Positions 1 through 64,000 of a stretch of 64,000 nucleotides of DNA are shown piece after piece. The translations under genes were made by a program, and so were the position numbers. A model generated the notes under the pieces. The model ran no database searches. It saw nothing but the letters and a program-made list of their open reading frames with translations, and was not told the origin of the DNA. The stretch spans positions 19,325,829 to 19,389,828 of the forward strand of contig OX387187.1 in the NCBI GenBank assembly GCA_947561395.2. The letters are read 5' to 3'. Source of the DNA: Buxus sempervirens (taxonomy: Eukaryota > Streptophyta > Magnoliopsida > Buxales > Buxaceae). The number at the start of each line of letters is the position of its first letter. The first letter of the stretch is position 1.

Positions 1-3000
1 GACGAAAAGGAGGGGCATAAAAGAAAAGAGCAGTTAGGGAATTATGCACCAAAGAAAACCCGTGGTTATGCATTACACGAGATAAAAAAAAAAAATGGAT
101 TTTTTCAGAAAGGATGGTTAGTTTTATGTTTTTCTTGTTTTGTAATATGGGATCCCAACTCTCTGAAAGGGTCCTTGCCAAAAGTCGGTGTATTCCATCT
201 CCTTAATTTGTTAGTATTGAGGTCGGTTTTGGTGGGGTTTTCCTGGGGTGTATGGTCCTAATGTTGGCAGAGAAAAGGAGGTGTTTTGGAATGAACTGGA
301 TGAAGTTGCAATGGCGATGCCTGCATTGTGGTGTTTGTTGGGTGACTTTAATGTGTGTAGGAATGCACAAGAAAACAATGGGGGCGGAAGAGTTACTAGA
401 AGCATGACGGATTTCTCATTTTTTATTGACCAAAGAGAGCTGATTGATTATCCATTGGGTGGAGGCAAATTTACATGGTCCAATATGCAGGAAAAGGCGA
501 TATGTAGCAGGTTGGAACGGGTGTTGGTATCACCAAGTTGGGATGATCAGTTCCATAATGTGGCCCAAAGGGTGTTGCCACGGTTGGTGTCAAATCACAG
601 TCCTATTATGGTGAATACGAAGGTCTTGTCGGGAGGTGGAAGTATAGCATCATTTCGTTTTGTCAACATTTGGTTGGAGGACAAGTCCTTTCAAGATTCG
701 TTGAAATTATGGTGGGATGACAGAAAAGAAAATGTGGGTGCATGGGCAGGATATAGGTTCATGAAAATACTGAAGGATTTGAAACAAAGAATAAAGCTGT
801 GGAATAGGGGGCTGCTCGGAAGAATGTAATGACGGAAAAAGGACATATAGGATATGATTGAATATTTTGATAGACTTGAAGAAAGTAAGGATCTAAATGA
901 GGAGGAGAAGGTTATGAGAAAAGAAAACCAGGGTGAGATGGAAAAGGTGTTGAGACAAGAAGAGGCACTTTGGAGACAAAAATCAAGAGTTCAATGGCTT
1001 AAATAAGGGGATGGAAAGGCAGTTTTTTCACATGGAAGCCAATAGAAGAAGAAAAAAATGGAATGAGGAGTCTAATGGTGGATGGAAGCTGGATTGAGGA
1101 TGATGATAAAGCTATAGGGAGAGAGTTAACGAAATCTTAATCAAAGATGTATAGGTCTGAACCAATTTTACCGTGTTGCTTAAGGGAATTGGACATTCCT
1201 AAAATTGATACACATCAAATGGTGTGGCTAGAAAGGGAGTTTTGAGGAAGATGAATTTATAAAGGCAGTAATGGAGTTAAGTAGAGACAAAGCCCCTGGT
1301 CCAGATGGTTTTACATTAGCATTTTTCTAGGATTGTTGGGAGGTAATTAAGGAGGAACTTATGGAGATCTTCAAGGAATTTCATTCATATGGAATCATTA
1401 ACAATATTACTAATGCCACATTTGTGTCTTATTCCAAACTTCCAAGAGGCTGCTGAAATTAAGTATTTCAGACTGATTAGCTTAATGACCTGCTTGTATA
1501 AGATCATTTCTAAAGTTCTCTCGATGAGATTAAAGTTAGTGTTAGGTAGTATAATTTCAGCAAATCAAAGTGCTTTTGTAAATGGTCGACATATTTTGGA
1601 TTGCTCCTTGGTTGCTAATGAGTGTGCAACTGAAAGAGAATGGATAAGGTACCCAAGTTTTGTATCGAAAGTGGATATTTGAGAAAGCCTATGATAAGGT
1701 GGAGTGGGGCTTTTTGGAAGAGGTCATGAAATGGAAGGGATTTGGAGACGGTTGGTGCAGATGGATAAAGGGATGTTTACACAATGTTTCATTTTCATTT
1801 ACACTGAATTGCAAGATTACGAATCAATTTAGCTCTTCGAGAGGGCTTAGGCAAGGGGATTCATTGTCTCCATTCCTTTTTGCTTTCGGGTTTTGGGAAT
1901 CAAAGGTGGAGAAAATGAGGAAAAAATTGGCTTTGTGGAAGAGAGTATTTATCATTTGGGGGTCAAATAACCTTAATAAAGGCATTATTGTCTAATTTCC
2001 CAGTGTATCTAATGTCTTTGTTTAGAGCTCCGCCTAGGGTAGTGGCTATTTTTGAAAAAATTGAGAGAGATTTCTTGTGGGGAGGAGGATTTAATAAGAA
2101 GGACCATTTCGTGAGATAGAAACAGATTTCTAGGGACATTATTCATGGAGGACTTTCCCTTGGTAATATTTATTTGAAGAAGTCCGCTCTTCTTGGAAAA
2201 TGGCTCTGGAGGTTCAGTCAGGAACAGGGGACATTGTGGCAGAAGGTAATCTTGAGCATGGCAGTCAAAACAATTGAAAGGAAGTCAATAGCAGTGACAA
2301 TATTCATTATGAGTCCTTGGAAATCTATCTTGCTTCTTGCTCCTTAATTTTTGCCTTTAGTATCTACTAAACTTCATATGGGGGGCACACAAAAAAATGC
2401 TGGTATGATGTTAGTGTGGTGAGTCATCTATTGCTTCTCATTTCCCACTCATTTTCCGAGTTAGTAATCAGAACGAATCTTTTGTTTGTAACATTCTATC
2501 TTGGTCTACCAATGGATTGCAATGGAACCTTTAGTTTCAAAGGGAACTGCATGATCTAGAGGTGGATGAGTTGGGTCGGTTACTTGAGTCACTTAAAAGT
2601 GCAGGTCTATCCTTCGGTTCCAAATATTAGATATTGGTCGCTTGAGCCCCAAGGTTAGTTTTCTTACAAGTCCTGGTTGTCTCATTCCTGAAAGAGGGAA
2701 TCTTCTATTTCTCCATGCTTTCCCACATCTTTCCTTTGGTCAGCCAAAATCCCAATTAAGGTTAAAGCATTTGTCTGGACAGCTTTCTTGAAAAGGATTA
2801 ATACAATAGACATGCTTCAGCGTCGAAGTAAACCTGGGCCATTTCACCGGATGTATGAACACTTTGTATGAGGAATGGAGAGTCAGTGGATCATGTTCTT
2901 GTGAAATTTGACTTTGTAGGCTTTATTTAGAATAGGTTTCTACAATCATCAGACATCAGGTATTCAATGGTTGGCTGAACAATGGCAGTTCCCTCATATG

Positions 3001-3230
3001 TCATGAAGAGGTAAAAGGCTTTACTTGAATGCTTTCTTTGATACTATTTGGCCAGTGTGGTTGAACAGGAATATAAACATCTTTGATGACAAAAAGGTGG
3101 AAAAGGAGCAATCTACAATACAGTGTTAGCCTGTGCAGCATTTTGGTCTTCTTTATGTCCAAATTTTGATGGCTATGGGGTGGATGATATTTTAAGAAAT
3201 TGTCAAATGACGTTAGAGTGAGAGACTGGG
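1..3230 (+). mobile_element. Degenerate L1-like LINE (endonuclease and reverse transcriptase remnants)
   Basis: Plant non-LTR retrotransposon. An open stretch at 248-829 carries the endonuclease/exonuclease/phosphatase signature (LLGDFNVCR, then LIDYPLGGGKFTWSN and a SRLERVLVS motif). Reverse transcriptase blocks follow at about 1,250-1,900 (KAPGPDGF, IISKVLSMRLK, SANQSAFVNGRHI, EKAYDKVEW, RGLRQGDSLSPFLF). Directly after SPFLFA the reading jumps to a WESKVEKMRKKLALWKR block, so the catalytic palm (YADD region) and thumb, roughly 170 codons in the related neighbour copy, are deleted. Zinc-binding (zf-RVT) remnants continue to about 3,220. Frames shift near 830-1,260 and 1,682, so it is inactive. 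The 5' end may lie outside the window. It faces the minus-strand LINE at 3,404-6,336 tail to tail and looks like the same family. Confidence 0.9.
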
Positions 3231-3385
3231 CTGGTATTGCAGCAGGTTTTGGTTTTATTATGTTTTTCTGAATGATTGCATCACATTCCTCATGAGATGT
3301 TTGAGGTCCAATGTACTTTAAAATATCTTTGTGGGTCTTCTAGTGATGAATCGGACAAGAATCCCTTTTCCAAACAAGGTGAACC

Positions 3386-3403
3386 ATTTGACAAGACTGT
3401 TTC
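3386..3403. repeat. Target-site duplication, left copy (LINE 3,404-6,336)
   Basis: The 18-mer ATTTGACAAGACTGTTTC recurs at 6,337-6,354 as ATTTGACAAGAGTGTTTC with one mismatch. The pair exactly brackets the minus-strand LINE. Both copies belong to gypsy gag sequence, so removing the LINE makes the gag remnant contiguous. Confidence 0.93.
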
Positions 3404-6336
3404 TTTTATTATTATATATTATTATTATTATTATTATCAGTAATGATAGATAATATATATCAGCAAAGATAAAGATACAAAAAACATTAAGCACCAGTCC
3501 CACAAGTAGGATGAGCCTAAAAAAACAAAGACAGCCCCAACAACTAAGCTTACATAACCTGAAACCTCTACTCTAAAATCTGCACCCAGTTTCTTACAAC
3601 TTCCCCAACCCCAAAATCACCAAATTCTGTAGTAACCGAAAACCAAAATGCAGCCAGTCCCATCACTGAATCTAACAATGCCTCTCGACTCTTAGAAACA
3701 TCATAAAAAATGCAACTGTTTCGGTTCAGCCAAAGAAGCCATATTGTAGCAAAGAATAATCCTTCATACAGCTGTCTTCCTCTTAAAGACATAGCAGGGA
3801 ATCTCCACTGTGCTGCCAACTCACCCAAGGTTTTAGGCATTACCCACTTAACTCCTGTATAGTGTAATAATATTCTCCAAATGAAATCAGCAAACTCACA
3901 ATGCATTAGTAAATGGTCTACTGATTCGGCATCCTTCATACAAAGTGTGCAAATATGTGGTGACAATGCCCCAAGTTTTCCTGCACCTCTAAAGATTATC
4001 TTGAGTATAGATCCTATTTAACACAGCAGTCCATGCAAAAATTTTCACCTTAAGGGGAACTTTAGGTTTCCAAAGGAATGAAGTAGGAAAACTAGGAGGA
4101 TGAGTGACTCCAGACTTTCAAAAATGAGACACCCAAGATTTACAAGAGAATTGACTATGTGACTCAAGAGACCAATATCTTATATGCGACTCTCTATCAT
4201 GAATGACCACCCCCTTAAGAACCAATATCTTATATCCGACTCTCTATCATGAATGACCACCCCCTTAAGAAGTTCAACTAATGCACCTAAATCATCAACC
4301 TCAGAATCCAGAAGATCCCTTTTAAATTGGAGGTTCCACTCCAATCCCTTGTCTGACCAAAATAAAATGTTACATACCATTTGATCCCTTAAAACACGAA
4401 TCCGGAACAGACAAGGAAAAAGTGATGGAAACATAGTTTCCCCCCACCACACATCTGACCAAAACTTGAAAGTATCACCTATACGGAGCTTGTAAGACAC
4501 CAAAGGAAAAAAACTGTAAGATAACATCACAATGGATTTCCATGAGCAGTTATAAGGTATTTTAGCATTAAAATTAGTCTCCCGTTCATTGTAGTGGATT
4601 CCAAACTTACTCTTAATAACTTGATACCACAAATCCCCCTTTCCTGACCAAACCTCCAAAGCCACTTTCCCAGTAAAGCTGAATTTTTCAAGTGCATGCT
4701 ACCCGAAGAAAGACCCCCTTAACTCAGGTCCCTAATAACAACCTCCCACTTAACCAAATGATCTTTCTTCTTGTTCCTACCTCCTTCCCACAAAAAGTCC
4801 ATTTGAATTTTTTCCATCTTTTTTACCTTCACTGGAGCTCTAAACAAAGATAAGAAGGACACAGGCACATAAGACATTGATGCTTTAATTAGTGTCACTC
4901 TACCCCCTATTGACAGATAGTTCTTCTTACACAAACATTTTTTTCCTTGTTTTTTTTCTAAAACAAGTTCCCAAAAAGACATTAACTTCACCCTTCCTCC
5001 CAACGGTAGGCCATTGGGCAATACTACATCCCAACTGACTTGCAAACTCTTCCACCCCCTCCTCCTCTACATGGATCCCTAAAATAATGTTTTTTTCTAG
5101 ATTAAACTTAAGCCTGGACAGCATCTCAAAAACCCTAAGAATACATCGTGTCCAAAACACTATATCATTACATGCATCTAGGAACAAGATGGTGCCATCC
5201 GCGAATTGTAAATGTGATAAATGGACGCCTTCCTTTCCAACTTTAAATCCCATAATCAGTTCATGACTCTCCCCAAAATCCATTAACCTACTTAGCACAT
5301 CACTTACCATTGTAAATAAGAACAGGGACAACGGATCTCCCTGCCTCAACCCCCTAGAAGACCCGACTTGACCACCCACCTTTCCGTCAAGGATTAATGA
5401 GAAAGTAATATTATTTAAACATCCCTTAATCCACCCACACCATTTACCACCAAACCCTTTCCATTTCATAACCTCTTTCAAGAAGCTCCACTCGATTCTA
5501 TCATTTGCCTTCTCCATATCCACCTTACACACCAATCCTGGTTGGCCCCTCTTATTCCTCTCGGCCACACACTCATTGTAATCAAAGAGCAATCCAAAAT
5601 TTGACGGCCACAAAAGTCCTCTGGTTAACCTTATGATGCTCTCCGTCACTTCCTTTAACCTCATAGACAAGACTTTAGAAATAATTTTGTACAAGCTAGT
5701 TGTAACACTAATTGGCCTAAAATCCTTAACTTCTAAAGCACCTGAACATTTCGGGATAAGGCACACAATGGTGGCATTAGTAACCTTATTCACTATCCCA
5801 TACTTTGAAAATCTTTAAAAACCTCCACCAATTCCCCTTTCACCACATCCCAACAATCTTGAAAAAATGCTATGGAGAAACCATCCGATCCCAGTGCCTT
5901 ATCTCTCCCTTTGCTGCTGATCTATACTTGGCCCTTCAAGCCCCTGTAACCCACAATAAACAGAAGCTTCAGATCTGTACAGATTTGAAAAAAATGCAAC
6001 CATTTCATCAAGAATCTTCTTTTCCACCTCCACAACTACTCCATCCACAAGCAGCCTCCTAATTCCATTCCTTCTTCTTCCATTAGCTATCTTATGCAAA
6101 AACTTAGTGTTTCCATCCCCTTCCTTAAGCCACTGTATTCTTGACTTTTGTTTCCAATTTATTTCTTCATCTCTCAACACCTTCAACTCTCTGCAGCTTA
6201 CCTTCCTCATAACTCTTTCCTCCACAGTTAGCTCCCTATTCTCCTCCAATTTATCAAAGAATTCAATTGAATCTTTAATATCTTTCTTCTGATTCTCAAC
6301 TTTCCCAAACACCTCCCTCTTCCACTGTTTCTCCCT
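3404..6336 (-). mobile_element. 5'-truncated L1-like LINE inserted in gypsy gag
   Basis: On the minus strand the element reads, from its 5' side: a linker between endonuclease and RT (6,345-5,899, WLKEGDGNTKFLHKIANGRR); reverse transcriptase (5,793-4,927, with IISKVLSMRLK, MEKANDRIEWSFL, SRGLRQGDPLSLFLF and a catalytic-box variant QFADGTILF instead of YADD); a post-RT block (5,045-4,719, LSIGGRVTLIKASMSYVP); zf-RVT sequence (4,665-4,180); and a terminal zinc-binding block (3,966-3,568, CTLCMKDAESVDHLLMHCEF). It ends in a TAA-rich tail near 3,404-3,437. It lacks the endonuclease domain, as expected for 5' truncation during target-primed insertion. Frameshifts between the blocks make it inactive. 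18-bp target duplications flank it. Confidence 0.93.
4171..4270. repeat. 50-bp tandem duplication inside the LINE
   Basis: 4,171-4,220 and 4,221-4,270 are the same 50-mer with one difference (tatatgcgac against tatatccgac). It shifts the zf-RVT reading of the LINE. The near-identity means it is much younger than the element's other damage. Confidence 0.95.
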
Positions 6337-6354
6337 ATTTGACAAGAGTGTTTC
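6337..6354. repeat. Target-site duplication, right copy (LINE 3,404-6,336)
   Basis: ATTTGACAAGAGTGTTTC matches 3,386-3,403 at 17 of 18 positions and marks the 5' junction of the truncated LINE. Confidence 0.93.
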
Positions 6355-7479
6355 ATTACGATTCCAATACTTTGAGGATTAATTTATGGAATTTTATGGT
6401 TGCCTTCAACCCAAAGAGTTTCTTGAGTGGCTTAGTGCCGTCGAGAAGTTCTCTGATTATAAGGATACTTTAGAAAATCAACATGTGAAGCTTGTGGCCT
6501 TGTAGCAACTGTCTCGGAATGGTGGGACAAAATTAAAGATATGGGACTTTGAAAAGGGAATCCTTAGATTTATTCTTGGGAGAAAATGAAGACTAGTCTT
6601 GAAGAGAAGTTCCTTTCATTGGATTTTGCTCAGATAGTTTCTCTCAATTTAACAAACTTTGCCTGTATTACAAAATTGTAATTTGACTACATTGAGGAGT
6701 TTTATATATTCATGGCTCATAATAATGTTCAACAGAGCAAAGAGCAACTTCTTGCTAGATTTGTTGGTGGAGATTGCCAATTTGTGATGAATTCACAATG
6801 CGCCAACTGTACATGCTCTACAATGCACATCAACTATCCTTAAAGGCAGCGGCTAAAGTTACTCATATCGGAGCCAAGAAGTTCAAGGAGGTAGGGAGTT
6901 TCTATCTGCATCAAAAGGGAGATTCCTCAAGTAGAGGAGGGTCTAGTTATAGTCCCTGTGGAAATCTTAAGGCTCCTGAAAATCCAGCTCCTATTGGCTG
7001 TGTTAGAAATCAAGTTGGTCGTACCAACAATTCTAATGCTTGTTTCAAATATGGACAAATGGGTCATCCCTATAATGCTTATCCAAAAAAGGCAAGTAGA
7101 TGCACGTGTGGACCTTGTGGATAAAGATGATTGTGGAGATTTTTTTATGATACAAAGGACTCCATTTATGACGAAGGTGATGCCGAGCATGTGAAGGTAG
7201 GAACCTGAAGAAGGTGAAAGTTTGATTATTAAAAAGGCTCTTATTACTCAAAAGGTGGATTGAGGAGAAGATTGGCGTTGTTCAAATATCTTAAAAACCA
7301 GATGCAACGCTCTTGGTAAGGTGTGTACCATTGTGATTGACAGAGGAAGCTGTGAAGACATTGTTTCTCAAGAAACTGTGAAAAAGCTCCAGCTTCAACT
7401 CAAGCCTCACCCAAAACCTTATAGGATTGCTTGGTTCAAGAAAGTCAATAAGGTAATTGGATGGGTGTGTTTGTGGTTA

Positions 7480-8446
7480 CCAGCTATGTGGTGAGTATAC
7501 AGGTGCAAGGTTAGGTTTCGGGCTCGGTATCACCCCTGCCCAAGACTGAGTTAACTTGGCCAATAGGGGCAGTATAAACTGAGTTTGGTCAAGACGACTT
7601 TCTGGCCCAGAATATTAAAACTTGTTTTAAAGTGGGTTTTCCCTGTTTGTTCAAGGAAAACCTTCAATTCTGTTCGTGCCAGGGCCAGGCTGCTTCCTCC
7701 CTCGTCTCTTTGACTGCCAGCCCCTATTCCTCCTACAATGACGAAGAGCCGGAGACAGGTTACTTCGTCCTTTCTTCTCTTCCCTCCCTCTTCTCCTTAT
7801 TCTTCTTTTTCTTTTTGTTTATTTGCACTAAGAAGTTGTAACCCCTGAGCCCTTTAAAGCGCTAGCTCAATATATTCTAGGTGAAATCCCTATTTGCCTC
7901 CAAGTCAAGTTCCTCACTCAAATTCTTATGCCGGAAACAAAAAGCACTTTTGGATGTAAAGAACCGCTGCCTATTCACTTTACGCTTGGTGACTAACCTA
8001 CCCAATTGTACCCAGCTCCTTCGTCCCTTTCGTCTGTTTCAACCCATCTCACATCTACTTATTTTATTTTAGGAATCCTTTCCAGATTTCAACCTGGACT
8101 TGAAGCCAACTACCAAGATTACTATGGTGGTTAAAAGACCTTGACAAGTTGGTAACATTATGTAATCCTTAAGGCAGGTTGATGCAACTTGGTCGCCTGT
8201 GATTGATGCAACTTGGGCGATACCAACTCGATATCGCCCAAATTATATCATTCTCGGCCAAGCTTGCCCGAGTTTGTCTAAGTTCAAGGGCTCCAAATGA
8301 GATTTCCTATATTGATGCTTAGTATCGACTCTCCTTGAGTCAATATAAAGTTGACTCAGCCGATAATTCTCGGTATCAGCCGAGGCTTAAAAAGATGGGT
8401 AGGTGCGTATATCCGATGTACCAAAAACCAAAAAAAAAAAAAGGAT
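7480..8446. mobile_element. Unclassified insertion between protease and RT of the gypsy relic
   Basis: Recognisable gypsy coding remnants stop near 7,480 and resume near 8,455. The sequence between is unrelated: it is CT-rich at 7,680-7,850, contains repeated TTGGGCGATA/ATATCGCCCAA segments (8,150-8,250), and ends in an A-run (about 8,431-8,442). The A-run could be a retroposon tail on the plus strand. No coding domain or clear target duplication was seen, so the class is open. Boundaries are good to about 30 bp. Confidence 0.5.
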
Positions 8447-10679
8447 ATTATACTTTGACCACGTAAGGAGGAAAAAACAACGATATTCCTAGAATTGATA
8501 ATATGTTCAATATGCTTGCTAAATGCTAGTGCTTTCCAATATTGATCTCAAAATTGGCTGCCATCAAATGCTTTAGGTACCTTGAAGAGATAACGAATCA
8601 AGTCCTCAGTCCTTTCATTGGTAAAATTGTTATTTCGATGATATTCTTGTATATACCATATGAAAAAGTGAGCATTTGAGGGCTGTAATAAGCATCTTGA
8701 GAGGTGAAAAGCTTTATGTATTGACTTCTACAAGAGATGCAGTTGATGAAGAAAAGATCAAAGCAGTGTAAGAATGGAGTATGCTGAGAAGTTTACATGA
8801 CCTAAGGAGTTTCTATGGATTGGCCTCATTCCAAGGCTGATTCATTGGAAACTTCATCATGTTATCATCTCCATTGACTGATTGCATGAAGAAAGGTGAT
8901 TTCCATTGGACAAAGGACGCTAATAAAAGTTTTCAGCAAACAAAAGATAAGCGGTCTGGCTCTCCTATGCTTTGCTGACTGGACTTTGAAAAGGCATTTG
9001 AAGTGGATCTTCATGCCTCTCATGTGCGCATTAGTGGGGTACAAAGCCAAGAAGGCCATCCTATTGCTTCCTTTAGCAAGTAGCTCAATGAGATCTATGT
9101 CATTGTTCAAGCCCTTCAAACTTGGAGTTCATATCTAATCCAAAGAGAGTCTATTTAGAATTCTGATCATGAAGCTCTCAAACACATCAATAGCCAAGGA
9201 AGCTTGAATTTAAGGCATACAAAATAGGCGGCTTTTCTACAAGAGTATACTTTTGTCATGAAACGCAAAAGGGGAAGTAGTAACAAAGTGATGGAAGCCC
9301 TAAGTAAGCAAGTGGTTCTTCTCAATTCCATGACTATTTAACTTGAAGGTCTTGATGCCATAAAAGATATGTACGACAAGCATGGAGACTATGGCGAGAT
9401 TTGTAAACTTCGTAAAGGAAGGAGTCATGGCAACTATTCTTTACAAGGTGAGTTTCTCTTCAAAGGAAGCTGTGTGTGCATTCCTAAATATTCCCTTAGA
9501 GAGTATCTTGTCAAAGAGTTACATTCTGGAGGTTTGGATGGGCACTTTGGAAGAGACAATACCATTTCATTGGTAAAAGAGAAATAGTGTTGGCATTCAA
9601 TCTCTTGAGAGGTGAATTATTTTGTGAAGAGGTGCCAATTATACCAACTTGCAAGGGTCAAACTAGAAAAACTAGGTGTTATACTCCACTTCCCCTTCCT
9701 AAAGATCCTTGGGAAGATGTTATAGCATGGATTCATTGTTGGCCTGCCAAAAACTCAAAGGAGTAATGATTCCGTCTTCGATGGTGTTGATCAGTTCTCT
9801 AAAATGGCTCATTTTTTCCATGCAAGAAGACTACAAATGCTTCTCATATTGTTAATCTTTATTTCAATGAAGTAGTGAAGCATCATGGTGTTTGAAGTCC
9901 ATTTTTTTGGACAGGAACACTAATTCCCAGTCAGTTTTTGAAGATCCTTGTTGAAGAGAATTAGACTAATTTTCTCTATAGTAATGCCTATCAAAACTGA
10001 TGGGCAAACCAAAGTTGTGAACGGGAACTTGGGGAATTTGCTTAGATCATTATTCGCAAAGAGGCCAAAAGAAAAGGGACGTGGCACTTCCACAAGCTGA
10101 ATTTGCTTACATTTCAGTGGTGAATCCTTCTACCAAAATAAATCCATTTGAGGTAAGATATAGGAAAGCTCCGCAACATTACCTAGATCTTGATCCCACT
10201 CATGATTCCTCTTTAAAGAATGAGGAGGCTAAAGACTTATCTACTACAATAGAATGAATTCATGAGGAAGGAAGAAGCTCAAGAAAAGTAATAAGAAGAA
10301 CGAGCACAAGGTTCCCCAAGTTCTAGGTCATCTTGTGTGACTTTTTTCTTAAAAGAGGAAAGATTTTCTTCCAGGTCCTACAACAAACTTAAGGAGAAGA
10401 AGATGGTTCCTTGCAGAATTTTGAAAAGATAAGCGGTAATGCATACAAGCTTGAACTCCCTCCAAATGTCGATACTCATCACGTGTTCAATGTTCAGGAT
10501 CTATCACCATATCATGGGGAGTTGGAAGAAAACTCGTGCGCAAGTTCTTGCTCACCGAGGACGGATGATTTAATCTTGGAAATTGATTTAGACATTATGG
10601 CTCTTGAAAACTTAAAATATCGAGAAAGAAAAGTCTTCTTATTTCTGTTTTGCTTTTAACTTGACTTTCTAGTAAGTTG

Positions 10680-10900
10680 TATTTTGCCCTCAGGAATCAG
10701 TACCTCAACCTTATTGTGGAGGCAGATTGTACAACCATTATTAAATTTATGGAGGACGAGTGGTGATACATGAAGACTCATGTATTGGATTAACAAAGCC
10801 AGATCGAGTTGAATATATCATTCAAAAATGTGCCTAGATCAGCTAATGGAGTGGCAAACAAGTTCACTAAATTGATGGCTACTAGAAGTCACTCCAGTCC
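10680..10900 (+). mobile_element. RNase H-like (RVT_3) fragment of a LINE
   Basis: Translation gives LIVEADCTTIIKFME and, after a break, ISFKNVPRSANGVANKFTKLM. These match the closing half of the RVT_3 RNase H domain found at the end of many plant LINEs (the xExD...VPRxxNxxAxxLA pattern). It is short, contains stops and is non-functional. It lies between the gypsy relic and the last visible exon of XCT, so if XCT's terminal exon survives downstream, this debris lies in its last intron. Confidence 0.65.
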
Positions 10901-11142
10901 CCTTTTGGGTTTTGAACCATCCCACAAGACTCATAAACCATTTAGCCAAATATGCACATGCTTAGGAGTCACTGCTTAAGATGGGACAACCATTCAGGAC
11001 TAGAACAAGAGAATGTGTATCAGTATTTCAAAGAGTGTTCTATAACAGCCCATATGCTTCAGTTTCTGAAATGGTAAACTTCATACATATGTGGTTTGCA
11101 CATGTGCTCTTATGTGTATGTGTGAACCTGTGTGTAAGAAAG

Positions 11143-11156
11143 AGAAAGAGAAAGAG

Positions 11157-11187
<31 letters not shown>

Positions 11188-11190
11188 AAG
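11143..11190. repeat. (GA)n/(AAAGAG)n microsatellite beside an XCT splice donor
   Basis: A purine run (aaagagaaagag then GAGA repeats) ends about 5 bp from the donor GT at 11,194-11,195 of XCT exon 11. In transcript orientation this is a (CU)n tract starting just inside the intron. Confidence 0.9.
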
Positions 11191-11195
11191 AGTAC

Positions 11196-14100
11196 CTCCC
11201 ATCTTGAAGCAGGGAAAATATGCTTGTTCTTTTCGTACCAATGCCTCTCAACAACCTTCCCAGCATGAGACTGTAGATATAAGAAATAAGTGAAAAAAAA
11301 AGTCGATAAACAGGAAAAGAAAATTACAAAGATGCTCATAAAATAAAACTTCCAACAAATAAAATATATTCTATTCTTTTATTAGTGAATTCATTTTAAT
11401 CCCCATTGAAATTAAAATGAAATTATGTATTCCAATTTTATTTTTTTTTTATAAATTTCTTTAAGATGCATGATATTTTGCTTTTTGGACAAGATAAATT
11501 TGATAAAACTTACTCCAAGACACTTATATAACAATGGTATCAAGTGTATGGCTTGGTTTTCAGTTTCATTTAGGTCAACATTGAACTAGGAATGATGTTC
11601 TTCTTCTAGAAATTTATTTTCAAGATTCACGAAATATGGGTCATATAAAGACTATAATGGGTCAAAATATGAGGAACTGAGATAAATGTAATTAAAAATC
11701 TTGTCAAAATTTTATATGCTCTTATTCAAACAACTGACTTTAATCAAAGAAAGCTGTCAGTTTTCTGCTTTTCCCATGTTACAATTATATCATCCAACAT
11801 AACAGACTTCTAAGAGGTAATTATTAAAAGGCAGAACAGGAGATATACCTCATCTTTCTCGATAGTTGCATCAGCAATTGTTCGCACATCTTCATGGACA
11901 TCAAAGTGGAAAAGCTGTATAGAATAGAGAAAGCAAATATACAGGATAATAAACAGACTGTCAAATTCAATGCATATGCAACTTATAGCAAAAAAGGCTA
12001 ATATATTTACATGAAACATTACAATGGATGAGATAGAAATAAGGGAATTGAACTAGATCACATAGGCTCACTACATTTAAGCAATGGGCACAATTTTTCC
12101 AATTAACCAATTCAAAAAGGATTTCCAATTATATTTAACTTCAGGTGTAAGGAAGCAAAGATCTGCGATATTCTTAATGTAAGGGACCAATCAGTGCAAT
12201 GGAACTTCCATCTTTGTAGAAATTTGTTTGATTGGAAAGTGGAAGAGCTAGGCAACCTATTAAATATGCTTCAAGAAACCAAGTTAGCTCCTGGTGAGGA
12301 TATAATTATGTGGAAATGGGACAGATCTGGTCAGTTTACGGTAAATCAGGCATCTAAGATCATTTGGCACAGTCATGTACCATCCAAGGAGGCTTTTTTC
12401 ATGTGGAATGCATCTCTAGATAAAATATTACAATTGATCATTTAGTTAACCAAGAATGGCGGTTAACCAACAGATGCTCATTGTGTAAGGAAAGGAAGGA
12501 ATCTGCAGATCATATCCTTCTCCACTGTAAAATGGCCAGCAACCCATGGAATTTTATTATTCTTAAGTTTGGGATGCTATGGGTTCAATCCACCTATGCG
12601 TATCACACTCTACTTGCTTGGAAGTGGAGGAAAAACAAAGGAAAGAGGAACCTCATCTGGAACATATGCCCAGCAGCCATTGTGGGTGCTCTGAGGCGAA
12701 AAGAAAAAGCAAGTGAAAAGAAGGGGAATATCGTGAGCAGTGGCGGAACCAGGCTTTGCTTAGGGTTTATTTTTTATTGCCCCCCCTAAATTTTTATTTT
12801 TTAATTAAAAGTATATATGTTTTAATTGAAATTCAGGTTTTGCCCCCCCTAAAATTTCCTGTTTGCCCCTCTATCTCCATGAAATTTCTATATTTCATGT
12901 GTAAGTGTGAATTGAAAATTTTTTTTTGCCCCCTCAGGTTTGAAGTCCTGGTTCCGCCACTGATCGTGAGTCAGAAGGGGAATGTCAGTGCTTCCTGATT
13001 TCTCCAACGTCTCACTAGAGCAATTTCTAAGTTTTAACTCCTTTGATCTTTGAGAAAGGGTTCCTCTTGGATGCCTTTGATTAAGGGAAATTACACAATT
13101 TGTGTACAACCTCTACCTGTGTTCTCTTTTTCTTTTTTAATGAAAACTTTCATTTACCTACTAAAAAAAAACCATTTTCGTCACATACATATGCTTCCTA
13201 CAAGCCTTCAAATATTCAAGAATCCTTGTACAAGTGATTTTCATTCACAAAACACTCCAAAACAGTGATAAAAATGAAGTTTATGGAGAGTCTATGAATA
13301 AAGATGATGATTGATAACTCTGTAAACGATTGCATATATGATGATATTTCTTGCAATTTGCCATTAAAAGGAAAAAGTAAATATCCGCATGTAATATCAG
13401 ATAAAATGGTTGTGGTGCGTTGATTGGGCCCCTTGCTACTAATCTAGATTAACAATTAAAATAAATAGACAAATTTCAAAGGCTTCCATTCGAAAGATGC
13501 AAGCAATATCAGATAAAATGGAGGAATGACATTTACATGGCACATAATATTTTCTTAAAACGAAATAACCTAAGAAATTCCATTTAAACATGAAACAAGG
13601 TTGACATTACCGGTCCACTTTTTCCTCTCGCCTTGTTGATGATTAATTCGTAGAAACTGTGCTGCTGAACTTCCAAGATACATGATATAGAGAAATAAGG
13701 TGGCAATAGTTAACACAAATTCAAATGGCAGAAACATAATCCAAGTAGACAACATCAAATCTACAAGGTCCTTACATGAGGAATAATAAGATCTTCTTTC
13801 ACGTAAAGCAGATTCTCCACTGAGGTTGTTCGGATCTCTCTGAACTCAGGTGCAAGTTGCTGTTGTACAGCTCGAAGAAACTCTCCTATGCTGTCACCTT
13901 TACGTACCTGAATAATGGAAAAGGAACCATAATTAAAACAATAGCAAGCTAAGAGAAAGACTGAATTCAGAAAATTCAATTAAAAAAATATCATCTACTA
14001 GCCTGGAGAACTCGCCTATGACCAGTTCCATCCCAATAGCTATAAGTGATTTCAAGAGGCTCATCTGAGAAAAAATAGATTAATTCATTACAATCTATCT

Positions 14101-15822
14101 TGTAATCTATTATCATAAATTATAAGAGGAACAGAAGTCTGACATACTTCGAACTTGTTCTTGCTCACGAAGCCACTGTTTCCGCAACCTTTCACGCTCA
14201 GCTTGCTCCTCTGCTTCCCTCTCACTGAAAGATTATCCTCGACACCCCTAAGCTAACATATTAAGCCCAATACAAGAGAGAGAACAGTGACACAAACTAG
14301 AAAGAAATGTGTGTACCTGTCTGGCAAAAAACTTGTTTCTACTGTTGGATCCTTGCCAAGTTTCCCAGACCAGTTTGGCCCCTGACTTTCTGCAGGAAGC
14401 AGAAAAGTAAAATCAAATAATTGAAACATAATCAAGATACCCAGAATCAATAGTTGATAATGATGTGTCACAAACAGAATATAAAATCGCATTATTACAC
14501 ATGGTTCTGAAGTAGTTTGATTCAAGCCTAAGTTAAACTCCATAAGGACATCCTTGTTCAGCTAAGCTTGTACAAACAAATCATTTTTATGTTACCCAAG
14601 TAATTAAAAGCACATGACGATGGCATCATCTAACACTGGAATCATAAATCAGGAATTAGTTGATGCTCCACAAACAGGGAAGAAATAAAAATTGGAACCC
14701 AAAGGAAATTAAAAAGAATTTAAAAAAAAAGAAATAAAAAACTAACACTTCATAAAAAAAACAATTCCTTGTAATACTGGCAATTTACAGCAAAAGGCTA
14801 AAATATGAAAAACTATCCATCAAGTTGTGAAAGGCATTTAGATTTCAGGGAGAGCATATATACTCACTGTTTTCTGCGTCCTCCTCTTCACTACCATTCT
14901 CCATATCGTCAACAAAGGACAGGCGGGAATTACCCTTGAACTTCCTCTTTTTCCGTTTTTGTAATTGAAGTTCCTCCTCTCTACAAAAATATATTTAAAG
15001 AAAATGAATACCTAAGAATACAGAATCAAACAACGCAATGAAAAGGTAAAAAAAATACTTAGCCAAAAGAAAAAAAAATCAGTAAAACAACGGCAAGTAA
15101 GTAACTTCACTCACTCTTGTTGCAACTTCTGAAGTTTCTCCTTTTCCTCCTCTTCGATTTTGTTACGTATGTTGACTCTCTTCGGTACACAAATTAGCAA
15201 ATACCAGAAAATTCTCAAGTCAAGCAAATGAAACACGCCTTTTTAAAATCTTAGAAATCGAAAAAATAAATAAGAACAAATTAACCGCGGGTTTATTCCT
15301 CTTTACCTTCTCAACATATTGCTCCCTAGTAACGAGTCCAACGGTTTCCTTTTTAAAAGCAGTCTCAAGAATCTGAGGACAAAAAAAGCATCGAAACCGA
15401 TGAATGAGAATGCTGTTATATCTTTCCATGGTTTAAAACCTCAAAAAAAAAAAAAAAGGAATTTCTGTTTCTTGTTAGGGTTCTCAAACGAGAGATTTCC
15501 AGCACTAAAGCTTGTACACCGCAACAGATACGCTCAATTCGACATGATATGCGACTCTATAGCAGCAACGCTCAATTCGAAGTCATATTAAATCGATAAG
15601 AAAACCCTAGATTTATGAAAACGAAAGATCGTTCGTGATCAGGAAATCTACCTCGGATGTGCCGGAGCCAAACTGGAGGAGACCGGTCTGGCCTTCGGAA
15701 GATGCGGACTTGTTCTTGAGCTCTTGTATCTTCCTCCTCTCGACTTCTCTCTGCTTCTCAAGCCTTCGTATCCTCACGGCGTCTTGGGCCGTGCCCACGT
15801 ACCCGTCTCCCATTCCCGCCAT
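11196..15822 (-). CDS. XCT: XAP5/FAM50 family protein, XAP5 CIRCADIAN TIMEKEEPER (terminal exon not seen)
   Basis: Nuclear protein of the XAP5 family; in Arabidopsis XCT affects clock period, light responses and pre-mRNA splicing. Eleven exons on the minus strand join in phase: 15,822-15,652; 15,372-15,307; 15,179-15,115; 14,980-14,868; 14,389-14,317; 14,224-14,148; 14,064-14,003; 13,907-13,776; 13,664-13,611; 11,914-11,849; 11,270-11,196. They encode 318 residues. Start [20 protein letters not shown] is the family N-terminus. A charged coiled-coil region with a basic KRKKRKFKG signal lies at about residues 80-120; the conserved XAP5 domain includes [65 protein letters not shown] and [16 protein letters not shown]. 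The family then ends with about 16 residues like IYDPTKKWERYTIHGD, which I could not find before 11,196. The exon is either further left beyond a transposon-swollen intron or lost. The intron after exon 7 uses a GC donor. Confidence 0.93.
12140..13171 (+). mobile_element. LINE 3' fragment inside XCT intron 9
   Basis: Lies in the 1.7-kb intron between XCT exons 9 and 10, antisense to the gene. Translation shows the plant LINE zinc-binding reverse transcriptase module: [39 protein letters not shown], then [18 protein letters not shown] (CxxC...HxxxxC). It ends with a 3' region and an A-run (13,163-13,171). A stop near 12,445 and a frame change after it show decay. It is interrupted by a hAT-type MITE at 12,738-12,962. 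The 5' boundary is approximate. Confidence 0.85.
12738..12962. mobile_element. hAT-type MITE (225 bp) with 16-bp TIRs and 8-bp TSD
   Basis: Begins CAGTGGCGGAACCAGG and ends with its exact reverse complement CCTGGTTCCGCCACTG, a perfect 16-bp terminal inverted repeat. It is flanked by ATCGTGAG at 12,730-12,737 and again at 12,963-12,970, a perfect 8-bp target duplication typical of hAT elements. The interior is AT-rich with two GCCCCCCCTAAA-type blocks and no coding capacity. Perfect ends and TSD suggest a fairly recent insertion. It sits in the LINE fragment within XCT intron 9. Confidence 0.96.
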
Positions 15823-16040
15823 GTTTCCCTGCAACCAACCCTCTCTCCCTCTCTCTCTCTCGACCCCCCTGAAAGTGAATCCCTCTCTCCTCCTGTTGTT
15901 TCTTCTTATAGCAGACAACAGAAGTCTCGTGCCTCATTAGGGCCCAATTAGGCCTCTTTTTGGGCTGAAACACTCAAAAGCCTAGATCGGCCCCTGAAAT
16001 AATATTACAAGCCCGACTAAAGCCCAAACTTGTTTTTGGT
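15823..16040 (-). promoter_or_regulatory. XCT 5' UTR and proximal promoter
   Basis: Upstream of the XCT start codon, read on the minus strand, lies a purine-rich GA leader (complement of the CTCTCTC run at 15,841-15,864). Several GCCCA/TGGGC site II-type elements follow (15,941-15,946, 15,961-15,966, 16,021-16,025). Such elements are common in plant housekeeping promoters. A telo-box-like AAACCCTA occurs inside intron 1 (about 15,602-15,609, forward strand). Assignment is by motif and position only. Confidence 0.5.
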
Positions 16041-16532
16041 AGTTATGGCCATAATATATATATATATATGAACTACCTTAAGTATTTTTCATTTTCACAT
16101 ACCTAAAATATCCTTCCGTGTACCTAAAATATATTTATGTATAATCTTTAATATCATATATTTATCTACTTAAAAAAAATTTAGTAAAAAAATGAAAGTA
16201 AATTACTAATAGTTATATCTTTATTGTTATCTTTTAAATTATATTTTATCTACTAAAAAGAATTTTAATAAAAGATATAAAAATAAATTATACGTTACTT
16301 CTCTAACACTTATCTAATTAAAAAATTATCCAATATATCCATCAATCAAAACAAGACATATCTAGAATATCTACATATATCCCTAAAGTTCCTTGTGCTT
16401 TTTAATTTTACTGGTTCCACTATAATCAAACGAAAAACAAGACAAAAGAAAATTTTAATAATTTAAAATTCATAGGTGTGTAGACTTCTCCTCCAATACT
16501 CATAAAAAAGATTTGTATACATCCCAAAAGTG

Positions 16533-16563
<31 letters not shown>

Positions 16564-16831
16564 TACATATATATACTGCTACTATAAGCACGAACGTTTT
16601 TCCTTTTCACATACCAAAAATGTTCGTAGTCTTTAATTTCACATATTTATCTACTTAAAAAAACTTTATTAAAAGAATAAAAGTAAATTACTTATTTATA
16701 TTAAATAATGGTTTAATATATTGTATTATATTATACATGTATATCGTTAACTGATGTTAAAACATTAAAACTAGATATACATGGATAAAATGTTAAAATA
16801 GAACAAAAGGTAAAATTAGATAATAGTTAAC
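16041..16831. repeat. AT-rich intergenic repeat with recurring GAAC(TACC/G) modules
   Basis: No gene seen. A module of the form (TA)n-CATGAACTACCTTAAGT followed by a run and TTCACATACCTAAAATAT appears at about 16,050. Variants occur at about 16,570-16,630, 18,165-18,245 and 19,195-19,260, the last two preceded by TCTATATCTATACTA. The TCTATA...TATTAAAAGC form resembles plant Helitron 5' ends, but no 3' hairpin plus CTRR end was confirmed, so the class is open. Confidence 0.45.
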
Positions 16832-16834
16832 TAA

Positions 16835-17799
16835 GGTTGCATTTGGCATTGCTTTTAGCTTTTATTTTTTTGCTTACTGAAGAAAAATAATGCTTTTTAA
16901 AGCAATAAGTATTTTTGGCTAGTGTTTTCTTTTGCTTATTGCTTCTAATATTAACAACCAACCACACCACCCACTTTCACCTACAACCACCTCCACCCAC
17001 CACCTACCACCATCCACTCTCACTTCTCACTATGGACACAACCATCCACCACCATCACCACAATAACCACCCATCACTCGCCACCACTACCACCATCCCC
17101 CACTAAATATCACCATCACCATCATCCCCCAAAATTACAACTACTAACAACATTCCCACCACCAACGCCCATCCACTCACCCACTACCACACCACCCCCA
17201 CACCCACTAGAAACACCATCCCCACCACCACTCATGCACCCAATACCACCACCATCCTCCAATACTAGCACCACCACCAACGCTACCCATCCACCCATCC
17301 ACCCATTCACCCACCACCACAACCCCACCCATCACCATCCACCAAGACCACCACCATTTCCACCCATCAATACCACCGCCACCCTCCCACCCACTTACCC
17401 ACCACTACTACTACTACCATCATCACCATTCATCCATTCACCCACCACAACACCCTACTCACCAATACTACCACCATCATCACCATGACCACTACCCACC
17501 ACTCGAATCATGCTTACCACCACCAACCACTAGTACCATCCACCACCACCACTAATTCCATCCACCATCCAACACCCCTCACCCCCCACCACTACTCACT
17601 CTTATTATGATAGTGATAATATTAGTAAAGTAATTTTTATTTTTTAATGTTACCAAACATGTTTTTTTTGCTTTTTTGTAACAAAGCAAATGCGCCAAAT
17701 AGTTTTGCTTCATCAAAAGATCTTCATACAAGTAAAAGCAATCTAATTGCTATTATTACTTTTTGAAGTAATTTTTGAGAAGCAATACCAAACGCAGCC
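16835..17799. mobile_element. PIF/Harbinger-like non-autonomous element (965 bp)
   Basis: The left end GGTTGCATTTGGCATTGCTT and the reverse complement of the right end, GGCTGCGTTTGGTATTGCTT, form an imperfect terminal inverted repeat of about 24 bp. Both flanks are TAA (16,832-16,834 and 17,800-17,802), matching the 3-bp TWA target duplication of PIF/Harbinger elements. Subterminal sequence is AT-rich. The centre is a C/A-only-like minisatellite (16,958-17,590). No transposase is present, so it would depend on a partner in trans. Confidence 0.75.
16958..17590. repeat. G-depleted CCA/CCAC minisatellite core
   Basis: About 630 bp made mostly of ACC, CCA and CCACCC units with hardly any G on the plus strand. 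The minus strand is (GGT)n/(GTGG)n and rich in GG runs. Long open readings here (Thr/His/Pro-rich on plus, Gly/Val/Trp-rich on minus) are by-products of composition, not genes. Confidence 0.9.
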
Positions 17800-17802
17800 T
17801 AA

Positions 17803-19640
17803 TATAACTCTATTATTTCATTAAAAGTGGAGAATAAAAAATATAAAAGAACTTTAATTGATATATATTACATGTATATACTTAATTAATGTTAAAACGT
17901 TAAAATAGGATATACATGTATATCTTTAACTAATGTTAAAAACATTAAAATAGTACAAAAGGATAAATTAGATAATAGTTAACTAATTTAAGTCTATTAT
18001 TTTATTAGGCATAAAAAATAAAAATATAAAAGAGTTTTAACTAATATATATCACATTATTAACAAATTATGCATGGATACTTTCAATAAAATGCTAGACC
18101 TATCATTTGGTTATTATTGCTTTGTATTATATCATATGAAATAATGATTTAATATATATCTATATCTATATCTATACTATTTTTTAAAGCATGAACTACC
18201 TAAGTGTTTTTTTTTCTTTTTTTTCACATTCCTAAAATATCCTCTTCTAGACTTTTTAATTTCAAAAGTACTAAATCTTTGTTGGGCGTGTATGATTCTT
18301 CTCCAACACTTATCTAATTTTTAAAAGAATGCTAATTAACTGATGATAAAAATACTTATAGATAAGCATACCTAATCATGTTGCCATAAGATACATATCT
18401 AACTAAAAGAATTTTAATATTTTGAATTACTAAATGCAGATAAGCATCTTCAATTATGTAGCAATGAGACATAATAATTGTTTAAGATAGATTTATTTTT
18501 TATAAATAAAAATTCTTCACTATTAAGTCTGCTACATTTGTTTTCTTTAATAATTCAATTGTAATAATTATTTAAGATAAATTACTAATGAAAGAATAAC
18601 TTTAATGAACCAAATTTTTATAAATCATTTAAGATACATTAATTTTACTAATTAATAATTAGTCATTACTGTGTCCGACAATATTTTCATATAATACTTG
18701 ATGACATAAATTTGTTTTTAATATATTTAATTTTGTTGATTTAATTTATACGAGTAAACTTAATTAGTTTGTGCACTAATCCCATAAAAAATTTTAAGGC
18801 AAAAAAACATAAAAAATTATTTAAGATAAATTATTAATAAAAATAATTTTAGTTATTCATATCAATTAATATTATTAATTAAACATACATGCAGATAAGC
18901 ATATCCAATAATGGAGTAATGATACACTTAATAACTATATTTGGGATAAATTTGTTTTTAATAATTAAAAATTAATCATTATTGAATCCACTATATTTTA
19001 TTTTTAAATAATCAAATATTAATTATTTAAGATAAAATATTAATAAAAAATAATTTTAGTGAAGCACCTTTTTTGAATTATTTAAGATAAATTCATTTAA
19101 TAATTAATTATTATTGAGTACACTATCCTTATAAAGATATTTTTTAAGGCATTATTAGAAAAAAAAACGTACATAACGATCCTTTAGGAAAAATCTATAT
19201 CTATACTACTATTAAAAGCAAGAACTGCCTTAGGTGATTTTGACTTTCACAGACCTTATTAGAAATCATACACTATCCTTATTATTTTTAATTTTTTTTT
19301 TATTTCATGTGTGTAGTCCTACAAGGCTTCATGCTATCTTGCCGATCCAATGAAATTAGAAATCACTTGGGCTGATTAACCCACTTCATTTTTTTTTTTT
19401 AATTTCTTGGTGTCTTAGGTGGCGTTTCACATCTTCAATTTTTTAATTTCATCCGTAAAGTTCTACAAGGCTTCCTTATTTGATTTTTTTGGATGATAAG
19501 AACCTTAGCTGATAGAATTTAGTGCTTTATTTTCTGTAATATCTGAAATTAGAATTGTCTTCTTTTTTCAATTCTACTATTTGTGGATATGTATATGTGA
19601 TTTTTTTATATAAACAAAATCATAAAAGCAAAAATCATTG
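17803..19640. repeat. Degenerate AT-rich repeat array (TTATTTAAGATAAATT units)
   Basis: No gene seen. The motif TTATTTAAGATAAATT, often followed by ATTAATAAAAATAATTTTAG or by ATTATTGAGTCCACTAT, recurs at about 18,480, 18,560, 18,628, 18,810, 18,935, 19,020 and 19,077 at irregular spacing. This looks like a decayed family of related AT-rich units rather than a clean tandem array. Confidence 0.6.
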
Positions 19641-19649
19641 CATTTATTA

Positions 19650-20046
19650 GGCTCCTTGAAGACGCCTATGATTTTATGGAGATGTCCATGGAACCCAATT
19701 TGACCATTCTATGAAACCTGCTTGGTGCCTTTAGAGTTCATAATAATGTCAAGTTATGAGAATCTGTTCTAAAGAAGATTGAATCATATTGTGGGAATAG
19801 TGGTAGAACTCGGGTGCTTTAGTCTAATAACCATGCGAATGAAAGATGGTGGAATAAAGTCTTTCATATTGGGCATCAAATGAAAGGAAGGAGAAAACAC
19901 AAGGAATGCTCCATGGACTAAGTTGGATTGAAGTTAAAGGTTTGATCCATGAATTTGTTGGAGATAAAAGGAAAAAAAAAGAAAAAAATTCCCAGACCAT
20001 GGAAGTGTAAATGTCTCTGGATGGATTGAGGAAGTCTATCATTGTA
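19650..20046 (+). pseudogene. PPR protein pseudogene fragment (E/E+ C-terminal region)
   Basis: Translation pieces match the end of PLS-class pentatricopeptide repeat proteins, which edit or process organelle RNA: EDAYDFMEMSMEPNLTILWN, LLGAFRVHNNVKL, the GNSGR...LSNNHANERWWNKV block, and SWIEVKGLIHEFVGDK with METMEV and LDGLRKSI. These correspond to the E and E+ motifs (family pattern PNxxxWGALLGAC, NIYA, SWIEV...H.F). At least three in-frame stops or frame changes occur, and nothing of the upstream repeat array is visible, so it is a truncated pseudogene. An LTR end abuts it at 20,099. Confidence 0.75.
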
Positions 20047-20098
20047 ACAAGTGCAAAGGAGATTGCACCCTACAATTAATTAGGCTTGGGAAAACCTT

Positions 20099-20640
20099 TG
20101 TAACACCCTGGATCCAGGTTTATTTAACAACTCATAAACTTAAACCCTGAATGTTAACTTGTGGCTCAAAATAAAACTAAACCAGACAATAATAAGATTT
20201 CATTGTATTTATAATTAGAGTGTGGAAATAAAGAATGAGAGACCACAACAAAAACGTGGCTTAAGACAACCAAAATATCCAATCATAACTATTGTCCAAT
20301 AAAAATTCTCCAAATAATAAATGTCTGGTAAAGGTCAACTAAAATAATAATCTCAACTACAACCCATAATCAAAAGTTTATAAGTCCTAACTCAAATAAA
20401 AATAGAATCTCCCTAAATAAAATAAATGTTAATCTTTCTAAACCTACATTGTAAATAAAAATCCTCCTCTTTGTAATCAGACTAATCCCCTTCGAGTCAA
20501 GTCCCGCAACGTTCTCTCCTGAAGTATCTGAAAACAAAACCGATAAAACAATCTGAGATATAAAATCTCAGATTGTACCCATGCGGAAAAATAAATTTTA
20601 CATCGTTCTAAATATACAACCGAATCATGATTTACCAAGT
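20099..20640 (-). mobile_element. LTR 3'-end module, minus orientation (fossil)
   Basis: Starts TGTAACACCC, the complement of an LTR end GGGTGTTACA. Read on the minus strand it has the same layout as the LTR ends at 27,225 and 37,572: TTTTGTTTTCAGAT (20,527-20,540), then a short GC-richer block, then an AT-rich stretch to the terminus. It is probably a long-LTR gypsy-type family (Tekay-like layout, tentative). The inner boundary is not defined. Confidence 0.5.
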
Positions 20641-21446
20641 TAGTGTTGTTCCTTCATATGCCAAATGGAAAAAATTGTTACAGAACAATGGATTTAGATT
20701 CGACAATTGGGTAGGCACTTCAAATCACAGAAATATTATCTCAATGAAATTTCCTTTTTGTGTTTTTTTTCCTAAATTACAAGTACTACTGATTTTATCA
20801 GACATTAAACAAATCTAATTTACAAAAAACACTCAATCCACTTCTCATCCAATTATCATTATTTTCCAACAAATCTCATGCCCATAGTTGCTTAGGCACA
20901 TAAATTATGAAAAGCTATCTATGATGTTGTTTGAACTCCATATATGACTTTCTTTTCAATAGATGAGGACTTTGAACGTTCAGAGGAAAGTTGGCTCCAC
21001 CAAATGCATACTCTTGAGGGTAAAATTATATATCTTGTATGACTCTTTGGATATTATTTTAATAGTTTTTCCAAAATCAAAATCATACAAAATTCAATTG
21101 GGATCTAAATCATGATATATAAATGCAATGTTACAATAATAATATAGGGCATAGTAGTTGATGTGAAGTATTCTTTTTAATTATTTTTTCTCTTTTTATC
21201 TTCTACCATAAACCAAATGCCATTCTTTATGTGGTTTACAGTTTATCAGGGATCATTCTGGGCATCATCATGAAAACTCTATAGAGGTGTAGGATCCCTA
21301 TTTTTCAGAAAGGGTTCTACATTAAGTTCATTCTTGTTTCAATCTCTACAATAGCTTAAAAATACGTTTTTAGCAGCTCAGAAATATTATCACAAGGTCT
21401 GTAATTTACATGTCTTTTTTAGTTACCAAATTCTCTTTCTCAGAGT

Positions 21447-22642
21447 ATGTATTGAGGATTCAACACAAACTATATAGAAATATCTAGAATATTCTTTTTG
21501 AATCTTTTAGAGATGTTCTAAGAATCTTCTAGAAATCTCTTACTCTAGTGATTTTCTAGAGGTGTTTTAAAGATCTTTTAGAGAACTAGATTTTCTAGAA
21601 ATCAAGATCTTTTAGAGAATTCTTCCATCTCCTTAGGTCCTCTATAAATAGGGAAAAGCCCACTAATGCATAAAACTTAAGAGAAGTAACTCAAGTGAGA
21701 GATATCTCAAGAGAGCCAACTCAAGTGAGTGACTCAAGTAAGAGACTAGTGTGAGTGCACGGTTCAGAGTCCCTTTGTGAGAATGTCAAGTGAGTGCTTT
21801 GAAAAAAAGTGGTGAATACATTATTGTGTACAAGTGTTTTTATAATAAGAGTTCATTTGTATGCAATTTCTCTCTTCGTGAAGCTCAACAACATGGTACC
21901 AGAGCTTGGCGGTCAGGGACTGTATTCGGAGGTGTTGTTAGGAAGGAGATTCTGTTGAGGTACAATCTGGGACTATGAATCTTGTTGGTTTGGGACCACA
22001 TATTTGCGAAGTTTTTTAAGGAGGTTACATTAAGTTGCAATGGTGGATCTTCAATTCATGGGAGTAATAGAGAAGCTCAACAACACAAATTATAGCACAT
22101 GGCAAACGTGCATGGAGTCCTATTTACAAGGCAAGACTTGTGGGAGATTGTTGGTGGTAGCGACACTATACCACCTCCTGCGGAGAATGTGGAAGGACTT
22201 CGGAAATGGCGAATTAAAGCCAGGAAAGCTATGTTTGCCATTAAGACACAATTGAGAAGGAAATGTTGGAGCATATTAGACATGCTACGACACCAAAGGA
22301 GGCTTGGGATGTATTTGCAACATGTTTCTCAAGGAAAAATGACACGAGGCTTCAATTCCTTGAAAGTGAATTAATGTCGACAACACATAGAGACTTCATA
22401 ATCAACCAATATTTTAATAAGGTAAAGCCTATTTGTCGCGAAATTTTTGAACTAGATCCTTCTACCAAAATAAATGAACAGCGTATGAGAAGTATCATTA
22501 TCCATGGGTTGAGACCCGAGTATGTGGGATTCATTACAACAGTACAGGGATGGCCAACTCGACTAACTCTTGAGGAGTTAGAAAATTTATTGGCCCACTG
22601 AGAAGCTTTGGCCAAGTAGTTGGTTAGGGTCTGTATACACAA
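21447..22642 (+). mobile_element. Ty1/copia retrotransposon, 5' LTR plus gag (fossil, 3' part missing)
   Basis: A putative 5' LTR (about 21,447-21,893, TATA-like CTATAAATAG at about 21,641) is followed by TGGTACCAGAGC (21,894-21,905), a close match to the initiator-Met tRNA primer site used by plant copia elements. From 22,040 the reading MVDLQFMGVIEKLNNTNYST and then KEAWDVFATCFSRKNDTRLQ, LRPEYVGFITTVQGWPTRL is copia gag (UBN2-type). Protease, integrase, RT and the 3' LTR are absent. It is broken, with few breaks in the surviving part. Confidence 0.85.
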
Positions 22643-22664
22643 ATTTTGCCTTTGAAATCAAACG

Positions 22665-23700
22665 GATCAGATGTGCCAATACAAATAAATTTGTATTTTT
22701 ATTAAAAATAATGTAGGGTACAGATCTCTGTGATTCCTTTGATTCTTTTCTTCACAAATCTTCGATTTGAGGGCTAAAATAGCTTGATCCCAAATTGGTC
22801 TTCGGCCTTCCTTAGCGAACTTCACGAAAGGTAGATAAAGTGGTAGATCTGGTGGATTCCACGTGTAGATATGCACTGGATTCGATGAGAAATCTTCGGC
22901 TTGATCTTCGGCTTTTGTGCTTGTTGAAGATCTCGGAAAACTTCTGTATTTGATGTAGATCTCTGGGCTGTATAGCGTGTCAGAGACAGGATATTTGAAT
23001 CTTCAGATCTTGAATGCAATTTTTAGTCTTCAAGTCTTCAATTCTTCAAGGCTTGTTGAATTTTCAGAACAGCAGCACTTCAACTCTTCAGAGATTTAGG
23101 TCTTCAGAACAGCAGAGCTTCAGTTCTTTAGGGCTTCAGTCTTCAGAATAGCAAAAATTTGCTTCTTTTCTTTTGTAGACTTCATTTGTCTTTTTCAATG
23201 AAGAAAGAACCCCCCCTATTTATAGATGTTGGGAAGATAAAGCTCTCTAGATTTAAAACTCTTAAGAGATTATCACAATTTGCAGATAATTCTCTATTTT
23301 TTGTGAAGAATTATCAATATTTAAAGATAATTCATTTATTTTGAAAGTTATCAAAATGATAATTCTTCAATGGGACCCACAAGCAATTTATTAGCTATCT
23401 TAGAGAGAAAATTCTATTTATTTTATTTAAAAAATTTATCTCTAAATGGGGTCCACACTTTTGTGAGATTTTTCCATGTGGCATTTTGTTAATCTCAAAA
23501 TTTCCCTTCCTACAAATGCCCCCTCGAGGCTTGTTTGCTTACACGACTTGTTGTGCTGTAAGTAAACAAGGCTTGACCTTGTATTTGTGAGGCTTGACTT
23601 TGTAGCACTTTGCCAATATTTGTTTGGTTGATTTTGATACCTTTGCACATGATTTGTTGTGCAAATATATATATATATATATATATATTTTCTTTTCTTC
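22665..23700 (-). mobile_element. LTR-like block, minus orientation (fossil)
   Basis: Contains a TATA-like box on the minus strand (complement of CTATTTATAG near 23,216), downstream CTTCAG-rich repeats (22,985-23,150), and an AT-run at 23,666-23,690. The layout resembles an LTR promoter and leader read right to left. No coding domain or confirmed ends were found. The abrupt switch from copia gag at about 22,650 suggests it was inserted there. Confidence 0.4.
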
Positions 23701-24035
23701 TATTTTTTAATTTTTTTTAATTGTATGTAAAACCATTGATTGGCCTCCATGTCTTCAACCAAGCGAGACCAAGGATCTCCACATACTTCATTGGAGAAAG
23801 AACCCATCTATAATACCACTTGATGGTCTTATAGTCTTGGACTGAAAGCAATCATATTTAAAGGTGTATGAGACCTCTTAAACAATGCTTGTGTTTTGCA
23901 TCAAGAAAACCCAACTAATTAAATTTGCTTTTGATTGAAATTAGACCCTCTGTAGGACCATTCAACCATATGTATGCTTTTGACACAAAGCAAACCCTAT
24001 CAAGGGTTCAGATTACATGTATTGAGCTTGTTGCA

Positions 24036-24573
24036 TGTTGGACCATGTGATGCTCACGTCAGCAATAGAATTTGTAACTCAAGACATCAATGTGGATGAT
24101 TATCACGTGGAATCCACATAAAAGAAAAAAGGACTGGCGAGCTATGAGTCTCAATTGAACTAGGACTGTATTTTCTCAATTACTCCCGATGAGTTAAAAG
24201 AAAGGATAAGTGAGAACCCAATTACACTTATAATGGAACTCTTAAGTCTTAATTAAACTAGGACTGTACTCTCTCCTTTTATATAAGACAAGCAACACTT
24301 TAGATTTCAATGCTTTCGTGGGATTCGAAGAAGAAGACGGCAGTTGTAGATTGAAGTCCATAAGGAGAGCCTGCTACAAGACGACGGAAGAAGTAGGTAC
24401 ATATTTCCAAACTTCAAGTTATATTTCATTTTATTCTCTTAAAACAAAACTTTGGAAAGAATCTTGCTCCTTTTTTTTTTTTTGATTCAAGGTTCTTGAG
24501 ATAGAAGCTTCGGGTTCGATGTAGCTTTGGTCCTATCTAGAAACATGAATCTTCAGCCTTTTTATTTCCAACA
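24036..24573 (+). mobile_element. Candidate solo LTR, copia-like (538 bp)
   Basis: The sequence starts TGTTGGA and ends TCCAACA, a 7-bp perfect inverted end, with a TATA-like TTTATATAAG at about 24,277 and a leader region after it. No primer site or gag follows and the flanking pentamers do not match clearly, so it is a plausible but unproven solo LTR. Confidence 0.45.
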
Positions 24574-25051
24574 GCACCATCCCTTTTATAGAATTCAACA
24601 ACTCCAATGATAGTCACACTGCTAAGGCCAAAACTGCAACATACCATAATTTCATTGCCCATGATTTCGTCTTAATCAGTAACAATTTAATCCAATGGCT
24701 GAAAACGTGGGGCAACAGAATTAAGAAAAATGTCCAAAGGTTTGAAGTCACAACACCAAGAATCTTCTTTTCTCATATTATCCACTTGCTTGCCTGCACG
24801 TCCATACAAGACCCCCCCTTTTTTTAGGAACTTGTTTAACAACATGTCATTAGGGACTTCCCCTTTTTGGTAATTCAACTCAATATAGAGTCCTTATTTA
24901 ATTGGGTTTAAGAGACCCCTTCCTTTTTTTTTTTTGTTTTTCACTTGAATCAGAAATTTATCACATGCTTCAAAACACGTCACCAGAGACTTTCCCCTTT
25001 TGGTAACTGAACTCAATATAGAATTCTTATTTAAGTGGGTTTAGGAGAACC

Positions 25052-25090
<39 letters not shown>
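24574..25090. other. Non-coding repeat-derived spacer with (TA)n tract
   Basis: No gene seen. Two related segments of about 65 bp, containing ACTTCCCCTTTTTGGTAATT and ACTTTCCCCTTTTGGTAACT (about 24,855 and 24,987), form a degenerate direct repeat. A (TA)n run covers about 25,056-25,095. Confidence 0.6.
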
Positions 25091-25098
<8 letters not shown>

Positions 25099-25099
25099 C

Positions 25100-27225
25100 A
25101 TGATTGAATCGATGTGAAGCTGTAAATTTGGTTCAGTCCTCGTTTAAATTGAATTAGTAGTGTTTATCTGATTTTCAGAAGAACAGAGCATGGTGCGCTA
25201 AGTACGGCTAACTGACAGGAAGTCAGCGGTACTCAGCCGTGGTTATAATTTTTGGATGGGCTGAGGGGCGCTGAGTGCTGCTAACTGACAGGAGGCCAGC
25301 GCACCATACAAAAATGCATACCAAGTGCGGCTAATCATTTTTGAGTTGATTTCTTGAGTTTAATTGTTCAAAGGCTTATCTAAGGGTTTAATTAAGATGT
25401 TAACATTAGTTTTAGATGATTTTGATCTATCGAATTTACATCAACAAATATTGAGAGAATTTAAAATGATTAAAGATTGGACTTATGGGGATTGTTAAGG
25501 GTCGCCAAGGAGGGCTGACCTTGGCTGAAGTTGGCGCCAAGCTCTTTGTCATTAACTATGTGTGGCTATTTTTGCTAAAGTAGTAATTGTTGATTAAACT
25601 CTTAACTGCTACTTCTTAAAACCTAAATAGGGTAGTAAATGCAGTGATCTAACCAAAGAGAATTGAAGTATGAATTAGATAGTGTATAGGTGCTTAAATG
25701 CATTGTAACTTCAAAGATAAAGGTTATGGGATCTTTCTTTAAGAGAAATTCACTCATGAAACTATATTGGAAGTATATTAGAGAATCATTACAGAATTAA
25801 GGTATCTAAAAGATGGACAGTTTAGGTTTCTCCCATTTAAGTAATCTAGTAGTCCTATAAGAAGGAATAGTGTTTTATTTTGGGAGAAGGGAAATAGGAT
25901 TAATTTTATGAAGAAAATCCATTGATTGAGATTAAAATGAGCAGAACCAATCTAAATTTATCAATAAGGCTAAATTCTGATTTCTATCATTTGAAGTTAC
26001 CGGTTTAATCAAGAGTGACAGTTTTTACTAAATTTTGAACTATAAAGGGAATTTTATACAATAAATTAGAAAAAGACTTTCAAACAAAGTATTTTGATTT
26101 AAGATGATTATTCGGATCCCTCCATGTACTTGGAGGATGTTTTTATTATTCTGGATGAGTTGATGGATATCTTACCTCCGTGTACTCGGGGATGCCCCAT
26201 GTACTTGGGATGTTGTGCCTCTGTGTATCTCAGAGATGCCCCGTGTACTCGAGACGATATATTGAGATTGGATTGAGTTGAGATTACCAAGATTTCAGTT
26301 TTGGCTTTTGCTTGAGTCTAGATGGCATAACTCAGTGTAGATCCACATTTGTCAAGTTAAGAGCTAGATAATGGAATAGATTGTACTTTGCTAGTCGTAA
26401 TACTTTGTTCACGCACGTGTTCCATCGTGCACTCGATGAGGCTTTCTCTATATCTGGTTGGCTGCGGCTATCTCTCATTTTATCGTGTACTCGGACTATG
26501 ATCGGATTAGTACATGCCAACCCATTGCTGTATCTGGATGGGTCCTTCCATAATAAGGCGATAATCGTGTAGCTCGGCTTTGCACCTAAGTCGGGAGGTA
26601 GCATAGTGGACATCGGTATTACCTAGTTAAGGGCAGTTTATTTCATGAGTCCACCGGGGACTTATTTCTAATGATTGCATGTTATGGATTTCTGTTATAT
26701 GATGGTTATTGGTATTTTCCTTTATCAGAATATTTGTTGGGATTTGATTACTTAGATTACTCGTGAAGGTTGGTTGTCGTTACTGATGCATGTTTTCCTA
26801 CTGAAGCATGTTTTTAGAACTGTTATAAATGTTTTGTTGCATGCATGTGGTACTTGCTGGGATATTCATATCTCATTACGTTTTGTTTTGTTTTCAGATC
26901 CTGGTGATGACGATCTTGGCGGGGTTGAGTCAGTCGCTGACTTCCCTGAGTACAAGGAAGAAGACTATTTTGTTGAGTGATTTTTAGAGAGATAAATTTG
27001 ATTGTTGATTACTTTGTTATAGTGAGTAAACTTTGAGTTGTAATTGTTTTATTTCATTTTGGATTGGTGATTGGGGTAATAGTAAACTCTGATATTGTTA
27101 AATTGATTTTAATAAATGCAATTTCATGTCTTCTTACACTTTAATATAGATCCTGCAGTTTATTTACCTAACACTTGGGGTGCGAGTTGCGGTTCCGCTA
27201 CGTAACTCGTATCAGGGGCGTTACA
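25100..27225 (+). mobile_element. Long LTR remnant, plus orientation, ending GGGGCGTTACA (fossil)
   Basis: Ends with GGGGCGTTACA at 27,225, identical to the LTR terminus at 37,572. It shares the module TTTTGTTTTCAGAT at 26,886-26,899, followed by a short GC-richer block. It includes a minisatellite of GTGTACTCGGGGATGCCCC units (about 26,117-26,260), a feature seen inside long plant gypsy LTRs. No internal coding region was seen. The left boundary is uncertain and there is no matching target duplication. Confidence 0.55.
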
Positions 27226-28085
27226 ACCCCTTAGAATCCATCTAAAAGATCAATTGTAACTATTACATTCCTTTTTTCTTTTCTCTCTAGCTCATTTCTA
27301 GATTCAAATATGTGAACCCATATTTGATCCTTTAGATATTATTGTGTAACCATATTCAATATTTTTAGTTCATCATCATTATCATCATCAGAAGCCAATT
27401 CCCACCAAAGTGGGATCGGTGGCACGAACTTGTTTCTCCATCCTGCTCAATCAGATACAAATTAAGTTTGAAAACAACCAATGAAGGACTAGTCTGACAA
27501 TTAATGGATCAATTTTAGAACTAGATTTAATTTTTATTAGATTTAAAAATATTGAATCGGATTCAAATCCAAGTAGAAGTAGATCTCATTTGGTTTTGTT
27601 ATGCAATTAGATTCTTTTGATGCACATATGGTTAATTTAAATAATAAGTAAGGTGTCGACACTCACTTGAGAAATGATAGATAATGGTTTCTCTTAGTGA
27701 CCAAGCCGAATTTATCGAGAGTCAACTTGAAACCAAACTAAAACGAATTCAAACTGATTTTCTCAACCTGAAAACTGAACCAAACAAAAATCTAAGACCC
27801 TAAACCCAAATCAACCAAGCCCAAATTGCACATTCAGTTTGGTTTGGCTCTGGTTGGGCAATTTTCGCTAGCATTTCATTATTTTAAATTCAAAAACTGA
27901 ACAATAACATAATTACATGGCTTTCTAATTCTTTCAAAATATAATAAATATATCATAAGTATGATCTAGTGTCAAACAAGTGTATTTGTATGTATTAGAT
28001 ACTATACTTACCAATACATGACAACACATATAACGTATAAATTTGATTCGATGCAAAATGACATATATGTAATTTGGTGCTTCCA
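27226..28085. other. Intergenic spacer without a recognised gene
   Basis: No coding exon seen. A short repeat relic (TCATCATTATCATCATCAGA followed by AAAGTGGGATCGGTGGCACG, about 27,372-27,425) resembles a dispersed plant repeat tail. An AAACCAAAC/GGTTTGGTT-rich segment lies at 27,710-27,860. Confidence 0.5.
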
Positions 28086-28089
28086 TGAC

Positions 28090-28962
28090 TTATTGCATGC
28101 AGTGTTTGAGCAGTGAAGATTTCCTTGTCTTCGAGCGAGGGGGCGTCTTTTATACATATTGGTTTCTTTTGCTATCATTTGGCACGTGTGGAGGGAAAGA
28201 AACCAACATATTTTTTAGGGCAGATTTTCACTTCTAGGGGAAGAAATCGAAGCTATATGTTTACTGTCTTTAGTTGGGCTTCGATTCAGGACCTGTTTTG
28301 GGGGATTGTGATAGCTGATATTCTAAGGGATTGGCATTCTATATGTTTCTCCTTCACTGTGACTGTTCGGAGGCAAGTCTCTTGGATCCCTCAACATACT
28401 AGGATTCTCAAACTAAACTTTGATGGATGTTCTTTCGGGAACACAAGGCGATATGGGATTTGGGGTGTTTTGCGAGATTCAGAGGGTCGAATCATTTTTG
28501 CTTTCTGTGGTCCAATTGTGATTGGGGATTCTACTAGAGTAGAGCTTCTATCTATTGTGACTGGTTTACAGCTAGCTCATTGAGATGGTTTTCGAGACTT
28601 TACAGTGGAGGCTGATTTTGCCACCATTGTGTTATGGATTCAGTCTGTCCAAACCTCTCTTTAGCGACAGTCTCACTCAGTGGTTTTGGCTTGTTTCTTG
28701 GTGCATGAGTTGAATGTCTAATTCAGCCATATACCTGGAGTGACAAAAGCATTTGCAAATAGCTTAGCTAAGGCAGGAGGCATTACATCATTAATATGGG
28801 AGGGGTCTCATGTATCTTCTTTTCTTGGGAAGTCTAGGGACTTTGTTCTTCTTGCATGATTTCTTAGTGCTACTCCCTCTTTGGGGTTTGCTACCATGTA
28901 TCCTTGTCTCCCTTTTACCTTAATATACATTCTCATTATCTTTTCAAAAAGAAAAAAAAATG
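28090..28962 (+). mobile_element. LINE 3' end with RVT_3 RNase H domain
   Basis: Translation gives VSWIPQHTRILKLNFDGCSF, YGIWGVLRDSEGRIIFAF, RVELLSIVTGLQLAH and, after a stop, FTVEADFATIVLW and SHIPGVTKAFANSLAKAGG. This is an RVT_3 RNase H domain (LNFDG...E...D), as found at the 3' end of plant LINEs. A non-coding tail ending in AAAAAGAAAAAAAAATG follows. Stops within the domain make it inactive. The segment from about 28,556 onward is duplicated at 52,380-52,773 together with the eIF3i promoter, so it was in place before the gene duplicated. Confidence 0.85.
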
Positions 28963-29199
28963 TAATTTGGGTTTTTGGCTGATTTGATTTAATTGAAACT
29001 TCAAACCGAACAAATCCGATTTAGTGCTTTTTGAACCAAATCCAAACCGAAATCATTAAAAGCCAACGCAAACCCACCCAATGTTAGTTTTGGTCAAGCA
29101 GTTCGGGTTTGCACAACGCAAATTGCACTGCGCGTTGCATCGTCTCTTTTGTAAATGATTTGAAGCCTAGCCCTAAATTGACAGTAACCCAATAACCTC
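28963..29199 (+). promoter_or_regulatory. Ancestral eIF3i promoter segment, split from its gene by an LTR
   Basis: About 240 bp (from TTTGGGTTTTTGG to AACCCAATAACCTC) recur just upstream of the exon 1 copies at 51,985-52,190 and 52,774-53,010, where they are contiguous with the 5' UTR. Here the same stretch is cut at 29,199 and the rest of the 5' UTR resumes at about 37,573. It is therefore the displaced native promoter of eIF3i copy 1. Confidence 0.85.
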
Positions 29200-32100
29200 T
29201 GTAAGACCTTGGATTTTTAGATAATTTTTATTTATTTATTGTAAAATTAAATAAACTCTTTGGTTTGGTTTATTTTGGGTTATTTGATTTGAGTTTTGGA
29301 ATCTTTGGATTGGTTCACTTCAAGTGAACCGGATTAAGTGATTTCATTCAGTTTCGTTGGTTTAGGTGTAATGGGTTAAACTGAATTATTTTAAGTGAGG
29401 AAAAGAAATTATTTTAGTTGGGTCTAGTTTAGTTGGTTTAAGTGAAATTGGTTCAATTGAATTATTTTACTCGAAGAGAAAATTATTTTAGTGGAGTTGG
29501 TTTAATGGGATTAATTGGGTTATAGTTGGGTTCGTTAGTGAGGGTTCTGTTCAGTTCATTTAAATTGGTTTAAGGGGTTTAATTTGAAATGAGAACCCGT
29601 GAGTTCTCATTTTTCTTTTTTCACTCGACGAGGGTTAGAGAGAAAAGAGGAAACGACTGCTGGGAAGAGGAAGAAAGAAGAAGAAGAAGGAGACGAGAGA
29701 GGACCTTTCCAGCTTGGATTCGTGCGTTCACAAGTAAGTAGCACCTTTCAATTGCAATTGCAATTTCCTTTTTCGTTTTTAATTTTGGTTTGTTGGTTTT
29801 GCGCCCCTGTTCATGATTTCTCTAAATCTGTTCTTTACTCTTGTCTTGCTCTTTTAAGTTCTCAGTCATTAGAACCAAGAGGATTTTTGACGATCGGGTT
29901 TATTTGTTCTGTTCTGGTTCTGAATTCCTATTATTTCTTGTTGAATGGTGTGTCGATGAGCTAGTTTTGTGTTGGAAATCTATGCGTATATGTTTATTTT
30001 TTGTAAATGCGATTTATAGTTGGAATTCTGTTGGTTTTGTGCCAGCCCCTTTTATTTGTTGTAATCTGCTTGTTTAAGCAGTCTATTAGTAGAGGGGTAA
30101 ATGGGGTTGTCATTTGTAATCTGCTTGTTTAGGACATGAGATTCTTAGGTTGTCTTTACTAGTTCGTATAATTGTTTTGTGCCTTTCCTCTTCCTCTGCT
30201 CCTTTTCTTTCTATATTTATTGCTTGAGTGCATTAAACTGTTTCTTGTGAAGATTGGTTTCGAACCTATGTGGGGATTTGATACTTTTTATTTAGACAAT
30301 CCTCAAGTAACTTTTTTTCATTTTGACCATTTGGATTTTATTTATCATATTGTTTTCTTTATTTTAAAGAAAATTATTCGGTTGGTTTAAATATTTAATC
30401 CATATCTATCTTGGATTTCCAATTGGAGTGGAGAATCTCTTCTCTTTGTAAATCTTATAATTATTTTTTAGTCCAATGCTTAACGAATAAGGGAAGTTGG
30501 AAATTCTCTTTTGCAAATTTACTAATGTTCTGTTTTGCTTCCTTGGTATTTTGTTTAATCTTCATCAATTATTTCGGCTTCCCTGCTTATAACCCATGAT
30601 TGAGGTCAATTCACCATTGTGGTTCCATTGTTCATCATTATTCTCTCTTGGATGCTCTCTCCTTTCTTTTTTTTGATGCGCGTGTCTGTAGATATTAATG
30701 CATATAAGTTTACCAATTACTTATGGTCACTTTTTGTTGAATTCAATCTATTTAATAAATCAACTAGTTTAACACCTGAAGATCGATTGGGGTTCTTTAA
30801 ATGTTCTGATGGTGCATTATGCAGCTACTGCTTTTATTCTTTATTTTTGTATACCTTGTGAATACTATCAATGCAGTAAACAAGATAAAGCCTTTAGTTT
30901 TTATACTGCTGAACACATGAACATTTCGTATCTAAACTGCTCAATCTGTTCTTTCAACCTTTCCATTATCGCCCCCAAAGAACAAAACTCTACCATTAGT
31001 AAAATTGCATTAGTATATATGACATAAATTGTAATATTTTTGTGGTACTGTGAGGCACATGATGGGTGATATAGAATGTTAGATCTTCCACACTACAAAA
31101 AAAAAGTGATATAACGACACTAATATAAGGGCACTTATATAAAAGTACCCTTATAAGTGCCTTAATACGGCATTTTGTATGCAAATGCCGTTATAAAACA
31201 ATTTATTATGGCATTTTTCTAAAATGCCATTATAAAATGATTTATTACGGCATTTTTTTAGAAAAATGCCACTATAAAACGATTTATTACGGCATTTTTC
31301 TAGTGAGTGCTGCTATAAAATAATTTATTACGACATTTTCTAATTGAATGCCCCTATAAAACATTTTGTTACGGCATTTTCTAAGAAATGCCATTATAAA
31401 GCAAATTATTACAGCATTTCTTATAAAAAATGCCTCTATAAAACAAATTATTACGGCACTTCTCCATCAAATGCCGCTAAACAATAATTCATAAAATATT
31501 TTATTATGATACTTTATTATAAAATGCCGCTATAAAATTTAAAATAATTATTAAAAATAAAGTATATTTTTGGGAAACTTTGTTTTAGTGATGTTTTTTT
31601 AAGAATAATTTAGATTTAGTCATGCAATTATTTGAAATTAGATTTGTTCTTAATTATTTAAGCTAAACTTAATTAATTGCCAATTAGGAAGATTTGGGAT
31701 GATTGAATATGAATTAGTTTTAAAAATACCCCAAAAAACAAATTTTCCGTTTTTTTTTTTTCAATCTTTGCTGCGAACGGCCTAAACAGTTTCAATATCC
31801 ATTTTGAACCTCAAGGACGACCTAAATCAATATCGATTTTGAATCTCAAGCGTGGGCAGCTGTGAAGATCGGAGCACCGTCGTTGTTTCGACTCTCCCAC
31901 TTCCACAACGCCAAATCTATAGGTTTCCCAGGTAATTCTGTTCTTCGTTGATCTGATTTTCTATTTTATTGGTTTCACATTGCAATTAGATTGGTGCTTT
32001 GTAGATCGCGGTGATCGATTGGGCGTTCTCTCATTTGAGATTCGGAATCCTCCTTCTCGATTACTTGAATCGAAAGATATTAATTAAAGGATTTGGCCAG

Positions 32101-33622
32101 CGCAATCCTTATATTGCATGCTGTGTGGTTGTGGTAGCTGGTAGGTGTTGGCCGACGCCTATGAGATCAACTCAGAGCATGTTCGACGCCTATGAGTTAT
32201 CCTAGATTAAGGTAAAAATGGGAAAAAAAAAAAAATCAAAATATAGAATGTTCGACGCTTCTGTCCGAATTAGAACCTAAGAGAGAGTCTCGGACTCGTA
32301 CTTCGACTCGAAGAAACACTACAAAATGCGGATCGGTTCCTGTAGAGGCTTTGTTTTGTTTTTAGGGTTTCGTTAAGTGCTTCTGTATGGGATTCTCTTT
32401 TCCTTTCTAAATCTCTAATAGTTAATTGCTGTCTGTTTTTCATGTGAATTCCAGCACTATTAACTGAATTTGTTCCTGTCATGTCTTCTTTTTGCTCTTT
32501 AATTATTATATTGATCAAAAAAAAGAAAACAATACGAAGACAAATAGATGATTTTTTCCTTTGTGTGTGTGTTGGATGGGTGGTTCAGCAACCTACAGTC
32601 TTTGTACAATAGCATCTCTTATATTATATATTTTATTGCCATTTAGAAGAAAAATCAATAAAATTTACCACATAAAGAGAGGCTGTGTTTTTTCCTAAAA
32701 AAATTAATCTAGGATAATTAGGGCTAAAATAGTCATTTATGTTAGAATTAAAATTGAGGGCTAAGGCAGTACTTTAAGTTGGAAGTAATATGAAAGTTAA
32801 AGTAGTTAAGTTATAATGAACTATAATAGTCCTTCCTTTAAAATTATTGAAGGTTAAAAAAGTCTTTGATTTAGGATTAAATTGGCAGGGCTGTACAGCT
32901 AAGTTTTCTCCAGGGGATATTTTTGTAATATTGCTTAAACCTAATAAAAAAAACCCTCCAATCAACATGAGTTAACACTTATTGAAAACTCTTTTGTTGC
33001 TGCTAAGGTGCATGGATAAGAGTCTATTCACGTAGAGCCTCTTAAATCGCATTTGAAATACATAATCCTGAGTTTCCATTACAGGCAATCGAATAAGATA
33101 TCAAGCATCAAAATCAAAGTTTTAAGAGTTTAATATCTAAAAATCTAGTGCATTATAATACAGATGTGAAGATAATAAACCAATCTATTATGGTTTTTTT
33201 CCCTTTTTCCTTGTGTTCTCAACTTTCAGACATAATCTCTGCAGTAGCACCCCCTAGTTTCTGTTTCGAAAATTATTTGGAAAGGCCTTCACAGAAATGA
33301 AAAGAGAATCCTACCATACCCATGTAGCAGATCTGACTATCTGCCTCTCAGAATATCAAATGTTAAAAACAACAGTTCTTAATGTCTAATCAAGAACTGT
33401 TGAATAGAAAGGATTATTCTTGTGCCATTTGGATTTGCAGAACTGTTGTAAAATCTTTTATGAACATACCCCTTGTTGGAGCAGTTTTTCAAGATCAGGT
33501 TTGAAGCTATTAATTTCTCAGAATTTAGAGTTACATATTAGCCTTATTTTCAGTAACCTTTTATCTGTTGAGCATATTAGTGTCTATAATCTTTGCATTT
33601 TATATGAGCTATAGCTAGTTGG

Positions 33623-33664
<42 letters not shown>
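33623..33664. repeat. (CT)n(CA)n microsatellite
   Basis: Compound dinucleotide run of CT units followed by CA units, inside the CACTA element. Confidence 0.95.
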
Positions 33665-34112
33665 TGCACTTATACACCCACATACATGCACAAACACACA
33701 CAAATATATATAATATAACCTGTTGGATTCAACCGGAACCTAACCTGTCACAATAGTTGGTGAATATATCAAGTTGGTGGGCTGGGTCAGGTTTCTTTTG
33801 TGTATGCTTGTGTGATAGTATTATTATTTTTCCTTTTTGGCCAATTCTAATCTCCCAGCGGCATATTTATCGTAAATACTGGTTAAATGGGTCACATGGA
33901 GAATCTGTTGGAATATGAACCTGGCTTGGTTTTTAAAGCACAAATTAAAACCGAGTGGTTTACTGTTTTGTTTTGTTTACACCAGATTTCGAGCTTCTTT
34001 GCTAACACCAAAAATTCTTCATACGGGTTGACTTAGAGGTAGGCTACTTCTTTCTATATAAATGTATCAGTTACTTCATCTGGGTTCTCAGTTCTCTTTG
34101 TGCCACTGGTAA

Positions 34113-34301
34113 GTTGTGGTTGCTGGTGGGCATGCATTTGTTGGTTTGAGGTACTACTTCGACCTCTCTCTACAGGTTTTGGTTGCTGCTGGGCATGTAT
34201 TTGTTGATTTGAGGTACTACTTCAACCTCTCTCTGCAGGTTGTGGTCGCTGTCGAGCATGTACTTGTTGATTTGAGGTACTTCTTCGACCTCTCTCTGCA
34301 G
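34113..34301 (+). repeat. 63-bp tandem repeat, three full units, each ending in a splice-acceptor-like CTCTCTGCAG
   Basis: Units start at 34,113, 34,176 and 34,239, with a partial fourth at 34,302. Each begins GTTGTGGT(T/C)GCTG and ends CCTCTCTCT(A/G)CAG. Length 63 keeps a frame open, repeating a 21-residue motif around DLRYYFDLSLQ. Every unit provides a pyrimidine tract plus AG, so the array is three acceptor sites in series. It lies in the CACTA element upstream of the captured exon. Confidence 0.9.
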
Positions 34302-34925
34302 GTTGTGGTCGCTGCCAGAACTGTTAGGTAACCAGTTCTAAGCTCTCTTCCTAATTTTCATATGCTTGGAATTGCTTTTTCAATAGAACGTGCAGGGGAT
34401 GAAGTTGCTCTTAACTTGCCTTCTTTTTCTTCTGTTGAGGCTAGTCTTAGATCCTTGGATGTATTCAGTCAATTTTAAATTTATTTTTTTATTTTACCTC
34501 TTATTGTCTTTTCTGCTTATTTATGTCAACACGTTTTTCTCAGTTTATCACCATATGATTAAATTATTTGTCCCATTTGATTTCATTTATTATATCATGG
34601 AATATTCAATGACTTATCTTGTAGAAGTGTCCTTTCAGCTTGCGTGCATTCCCTAGACATATAAATGGTAGAAGTGCCTCTTAGCTTTAAGCGATTTGGC
34701 TCTAATTCTTTGGCTACATTCAAATTGCTATCCCCTTTATGTTTTATTGATTTCAAATAGCAAAGTGGCTGCTTTTGAAAATCACTTGGTCCTCATGTGT
34801 GATAATCTTAAGGTTTTGCTACTTCACAATCACAATTATAGTCTTCAATTTGCTCCCCTTTTGGTTTAAAATGATTCGCTTCCCTAGTTGCGTATTGTCT
34901 GGATATTTGATTTTCAGATTAATGA

Positions 34926-35243
<318 letters not shown>

Positions 35244-37652
35244 TGAGCAGGTTTCCTACTTAAGTTTTGAAAATTTCAGATATTTTCAATTCTGATGGTG
35301 ACTGGCAAATAGTTGAAGCATAAAGCACTTTGCGGTTGTTGGGAATTGATATTACTAAGTAAATCTGGTTGCTAGCATGGGAAATTAAATGTGGGGGGGT
35401 GGGGTGGGGTGAATTGGTAAATTAACTGGGGGTGGGGTGGGGTGAATTGGTAAATTAATTGGGGGTGGGTGGTAAATTAAATTTTTTTTAAATTAATATA
35501 CTTTTAGTGGCATTTAGTGGTTGCCGCTAAAGCCTTCAAGTGTTGATAAACTTTATTACGACACTTTAAAAAATGCCATAATAGCTTATATTTTTACAGC
35601 ATTTTTAAATGCCGTAAAAAATCACTTTATAGCGGCATATTTCAAAGTGTTGTTATAAGTTGTCGCTATAACATAATGCAACACCACTTGAAACGGCATT
35701 TTATCAAAATGCCGTTATATGTTATAACGGCATTTTTCTATATTATAAGGGCACTTTTGAAGTGCCGTAATAAAAAGACTTTTTTTGTAGTGCCAGTCAA
35801 GACGATGTTATTTGCATGTGTGTGTGTAGGGCCTGAACTGCTGATATGAGCAAAAAATGGTTGCCTGTGAATCATAGTGTTATATTTTATACTACCTATA
35901 TACTCATAACACTTTTGTGAAATTGTTAGCTTGTTAAGAGGTTTAAAAGTATATACAAAGAGGTTATTGGTGGTAAGAATGACATGGAATTGCAGGAAGA
36001 AGATCAATTCACAATTTGAAGCTTAAAAGCAGAATCCATTTTGTTATAGGGTTTTAAACCCCATAAGATGCAATGGCTTGCGAGGGCTTAGAATCTTTGT
36101 GTGAAAATTCATATTAGTAGTCTAAAATTTAGTTTAGGGTGATTGTAGTTGAATGGGAGTGGTAGTAGGTAATCTGGACCCCAAATTAGGAAATTAAAAA
36201 TCACCAAAGTGAAGCCATCAGCGAGTTGGATTTTGTGGCTGGTTGTAACCACCTATAGTAAAACGGCTATAACTCTCTATAGGAAGCTTCAAATTACGCA
36301 CTGTTTGTTGTGTTAGAAACTAGACTCATAGATCTTTCCAGTGGTATATGGCATAAATATCCATAAATTATAGCTTAGATCAGGTTTAGCATTTAATTAA
36401 CGAGTTAGAACCTGATCTGCAGAGTAAACAATATCTGTAAACCAATCCTGGTAAAACGACTACAACTTTCTCTAGGAAACTTCGAATTGCATACCGTTTG
36501 ATGCGTTGGGAACTAGACTTGTAGAGCTTTCCAACGATGTATGGTATGCATACGAATTCCTTATAGATTAGATCAGGTCTAACCCATTTTGAGAGTCAAA
36601 AGAATTGATCTGCATGGTATTGATGATTCTTTGGAAACATAGTGGTATAATTTTGGGCTATTTAATCAGATATTTGGAAATTAGGTAATATTAAGTTGAG
36701 CGATGGTTTCAATGTGGATATTTTGTGTTGGTGTTATCCAAGCATGAAATTGGTTTGTATTGAGTTTAATGGGCATAGAAATGGTTATGGATCCATGGTC
36801 ATTCTAGATAGTGTATTAGTGTTGGTTTGTCGAGTTAACACCCCGGGCCACATTCGCATTTCCGCCGTGTGGGATCGGTGAGGTTTTCCTGTGGGATAGA
36901 GGGCTGTGGCAACCCATTTCCGCCGTGTGGGATTGGTGAGGTCTCCTTGTGTGTGTGAGTATTATTATTACTGTTGATTAGGTTGTTTCGTGCCAACCCA
37001 TGCGTGTGTGCTCCACTCGGGTGAAGACCGTGTGCGGCTTCGACCCTCGAGTCGTGAGATGGCAAACTTGGTTAAGGGTGGTTATCTTGACTTACAGACA
37101 CGCTAATCCACGAGTTCTGCTATCAGTTGTTGATTATGATTAATACTCGGCTTTGATTGACATGTAGATTTATTCTAGTTGTCTTGTATCTATTGATATA
37201 TTATACTGGGATTATTCGGTTTATGCGCTTTATTTTCTCTGATGCATATTTTAATCTGATTTATGTCTTAGAACTATTAGAAATGATTATGAGCATGCAT
37301 GGGCTACTTACTGCAATATTCGTATCTCAGTCGATTTTGTTTTGTTTTCAGATCTCGGAAAGGGCGATATCGGCGGGTAAACGTTTAGATCATGTGAGTA
37401 TCAGAATATAGATAGGATATTTAGTTCGTGTTGGGTTTTAGTTGCCTCTGGTTATATATTTAATTGTGCTTCCATGTTTCTTTTACTTTGATTTTGAGAT
37501 TTTGGGTGGAAAGGTAACCCTTTGGTGACGGGTTACGGTTTAGTTCACGTAACTCGGATCCGGGGCGTTACAGTCTTTCTCTCTCCTTCACTCCTATTTT
37601 GTTCCAAGCTCGAAGCCTTAGAAGGTTTTTGTTGTTGTACGTAGCTAACAGG

Positions 37653-40600
37653 ATGAGACCGATCTTGATGAAAGGCCATGAGAGGCCACTGACATATCTC
37701 AAGTACAACAGAGAAGGTGATCTTCTCTTCTCCTGTGCCAAAGACCACAACCCTACCGTGTGGTTTGCAGATAATGGCGAACGCCTTGGCACTTACAGAG
37801 GCCACAATGGTGCTGTCTGGTGTTGCGACGTAGCAAGTGAGCATTTTCCTCTACACATCTTCTCCTTCATCTCTCTCCTCCTTGTTGGTTGTTAGTTTTA
37901 TGGGGCTAGATGTTCTATTATTTTCCATATCAATATAGCAATAGTTTTTAGAAGACGAGGAGACGATTTAGAAGATGCTTGAATCTGGTTTTGTAGAACA
38001 AATATGCCCAAATTGGACTGGTGTGAGCGAACTTATGTAGAAAAATGCTTGCCCATGATTTTGATAGTTCGTGCTGATGGAACATGATACTCCTTGCGGA
38101 CTGCAGTTAAAATTTATTTTTCCCTTTTTATTTAAATAGGAAGAACGCATAGATTTGATTCATAGGTGTCAGTAAGAAACAGGTATTTGATATCATCAGG
38201 ATTGAGTGGAAGATGTCATTGAGAATCATCTGCCTGCTACATGGTAGAATAAATTGAACAACTTGTTTTTGAATTTTGAGTTTTTAGGAGATTGTGCATG
38301 TGAATTTGAGGAGAAACTTCAAGAGAAATTTCATTCTTTTTTTTTTGTTGATAATTGATGAAAATCAAGTTTCATTATGAAGAGGTTATGGAATTTCAGT
38401 ATAAGGAAAAAGATATTTGCGTCCTTCCTCTCTCCTCTTTATGCGATTTATTTGCTGTCTATTAAAAAAAAAAAATTCTTATATCTGATACATATGCTTT
38501 GTTTAGAAAGTAAGATATTAAGAATTTTAGGATATGTGCATGATTAATGTATGCTAGTACGTTTATGGACTATATAGTCACAATGCATAATGCCTGTCCA
38601 ATTATTCCTACCTTGAATTTTAAAAACCATAAAATTTGAAGCTTTTGAGTGATCCTTAATCTCTAACTGCACATTTAATTTTTCTTAGTAAGTTCTCTCT
38701 CTCTCTCTCTCTAAGGATATCTATCTATCTATTTGTCTGTCTATCTGTCTTTCTTACTGCTAGATTAAATGGTTAAGTTTGTCTAGATGGATTTTATATG
38801 AGAATCATAGTTGTATCATGTCAAAAACAAACAACTTATATTCTAATTGCTGTTTTTCCAGTTTCCAATTTCCTTTCCAGGTTAATTAACAAAGAAAAGA
38901 ATCAATTTATCGCCCTGTTCTGTGGTTGAGAATTAGGACTACAACTACTGATGTAGTGATAAGGAGAGTTGTGATATTCTTTTCTCACTTCTTGAGAATA
39001 TTTATGGATGAGAATTTTTTATGTGTCTGGCAAAAGATGTGATTGTCCCAAAATTTTGATGCTTTCTAACGTTCTTAACTTTTCCGTGCTTGCTTGCAAA
39101 TTTTGGTAAATGATCCACCAGATTATTAACTATGTTTGTAATTTTCAGGGGATTCCATGCGCCTCATAACTGGCAGTGCAGATCAGACAGTAAAATTGTG
39201 GAATGTTCAGACTGGGGCTCAGCTTTTTTCATTCAACTTTGATGCTCCTGCTAGATCTGTTGACTTTTCAGTTGGGGATAGACTCACTGTAATCACGACT
39301 GATCCATTTATGGAAGTCCAACCATCAATCCATGTGAAACGCATTGCAAGAGATCCTAGCGAACGTATAGTTTTTCCTTTCTCAATTTCTCGTCTTTATA
39401 TTTATTTTATGATATAAATATGAACTACAATGTACCAGTTCACCTGTTATTTTGGTTCTGTTACTCATGGTTTTTTATTTATTTTTTATGAGTTAAGGTG
39501 TAATCTTCAGGCTAGTGCAGTTGCTTCTGGTTGGTGCTAGATATAGCATCTTTTTATTGCCGGATGCTTATGAAGCTGCAATTGTGGCTCATCTCTAAGT
39601 GTCCTGAGGATGTTTACCACCATGCTGGTTGGAATCTTCAAAATGGCTACCAATTCATATGAAACTGTAGGCAAGTAGTTTTATTTGATTGATGATGCTG
39701 AGTTTCTAGATATCGTGGAGAGTGTCCATGGAATTTAAGCTATTAATAACATTTGTTATTGGCTTTCTACCATTTGTGACCATTTATTTGTTTCCACATG
39801 ATGAGATGAAGTGATGGGCTCTATAATGATGTGATCCTTCTTGAAAGATGCTGAGTCGAAGAAATGGCCCGGGAAAGGAGCTCGTAAAATGTGTAACAAA
39901 CTGAAATGATCTTGCAATCCAACAGGAATCATGAGGTTTAGAAGAATGGGGATTTTTAAATATTTGTTTTGTAGACAGGTTCATCCAGGTGGAACCTAAT
40001 AAGGATATACCTTTGTGCATAATTGGTGACTTAGTGTTATTAGATTTTTACATGAACAAAGAGGAAAGTTTCTATCACAGGGAGCATAGGGGAGTTTTTG
40101 GATCTTTTGAGCAATTCTGACCTTGTTGATTATCCTCTATGAGGGTGAGAATTCAGATGGTTGTATATGCAGGAAGGACCAGTTTTATGTAGTTGGATGG
40201 GATTTTAATTTCATTAGGTTGGGATATTCTTTTGTGTATAATTCCTTTACGCTGTACCAATACCTCTATCTGACTGCATACGTACTTTGATCTCCATAGA
40301 GCATATTAGAAGGAATTGTCATTCCTCATTCTTTTTTGTTAGTATATGGCTAAGGTATCCAAACTTTAGGGACGTGGTGAGGACCTAGTAGGGGATTGAT
40401 CAGGTTGGTTTAGGTTCATGCACTCACTAAAGTTTGTGAAATATAAAATCAATAGATGGAATAAAGAGTTTATGGTGTGGTATTAAAAAATGTTTAAATT
40501 ATTTGGTGGAATGGATGATCTAGATAGGGAGAAGGAAAATTTGGACTTAGAGCTAGATTATGAAATTTTAATAGCTAGACTTTTGAGATTTCACTGTCTG

Positions 40601-43600
40601 AGATCATAGAAAGCGCCTGGAGTGGAGGAAAGGTTCCCTAACTAAACTTCATAAAGTTAAATTGAACCTGGAAACAAGGATGCATGTTGAGCAGGGATGA
40701 TGATGGAGATATGGAGTTGAAGAATATATGATTTTTGTTTGGAAGGAACCTAGACTTGAGAGATTTCACTATGCAAGATCATGGAAAGCACCTGGAGTGG
40801 AGGAAAGGTTCCCTGTAGTTGAACTTCATAAAATAAACTGAACCTGGAAACAAGGATGCATGTTAAGCAGGGATGATGATGGAAACATGGAGTTGAAGAA
40901 TAGAGGATTTTTGTTTGGAGGGAAGGCATCTATCCATTATTTTTTTGAAGCTTCACCTTTATGAGTTTAGGAATTATAGTTTTTTTCATTTTGAAATTTA
41001 AAATTTTAGATTAGTCCCTCCTTTATTGTGGAGCATAAATTGACTATTTCCTCCTTTATTTTCCTGTCACTTATTTCGCATTTTATATATTTTGTGGGCT
41101 TATAATCCATTGAGAGCCTGTTAGACTTTGTAAAACTTGAAATGCCCTTATGAGTTGTCTTTAGTGGTAGATATCAGTAAGGGCCATTCCAATAGCAAGT
41201 CCCTTTTATGGTTCCTCCTGTGTATACACTCTTGTAGTGCATAGGTCTACAAGGCTTCTTTAACTTCTGGAGGTTGATGTACACATTTTAATGAGAGTGT
41301 GCAAGATATAATATGTTATGTGTAAATGGAATACTCAAGGAGGTGCCCCTTGTCCTGATTATAAAGTTTTGATGATGTTGCTTCCAAGAGCTGGGACTAA
41401 TTTTCAATAAACATATCTTGCCTTTGCCATGGCAAGGAGTTTCCTAAAGGCAGTCCGCCCATGGATTAGTTGAGTTTTGCTTGGTAAGCATCTGCGAATA
41501 TCTAATGTGGAAGAATGCCCTTACGGTGACAAGTAGTTGCTTACATATTAAGGGTGAGGGTGGTGTTGCCTTGGGGGCATACCCAAGGTCTGTGATCAGT
41601 TCAAGCTTTGAATAATATTGAAGGAGGAGAGGAAGCAAGTATCCCTTCAACGAAGCAACAGGATATTTCTGTTGCTGCCATTCTGTCATCTCCAGCTGCC
41701 ATCATAGTGGCATGTAGGTAAGGTTTTGTATGATATGATTAGATAGCATGCCCTACAAGCCTGGCCTACTATGTGTTGGGTAGCCTGCTGGGTTGTACTG
41801 CCCTACAAAAAAAAGAAGTTTTGTATGAGGGTGGATTGAAGGAGAATTAGAGTTTTGCTGGTGTTTTAAGGGGTGGAAGTTTGAGAGTCATCATAATGAT
41901 TTTGAGGATTTTTTTTTTTGTTGGGATGAAGCTCAAAATGAGTGATGGTTTGAAAATTTGTTTCTGGGAGTATAATTGTTGTGCTGTGCGCAGAAATACA
42001 AGGTTGTACATCTTTACATAGGGTCTATTATATTATGTCACTAGTTTGTTGCAAATGGATCATTATTGTACATTGTTGCATATAGACTTCCATATTGTCA
42101 TGTTTCAATTTTTTAGTTACTTTCTATGGTTGGACCCTTAAGAAATTTTTTTTTTTAAAATTTGGTTTTACTGCAACGTGCATGTTTATGTGACTTGGAT
42201 TTCTAATTTTTATCAACCTGCCCATTGGTACTGAATTTTAGTGTTTCTATCAATTTTATCATCCACAGGGTTACTTATATTGATGATATTCCATGTGAAC
42301 TTATGTGGTACTCTGCCAGTGAGGAATTCAGAGCTTTTTCAGTGATGGTGGTGTATTATTTGATTGGAAAAATCATTTGCGAAGTTACTAAATCAATAAT
42401 TTCATTACTTACAGAGACTGGTGAATCTGTGCTTGTTATCAAGGGAATTCAAGGGAGAATAAATAGAGCTGTATGGGGACCCTTGAACAGGACTATCATA
42501 AGTGCTGGTGAAGATGCAGTAATTCGTGTATGGGATTCTGAGGTAAGTAGCTGCACTTTATATTTTCTTGCTGGTCGTGTTGTTTATAGAGATAGGTAAG
42601 CAGCTCAAATGGATATGAAATTTAGTATTACAAGGATCACTGTATGGGCTTTATCTGGAGCTTTGATGCATTGCAATGGTACTCTACCTTGTGCATATTA
42701 TTTTTTTGCTCTTTGGCATTGCCCTTTTTAGATAATTAGCTTGGATTCAGTTTTTGGTTGTCTCTTTAATTTGCAGACAGGGAAGTTGCTTAATGAATCT
42801 GATAAAGAAAGTGGCCATCATAAAACAATTACTTCACTCTGTAAATCTGCAGATGGTTCACATTTCCTCTCTGGATCCCTTGATAAATCTGCCAAGGTAC
42901 AGCATCTTACTACTTTTCCTCTTCTATAATATAATATTTTTTCTGTAATTTTCAATAACTAGTTGAGCTTTCTTTGCTCATCTCATTGGCTACCCTTCAA
43001 ATTCTGTTAGCTTTGGGACATCAGATCATTGAAACTTATCAAGACCTATGTGACCGAACGCCCAGTCAATGCTGTTGCCATGTCTCCACTTCTGGATCAC
43101 GTATGTTCTCTTGCAACTATAATATTTATGTTTAAATTCATTCTTATCTTCACTGCTTTCATTCTCTGTACAAACTTTGTTATGGTTTTGTTTAAGGCAT
43201 GGACTTGCATTTCATCTAGTTGTATTATTAATAAAAAACTTCTATGGTAGATGTGCTCTGACTTTTGGCTCAAGCAGTTTTCTCCTAATACAATATAACA
43301 ATAATAAAAGAAAAAAAAATCAAGAATAATAATGTTGGATCTTGATGCTGAAGTCTTTATCTAGATCAAGTGGAAATAGGAATTTAGGAATATCTCTCCC
43401 ATCGATGTAATTCGGGACTTATCTACTGTTGCTGTTCTGGACTAGTTTTGGGTTGTTAGTATGGTTATTTTTTTTTTCTTGCTTTTTGGGTGCCCACTGT
43501 TCATGGGTCCCTTGTACTTCTGTTTTCTATGCTCTTTAATACATTCTCTTATTAACCATAAAAAAAAGGTGGAAATAGGAAGAGGAAAGTTTAACTATGT

Positions 43601-46600
43601 GTATTTTTTTTCCTTTCTAGGCTTTTGGATTTTGTTAATAGCTTCCTTCTATCATTTTTGCTGACAAATTTCTTATGATGTACTTAAAACTGGCATTTTA
43701 TAGCCATGTGTTTTGAGAACTAAAAGCTTTACCCCCTTTGAATCAAATGACCATGTACAATTGCCCCTTTTGAATTGATCACTAAGACTGTATTTTGTTT
43801 TGTCAGTTTTGTCAGTTGTCGTGCTTCTAGGATTTGATTTCCTACATAGGTTACTAGGAGTCAGCTTCTAGGGCAATATTGAAGAAAAATTTGAAACCAT
43901 GCAAGAGTAAGGTCAATGGAGCTGAATGGACAACTTATATAAAAGGAATGCTTTGATGTGGTTGGTTACAAACACACATGCATTGGTAAATGGAAATTAT
44001 TTATTACAGGCTCGATATTGAGTCTGATGACTGGACTGATTCTAGAATCCAACTCTATAATTAGCTTCATGATCTGATTCAAAGAATCCATATGGGATTA
44101 TGAAATTGGATTTTGAAATCCCAATGAAATTCCCTTGTGTTTTTTTCTGAAAGATGGCTAGATCTTGTGGGTTGACTTTTAAGCACCACCTCTGGTAAAG
44201 GTGTTGGCAGCAACAGCCTGTCTAATACATGAATCCTGATGAACATGTTAGGTATTTTTTTATTGATGAGTAAGATTCTAATGAGGTTTCCTTGTAAAAA
44301 GGAAACATTAAAAATATTGTGGGAGTTTGACCCAAAGTGCGAGGAGTGAGGATATCTAAATGGTCTCGAGTTACAATAATTTTATCTCATTTTGATTACA
44401 TTGTTTCCTTGAGGATTTGAGGCCCAGATCTTGCCAATATTGTTTTGTATAATTTTAATGAGATGCTTATGGTCATGTACTTGGCAGTGTTGTTACAAAT
44501 GTGGATTCTTTGGCCAGATTAACTCCTGGCCTTCATTGTACGCAGTCAACGCAGGGAAGCCAACCAAATGGCCTTCCCTTCTATAGATATCTCCATTATA
44601 TCAATGAATATTTGTTCATTTGTTTGTGTCCAAGTAGCTGCCTCAATTTCGTCACCATCAATATCTGTAGCCAGGGCTGCTGCCATCTGAATGAAAATCA
44701 TCAAAGATATAATTTGACATATCCCCTTAACAAGAATAAAGCAACAATAGCAAGGAAGTATCTCTCTTACAGATTTAGCATTTTGGCTAAATCTTTCACG
44801 TAAATTTTGTTTCAAATCAATACAAATTACACTTACTCTAAAAAAAAATAAAAAAACATGGAGAAGAATTCTGGCTACACTTGAACATGAAAGAAACAAT
44901 AGAGACACAGGTCAATTAGCACCAATACTATCATCTACACGTGCTCCAACTACAGCCATTAGTTGTAAAGTTTTTGTCTTAAGGCTCATAGAGAGAAGTA
45001 GAACTACCGGACTTGTAAAGGTGACACTGAAGGGGGGAGGTGGAGCCACTTGGGGATTGATTTATCATGGTAACATGTGCGGTTAAAATTTTAATTTAAG
45101 GTTCATGTACAGAACAGTCTTGGCATAAAAAGAATCACAAGGGACGGTACAGGTGAGGACAGTGACATTTTTGAATATGGGCTGTTGCTTATCATGAATT
45201 GGGAGTTTGGGACCCCCAACTTGTCACTGTTTTATCATTACTGTCATTTGTGCAATTTTATCAACCCCAATAGCACTTGGAGATGGTAACTTATTTTTAC
45301 TTTCATTTGCTCTGCTGTATAAATCAGAGCTATCAAGATCATCTAAAGAAGCTTATTGAGCTGGAGAGTCTGACAGGAGGGTATGGATTTCTGAGAAGTG
45401 AGAACTAATCTCTGTTACTAGAAAACAAGAGAAACTGATTTTGGAGGTACTCAGTGACTAAAAGGGCAAAAATAAATAAATTATGTATTTTTTTTAAGGG
45501 GATGGTGGTGGGGTTTCTGTTGCCTCGCAGTGGCATCCAAAGTCCCCACTTAATAAACTTTCACCCCTGTTGTGAGAAAAGGGGTACATTAAATGGTTGC
45601 AGTTGAACAACTATAAAGATTCATTACCAATGCTAAACTTGTTACTCGAGGATCTGAAACCCAATACTCATTAACCTTAAATGGGTCAATTCTGAAAATC
45701 TTGTAAAGGGTAGGAGAGGATTGTTTGGCACATGAAAACTCAAATTAGGTATGTGGTCTAGTTATGACAGGGGCATTTGAACCTAATACAATTACAAGAA
45801 AGTAATGACTTGACCATTCATTTGTTATTTAAAAGATGAGCAACATGGGGTAATCAATAAATTAGGTGGGATCAATTTAAAAAAAAAAAGGAAAATATAA
45901 GGACTATGAATATCTCAACAAGGATTCCTCATCCCAGTAGGACTGAGCCAGTGCAGCCCATAATGTCATCTCAACATCTTGAATAATTATGGGTCTCACT
46001 TGCTGAATAACTCCAATTTGAGAAAAATGTTGCAACCAATCCCATCAGAAGGACCAAGTACAACTAAACTCAAGATATGGCATCAATGATAATGGCTTTC
46101 CATTTCTAAAGTGGCAAGTAAGGCTGGAGGCATAGGACCGGTACTGGTGGATGAGACTATTGAGCCCCCTGCATTTGATTAGTTTAATGTCATTCATTAT
46201 GTGGAGCTTATATTTAGTCAGTTGGGGAGTGACAGGTGAAGAGGGTGAGAGCTTGTAAAAGCATGTTTGCGATATCAGTATTTTTTTATGTTATTAACTA
46301 CATTGTATCAATAAGTAGCAACAAAGTTATAGTTTGTTTATATAATTTTCTTTTACTTATCACATCTAAAGATGCTTTGTTGTGAAAACTGTTGAAGGTG
46401 AAATCTATATGAAATTGTAAGCTTAAGCAAAACTAAATAGCGAGAATTTGGGTCAGACCTTTCACTTGTGGACTGAAGCTCCATAGTCTAACAGATGGTT
46501 ACCAAGTAATTTACATGGGCGCACTTTACTGAGGCACACTTGGATGACTATTTCAGAACTCCATGTTTATGGGGCACATAAAACCTATTTTGGCAAGTGA

Positions 46601-49525
46601 CTAGATGCTATTCCACAGACCTGAAACTGAAATATGTCCTCTCACTTGATGGATTTATGTTGACATTTAAAAAATAGAAAAAGAAAAAAAAAGGTTTGGT
46701 TCAAGTTCAGCCTCGTCGTTTCATTGAATTTGTGTACATAATAATGTTTTTAAAATTTTCTGATATTTAATGTATAATTTTAAGAGAAAGGAGTGTTCCC
46801 CAGTAGATAAAATAGCCTTAATAAGCTTTCAAGTCAGGAACAAAAGTACTCAGAAGCTATATTCCCCAATAGATAAATCAGGAAAATAAGCCAGACGAAC
46901 AAAAGTGAATAGCAGAACAGAGGCCATCTTCCCCAATTGCAATAGAAGATTTAAAGATAATCCATATGACTTTGAGAGACACATGGGCCATAGGATTTAA
47001 GATGCAAGCACTTGGCTATGTCGACATGTAACATGTGCAAACTTTTGCTGTTCTTGTGGATCCTCTCAGGGACTGCATGAGTACTACTCAAAACAAAAAC
47101 CCTTCAGTGACGATGATGTATTTGGATGAAGAAACATGAGACTTGAAAAAAGAACATGTTTAAGAAGATAATATATGATCTGGATTAGGGTTTAGAGCCT
47201 AACCTAGCCATAGAAGAAACTCGATCAAACCCACTCAACAATGAACAATCAAAACCCGAAAAAATTCATGATTTCAGAAACGAAACAACATGAATGTGCA
47301 GTGGAATCGTAAGAACAAATTGATAGAGAGATGAGAGCTTTGAGAGGGACTTACATTGAGAGAAATAATGCTCTTGATTCTGCTTCTTCTCTTTCACCTG
47401 GATGTTCGTCATGCTTGAGTGGAAGAGGAGTTTTGTGCGAAAGAGAGCAGAGAGGTAAAACCATGGAGGAGAAAAGAAATAAGTTATTACAAAAATGCCA
47501 TCGAATCAAAACACGATTCGTCGTTTTTAAAAACCGGGTTGTTTTTCAACCGTTTTCTGAAAAAGATTTGAAAACTCTCTCTACCAAACAAGTTTTCGGT
47601 TTTTTGTTTTTAAAAACCAAAAAACGGTGTTTGAACACGTTGCCCAACACCCTCTTAGTTTTTTATATTAGTACAGCAACATAACAACCAATTGTCCCCT
47701 CCCTTTATACAAAACACCGTAGTTTTTGCTGGCATGGCACCTTGAAGCCTGCATGACTTTGTTGTATAGATCTGAAATTACAGTAGATTATAAAGCCACT
47801 CGAATGCTGATCTTCTGGCAGCTAAATATTTGTCCATGCGACTTAGAAGAGTTATTATTCGTCTGGAAGGCCATGCCTGTTTCCTTCCAGATATTGCTGT
47901 TGAAACTGGTCTCTAATAAGTCATCAGCTTGTGTATTTGTTTACTTTGTGTGTGGGGATGGAGAAGTGGGCCTAACAGCCAAGCAGTGGAAATGAGATAG
48001 TGAGAATATTGATGGCTAACTTGTGGCGAGATTGAAATGAAGTTCTAATTAGCACATACCAAGGGATGGCTGGCCCAAAATTCTTGCTGTAGATGTTATG
48101 GATTATATGGTTGATTTATGTCTTCCTACCAAGATGCGAACGATGTCGGCATTCATCAATTGGCATTCCATGCTGCATTGCCATTTTTGACAGTGTCTCT
48201 GACATCCTGATGAGCATAACAGTATATCTAGCCAATTGCTTCATTATACCCCCTACATCATTTGTTTCATTATAAATTGTTTGGCTTCCATGCCTAGTCA
48301 TTAAGTTGTTGCTTCCTATCTGATCAACCCATTTTCCCTTGGTGTTAGCTGTTTGTACCATGCTAATCACTTTATGGTCTAATTAATGTCATTCAAATGA
48401 TAATATCACAATGATATTTGGAGAATTTGCATATTTCACATTGATCTCCATCTAGAATGCCAATGTTTTTAATGTTTTCATATGGTAGCTTTTCACTGTA
48501 GTTTCCAAAAAAGGAATAAATGACAGTATTTTGGGAGTTAAGTGATGCCATATGTTAATTATGGTCTTGTTTGATGTGTGATGTTTTATTTACTGAATTT
48601 TATTTACCTAGCCTTACCTTTTTGAGGTTTCAATGCTCTTTATGCTTTTGCCAGGTCGTTATTGGAGGCGGTCAAGAAGCTTCACATGTCACAATGACTG
48701 ATCGTCGTGCTGGAAAGTTTGAAGCAAAATTCTTTCACAAGGTGAGAAAATTTTCTTGATGTTTCTGTATCTGCACCCTGGTTGGGCTACTGATAAGTTA
48801 ATGGGTTTTCTTCATGTTTCTGTATCTTCACGTGGCTTGGAATAGATTCTCCAAGAAGAAATAGGCGGTGTGAAAGGGCACTTTGGTCCAATCAATGCAT
48901 TGGCGTTCAATCCTGATGGGAGAAGGTATGTTCTACCCACATTTTTTGAATCTTATTGTGGGTTAGGCTTCCTGAACTCTTTGGCAAGGTATGCTCAACT
49001 CAGATTTTGGTAGCAACATCCTGAAGATGCTGGAGTTTGCCCATTTTTTGGAAGCTAATTTAAGTTATTTTGCCCCTTGAAGGAATATTTGCATGGAAAA
49101 TTTTAAATTCTGCAACTTCCCTTTCCATAACTTGGTATTGAATGCAGTTCCCAATTTTGTCTCCTTGTGTAGATATCTAAAATGTATACACAAACACACA
49201 CATACAAATACACACACGCACATTGACATGTTTACATTCAAATTCCATGAAGTCTTAATTCTGAGTATATAGAAATTCTTTTTAATGTATTCCAGTTTGC
49301 TAATGATATTGTTTTTATGGTTCTTTATTTGCTTTGTGGAGGACCCATTTTGATTTAATGTGAGAAGTGTGTTAAAAGAAAAGGCTCGGTTGTTTTACTG
49401 TATAATTTTAGCTTATTTCACTCATTTTGTTTTGCTTTCTTTTGTATAGTTTCTCGAGTGGAGGCGAAGATGGTTACGTGAGGCTACATCACTTTGACCC
49501 TGATTACTTTAACATCAAGCTGTAG
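37653..49525 (+). CDS. TIF3I1: Eukaryotic translation initiation factor 3 subunit I (eIF3i), copy 1, intact
   Basis: WD40 beta-propeller subunit of the cytosolic eIF3 complex, which helps recruit the 40S ribosome to mRNA. Eight exons join in phase: 37,653-37,836; 39,149-39,364; 42,415-42,542; 42,777-42,896; 43,011-43,100; 48,655-48,741; 48,846-48,925; 49,450-49,525 (TAG). This gives 326 residues, close to the usual ~328. Start [19 protein letters not shown] is the family N-terminus. WD40 blocks include [70 protein letters not shown] and [17 protein letters not shown], ending DYFNIKL. An in-frame upstream ATG at 37,599 would add 18 residues foreign to the family, so 37,653 is preferred. Introns 1, 2 and 5 are long (1.3, 3.1 and 5.6 kb). 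The native promoter is displaced by the LTR ending at 37,572. No break is seen in the coding sequence. Confidence 0.95.
38693..38755. repeat. (CT)n(TATC)n microsatellite in eIF3i intron 1, copy 1
   Basis: A CT run and TATC/TGTC units. The equivalent site in copy 2 (about 54,134-54,230) has a CT run roughly twice as long, so the tract has expanded or contracted since duplication. Confidence 0.9.
39970..40980 (+). mobile_element. Old LINE endonuclease-region relic in eIF3i intron 2, copy 1
   Basis: Broken translation resembles the LINE endonuclease and post-endonuclease linker: LCIIGD near 40,015, [13 protein letters not shown] near 40,105, FRWLYMQEG, then [20 protein letters not shown] near 40,420 and [17 protein letters not shown] near 40,515. 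Many stops and gaps. The same relic is in copy 2 (about 55,450-56,480), so it predates the duplication. It contains a 175-bp tandem duplication. Confidence 0.7.
40575..40925. repeat. 175-bp tandem duplication in intron 2, copy 1
   Basis: Sequence from CTAGAC at 40,575 repeats from about 40,750 (shared GAGATTTCACT, GAAAGC.CCTGGAGTGGAGG, AACCTGGAAACAAGGATGCA, AGCAGGGATGATGATGG). The same pair is in copy 2 at about 56,050-56,400, so it arose before the gene duplicated. Confidence 0.88.
44546..44690 (-). pseudogene. N-terminal exon fragment of a Myb/SANT-like (L10-interacting type) gene
   Basis: On the minus strand an acceptor (TTTTCATTCAG) is followed by ATG and [20 protein letters not shown], then [11 protein letters not shown] and a short divergent end. 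The ATWTxxNExIFIDIM pattern is the start of the plant Myb/SANT-like DNA-binding domain (L10-interacting MYB and PIF/Harbinger-associated proteins). The domain is cut off after about 46 residues at the junction with sequence shared by eIF3i copy 2. A GTAAGT donor on the same strand at about 47,353 suggests the matching 5' UTR exon. It lies in a 3.1-kb insertion inside eIF3i intron 5. Confidence 0.65.
44549..47652. mobile_element. 3.1-kb insertion specific to eIF3i copy 1, intron 5
   Basis: Flanking sequence CATTGTACGCAGTCA (left) and TTTTTTATATTAGTAC (right) is nearly adjacent in copy 2 (60,047-60,118), separated there by about 45 bp. The extra 3.1 kb carries a Myb/SANT-like gene start on the minus strand. 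It ends at the right in sequence whose complement begins GAGGGTGTTGGGCAACGTGT, a MITE-like terminus. I found no matching inverted end at the left and no target duplication. An insertion in copy 1 with later deletion, or loss from copy 2, are both possible. Confidence 0.7.
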
Positions 49526-49690
49526 CTCACAGGGCATCATTTCTGAGTGCTGCATATCTCAACTTTTTTGTGTTTTGTGTGTTTGCGCCTGTGTTATGTT
49601 TACTCCATGCAGTGAGATCTTTGATGTCCGTCAAGAGGATGTTAAATTGTTAAAATCCCTTTCGTCGGACGAGGAAGTTTTGTAGGAACT
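49526..49690 (+). other. eIF3i copy 1 3' UTR, possibly with a further 3' exon
   Basis: After the stop codon the sequence continues GC-normal and contains an acceptor-like CCATGCAG at about 49,604-49,611. No firm poly(A) signal was identified. Confidence 0.4.
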
Positions 49691-49860
49691 TAACTTTATT
49701 TTCATATTTATTACGACTAATGCATAACATTATTGCCCTTTTAAGTGCACTTCGATTAACATAATTTCTTAAGTTTTTTCTTTTATGTGGAAAATTTTCT
49801 TCCTCAAGAGTTGTGAAACTTTTAAGACAGCTTCATATCGCTTGTACGGTAAAAGCTAAA

Positions 49861-49944
49861 GGTGCAACTTGGTTCGGTTTGGTTTGGATTGACATCAATC
49901 CAGGTGCAACTTGGTTCGGTTTGGTTTGGATTGACATCAATCCA
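49861..49944. repeat. Perfect 42-bp tandem duplication
   Basis: 49,861-49,902 and 49,903-49,944 are identical and contain GGTTCGGTTTGGTTTGG. Related GGTTTGG/CCAAACC motifs continue to 50,270 with both orientations, suggesting a small inverted-repeat element around it. Confidence 0.95.
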
Positions 49945-50560
49945 AAACCAAACCGAGGTTCTTGGGCTATCAACCCAAAAGTGAAATCGAACCAAGCTAA
50001 TCCAAATTATACAGTTATTTCGGTTTTGATCAATTAAACATATATTAAATGAGTTATCTAATTTTTATAGTCTATAAAGCTAAGCATATGGGCAAGCCTG
50101 GTCTTTATATGGCAACTAAGGTACAAAATGGATAAGGGAAATACGCACAAATATAATTCTATAGATACATTATTATGGTTTGGTTTTGTAAATATATATT
50201 TAGAAGTCAGGTTTCGATTTGGTTTGGTTTTGGTTTAACCGAAACATCAACCCGAAACCAAACCATATGAGAATTAGGAACCTCATGCTGGTAATATTTC
50301 GAATAACAAGTAGGCTTCTAGGGAGAATGATGCCATGACTTGGACTGTGAATAAAGTAAAAAGTATTTGTGACCTGTTCTCTTAATAAAATATTAGAGAG
50401 TGGCATGTGGCATAAGTTATTAATTGGGATATAGAAATCAATACAATAAAGAGAGAGAGACAGGCTTATTGAACAATAAATCTCCGGGCCATGCTGGTAG
50501 CCCCCTTTCTCTCTTTTATTTTAGGAAAAAAAAAATTGATAGCATATTTCCTATACCTTA

Positions 50561-50630
50561 CCCTCAAGCAACACACAATGGAAAAATATATTACTTGTGG
50601 GACCGACATGCATTGTGTCTTGCTTGAGGG
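50561..50630. repeat. Inverted repeat, 20-bp arms, 30-bp loop
   Basis: CCCTCAAGCAACACACAATG at 50,561-50,580 pairs with CATTGTGTCTTGCTTGAGGG at 50,611-50,630 with one mismatch. Its function is unknown; it could be a hairpin in a transcript or a small transposon relic. Confidence 0.9.
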
Positions 50631-50639
50631 TGGGGTACA

Positions 50640-51814
50640 AGAAATTTTCTACTTTCTATCTCTTTGTTTTTTTCTTTATGACTCTTGCTAAGACTACCCA
50701 TTTGGGGGACCTGTGCAATATGGACGGTTTAGGGCTATACAAAATACAAATGTTGAGGCTGTGTTGAGATTATCTTAACATGTGTCTTTAATGTGGGATT
50801 CAAATCCTTAGGGATTGTTGCCTTTCTTTCTTCTCTTCTCATTCAAATCTAAAAAATCCTTTTTTTTCTTTTTCCTAATGTGGCTTGTTGCCAACGTGAC
50901 AATCAGATCCGTAGAATATTTCAATCATTTAATATGATATTATTAATGGGTATGTTCACATTTTTTGTAACAAAAATTACAAATGAGGGACTGTGCAGCC
51001 TCTGTCTACAATGTTTTTTGTGTAGGGCCCACATTATACGGCACTACTTCAAAGTTGTAAATAAAATTGTAGATAGGAGTTGTACAGTCCACATTCCGCA
51101 AAAATTAAAGCTTGCGCTCGTTCTGTATGCATTATCAATCACATGGTGAAATTGGTTAATTATATATCCATTTGAAACCACATTTTTTTTGGTCGATTGA
51201 CTTGCAATATATTAATTATGAAGGTAGAAACATAACACATGGTAGACCCATGAGGAATGGGTAAGAACATAGAGCAAACAACCCATATGAACTAGCAATC
51301 TCTTACTTAGCAACGTAAAAAGAGCTTACTTGGACCTTCCCACGCTACAACCGAAAACAACAATTAGGTAATCTTAGCTATAATCCAAAATTACTGTCTG
51401 CCAATCGCGACGAATATCTCCGGTTGCTATATGCTTGAAAGCTTTATTTTTTTGAGCCCAACATGAAACCGTAGAAATGACATCTTTCAAAATCTGCTGA
51501 AGAGTTGTGCTTGTAACTCTGAAATATACAAACATTTTGACATATCCTATTTAATGTTACAATCTACAATTAACCCTTAATCAGCTTCACCTTAACTAGA
51601 AAAATAGATTATTACCTATTTAATGTGTGCCTCTATGTCACTACATGATTGGTGTTGCAAAAAGCGTCACAAAATACTTCCATCTTAGATTATTAGGAGA
51701 CTACACGCGCTGCACGCGTAGTCGCTGATAAAACCGATGCAAACTTCCCATGGTGAGAAGTGTAGGTGGAACTTACCAAACTATTGAATCCAAGGTGTAG
51801 AATCAAGCTGCAAA
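50640..51814. other. Intergenic spacer without a recognised gene
   Basis: No coding exon, repeat array or known element recognised. A GC-rich imperfect palindrome (GACTACACGCG...CGCGTAGTC) lies at about 51,701-51,725. Confidence 0.5.
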
Positions 51815-51976
51815 CGCAGGGGAAACATTGTTACCGTTGCCACCACCCCTCTAAACCTCCGCAACCGCTCTGCCATCTCCTCTCTTTCCACCACCACTAA
51901 CATTCACCTAGCCCAGCTTCCCTTCATCAGCTTCGACCATGGCCTCCCACAGGACTCCAAAACACCGATTCCTTAA
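51815..51976 (+). pseudogene. N-terminal fragment of a UDP-glycosyltransferase (UGT92-like)
   Basis: An open stretch reads RRGNIVTVATTPLNLRNRSA, then ISSLSTTTNIHLAQLPFISF and DHGLPQDSKTPIP before TAA. This matches the region around residues 35-90 of plant family-1 glycosyltransferases, closest by eye to the UGT92A type (VTIxSTPLNxRN...IxLxELPFxSxDHGLPP). These enzymes move sugar from UDP-glucose to small molecules. Only about 53 codons are present, with no start codon in frame and no PSPG donor-binding box, so it is a pseudogene shard. It sits directly before the eIF3i promoter fragment at 51,985. Confidence 0.72.
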
Positions 51977-51984
51977 CACTACAC

Positions 51985-52362
51985 CAACTTCAAACTGAAC
52001 TAAATCGGTTTAGTGCTTTTTGAACCAAATCCGAACCGAAATCATTAAAAGCCAACGCAAACCCACCCAAAGTTGGTTTTGGTCAGGCAGTTTGGGTTTT
52101 CACAATACAAGTTGAACTGCGCGTTGCATCGTCTCCTTTGCAAACGATTTGAAGCATAGCCTTAAATTTACAGCAACCCAATAACCTCTCTCTCTTTCCT
52201 TTACTCCTATTTTGTTCCAAGCTCGAAGCCTTAGAAGGCTTTTGTCGCTGGACGTAGCTAACACGATGAGACCGATCTTGATGAAAGGCCATGAGAGGCC
52301 ATTGACGTATCACAAGTACAACAGAGAAGGCCATCTTCTCTTCTCTTGTGCCAAAGACCACA
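51985..52362 (+). pseudogene. Truncated eIF3i promoter plus partial exon 1 (third copy)
   Basis: 51,985-52,265 matches the eIF3i upstream region and 5' UTR. It is followed by ATG at 52,266 and [20 protein letters not shown], then [12 protein letters not shown] (two residues differ from copy 1). Homology to exon 1 stops at about 52,362 and continues as GCTAGCTCATTGAG, which is LINE sequence found again 24 bp later. The fragment lacks the rest of exon 1 and all later exons. It marks the junction of the segmental duplication. Confidence 0.9.
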
Positions 52363-52379
52363 GCTAGCTCATTGAGCAG

Positions 52380-52773
52380 GTTTACAGCTAGCTCATTGAG
52401 ATGGTTTTCGAGACTTTATAGTGGAAGGCGATTTTGCCACCATTGTGTTATGGATTTAGTCGGTCCAAACCCCTCCTTCGGGACATTCTCACTCAATGGT
52501 TTCGGCTCGTTTCTTGGTACATGAGTTGAACATCTAATTCAGCCATATACCTAGAGCGGTAAAAGCATTTGCAAATAGCTTAGCTAAGGCAGGAGGCATT
52601 ACATCATTGATATGGGAGGGGTCTCATGTATCTTCTTTTCTTGGGAAGTCTAGGGACTCTGTTCTTCTTGCATGATTTTTTAGTGCTACTCCCTCTTTGG
52701 GGTTTGCTACCATGTATCCTTGTCTCCCTTTTGCCTTAATATACATTCTCATTATCTTTTCAAAAAGAAAAAA
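52380..52773 (+). mobile_element. Duplicated LINE 3' end (RVT_3 remnant) upstream of eIF3i copy 2
   Basis: Matches 28,556-28,962 over its whole length, including FTVEADFATIVLW-like (here VEGDFATIVLW), the KAFANSLAKAGG motif and the A-rich tail. It was carried along with the eIF3i promoter in the duplication and is not an independent insertion. Confidence 0.9.
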
Positions 52774-53089
52774 AATGTAATTTGGGTTTTTGGATGATTT
52801 GATTTAATTGAGCCTTCAAACCGAACTAATTTGGTTTAGTGCTTTTTGAACCAAATCAGAATCGAAATCGTTAAAAGCCAACGTGAACCCACCCAAAGTT
52901 AGTTTTGGTCAGGCAGTTCGGGTCTGCACAACGCAAGTTGCACTGTGCGTTGCATCGTCTCCTTTGTAAACGATTTGAAGCCTAGCCCTAAATTGACAGC
53001 AACCCAATAACTTCTCTCTCTTCTTCACTCCTATTTTCTTCCAAGCTCGAAGGCTTAGAAGGTTTTTATCACTGTACATAGCTAACACG
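52774..53089 (+). promoter_or_regulatory. eIF3i copy 2 upstream region and 5' UTR (uninterrupted form)
   Basis: Contiguous equivalent of 28,963-29,199 plus 37,573-37,652. It shows what the copy 1 promoter looked like before the LTR insertion: AACCCAATAACTTCTCTCTC followed by TTCACTCCTATTTTC and the leader. It contains the same AAACCGAA/GAACCAAATC motifs. Confidence 0.8.
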
Positions 53090-54133
53090 TTGAGACCGAT
53101 CTTGATGAAAGGCCATGAGAGGCCACTGATGTATCTCAAGTACAACAAAGAAGGCAATCTTCCCTTCTCCTGGGCCAAAGACCACAACCCTACCGTGTGG
53201 TTTGCAGATAACGGCGAACGCCTTGGCACTTACAGAGGCCACAATGGTGCTGTCTGGTGTTGTGACGTATCAAGTGAGCATTTTCCTCTACACATCTTCT
53301 CCTTCATCTCTCTCCTCCTTGTTGGTTGTTAGTTTTATCGGCCTAGATGTTCTGTTGTTTTCCATATCAATATAGTAATAGTTTTTAGAAGACGAGGAGA
53401 CGATTTAGAAGATGCTTGAATCTGGTTTTGTAGAACAAATATGCCCAAATTGGACTGGTGTGAGCGAACTTATGTAGAAAAATGCTTGCCCATGATTTTG
53501 ATAGTTCGTGCTGACGGAACATGATACTCCTTGCGGACTGCAGTTAAAATTTATTTTCCCTTTTTATTTAAATAGGAAGAACGCATAGATTTGATTCATA
53601 GGTGTCAGTAAGAAACAGGTATTTGATATCATCAGGATTGAGTGGAAGATGTCATTGAGAATCATCTGCCTGCTACATGGTAGAATAAATTGAACAACTT
53701 GTTTTTGAATTTTGAGTTTTTAGGAGATTGTGCATGTGAATTTGAGGAGAAACTTCAAGAGATATTTCATTCTTTTTTTTTTGTTGATAATTGATGAAAA
53801 TCAAGTTTCATTATGAAGAGGTTATGGAATTTCAGTATAAGGAAAAAGATATTTGCGTCCTTCCTCTCTCCTCTTTATGCGATTTATTTGCTGTCTATTA
53901 AAAAAAAAATTCTTATATCTGATACATATGCTTTGTTTAGAAAGTAAGATATTAAGAATTTTAGGATATGTGCATGATTAATGTATGCTAGTACGTTTAT
54001 GGACTATATAGTCACAATGCATAATGCCTGTCCAATTATTCCTGCCTTGAATTTTAAAAACCATAAATTTTGAAGCTTTTGAGTGATCCTTAATCTCTAA
54101 CTGCACATTTAATTTTTCTTAGTAAGTTCTCTC

Positions 54134-54143
54134 AATCTCTCCT

Positions 54144-54193
<50 letters not shown>

Positions 54194-54230
54194 GATATCT
54201 ATCTATCTGTCTGTCTGTCTCTCTGTCTTT
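54134..54230. repeat. Expanded (CT)n(TGTC)n microsatellite in eIF3i copy 2 intron 1
   Basis: A CT run about twice the length of the copy 1 equivalent at 38,693-38,712, followed by TATC/TGTC units. Confidence 0.9.
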
Positions 54231-55449
54231 CTTACTGCTAGATTAAATAGTTAAATTTGTCTAGATGGATTTTATATGAGAATCATAGTTGTATCATGTC
54301 AAAAACAAACAACTTATATTCTAATTGCTGTTTTTCCAGTTTCCAATTTCCTTTCCAGGTTAATTAACAAAGAAAAGAATCAATTTATCGCCCTGTTCTA
54401 TGGTTGAGAATAGGACTACAACTACTGATGTAGTGATAAGGAGAGTTGTGATATTCTTTTCTCACTTCTTGAGTATATTTATGGATATATGAGAATTTTT
54501 TATGTGTCTGGCAAAAGATGTGATTGTCCCAAAATTTTGATGGTTTCTAAGGATCTTAACTTTTCCGTGCCTACTTTGAAATTTTGGCAAATGATCCACC
54601 AGATTATTAACTATGTTTGTGATTTTCAGGGGATTCCATGCGCCTCATAACTGGCAGTGCAGATTAGACAGTAAAATTGTGGAATGTTCAGACTAGGGCT
54701 CAACATTTTACATTCAACTTTGTTGCTCCTGCTAGATCTGTTGACTTTTCAGTTGGGGATAGACTCACTGTAATCACAACTAATCCATTTATGGAAGTCC
54801 AACCATCAATCCATGTGAAACGCATTGCAAGAGATCCTAGCGAACGTATAGTTTTTCCTTTCTCAATTTCTCGTCTTTATATTTATTTTATGATATAAAT
54901 ATGAACTACAATGTACCAGTTCACCTGTTATTTTGGTTCTGTTACTCATGGTTTTTTATTTATTTTTTATGAGTTAAGGTGTAATCTTCAGGCTAGTGCA
55001 GTTGCCTCTGGTTGGTGCTAGATATAGCATCTTTTTATTGCCGGATGCTTATGAAGCTGCAATTGTGGCCCATCTCTAAGTGTCCTGAGGACGTTTACCA
55101 CCATGCTGGTTGGAATCTTCAAAATGGCTACCAATTCATATGAAACTGTAGAGCAAGTAGTTTTATTTGATTGATGATGCTGAGTTTCTAGATATCGTGG
55201 AGAGTGTCCATGGAATTTAAGCTATTAATAACATTTGTTATTGGCTTTCTACCATTTGTGACCATTTATTTGTTTCCACATGATGAGATGAAGTGATGGG
55301 TTCTATAATGATGTGATCCTTCTTGAAAGATGCTGAGTGGAAGAAATGGCCTGGGAAAGGAGCTCGTAAAATGTGTAACAAACTGAAATGATCTTGCATT
55401 CCAACAGGAATCATGAGGTTTAGAAGAATGGGGATTTTAAATATTTGTT

Positions 55450-56480
55450 TTGTAGACAGGTTCATCCAGGTGGAACCTCATAAGGATATACCTTTGTGCA
55501 TAATTGGTGACTTAGTGTTATTAGATTTTTACATGAACAAAGAGGAATGTTTCTATCACAGGTAGCATAGGGGAGTTTTTGGATCTTTTGAGCAATTTTG
55601 ACCTTGTTGATTATCCTTTATGAGGGTGAGAATTCAGATGGTTGTATATGCAGGAAGGACCAGTTTTATGTAGTTGGATGGGATTTTAATTTTATTAGGT
55701 TGGGATATTCTTTTGTGTATAATTCCTTTATGCTGTAGTAGGACCTCTATCTGACTGCATACGTACTTTGATCTCCATAGAGTATAGAAGGAATTGTCAT
55801 TCCTCATTCCTTTTTGGTAGTATGTGGCTAAGGTATCCAAATTTTAGGGACGTGGTGAGGACCTAGTAGGGGGATTGATCAGGTTGGTTCAGGTTCATGC
55901 ACTCACTAAAGTTTGTGAAATATAAAATCAATGGATGGGATAAAGAGTTTATGGTGTGGTATTAAAAAATGGTTAAATTATTTGGTGGAATTGATGATCT
56001 AAATAGGGAGAAGGAAAATTGACACATAGAGCTAGATTATTAAATTTTAAGAGCTAGACTTGAGAGATTTCACTGTTTGAGATCATAGAAAGCGCCTGGA
56101 GTAGAGGGAAAATTCTCTGTAACTAAACTTCATAAAGTTAAACTAAACTTGGAAACAATAATGCATGTTGAGCAGGGATGATGATGGAGACAAGGCGTTG
56201 AAGAATATCTGATTTTTATTTGGAAGTAACCTAGACTTGAGAGATTTCACTATGGAAGATCATGGAAAGCACTTGGAGTATAGGAAAGGTTCCCTGTAGC
56301 TGAACTTCATAAAATAAACTGAACCTGGAAAAAAGGATGCATGTTAAGCAGGGATGATGATGAAAACATGGAGTGGAAGAATAGAGGATTTTTGTTTTGA
56401 GGGAAGGCATCTATCCATCATTTTTTTGAAGCTTCGCCTTTATGAGTTTAGAAATTATAGTTTTTTTTTTCATTTTGAAA
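55450..56480 (+). mobile_element. Old LINE relic in intron 2 of eIF3i copy 2
   Basis: Counterpart of 39,970-40,980 with the same internal 175-bp tandem duplication (about 56,050-56,225 and 56,226-56,400). It differs from copy 1 by many substitutions and small indels. Confidence 0.7.
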
Positions 56481-59400
56481 TTTAAAATTTTAGATTAGTC
56501 CCTCCTTTATTGTGGAGCATAAATTTTTTTGGGAGCATAAATTGACTATTTCCTCCTTTATTTTCCTGTCACTTATTTCTCATTTTATATATTTTGTGGG
56601 CTTATAATCCATTGAGAGCCTGTGAGACTTTGTAAAACTGTAAAGGCCCTTATGAGTTGTCTTTAGTGGTAGATATCTGTAAGGGCCATTCCAATAGCAA
56701 GTCCCTTTAAGGGTTCCTCCTGTGTATACACTGTTGTAGTGCGTAGGTCTACATGGCTTCGTTAACTTCTGGAGGTTGATGTGCTCATTTTAATGAGAGT
56801 GTGAATTATATAATATGTTATCCGTAAATGGAATACTCAAGAAGGCGCCCCTTGTCCTAATTGTAAAGTTTTGATGATGGTTCTTCCAAGAGCTGGGACT
56901 GATTTTCAATAAACATATCTTGCCTTCGCCATGTCGAGGAGTTTCCTAAAGGCAGTCCTCCCATGGATGAGTTGTGTTTTGCTTGGTAAGCATCTGCGAA
57001 TATCTAATGTGGAAGAATGCCCTTACGGAGAAAAGTAGTTGCTTGCATATTCAGGGTGAGGGTGGTGTTGCCTATGGGGCATACCCAAGGTCTGTGATCA
57101 GTTCAAGCTTTGAATAGTATCAAAGGAGTAAAGGAAGCAGGTATCCCTTCAACCAAGCAACAGGATATTTCAGTTGTTGCCATTCTGCCATCTCCAGCTG
57201 CCCTCATAGTGGCATAGGTAAGGTTTTGTATGATATGATTAGATAGCATGCTCTACAAGCCTGGCATACTTTGTGTTGGGCAGCCTGCTGGATTCTACTA
57301 TCCTACAAAAAAAAAAGAAGTTTTGTATGAGGGTGGATTGAAGGAGAATTAGAGTTTTGTTGGTGTTTTAAGGGGTGGAAGTTTGAGGGCCATCATAATG
57401 ATTTTGAGGATTTTTTTTTGTTGGGATGAAGCATAACTTAGTGATGGTTTGAAAATTTGTTTCTGGGAGTATAATTGTTGTGCTGTGCGCAGAAATACAA
57501 GGTTTTACATCTTTACATAGGGTCTATTATATTATATCACTAGTTTGTTTCAAATGGATGATTATTGTACATTGTTGCATATTGACTTCCATATTGTCAT
57601 GATTCAATTTTTTATTTTAGTTGCTTTCTATGGTTGAACCCTTCAGAATGTTTCTTTTTTAAATTTGTTTTTACTGCAACATGCATGTTTATGTGACTTG
57701 GATTTCTAATTTTTACCAACCTGCACATTGGTACTGTATTTTAGTGTTTCTATCAATCTTATCATCCACAGGGTTACTTATATTGATGATATTCCATGTG
57801 AACTTATGTGGTACTCTGCCAGTGAGGAATTCAGAGCTTTTTCAGTGATGGTGGTGTATTATCTGAATAGAAAAATCATTTGCGAAGTCACTAAATTAAT
57901 AATTTCATTACTTACAAAGACTGGTGAATCTGTGATTGTTATCAAGGGAATTCATGGGAGAATAAATAGATCTGTATGGGGACCCTTGAACAGGACTATC
58001 ATAAGTGCTGGTGAAGATGCAGTAATTCGTGTATGGGATTCTGAGGTAAGTAGATGCACTTTATATTTTCTTGCTGGTCGTGTTGTTTTACACAGATAGG
58101 TAAGCAGCTCAAATGGATATGAAATTTCGTATTACAAGGATCACTGTATGGGCTTTATCTGGAGCTTTGATGCATTGCAATGGTACTCTGCCTTGTGCAT
58201 ATTATTTTTTTTTCTCTTTGGCATTGCCCTTTTTAGATAATTAGCTTGGATTCAGTTTTTGGTTGTCTCTTTAATTTGCAGACAGGGAAGTTGCTTAATG
58301 AATCTGATAAAGAAAGTGGCCATCATAAAACAATTACTTCACTCTGTAAATCTGCAGATGGTTCACATTTCCTCTCTGGATCCCTTGATAAATCTGCCAA
58401 GGTACAACATCTTACTACTTTTCCTCTTCTATAATATAATATTTTTTCTGTAATTTTCAATAACTAGTTGAGCTTTCTTTGCTCATCTCATTGGCTACCC
58501 TTCAAAATTCTGTTAACTTTGGGACATCAGATCATTGAAACTTATTAAGACCTATGTGACCGAACGCCCAGTCAACACTGTTGCCCTGTCTCCACTTCTG
58601 GATCATGTACGTTCTCTTACAACTATAATATTTATGTTTAAATTCATTATTATCTTCACTACTTTCATTCTCTGTACAAACTTTGTCATGTTTTTGTTTA
58701 AGGCATGGACTTGCATTTCATCTAGTTGTATTATTCATACAAAACTTATATGGTTGATGTGCTCTGACTTTTGGTTCAAGCAGTTTTCTCCTAATACATA
58801 TATAAAAATAATAAAAGAAAAAAAATCAAGAATAATAATGTTGGAACTTGATGGTGAAGTCTTTATCTAGATCAAGTGGAAATAAGAATTTAGGAATATC
58901 TCTGCCATCGATGTAATTCAGGACTTATCTACTGTTGCTGTTTTGGACCAGTTTTGGGTTGTTAGTATGGTTATTTTTTTTTCTTGCTTTTTGGGTACCC
59001 AATCTTCATGGGTCCCATGTACTTCTGTTTTCTATGCTCTTTAAAACATTCTCTTTTTAACCATAAAAAAAAGTGGAAATAGGAAGAGGAAAGTATAACT
59101 ATGTGTATTTTTTTTCCTTTCTAGGCTTTTGGATTTTATTAATAGATTCCTTCTATCATTTTTGCTGAAATTTTTTTTTTATGATGAAGTACTTAAAACT
59201 GGCATTTTATAGCCATGTGTTTTGAGAACTAAAAGCTTTACCCCCTTTGAATCAATGACCATGTACAATTGCCCCTTTTGAATTGATCACAAAGTCTTTA
59301 TTTTGTTTTGTAAGTTTTCTCAGTTGTCGTACTTCTAGGATTTGATTTCCTACATAGGCTACTCGGAGTCAACTGCTAGGGCAATATTGAAGAAAAATTT

Positions 59401-61627
59401 GAAACCATGCCAGAGTAGGGTCAATGGAGCTGAATTGACAACTTTCTTAAAAGGAATGCTTTGATGTGGTTGGTTACAAACACACATGCATTGGTAAATG
59501 GAAATTATTTATTACAGGCTCGATATTGAGTCTGATGACTGGACTAATTCTGAAATCCGACTCTATAATCAGCTACATGTTCTGATTCAAAGAATCCATA
59601 TGGGATTATGAAATTGGATTCTGAAATCCCAATGAAATTCCCTCATGTTTGTTTCTGAAAGATGGCTAGATCTTGTGGGTTGACTTTTAAGCACCATCTT
59701 TGGCAAAGGTGTTGGCAACAATAGCCTGTCTAATACATGAATCTTGATGAACATGCTAGGTATTTTTTTTAATTGATGAGTAAGATTCTAATGAGGTTTC
59801 TTTGGAAAAAGGAAACATTAAAAATATTGTGGGAGTTTGACACAAATTGCGAGGAGTGAGGATATCTAAATGGTCTCCAGTTACAATAATTTTATCTCAT
59901 TTTGATTACATTCTTCCGTTGAGGATTTGAGGCCCTTGAAATCTTGCCAATATTGTTTTGTATAATTTTAATGAGATGATTATTGTCATGTACTTGGGAG
60001 TGCTGTTACAATTGTGGATTCTTTGGCTAGATTAACTACTGGCCTTCATTGTACGCAGTCAGTGTTTTTTTAATCTTTAGATCTTTTGTTTTCTTTGTTT
60101 TTGTTTTTTATATTAGTACAACAACATAACAACCAATTGTCCCCTCACATTATACAAAACACATCAGTTTTTGCTGGCATGGCACCTTGAAGCCTGCATT
60201 ACTTCGTTGTATAGATCTGAACTTACAGTAGATTATAAAGTTACTCGAATGCTGATCTTCTGGCAGCTAAATATTTGTCCATGCGACTTAGAAGAGTTAT
60301 TATTCGTCTGGAAGGCCATGCCTGTTTCCTTCCAGATATTGCTGTTGAAACTGGTCTCTAATAAGTCATCAGCTTGTGTATTTGTTTACTTTGTGTGTGG
60401 GGATGGAGAAGTGGGCCTAACAGCCAAGCAGTGGAAATGAGATAGTGAGAATATTGATGGCTAGCTTGTGGCGAGATTGAAATGAAGTTCTAATTAGCAC
60501 ATACCAAGGGATGGCTGGCCTAAAATTCTTGCTGTAGATGTTATGGATTATATGGTTGATTTATTTCTTCCTACCAAGATGCGAACGATGTCGGCATTCA
60601 TCAATTGGCATTCCATGCTGCATTGCCATTTTTGACAGTGTCTCTGACATCCTGATGAGCATAACAGTATATCTAGCCAATTGCTTCATTATACCCCCTA
60701 CATCATTTGTTTCATTATAAATTGTTTGGCTTCCATGCCTAGTCATTAAGTTGTTGCTTCCTATCTGATCAACCCATTTTCCCTTGGTGTTAGCTGTTTG
60801 TACCATGCTAATCACTTTATGGTCTAATTAATGTCATTCAAATGATAATATCACAATGATATTTGGAGAATTTGCATATTTCACATTGATCTCAATCTGG
60901 AATGCCAATGTTTTTAATGTTTTCATATGGTAGCTTTTCACTGTAGTTGCCAAAAAAGGAATAAATGACAGTATTTTGGGAGTTAAGTGATGCCATATGT
61001 TAATTATGGTCTTGTTTGATGTGTGATGTTTTATTTACTGAATTTTATTTACCTAGCCTTACCTTTTTGAGGTTTCAATGCTCTTTATGCTTTTGCCAGG
61101 TCGTTATTGGAGGCGGTCAAGAAGCTTCACATGTCACAATGACTGATCGTCGTGCTGGAAAGTTTGAAGCAAAATTCTTTCACAAGGTGAGAAAATTTTC
61201 TTGATGTTTCTGTATCTGCACCCTGGTTGGGCTACTGATCAGTTATTGGGTTTTCTTCATGTTTCTGTATCTTCGCCTGGCTTGGAATAGATTCTCCAAG
61301 AATAAATAGGCGGTGGGAAAGGGCACTTTGGGCCAATCAATGCATTTGTGTTCAATCTTGATGGGAGAAGGTATGTTCTACCCATATTTTTTTAATCTTA
61401 TTTTGGGTTAGGCTTCCTGAGCTCTTTGGCAAGGTATGCTCAACTCAGAATTTGATATCAACATCCTAAAGATGCTGGAGTTTGCCCATTTTTTGGTAGT
61501 TAATTTAAATTTTTTCCCCCTTGAAAGAATATTTGCATGGAAAATTTTAATTCTGCAACTTCCCTTTCAATAACTTGGTATTGAATGCAGTTCCCATTTT
61601 TGACTCCTTGTGTAGATATCTAAAATG

Positions 61628-64000
61628 TGAAATAAATTAGAGACAAAATGTGCACAACTGTTTTCTTTGATCTCCTGCTATGAGACATGGAAAATAACTT
61701 AGATTACTTCCTCATTATCACACGGGGTTTAAAAAGGTTTGGACTCGCCACCATTAAATTTAAGGTGTGAATGGGCCCCAAAGGAAACACAATAAGGTAA
61801 ATAGAGTTTAAAGTAACTCTAATGCATGGTCAAATCCAGAGATTGGGTAAGGGGATTAGGTTATGAGTTGGGGAAGGTGTTAGGCACCCCCACTCATCCG
61901 TACAAGACGGTTGCCATATGCTGTTCATACTCAAATAAGTGCTTGCTAATCAAAACAACGAAAAAGACTTGAAAAATGACAAACACATGTGTGATTCCAC
62001 CATATGAGTAGTCCAATAAAATTTGGACTCTCTCTATGGATTTATCACCTCTAGGACTTTATGATTAAGTAAAAATCAAGTTAAAGATTGAAGAAAATCA
62101 AGCCAAAAACCAATCTGGAAAAATCCAAAGGAGATGAAGCTATCCTAGTTGGAAAACTTTAATCAACCATAAGTCCTTCGATTTAAACTCAAATCAAACG
62201 AAACCAAAGCCAATAGAAAGCTGGTATGAAGTAGAATACTCATTATAAAATTCAAATCAATCCGATTAAAAACGAGGGAGAAACACTCAATCAAATCTAC
62301 TATTGTAAATCTGCAAAAGTGGCGAATAATCAACTTTGAAACTCTATTTGTGGAGATTGGCTCCATATAAATCCCTAAAAACTTGCATGAATGAAGTATG
62401 TGGTTCCATCTTTCAAATAAAATAGGCCTCACACAAAACTCCATTCATTTATGACTTGTATGACCTCTCAAACATGCCCAGAGGATCACAGATTAACTCA
62501 GAATTCTGCTATAGAGCAACTCTGAGTCAATCAAACACACAAGAAACAAATTAAAGTAAAAACTCCTAAAACCAATTGGATTTGAAAATAGACTTGAAAA
62601 GGAAAACACAGAGATTGAAATTACTTAAATCGGAGTTAAAATGAGCAAATGGTGCTCAAGGAAAGTGACAAAATCAGTGATCTGATTTGAACTAACCTGT
62701 CGACTTTGATCTGATGGTATCAAAAAATGGCTCCATATAAATTGCTGAGATTTTTCAGACAATAACTAGACATACTCACCTATCACATGTCTTTAAAATC
62801 ACTGAAAAATTCATCCGGATGATGAAGTTATGTGTGTTCTAAAACAGGGAACAGGTACTATCCAGATTTGAAATCCTTGATAAAAAATGAGCAAACCAGT
62901 GAATGTGTGCAATGGATTCGATTAAACTGGCTTGGAATCACTTAGCATTGAGTTGAAAAACATCTGAAAACACTTTCGGATGAAGATTTAGCCTAGACCT
63001 CTCATTAATCGGAGAGGAAGAACTGAGTTCATCCATATTGAAAACCGAAGCTCGAAATAGAGAGTTTAGACCATAAGGTCTTCTCTCTAAGATTAAAACC
63101 ACCAAATGCACTCATGAAGTCCTAAAGAATTTATTTTAAGGCCACTGATCTCAGATTTACCATATTGAGCATGGTGAATCTAAGATCTAGCCTATTCTTG
63201 ACAAAAAAGAGATGAAGAGTGTGTGATTGTTTAGGAAACCATATTTCTAGGAGCAAACAGGGATCAAATGCTATAGAGAGCATAGATCATAGTGTTCTCT
63301 CCATGTTTTTCATACCAAAATAGCAACCAGCACAATATCAACATGCATGTTATTAATCATAGGTTCTAAGCCTAAGGTTCCATTCCAGCTTCCTTTTCCC
63401 CAAGCTCTCTATTCACGTTTTACGACTGGAGAGTATTCTTAGGTACTTTAGAAGTGGTTTGGGGCTCCAAACACACACCAGGGCCTTACACTACAGAAAG
63501 GTAGAAGGAGAGAATGCTGAAATGTAAGAAAAATGAAGAAGAGACAAGCAAAGTAGCCTTACCTTAGTAACTTGAGAGTTGAGACGGCAATTCGGCAGAG
63601 TTTTCCTTCTTCCTTCAGAGCTTTCAAGCTTCAAATCAGCAGCCATTTGCAAGAGGAGGACCCCTCTATTTATAGGCACAGCCAAGGGTATAAAAGACCC
63701 AAGGGTAGGCCAATAAATGCTTCTAGATTACTCCAATTCAAATCAAAGGTATGAATTGAGGTAATTCTACAAGTTTCGGAGGGTAAAATGGGGAGATTAG
63801 GTCTCCCAGAGAGAGGTAATGTGCGTAAATAAGGCTCAGATCTCGAGTCTTTTCGCAAATGGCAAAATTGACAGAAACCGCATACACAATGCGGTTTAGA
63901 GCAAACCGCTCTTTGTTTGCGGTTGCAGCACAAATCTTCACAAACCGCACAAACAGGGTGGTCATAAATCAGTTACGTGCTAATGATTGCTGCCGACGTG
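61628..64000 (-). mobile_element. LTR retrotransposon end, minus orientation, truncated by window edge (fossil)
   Basis: The eIF3i intron 7 sequence shared with copy 1 stops at TAAAATG (61,627) and foreign sequence starts TGAAATAAATT. The block includes CACACGGGGTTTAAAA, GACTCGCCACC and GGGGAAGGTGTTAGGCACCC (61,873-61,892), a combination I recall from Tat/Ogre-type Ty3/gypsy LTR regions. A TATA-like box on the minus strand (complement of CTATTTATAG, about 63,664-63,673) suggests an LTR promoter read leftwards. The other end is beyond the window, and no gag-pol is seen. Confidence 0.6.

Follow-up and report, generated by a model that had tools for sequence, protein, structure and literature searches.

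The one intact eIF3i gene in the 64-kb window (the whole stretch of DNA analysed here) is separated from its native upstream region by an insert of 8,373 bp (29200-37572) that consists of two parts, a solo LTR and a CACTA transposon nested within it, and the gene, hereafter copy 1, may now rely on transposon-supplied expression signals. The preliminary description had presented copy 1 as the only intact eIF3i, and this holds within the window, to which the claim is limited. It had also placed the promoter and the 5' UTR of copy 1 about 8.4 kb apart, which is real, as copies 2 and 3 run uninterrupted there, and the end of the LTR about 80 bp before the ATG, where the distance from the 3' boundary is 80 nt to the ATG at 37653. 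The features of the locus are as follows.

28110-28960, + strand: LINE-like 3' end with a reverse-transcriptase-like stretch and an A-rich tail, directly 5' of copy 1
28963-29194, + strand: displaced native upstream region of copy 1 (putative proximal promoter); in copies 2 and 3 this region adjoins the 5' UTR directly
29195-29199, + strand: putative target-site duplication, left copy ACCTC, mismatching the right copy at three of five sites
29200-31090, + strand: solo LTR, left part, beginning TGTAAGACC, without similarity to the right part
31088-31090, + strand: CCA target duplication of the CACTA transposon, left
31091-35792, + strand: nested CACTA transposon, 4,702 bp, with subterminal repeats and CACTACAAAAAAA inverted at both ends
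34959-35150, + strand: gene fragment within the CACTA, like 'Ripening-induced protein' 4ida (phmmer E 3e-21, 64 residues)
35793-35795, + strand: CCA target duplication of the CACTA transposon, right
35796-37572, + strand: solo LTR, right part, finishing GGGGCGTTACA, related to the LTR end at 26575-27225
37573-37577, + strand: putative target-site duplication, right copy GTCTT, in register with the sister copies
37653-37836, + strand: eIF3i copy 1, exon 1 (ATG)
39149-39364, + strand: eIF3i copy 1, exon 2
42415-42542, + strand: eIF3i copy 1, exon 3
42777-42896, + strand: eIF3i copy 1, exon 4
43011-43100, + strand: eIF3i copy 1, exon 5
48655-48741, + strand: eIF3i copy 1, exon 6
48846-48925, + strand: eIF3i copy 1, exon 7
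49450-49525, + strand: eIF3i copy 1, exon 8 (stop)
51986-52362, + strand: copy 2, comprising the upstream region, the 5' UTR and a partial exon 1, followed by LINE-like DNA
52379-61628, + strand: copy 3, a pseudogene, free of the LTR at the insertion site

Copy 1 is an eIF3i ORF of 326 amino acids in 8 exons (981 nt from ATG to stop), with GT at all seven donors and AG at all seven acceptors. Its product is collinear over the full length with 6ybt (E 1.4e-97, residues 1-324 of 326), and the match to 6gsm (E 3.3e-80, residues 1-325) likewise identifies it as eIF3i; we take these two structures to be human and yeast, respectively.

Among the three eIF3i copies in the window, the interruption at the LTR site is confined to copy 1. 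The flanks of copy 1 at 28563-29200 and from 37578 onward are contiguous DNA in copy 3 (52379-53015 and from 53015 on), and those at 28997-29200 and 37574-37749 are contiguous DNA in copy 2 (51986-52189 and 52187-52362). When the 5-bp flanks are set in register with the sister copies, ACCTC faces GTCTT. The native promoter of copy 1 occupies only about 237 bp, between the LINE-like 3' end and the insertion. The LINE-like region is common to copies 1 and 3 from 28563 onward, and the ORF at 28110-28580 matches Pfam RVT_3 at E 2.5e-4 and 21.4 bits, slightly below the cut-off of 21.6.

The solo LTR has a net length of 3,668 bp and the ends TGTAA...TTACA, which are the TG...CA ends with a short inverted repeat that mark an LTR, TGTAAGACC starting at 29200 and GGGGCGTTACA running up to 37572. 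The insert had been described as one long LTR of 8.4 kb, a reading that is ruled out by the CACTA that sits within it. The left and right parts share no similarity at E 1e-3, therefore the insert is not a two-LTR element, and a full element with two LTRs is ruled out. The CACTA itself is identified by its terminal inverted repeats (CACTACAAAAAAA) and its 3-bp target duplication CCA/CCA, and it would have inserted into the LTR later than the LTR arrived. CACTA (En/Spm-type) transposons can carry gene fragments; the present element resembles the fragment-carrying ones in its ends, its 3-bp duplication and the host-type gene fragment inside, but differs in being nested in a solo LTR upstream of eIF3i and in giving no transposase match among the four ORFs scanned. 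The fragment resembles 4ida, presumably a strawberry reductase, while the ORF enclosing it has no Pfam or NCBIfam match.

Similar LTR 3' ends are present in the window at 27225 and, on the minus strand, at 20099. The sense orientation that had been assigned to the LTR is supported by these two related ends and by the direction of the motif only, the insert having no internal region. The tRNA and Rfam scans gave no matches, and neither did searches of viral contigs for relatives of the LTR end and of eIF3i. Ends of the TGTA..TACA type are absent from the table of commonest ends in the accessible portion of PMC11656987.

The sister copies allow the history of copy 1 to be followed. Copy 2 breaks off inside exon 1 and continues as LINE-like DNA. 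In copy 3 the ATG has become TTG, two internal stops are present, the acceptors of exons 3 and 5 have changed from AG to AA, and a search from 52300 to the window end gave no exon 8 match, which together rule out this copy as a functional alternative. The dead sister copies lie about 14 kb from copy 1. Across exons 1-7, copies 1 and 3 differ at 23 amino acids, two of which are stops in copy 3. The reference residue, that of Arabidopsis eIF3i, is found in copy 1 at 18 of these positions, in copy 3 at 3 and in neither at 2 (sign test p 0.0015), and the corresponding counts against the human PDB sequence, read by eye from the alignment, are 13, 1 and 9 (p 0.0018). The comparison shows, at the level of sequence, that constraint has acted on the copy 1 protein since the duplication. 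In the 198-bp upstream region (28997-29194), copies 1, 2 and 3 carry 10, 12 and 10 private changes, respectively, which are small numbers; as judged from them, the rate of change in the displaced promoter of copy 1 appears to match that in the two dead copies, with nothing to suggest constraint. The split promoter, the constraint on the copy 1 protein and the unconstrained displaced promoter would fit promoter replacement.

Four further features bear on how copy 1 might be transcribed and spliced.

29610-29622, + strand: pyrimidine run TTTTTCTTTTTTC, candidate LTR promoter or start zone; other pyrimidine runs also occur in the insert
29620-29733, + strand: purine-rich leader candidate without an ATG, extending to the donor CAA/GTAAGT (29734)
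37339-37353, + strand: acceptor-like motif GTTTTGTTTTCAG/AT, with the first exon base at 37352, 301 nt before the ATG
37574-37589, + strand: pyrimidine tract TCTTTCTCTCTCCTTC, 16 nt, retained beside the gene, a possible residual start site

The first 70 nt of the leader candidate are 80% purine. Purine-rich stretches of this type number 4 on the + strand and 6 on the other in the whole window, and none lies near the two other LTR ends (20000-26500 on the + strand, 20100-26500 on the other strand). The acceptor-like 15-mer GTTTTGTTTTCAGAT occurs three times in the 64-kb window, each time 221-429 nt before an LTR end; none of 500 shuffles shared a three-way word of 15, the longest shared word being 10, in a test that disregards the common descent of the LTRs. 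In blast the third of these LTRs matches the first weakly (67% of 103 columns, E 4e-5), and that place in the third LTR is matched about equally by a T-rich segment from the left part of the LTR (E 1.8e-4).

The acceptor-like site scores 8.76, within the range of the gene's own acceptors (1.8-9.2). Splice-site strength by itself, that of the donor at 29734 included, was rejected as evidence, as it did not exceed chance in 300 shuffles of each part scored with splice-site matrices: donors of at least 8.38 number 1 in the left part against a shuffle mean of 0.83 and 0 in the right part against 1.25, and acceptors of at least 8.76 number 1 in the right part against 0.55 and 0 in the left part against 0.97. 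Five stronger donors and four stronger acceptors lie inside the CACTA, and the insert contains seven AATAAA words. T-richness was likewise rejected as an intron mark, because T content is similar before the leader (45%) and after it (44% in 29734-31090); it is 35% in 35796-37351 and 36-39% in eIF3i introns 1 and 2. The 20 best TATA matches include none in 29200-29733, and a TATA-like stretch near 37453 that was noticed by eye falls outside those 20 and is not relied on.

According to the preliminary description, copy 1 must use LTR-derived initiation unless the remote native promoter acts through a very long intron. This does not follow, since the candidate LTR promoter also lies about 8 kb from the ATG and RNA initiated there would need a long intron, like RNA from the native promoter; the choice between the native promoter with a long intron and the LTR promoter is too narrow. 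Indeed, the acceptor-like site at 37352 could serve LTR-started and native-started RNA alike. The account that we favour, tentatively and at somewhat less than an even chance, is that copy 1 is expressed from an mRNA with an LTR-derived 5' leader, following insertion of the LTR at the start region. Within a tandem eIF3i array, an LTR retrotransposon would have landed in the start region of copy 1 or immediately upstream of it, leaving the 3.67-kb solo LTR as its remnant. RNA would start most likely in the promoter/leader zone of the LTR (~29.6 kb) and, in fewer cases, at the displaced native promoter that lies immediately upstream, and the LTR interior together with the CACTA would be removed as a single long 5' UTR intron with its acceptor at 37352. 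The remaining leader, made up of LTR and native sequence, would be about 301 nt long and contain two very short upstream ORFs (1 and 5 codons) before the ATG. Dependence of copy 1 on the LTR for its expression is plausible. A bolder extension, which we regard as rather improbable, is that this LTR lineage carries a promoter, an untranslated first exon, an intron and a conserved acceptor, and that the solo copy took over the sole functional eIF3i of the species as a cassette, a long leader with short upstream ORFs replacing the pyrimidine-tract start and altering growth-signal control.

An LTR-derived leader would be unnecessary if transcription began at the residual 16-nt pyrimidine tract and took in the 80-nt native leader, the LTR end acting as upstream promoter DNA and no long intron being involved. 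Copies 2 and 3 have pyrimidine tracts at the equivalent position, so that tract and native leader are kept in the same place in all three, and leaders starting at 37485 or 37580 are free of upstream ATGs; however, the 20 best TATA matches do not extend beyond 36359, and 8.4 kb separate the native upstream region from this site. We consider such a start unlikely. The proposal that eIF3i mRNAs of plants belong to the 5'TOP class gained no support from the literature consulted: no work joining LARP1, eIF3, Arabidopsis and '5 TOP' was found, and 'eIF3' does not occur in the accessible main text of the Arabidopsis TOR-LARP1 paper (PMC7584452). Alternatively, the displaced native promoter could drive copy 1 if the whole insert were spliced out almost exactly at its edges. 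The required sites exist, TCT/GTAAGA at 29201, whose GTAAGA is formed by the first bases of the LTR, and TTACAG/ before 37574, whose CAG comprises the last bases of the LTR and one host base, and their use would nearly restore the native leader. Both are weak (2.19 and 2.93), yet the gene's own sites score as low as 2.73 for a donor and 1.82 for an acceptor; the upstream sequence offers a stronger acceptor at a distance of 222 nt, the native promoter is without sign of constraint, and we consider edge splicing quite improbable.

It is also conceivable, if doubtful, that copy 1 has been weakly expressed or silent since the insertion, that another eIF3i locus supplies the protein and that the constraint pre-dates the insertion. 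The TE-rich surroundings and the two sister copies that are already dead agree with such a fate, and a single 64-kb window leaves room for eIF3i elsewhere in the genome; on the other hand, the ORF and splice sites of copy 1 are fully intact, copy 3 has the reference residue at just 3 of the 23 differences, and the insertion would not be recent if it is decay that produced the three mismatches between the copies of the target duplication.

Plant genes with promoters derived from transposons are known, the majority of them pigment, stress or tissue-specific genes. Should the plant's only working eIF3i run on an LTR leader, an essential and ubiquitous gene would have survived a swap of its core promoter, for which the dead sister copies are natural controls that could date and test it, and the way in which such LTRs give leaders to downstream genes would be explained by the acceptor-like motif that recurs at their ends. 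No report of an LTR-driven eIF3i gene was found among the literature matches listed. In the accessible text of PMC10241880, about 3,000 Arabidopsis gene loci yield TE-gene transcripts, in many of which a TE provides a start or end site within a UTR, and a 5' transposon can supply a promoter, a first exon or splice sites, as proposed here; unlike those cases, the LTR at copy 1 separates the promoter from the gene instead of adding an alternative start, the gene is a core translation factor, and the case is known from sequence alone. Similarly, Gret1 at grape VvMYBA1, as covered in the accessible text of PMC10249860, places retrotransposon DNA in a plant gene promoter region, but there the expression of a pigment regulator is suppressed, whereas here a housekeeping protein stayed constrained.

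Separately, a possible and otherwise unsupported acceptor scoring 6.05 arises from an AG created just ahead of the ATG by a change that copy 1 alone carries.

The promoter context of copy 1, the intact one of three eIF3i copies (ATG at 37653), is split, as the preliminary description had stated: the upstream region is contiguous with the 5' UTR in copies 2 and 3, which run uninterrupted there, while in copy 1 the two are parted by 29200-37572. This insert was taken for a single long LTR and is instead made of two nested elements, a 4,702-bp CACTA transposon, flanked by perfect CCA duplications, lying within an LTR of 3,668 bp net length (CACTA and one CCA subtracted). The insert ends, TGTAAGACC and GGGGCGTTACA, are LTR-like, and the LTR parts to the left and right of the CACTA show no similarity to each other when compared, so an element with two LTRs was ruled out and the LTR is a solo one. 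Aligned to the sister copies, the two flanks of copy 1 overlap by 5 bp, which is the pattern of a target duplication. The 5-mers of this putative duplication, ACCTC and GTCTT, mismatch at three sites, which is improbable at the private substitution rate of the copy 1 flanks (probability 0.0006 to 0.005); one possible reason is that two different elements recombined to give the solo LTR. Our confidence in this anatomy is high. The CACTA also holds a 64-residue stretch resembling the 'Ripening-induced protein' 4ida (E 3e-21), which we take to be a strawberry reductase, and the enclosing ORF found no match in Pfam or NCBIfam.

Judged from its genes and transposons, the window is probably plant nuclear DNA, and its eIF3i tandem array is broken. 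Copy 1 (28.6-49.5 kb) consists of eight exons encoding 326 residues. The product is 78% identical to an Arabidopsis eIF3i reference, and eIF3i chains from solved structures match it over almost its whole length. Copy 3 (52.4-61.6 kb), which agrees with copy 1 at ~94% across 7 kb and at 97% across 1.5 kb, has lost its ATG, carries two stops and reads AA in place of AG at two acceptors; a search for its exon 8 found none. Exons 1-7 of these copies differ by 9 synonymous and 23 amino-acid-changing codons; at the latter, the Arabidopsis reference residue is found in copy 1 in 18 cases, in copy 3 in 3 and in neither in 2 (p 0.0015), and a by-eye reading against the human sequence gives 13, 1 and 9 (p 0.0018). 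The bias of the reference residues towards copy 1 shows that it was under protein constraint during the decay of copy 3; the LTR may have arrived early or late in that period. That copy 1 is now silent, with another eIF3i elsewhere, is rather unlikely.

Copy 2 (51986-52362) is reduced to an upstream region and the 5' UTR, with a portion of exon 1. It breaks off inside exon 1 straight into the same LINE-like 3' end that is present upstream of copy 1 and of copy 3 (28563-28960, 52363-52760), which points to unequal recombination in the array; upstream of copy 1 this end matches RVT_3 at 21.4 bits, slightly under the Pfam cut-off. Copies 1 and 3 diverge unevenly, by 0.4% to 7.4% per 500 bp (38078-40082, 42592-43091, 47655-49185), and show no difference over 127 bp at exon 6 with its edges; gene conversion between the two could be the source of this patchiness. 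In addition, intron 5 of copy 1 contains ~3.1 kb (44549-47654), a further insertion, at a place where copy 3 has 38 bp.

The displaced native promoter of copy 1 is short, about 237 bp up to its LINE-like border. Private changes number 10, 12 and 10 in copies 1, 2 and 3 over the 198-bp upstream region, and 5, 7 and 11 over 172 leader and exon 1 columns, where one further site differs among all three. From these small numbers, the displaced promoter appears to have changed at the pace of those of the two dead copies, which would suit a promoter no longer required. An active native promoter, with the insert spliced out at its edges, is quite improbable. The insert contains seven AATAAA words and, inside the CACTA, its strongest splice sites, all of which could hinder transcription. 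The earlier choice between LTR initiation and a native promoter with a very long intron was too strict, since transcription beginning at the pyrimidine tract kept beside the gene (37574-37589) would require no intron, and an LTR start near 29.6 kb would require one nearly as long as the native promoter's. Initiation at that retained tract is unlikely, and an LTR-supplied leader is our tentative preference, held at less than an even chance.

The candidate LTR-supplied leader would begin in the left LTR part (29200-31090), where a pyrimidine run (29610-29622) precedes a purine-rich, ATG-free stretch reaching CAA/GTAAGT (29734). T content is 45% before and 44% after this stretch, so composition says little. 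The right part (35796-37572) offers an acceptor-like TTGTTTTGTTTTCAG/AT at 37352, and the mature leader would carry two upstream ORFs, one of a single codon and one of 5. Shuffled LTR yields equally good sites (0.83 donors in the left part, 0.55 acceptors in the right), and by strength alone both candidates are ordinary. The 64-kb window has exactly three occurrences of the 15-mer at the acceptor, all of them at LTR ends.

Occurrences of the acceptor-like 15-mer
37339-37353, plus strand, GTTTTGTTTTCAGAT: end of the copy 1 solo LTR; CAG to 3' end 221 nt
26885-26899, plus strand, GTTTTGTTTTCAGAT: LTR end stopping at 27225; CAG to 3' end about 328 nt
20526-20540, minus strand, GTTTTGTTTTCAGAT: LTR end stopping at 20099; CAG to 3' end 429 nt

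Identity to the copy 1 LTR is 64% over 355 columns for the end at 27225 and 67% over 103 columns (E 4e-5) for the minus-strand end. The longest three-way shared word in 500 shuffles was 10, a control that disregards the common descent of the LTRs, and the minus-strand LTR is matched about equally well by a T-rich stretch of the left part and by the true counterpart. This shows the 15-mer to be the best-kept block of the LTR ends and does not imply splicing; the block may be the trace of a spliced transcript or of another function built into the LTR lineage. In the LTR that ends at 27225 it is followed by DPGDDDLGGVESVADFPEYKEEDYFVE and then a stop (26898-26977), and the minus-strand LTR near 20.5 kb reads SDYKEEDFYLQ in another frame. 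A small acidic exon, once encoded by the LTR, may have left these traces; DPGDDDLGGVESVADFPEYKEEDYFVE had no match in NCBIfam.

Directly upstream of copy 2, an open stretch (51700-51985, NRSAISSLSTTTNIHLAQLPFISFDHGLP...) looks like an N-terminal glycosyltransferase fragment, and a PDB sequence search with it gave no match. Near the window start lies a diverged inverted repeat (857-6267; four pieces, 65-74% identity), in which an ORF at 4927-5814 reads like what we take to be a LINE reverse transcriptase.
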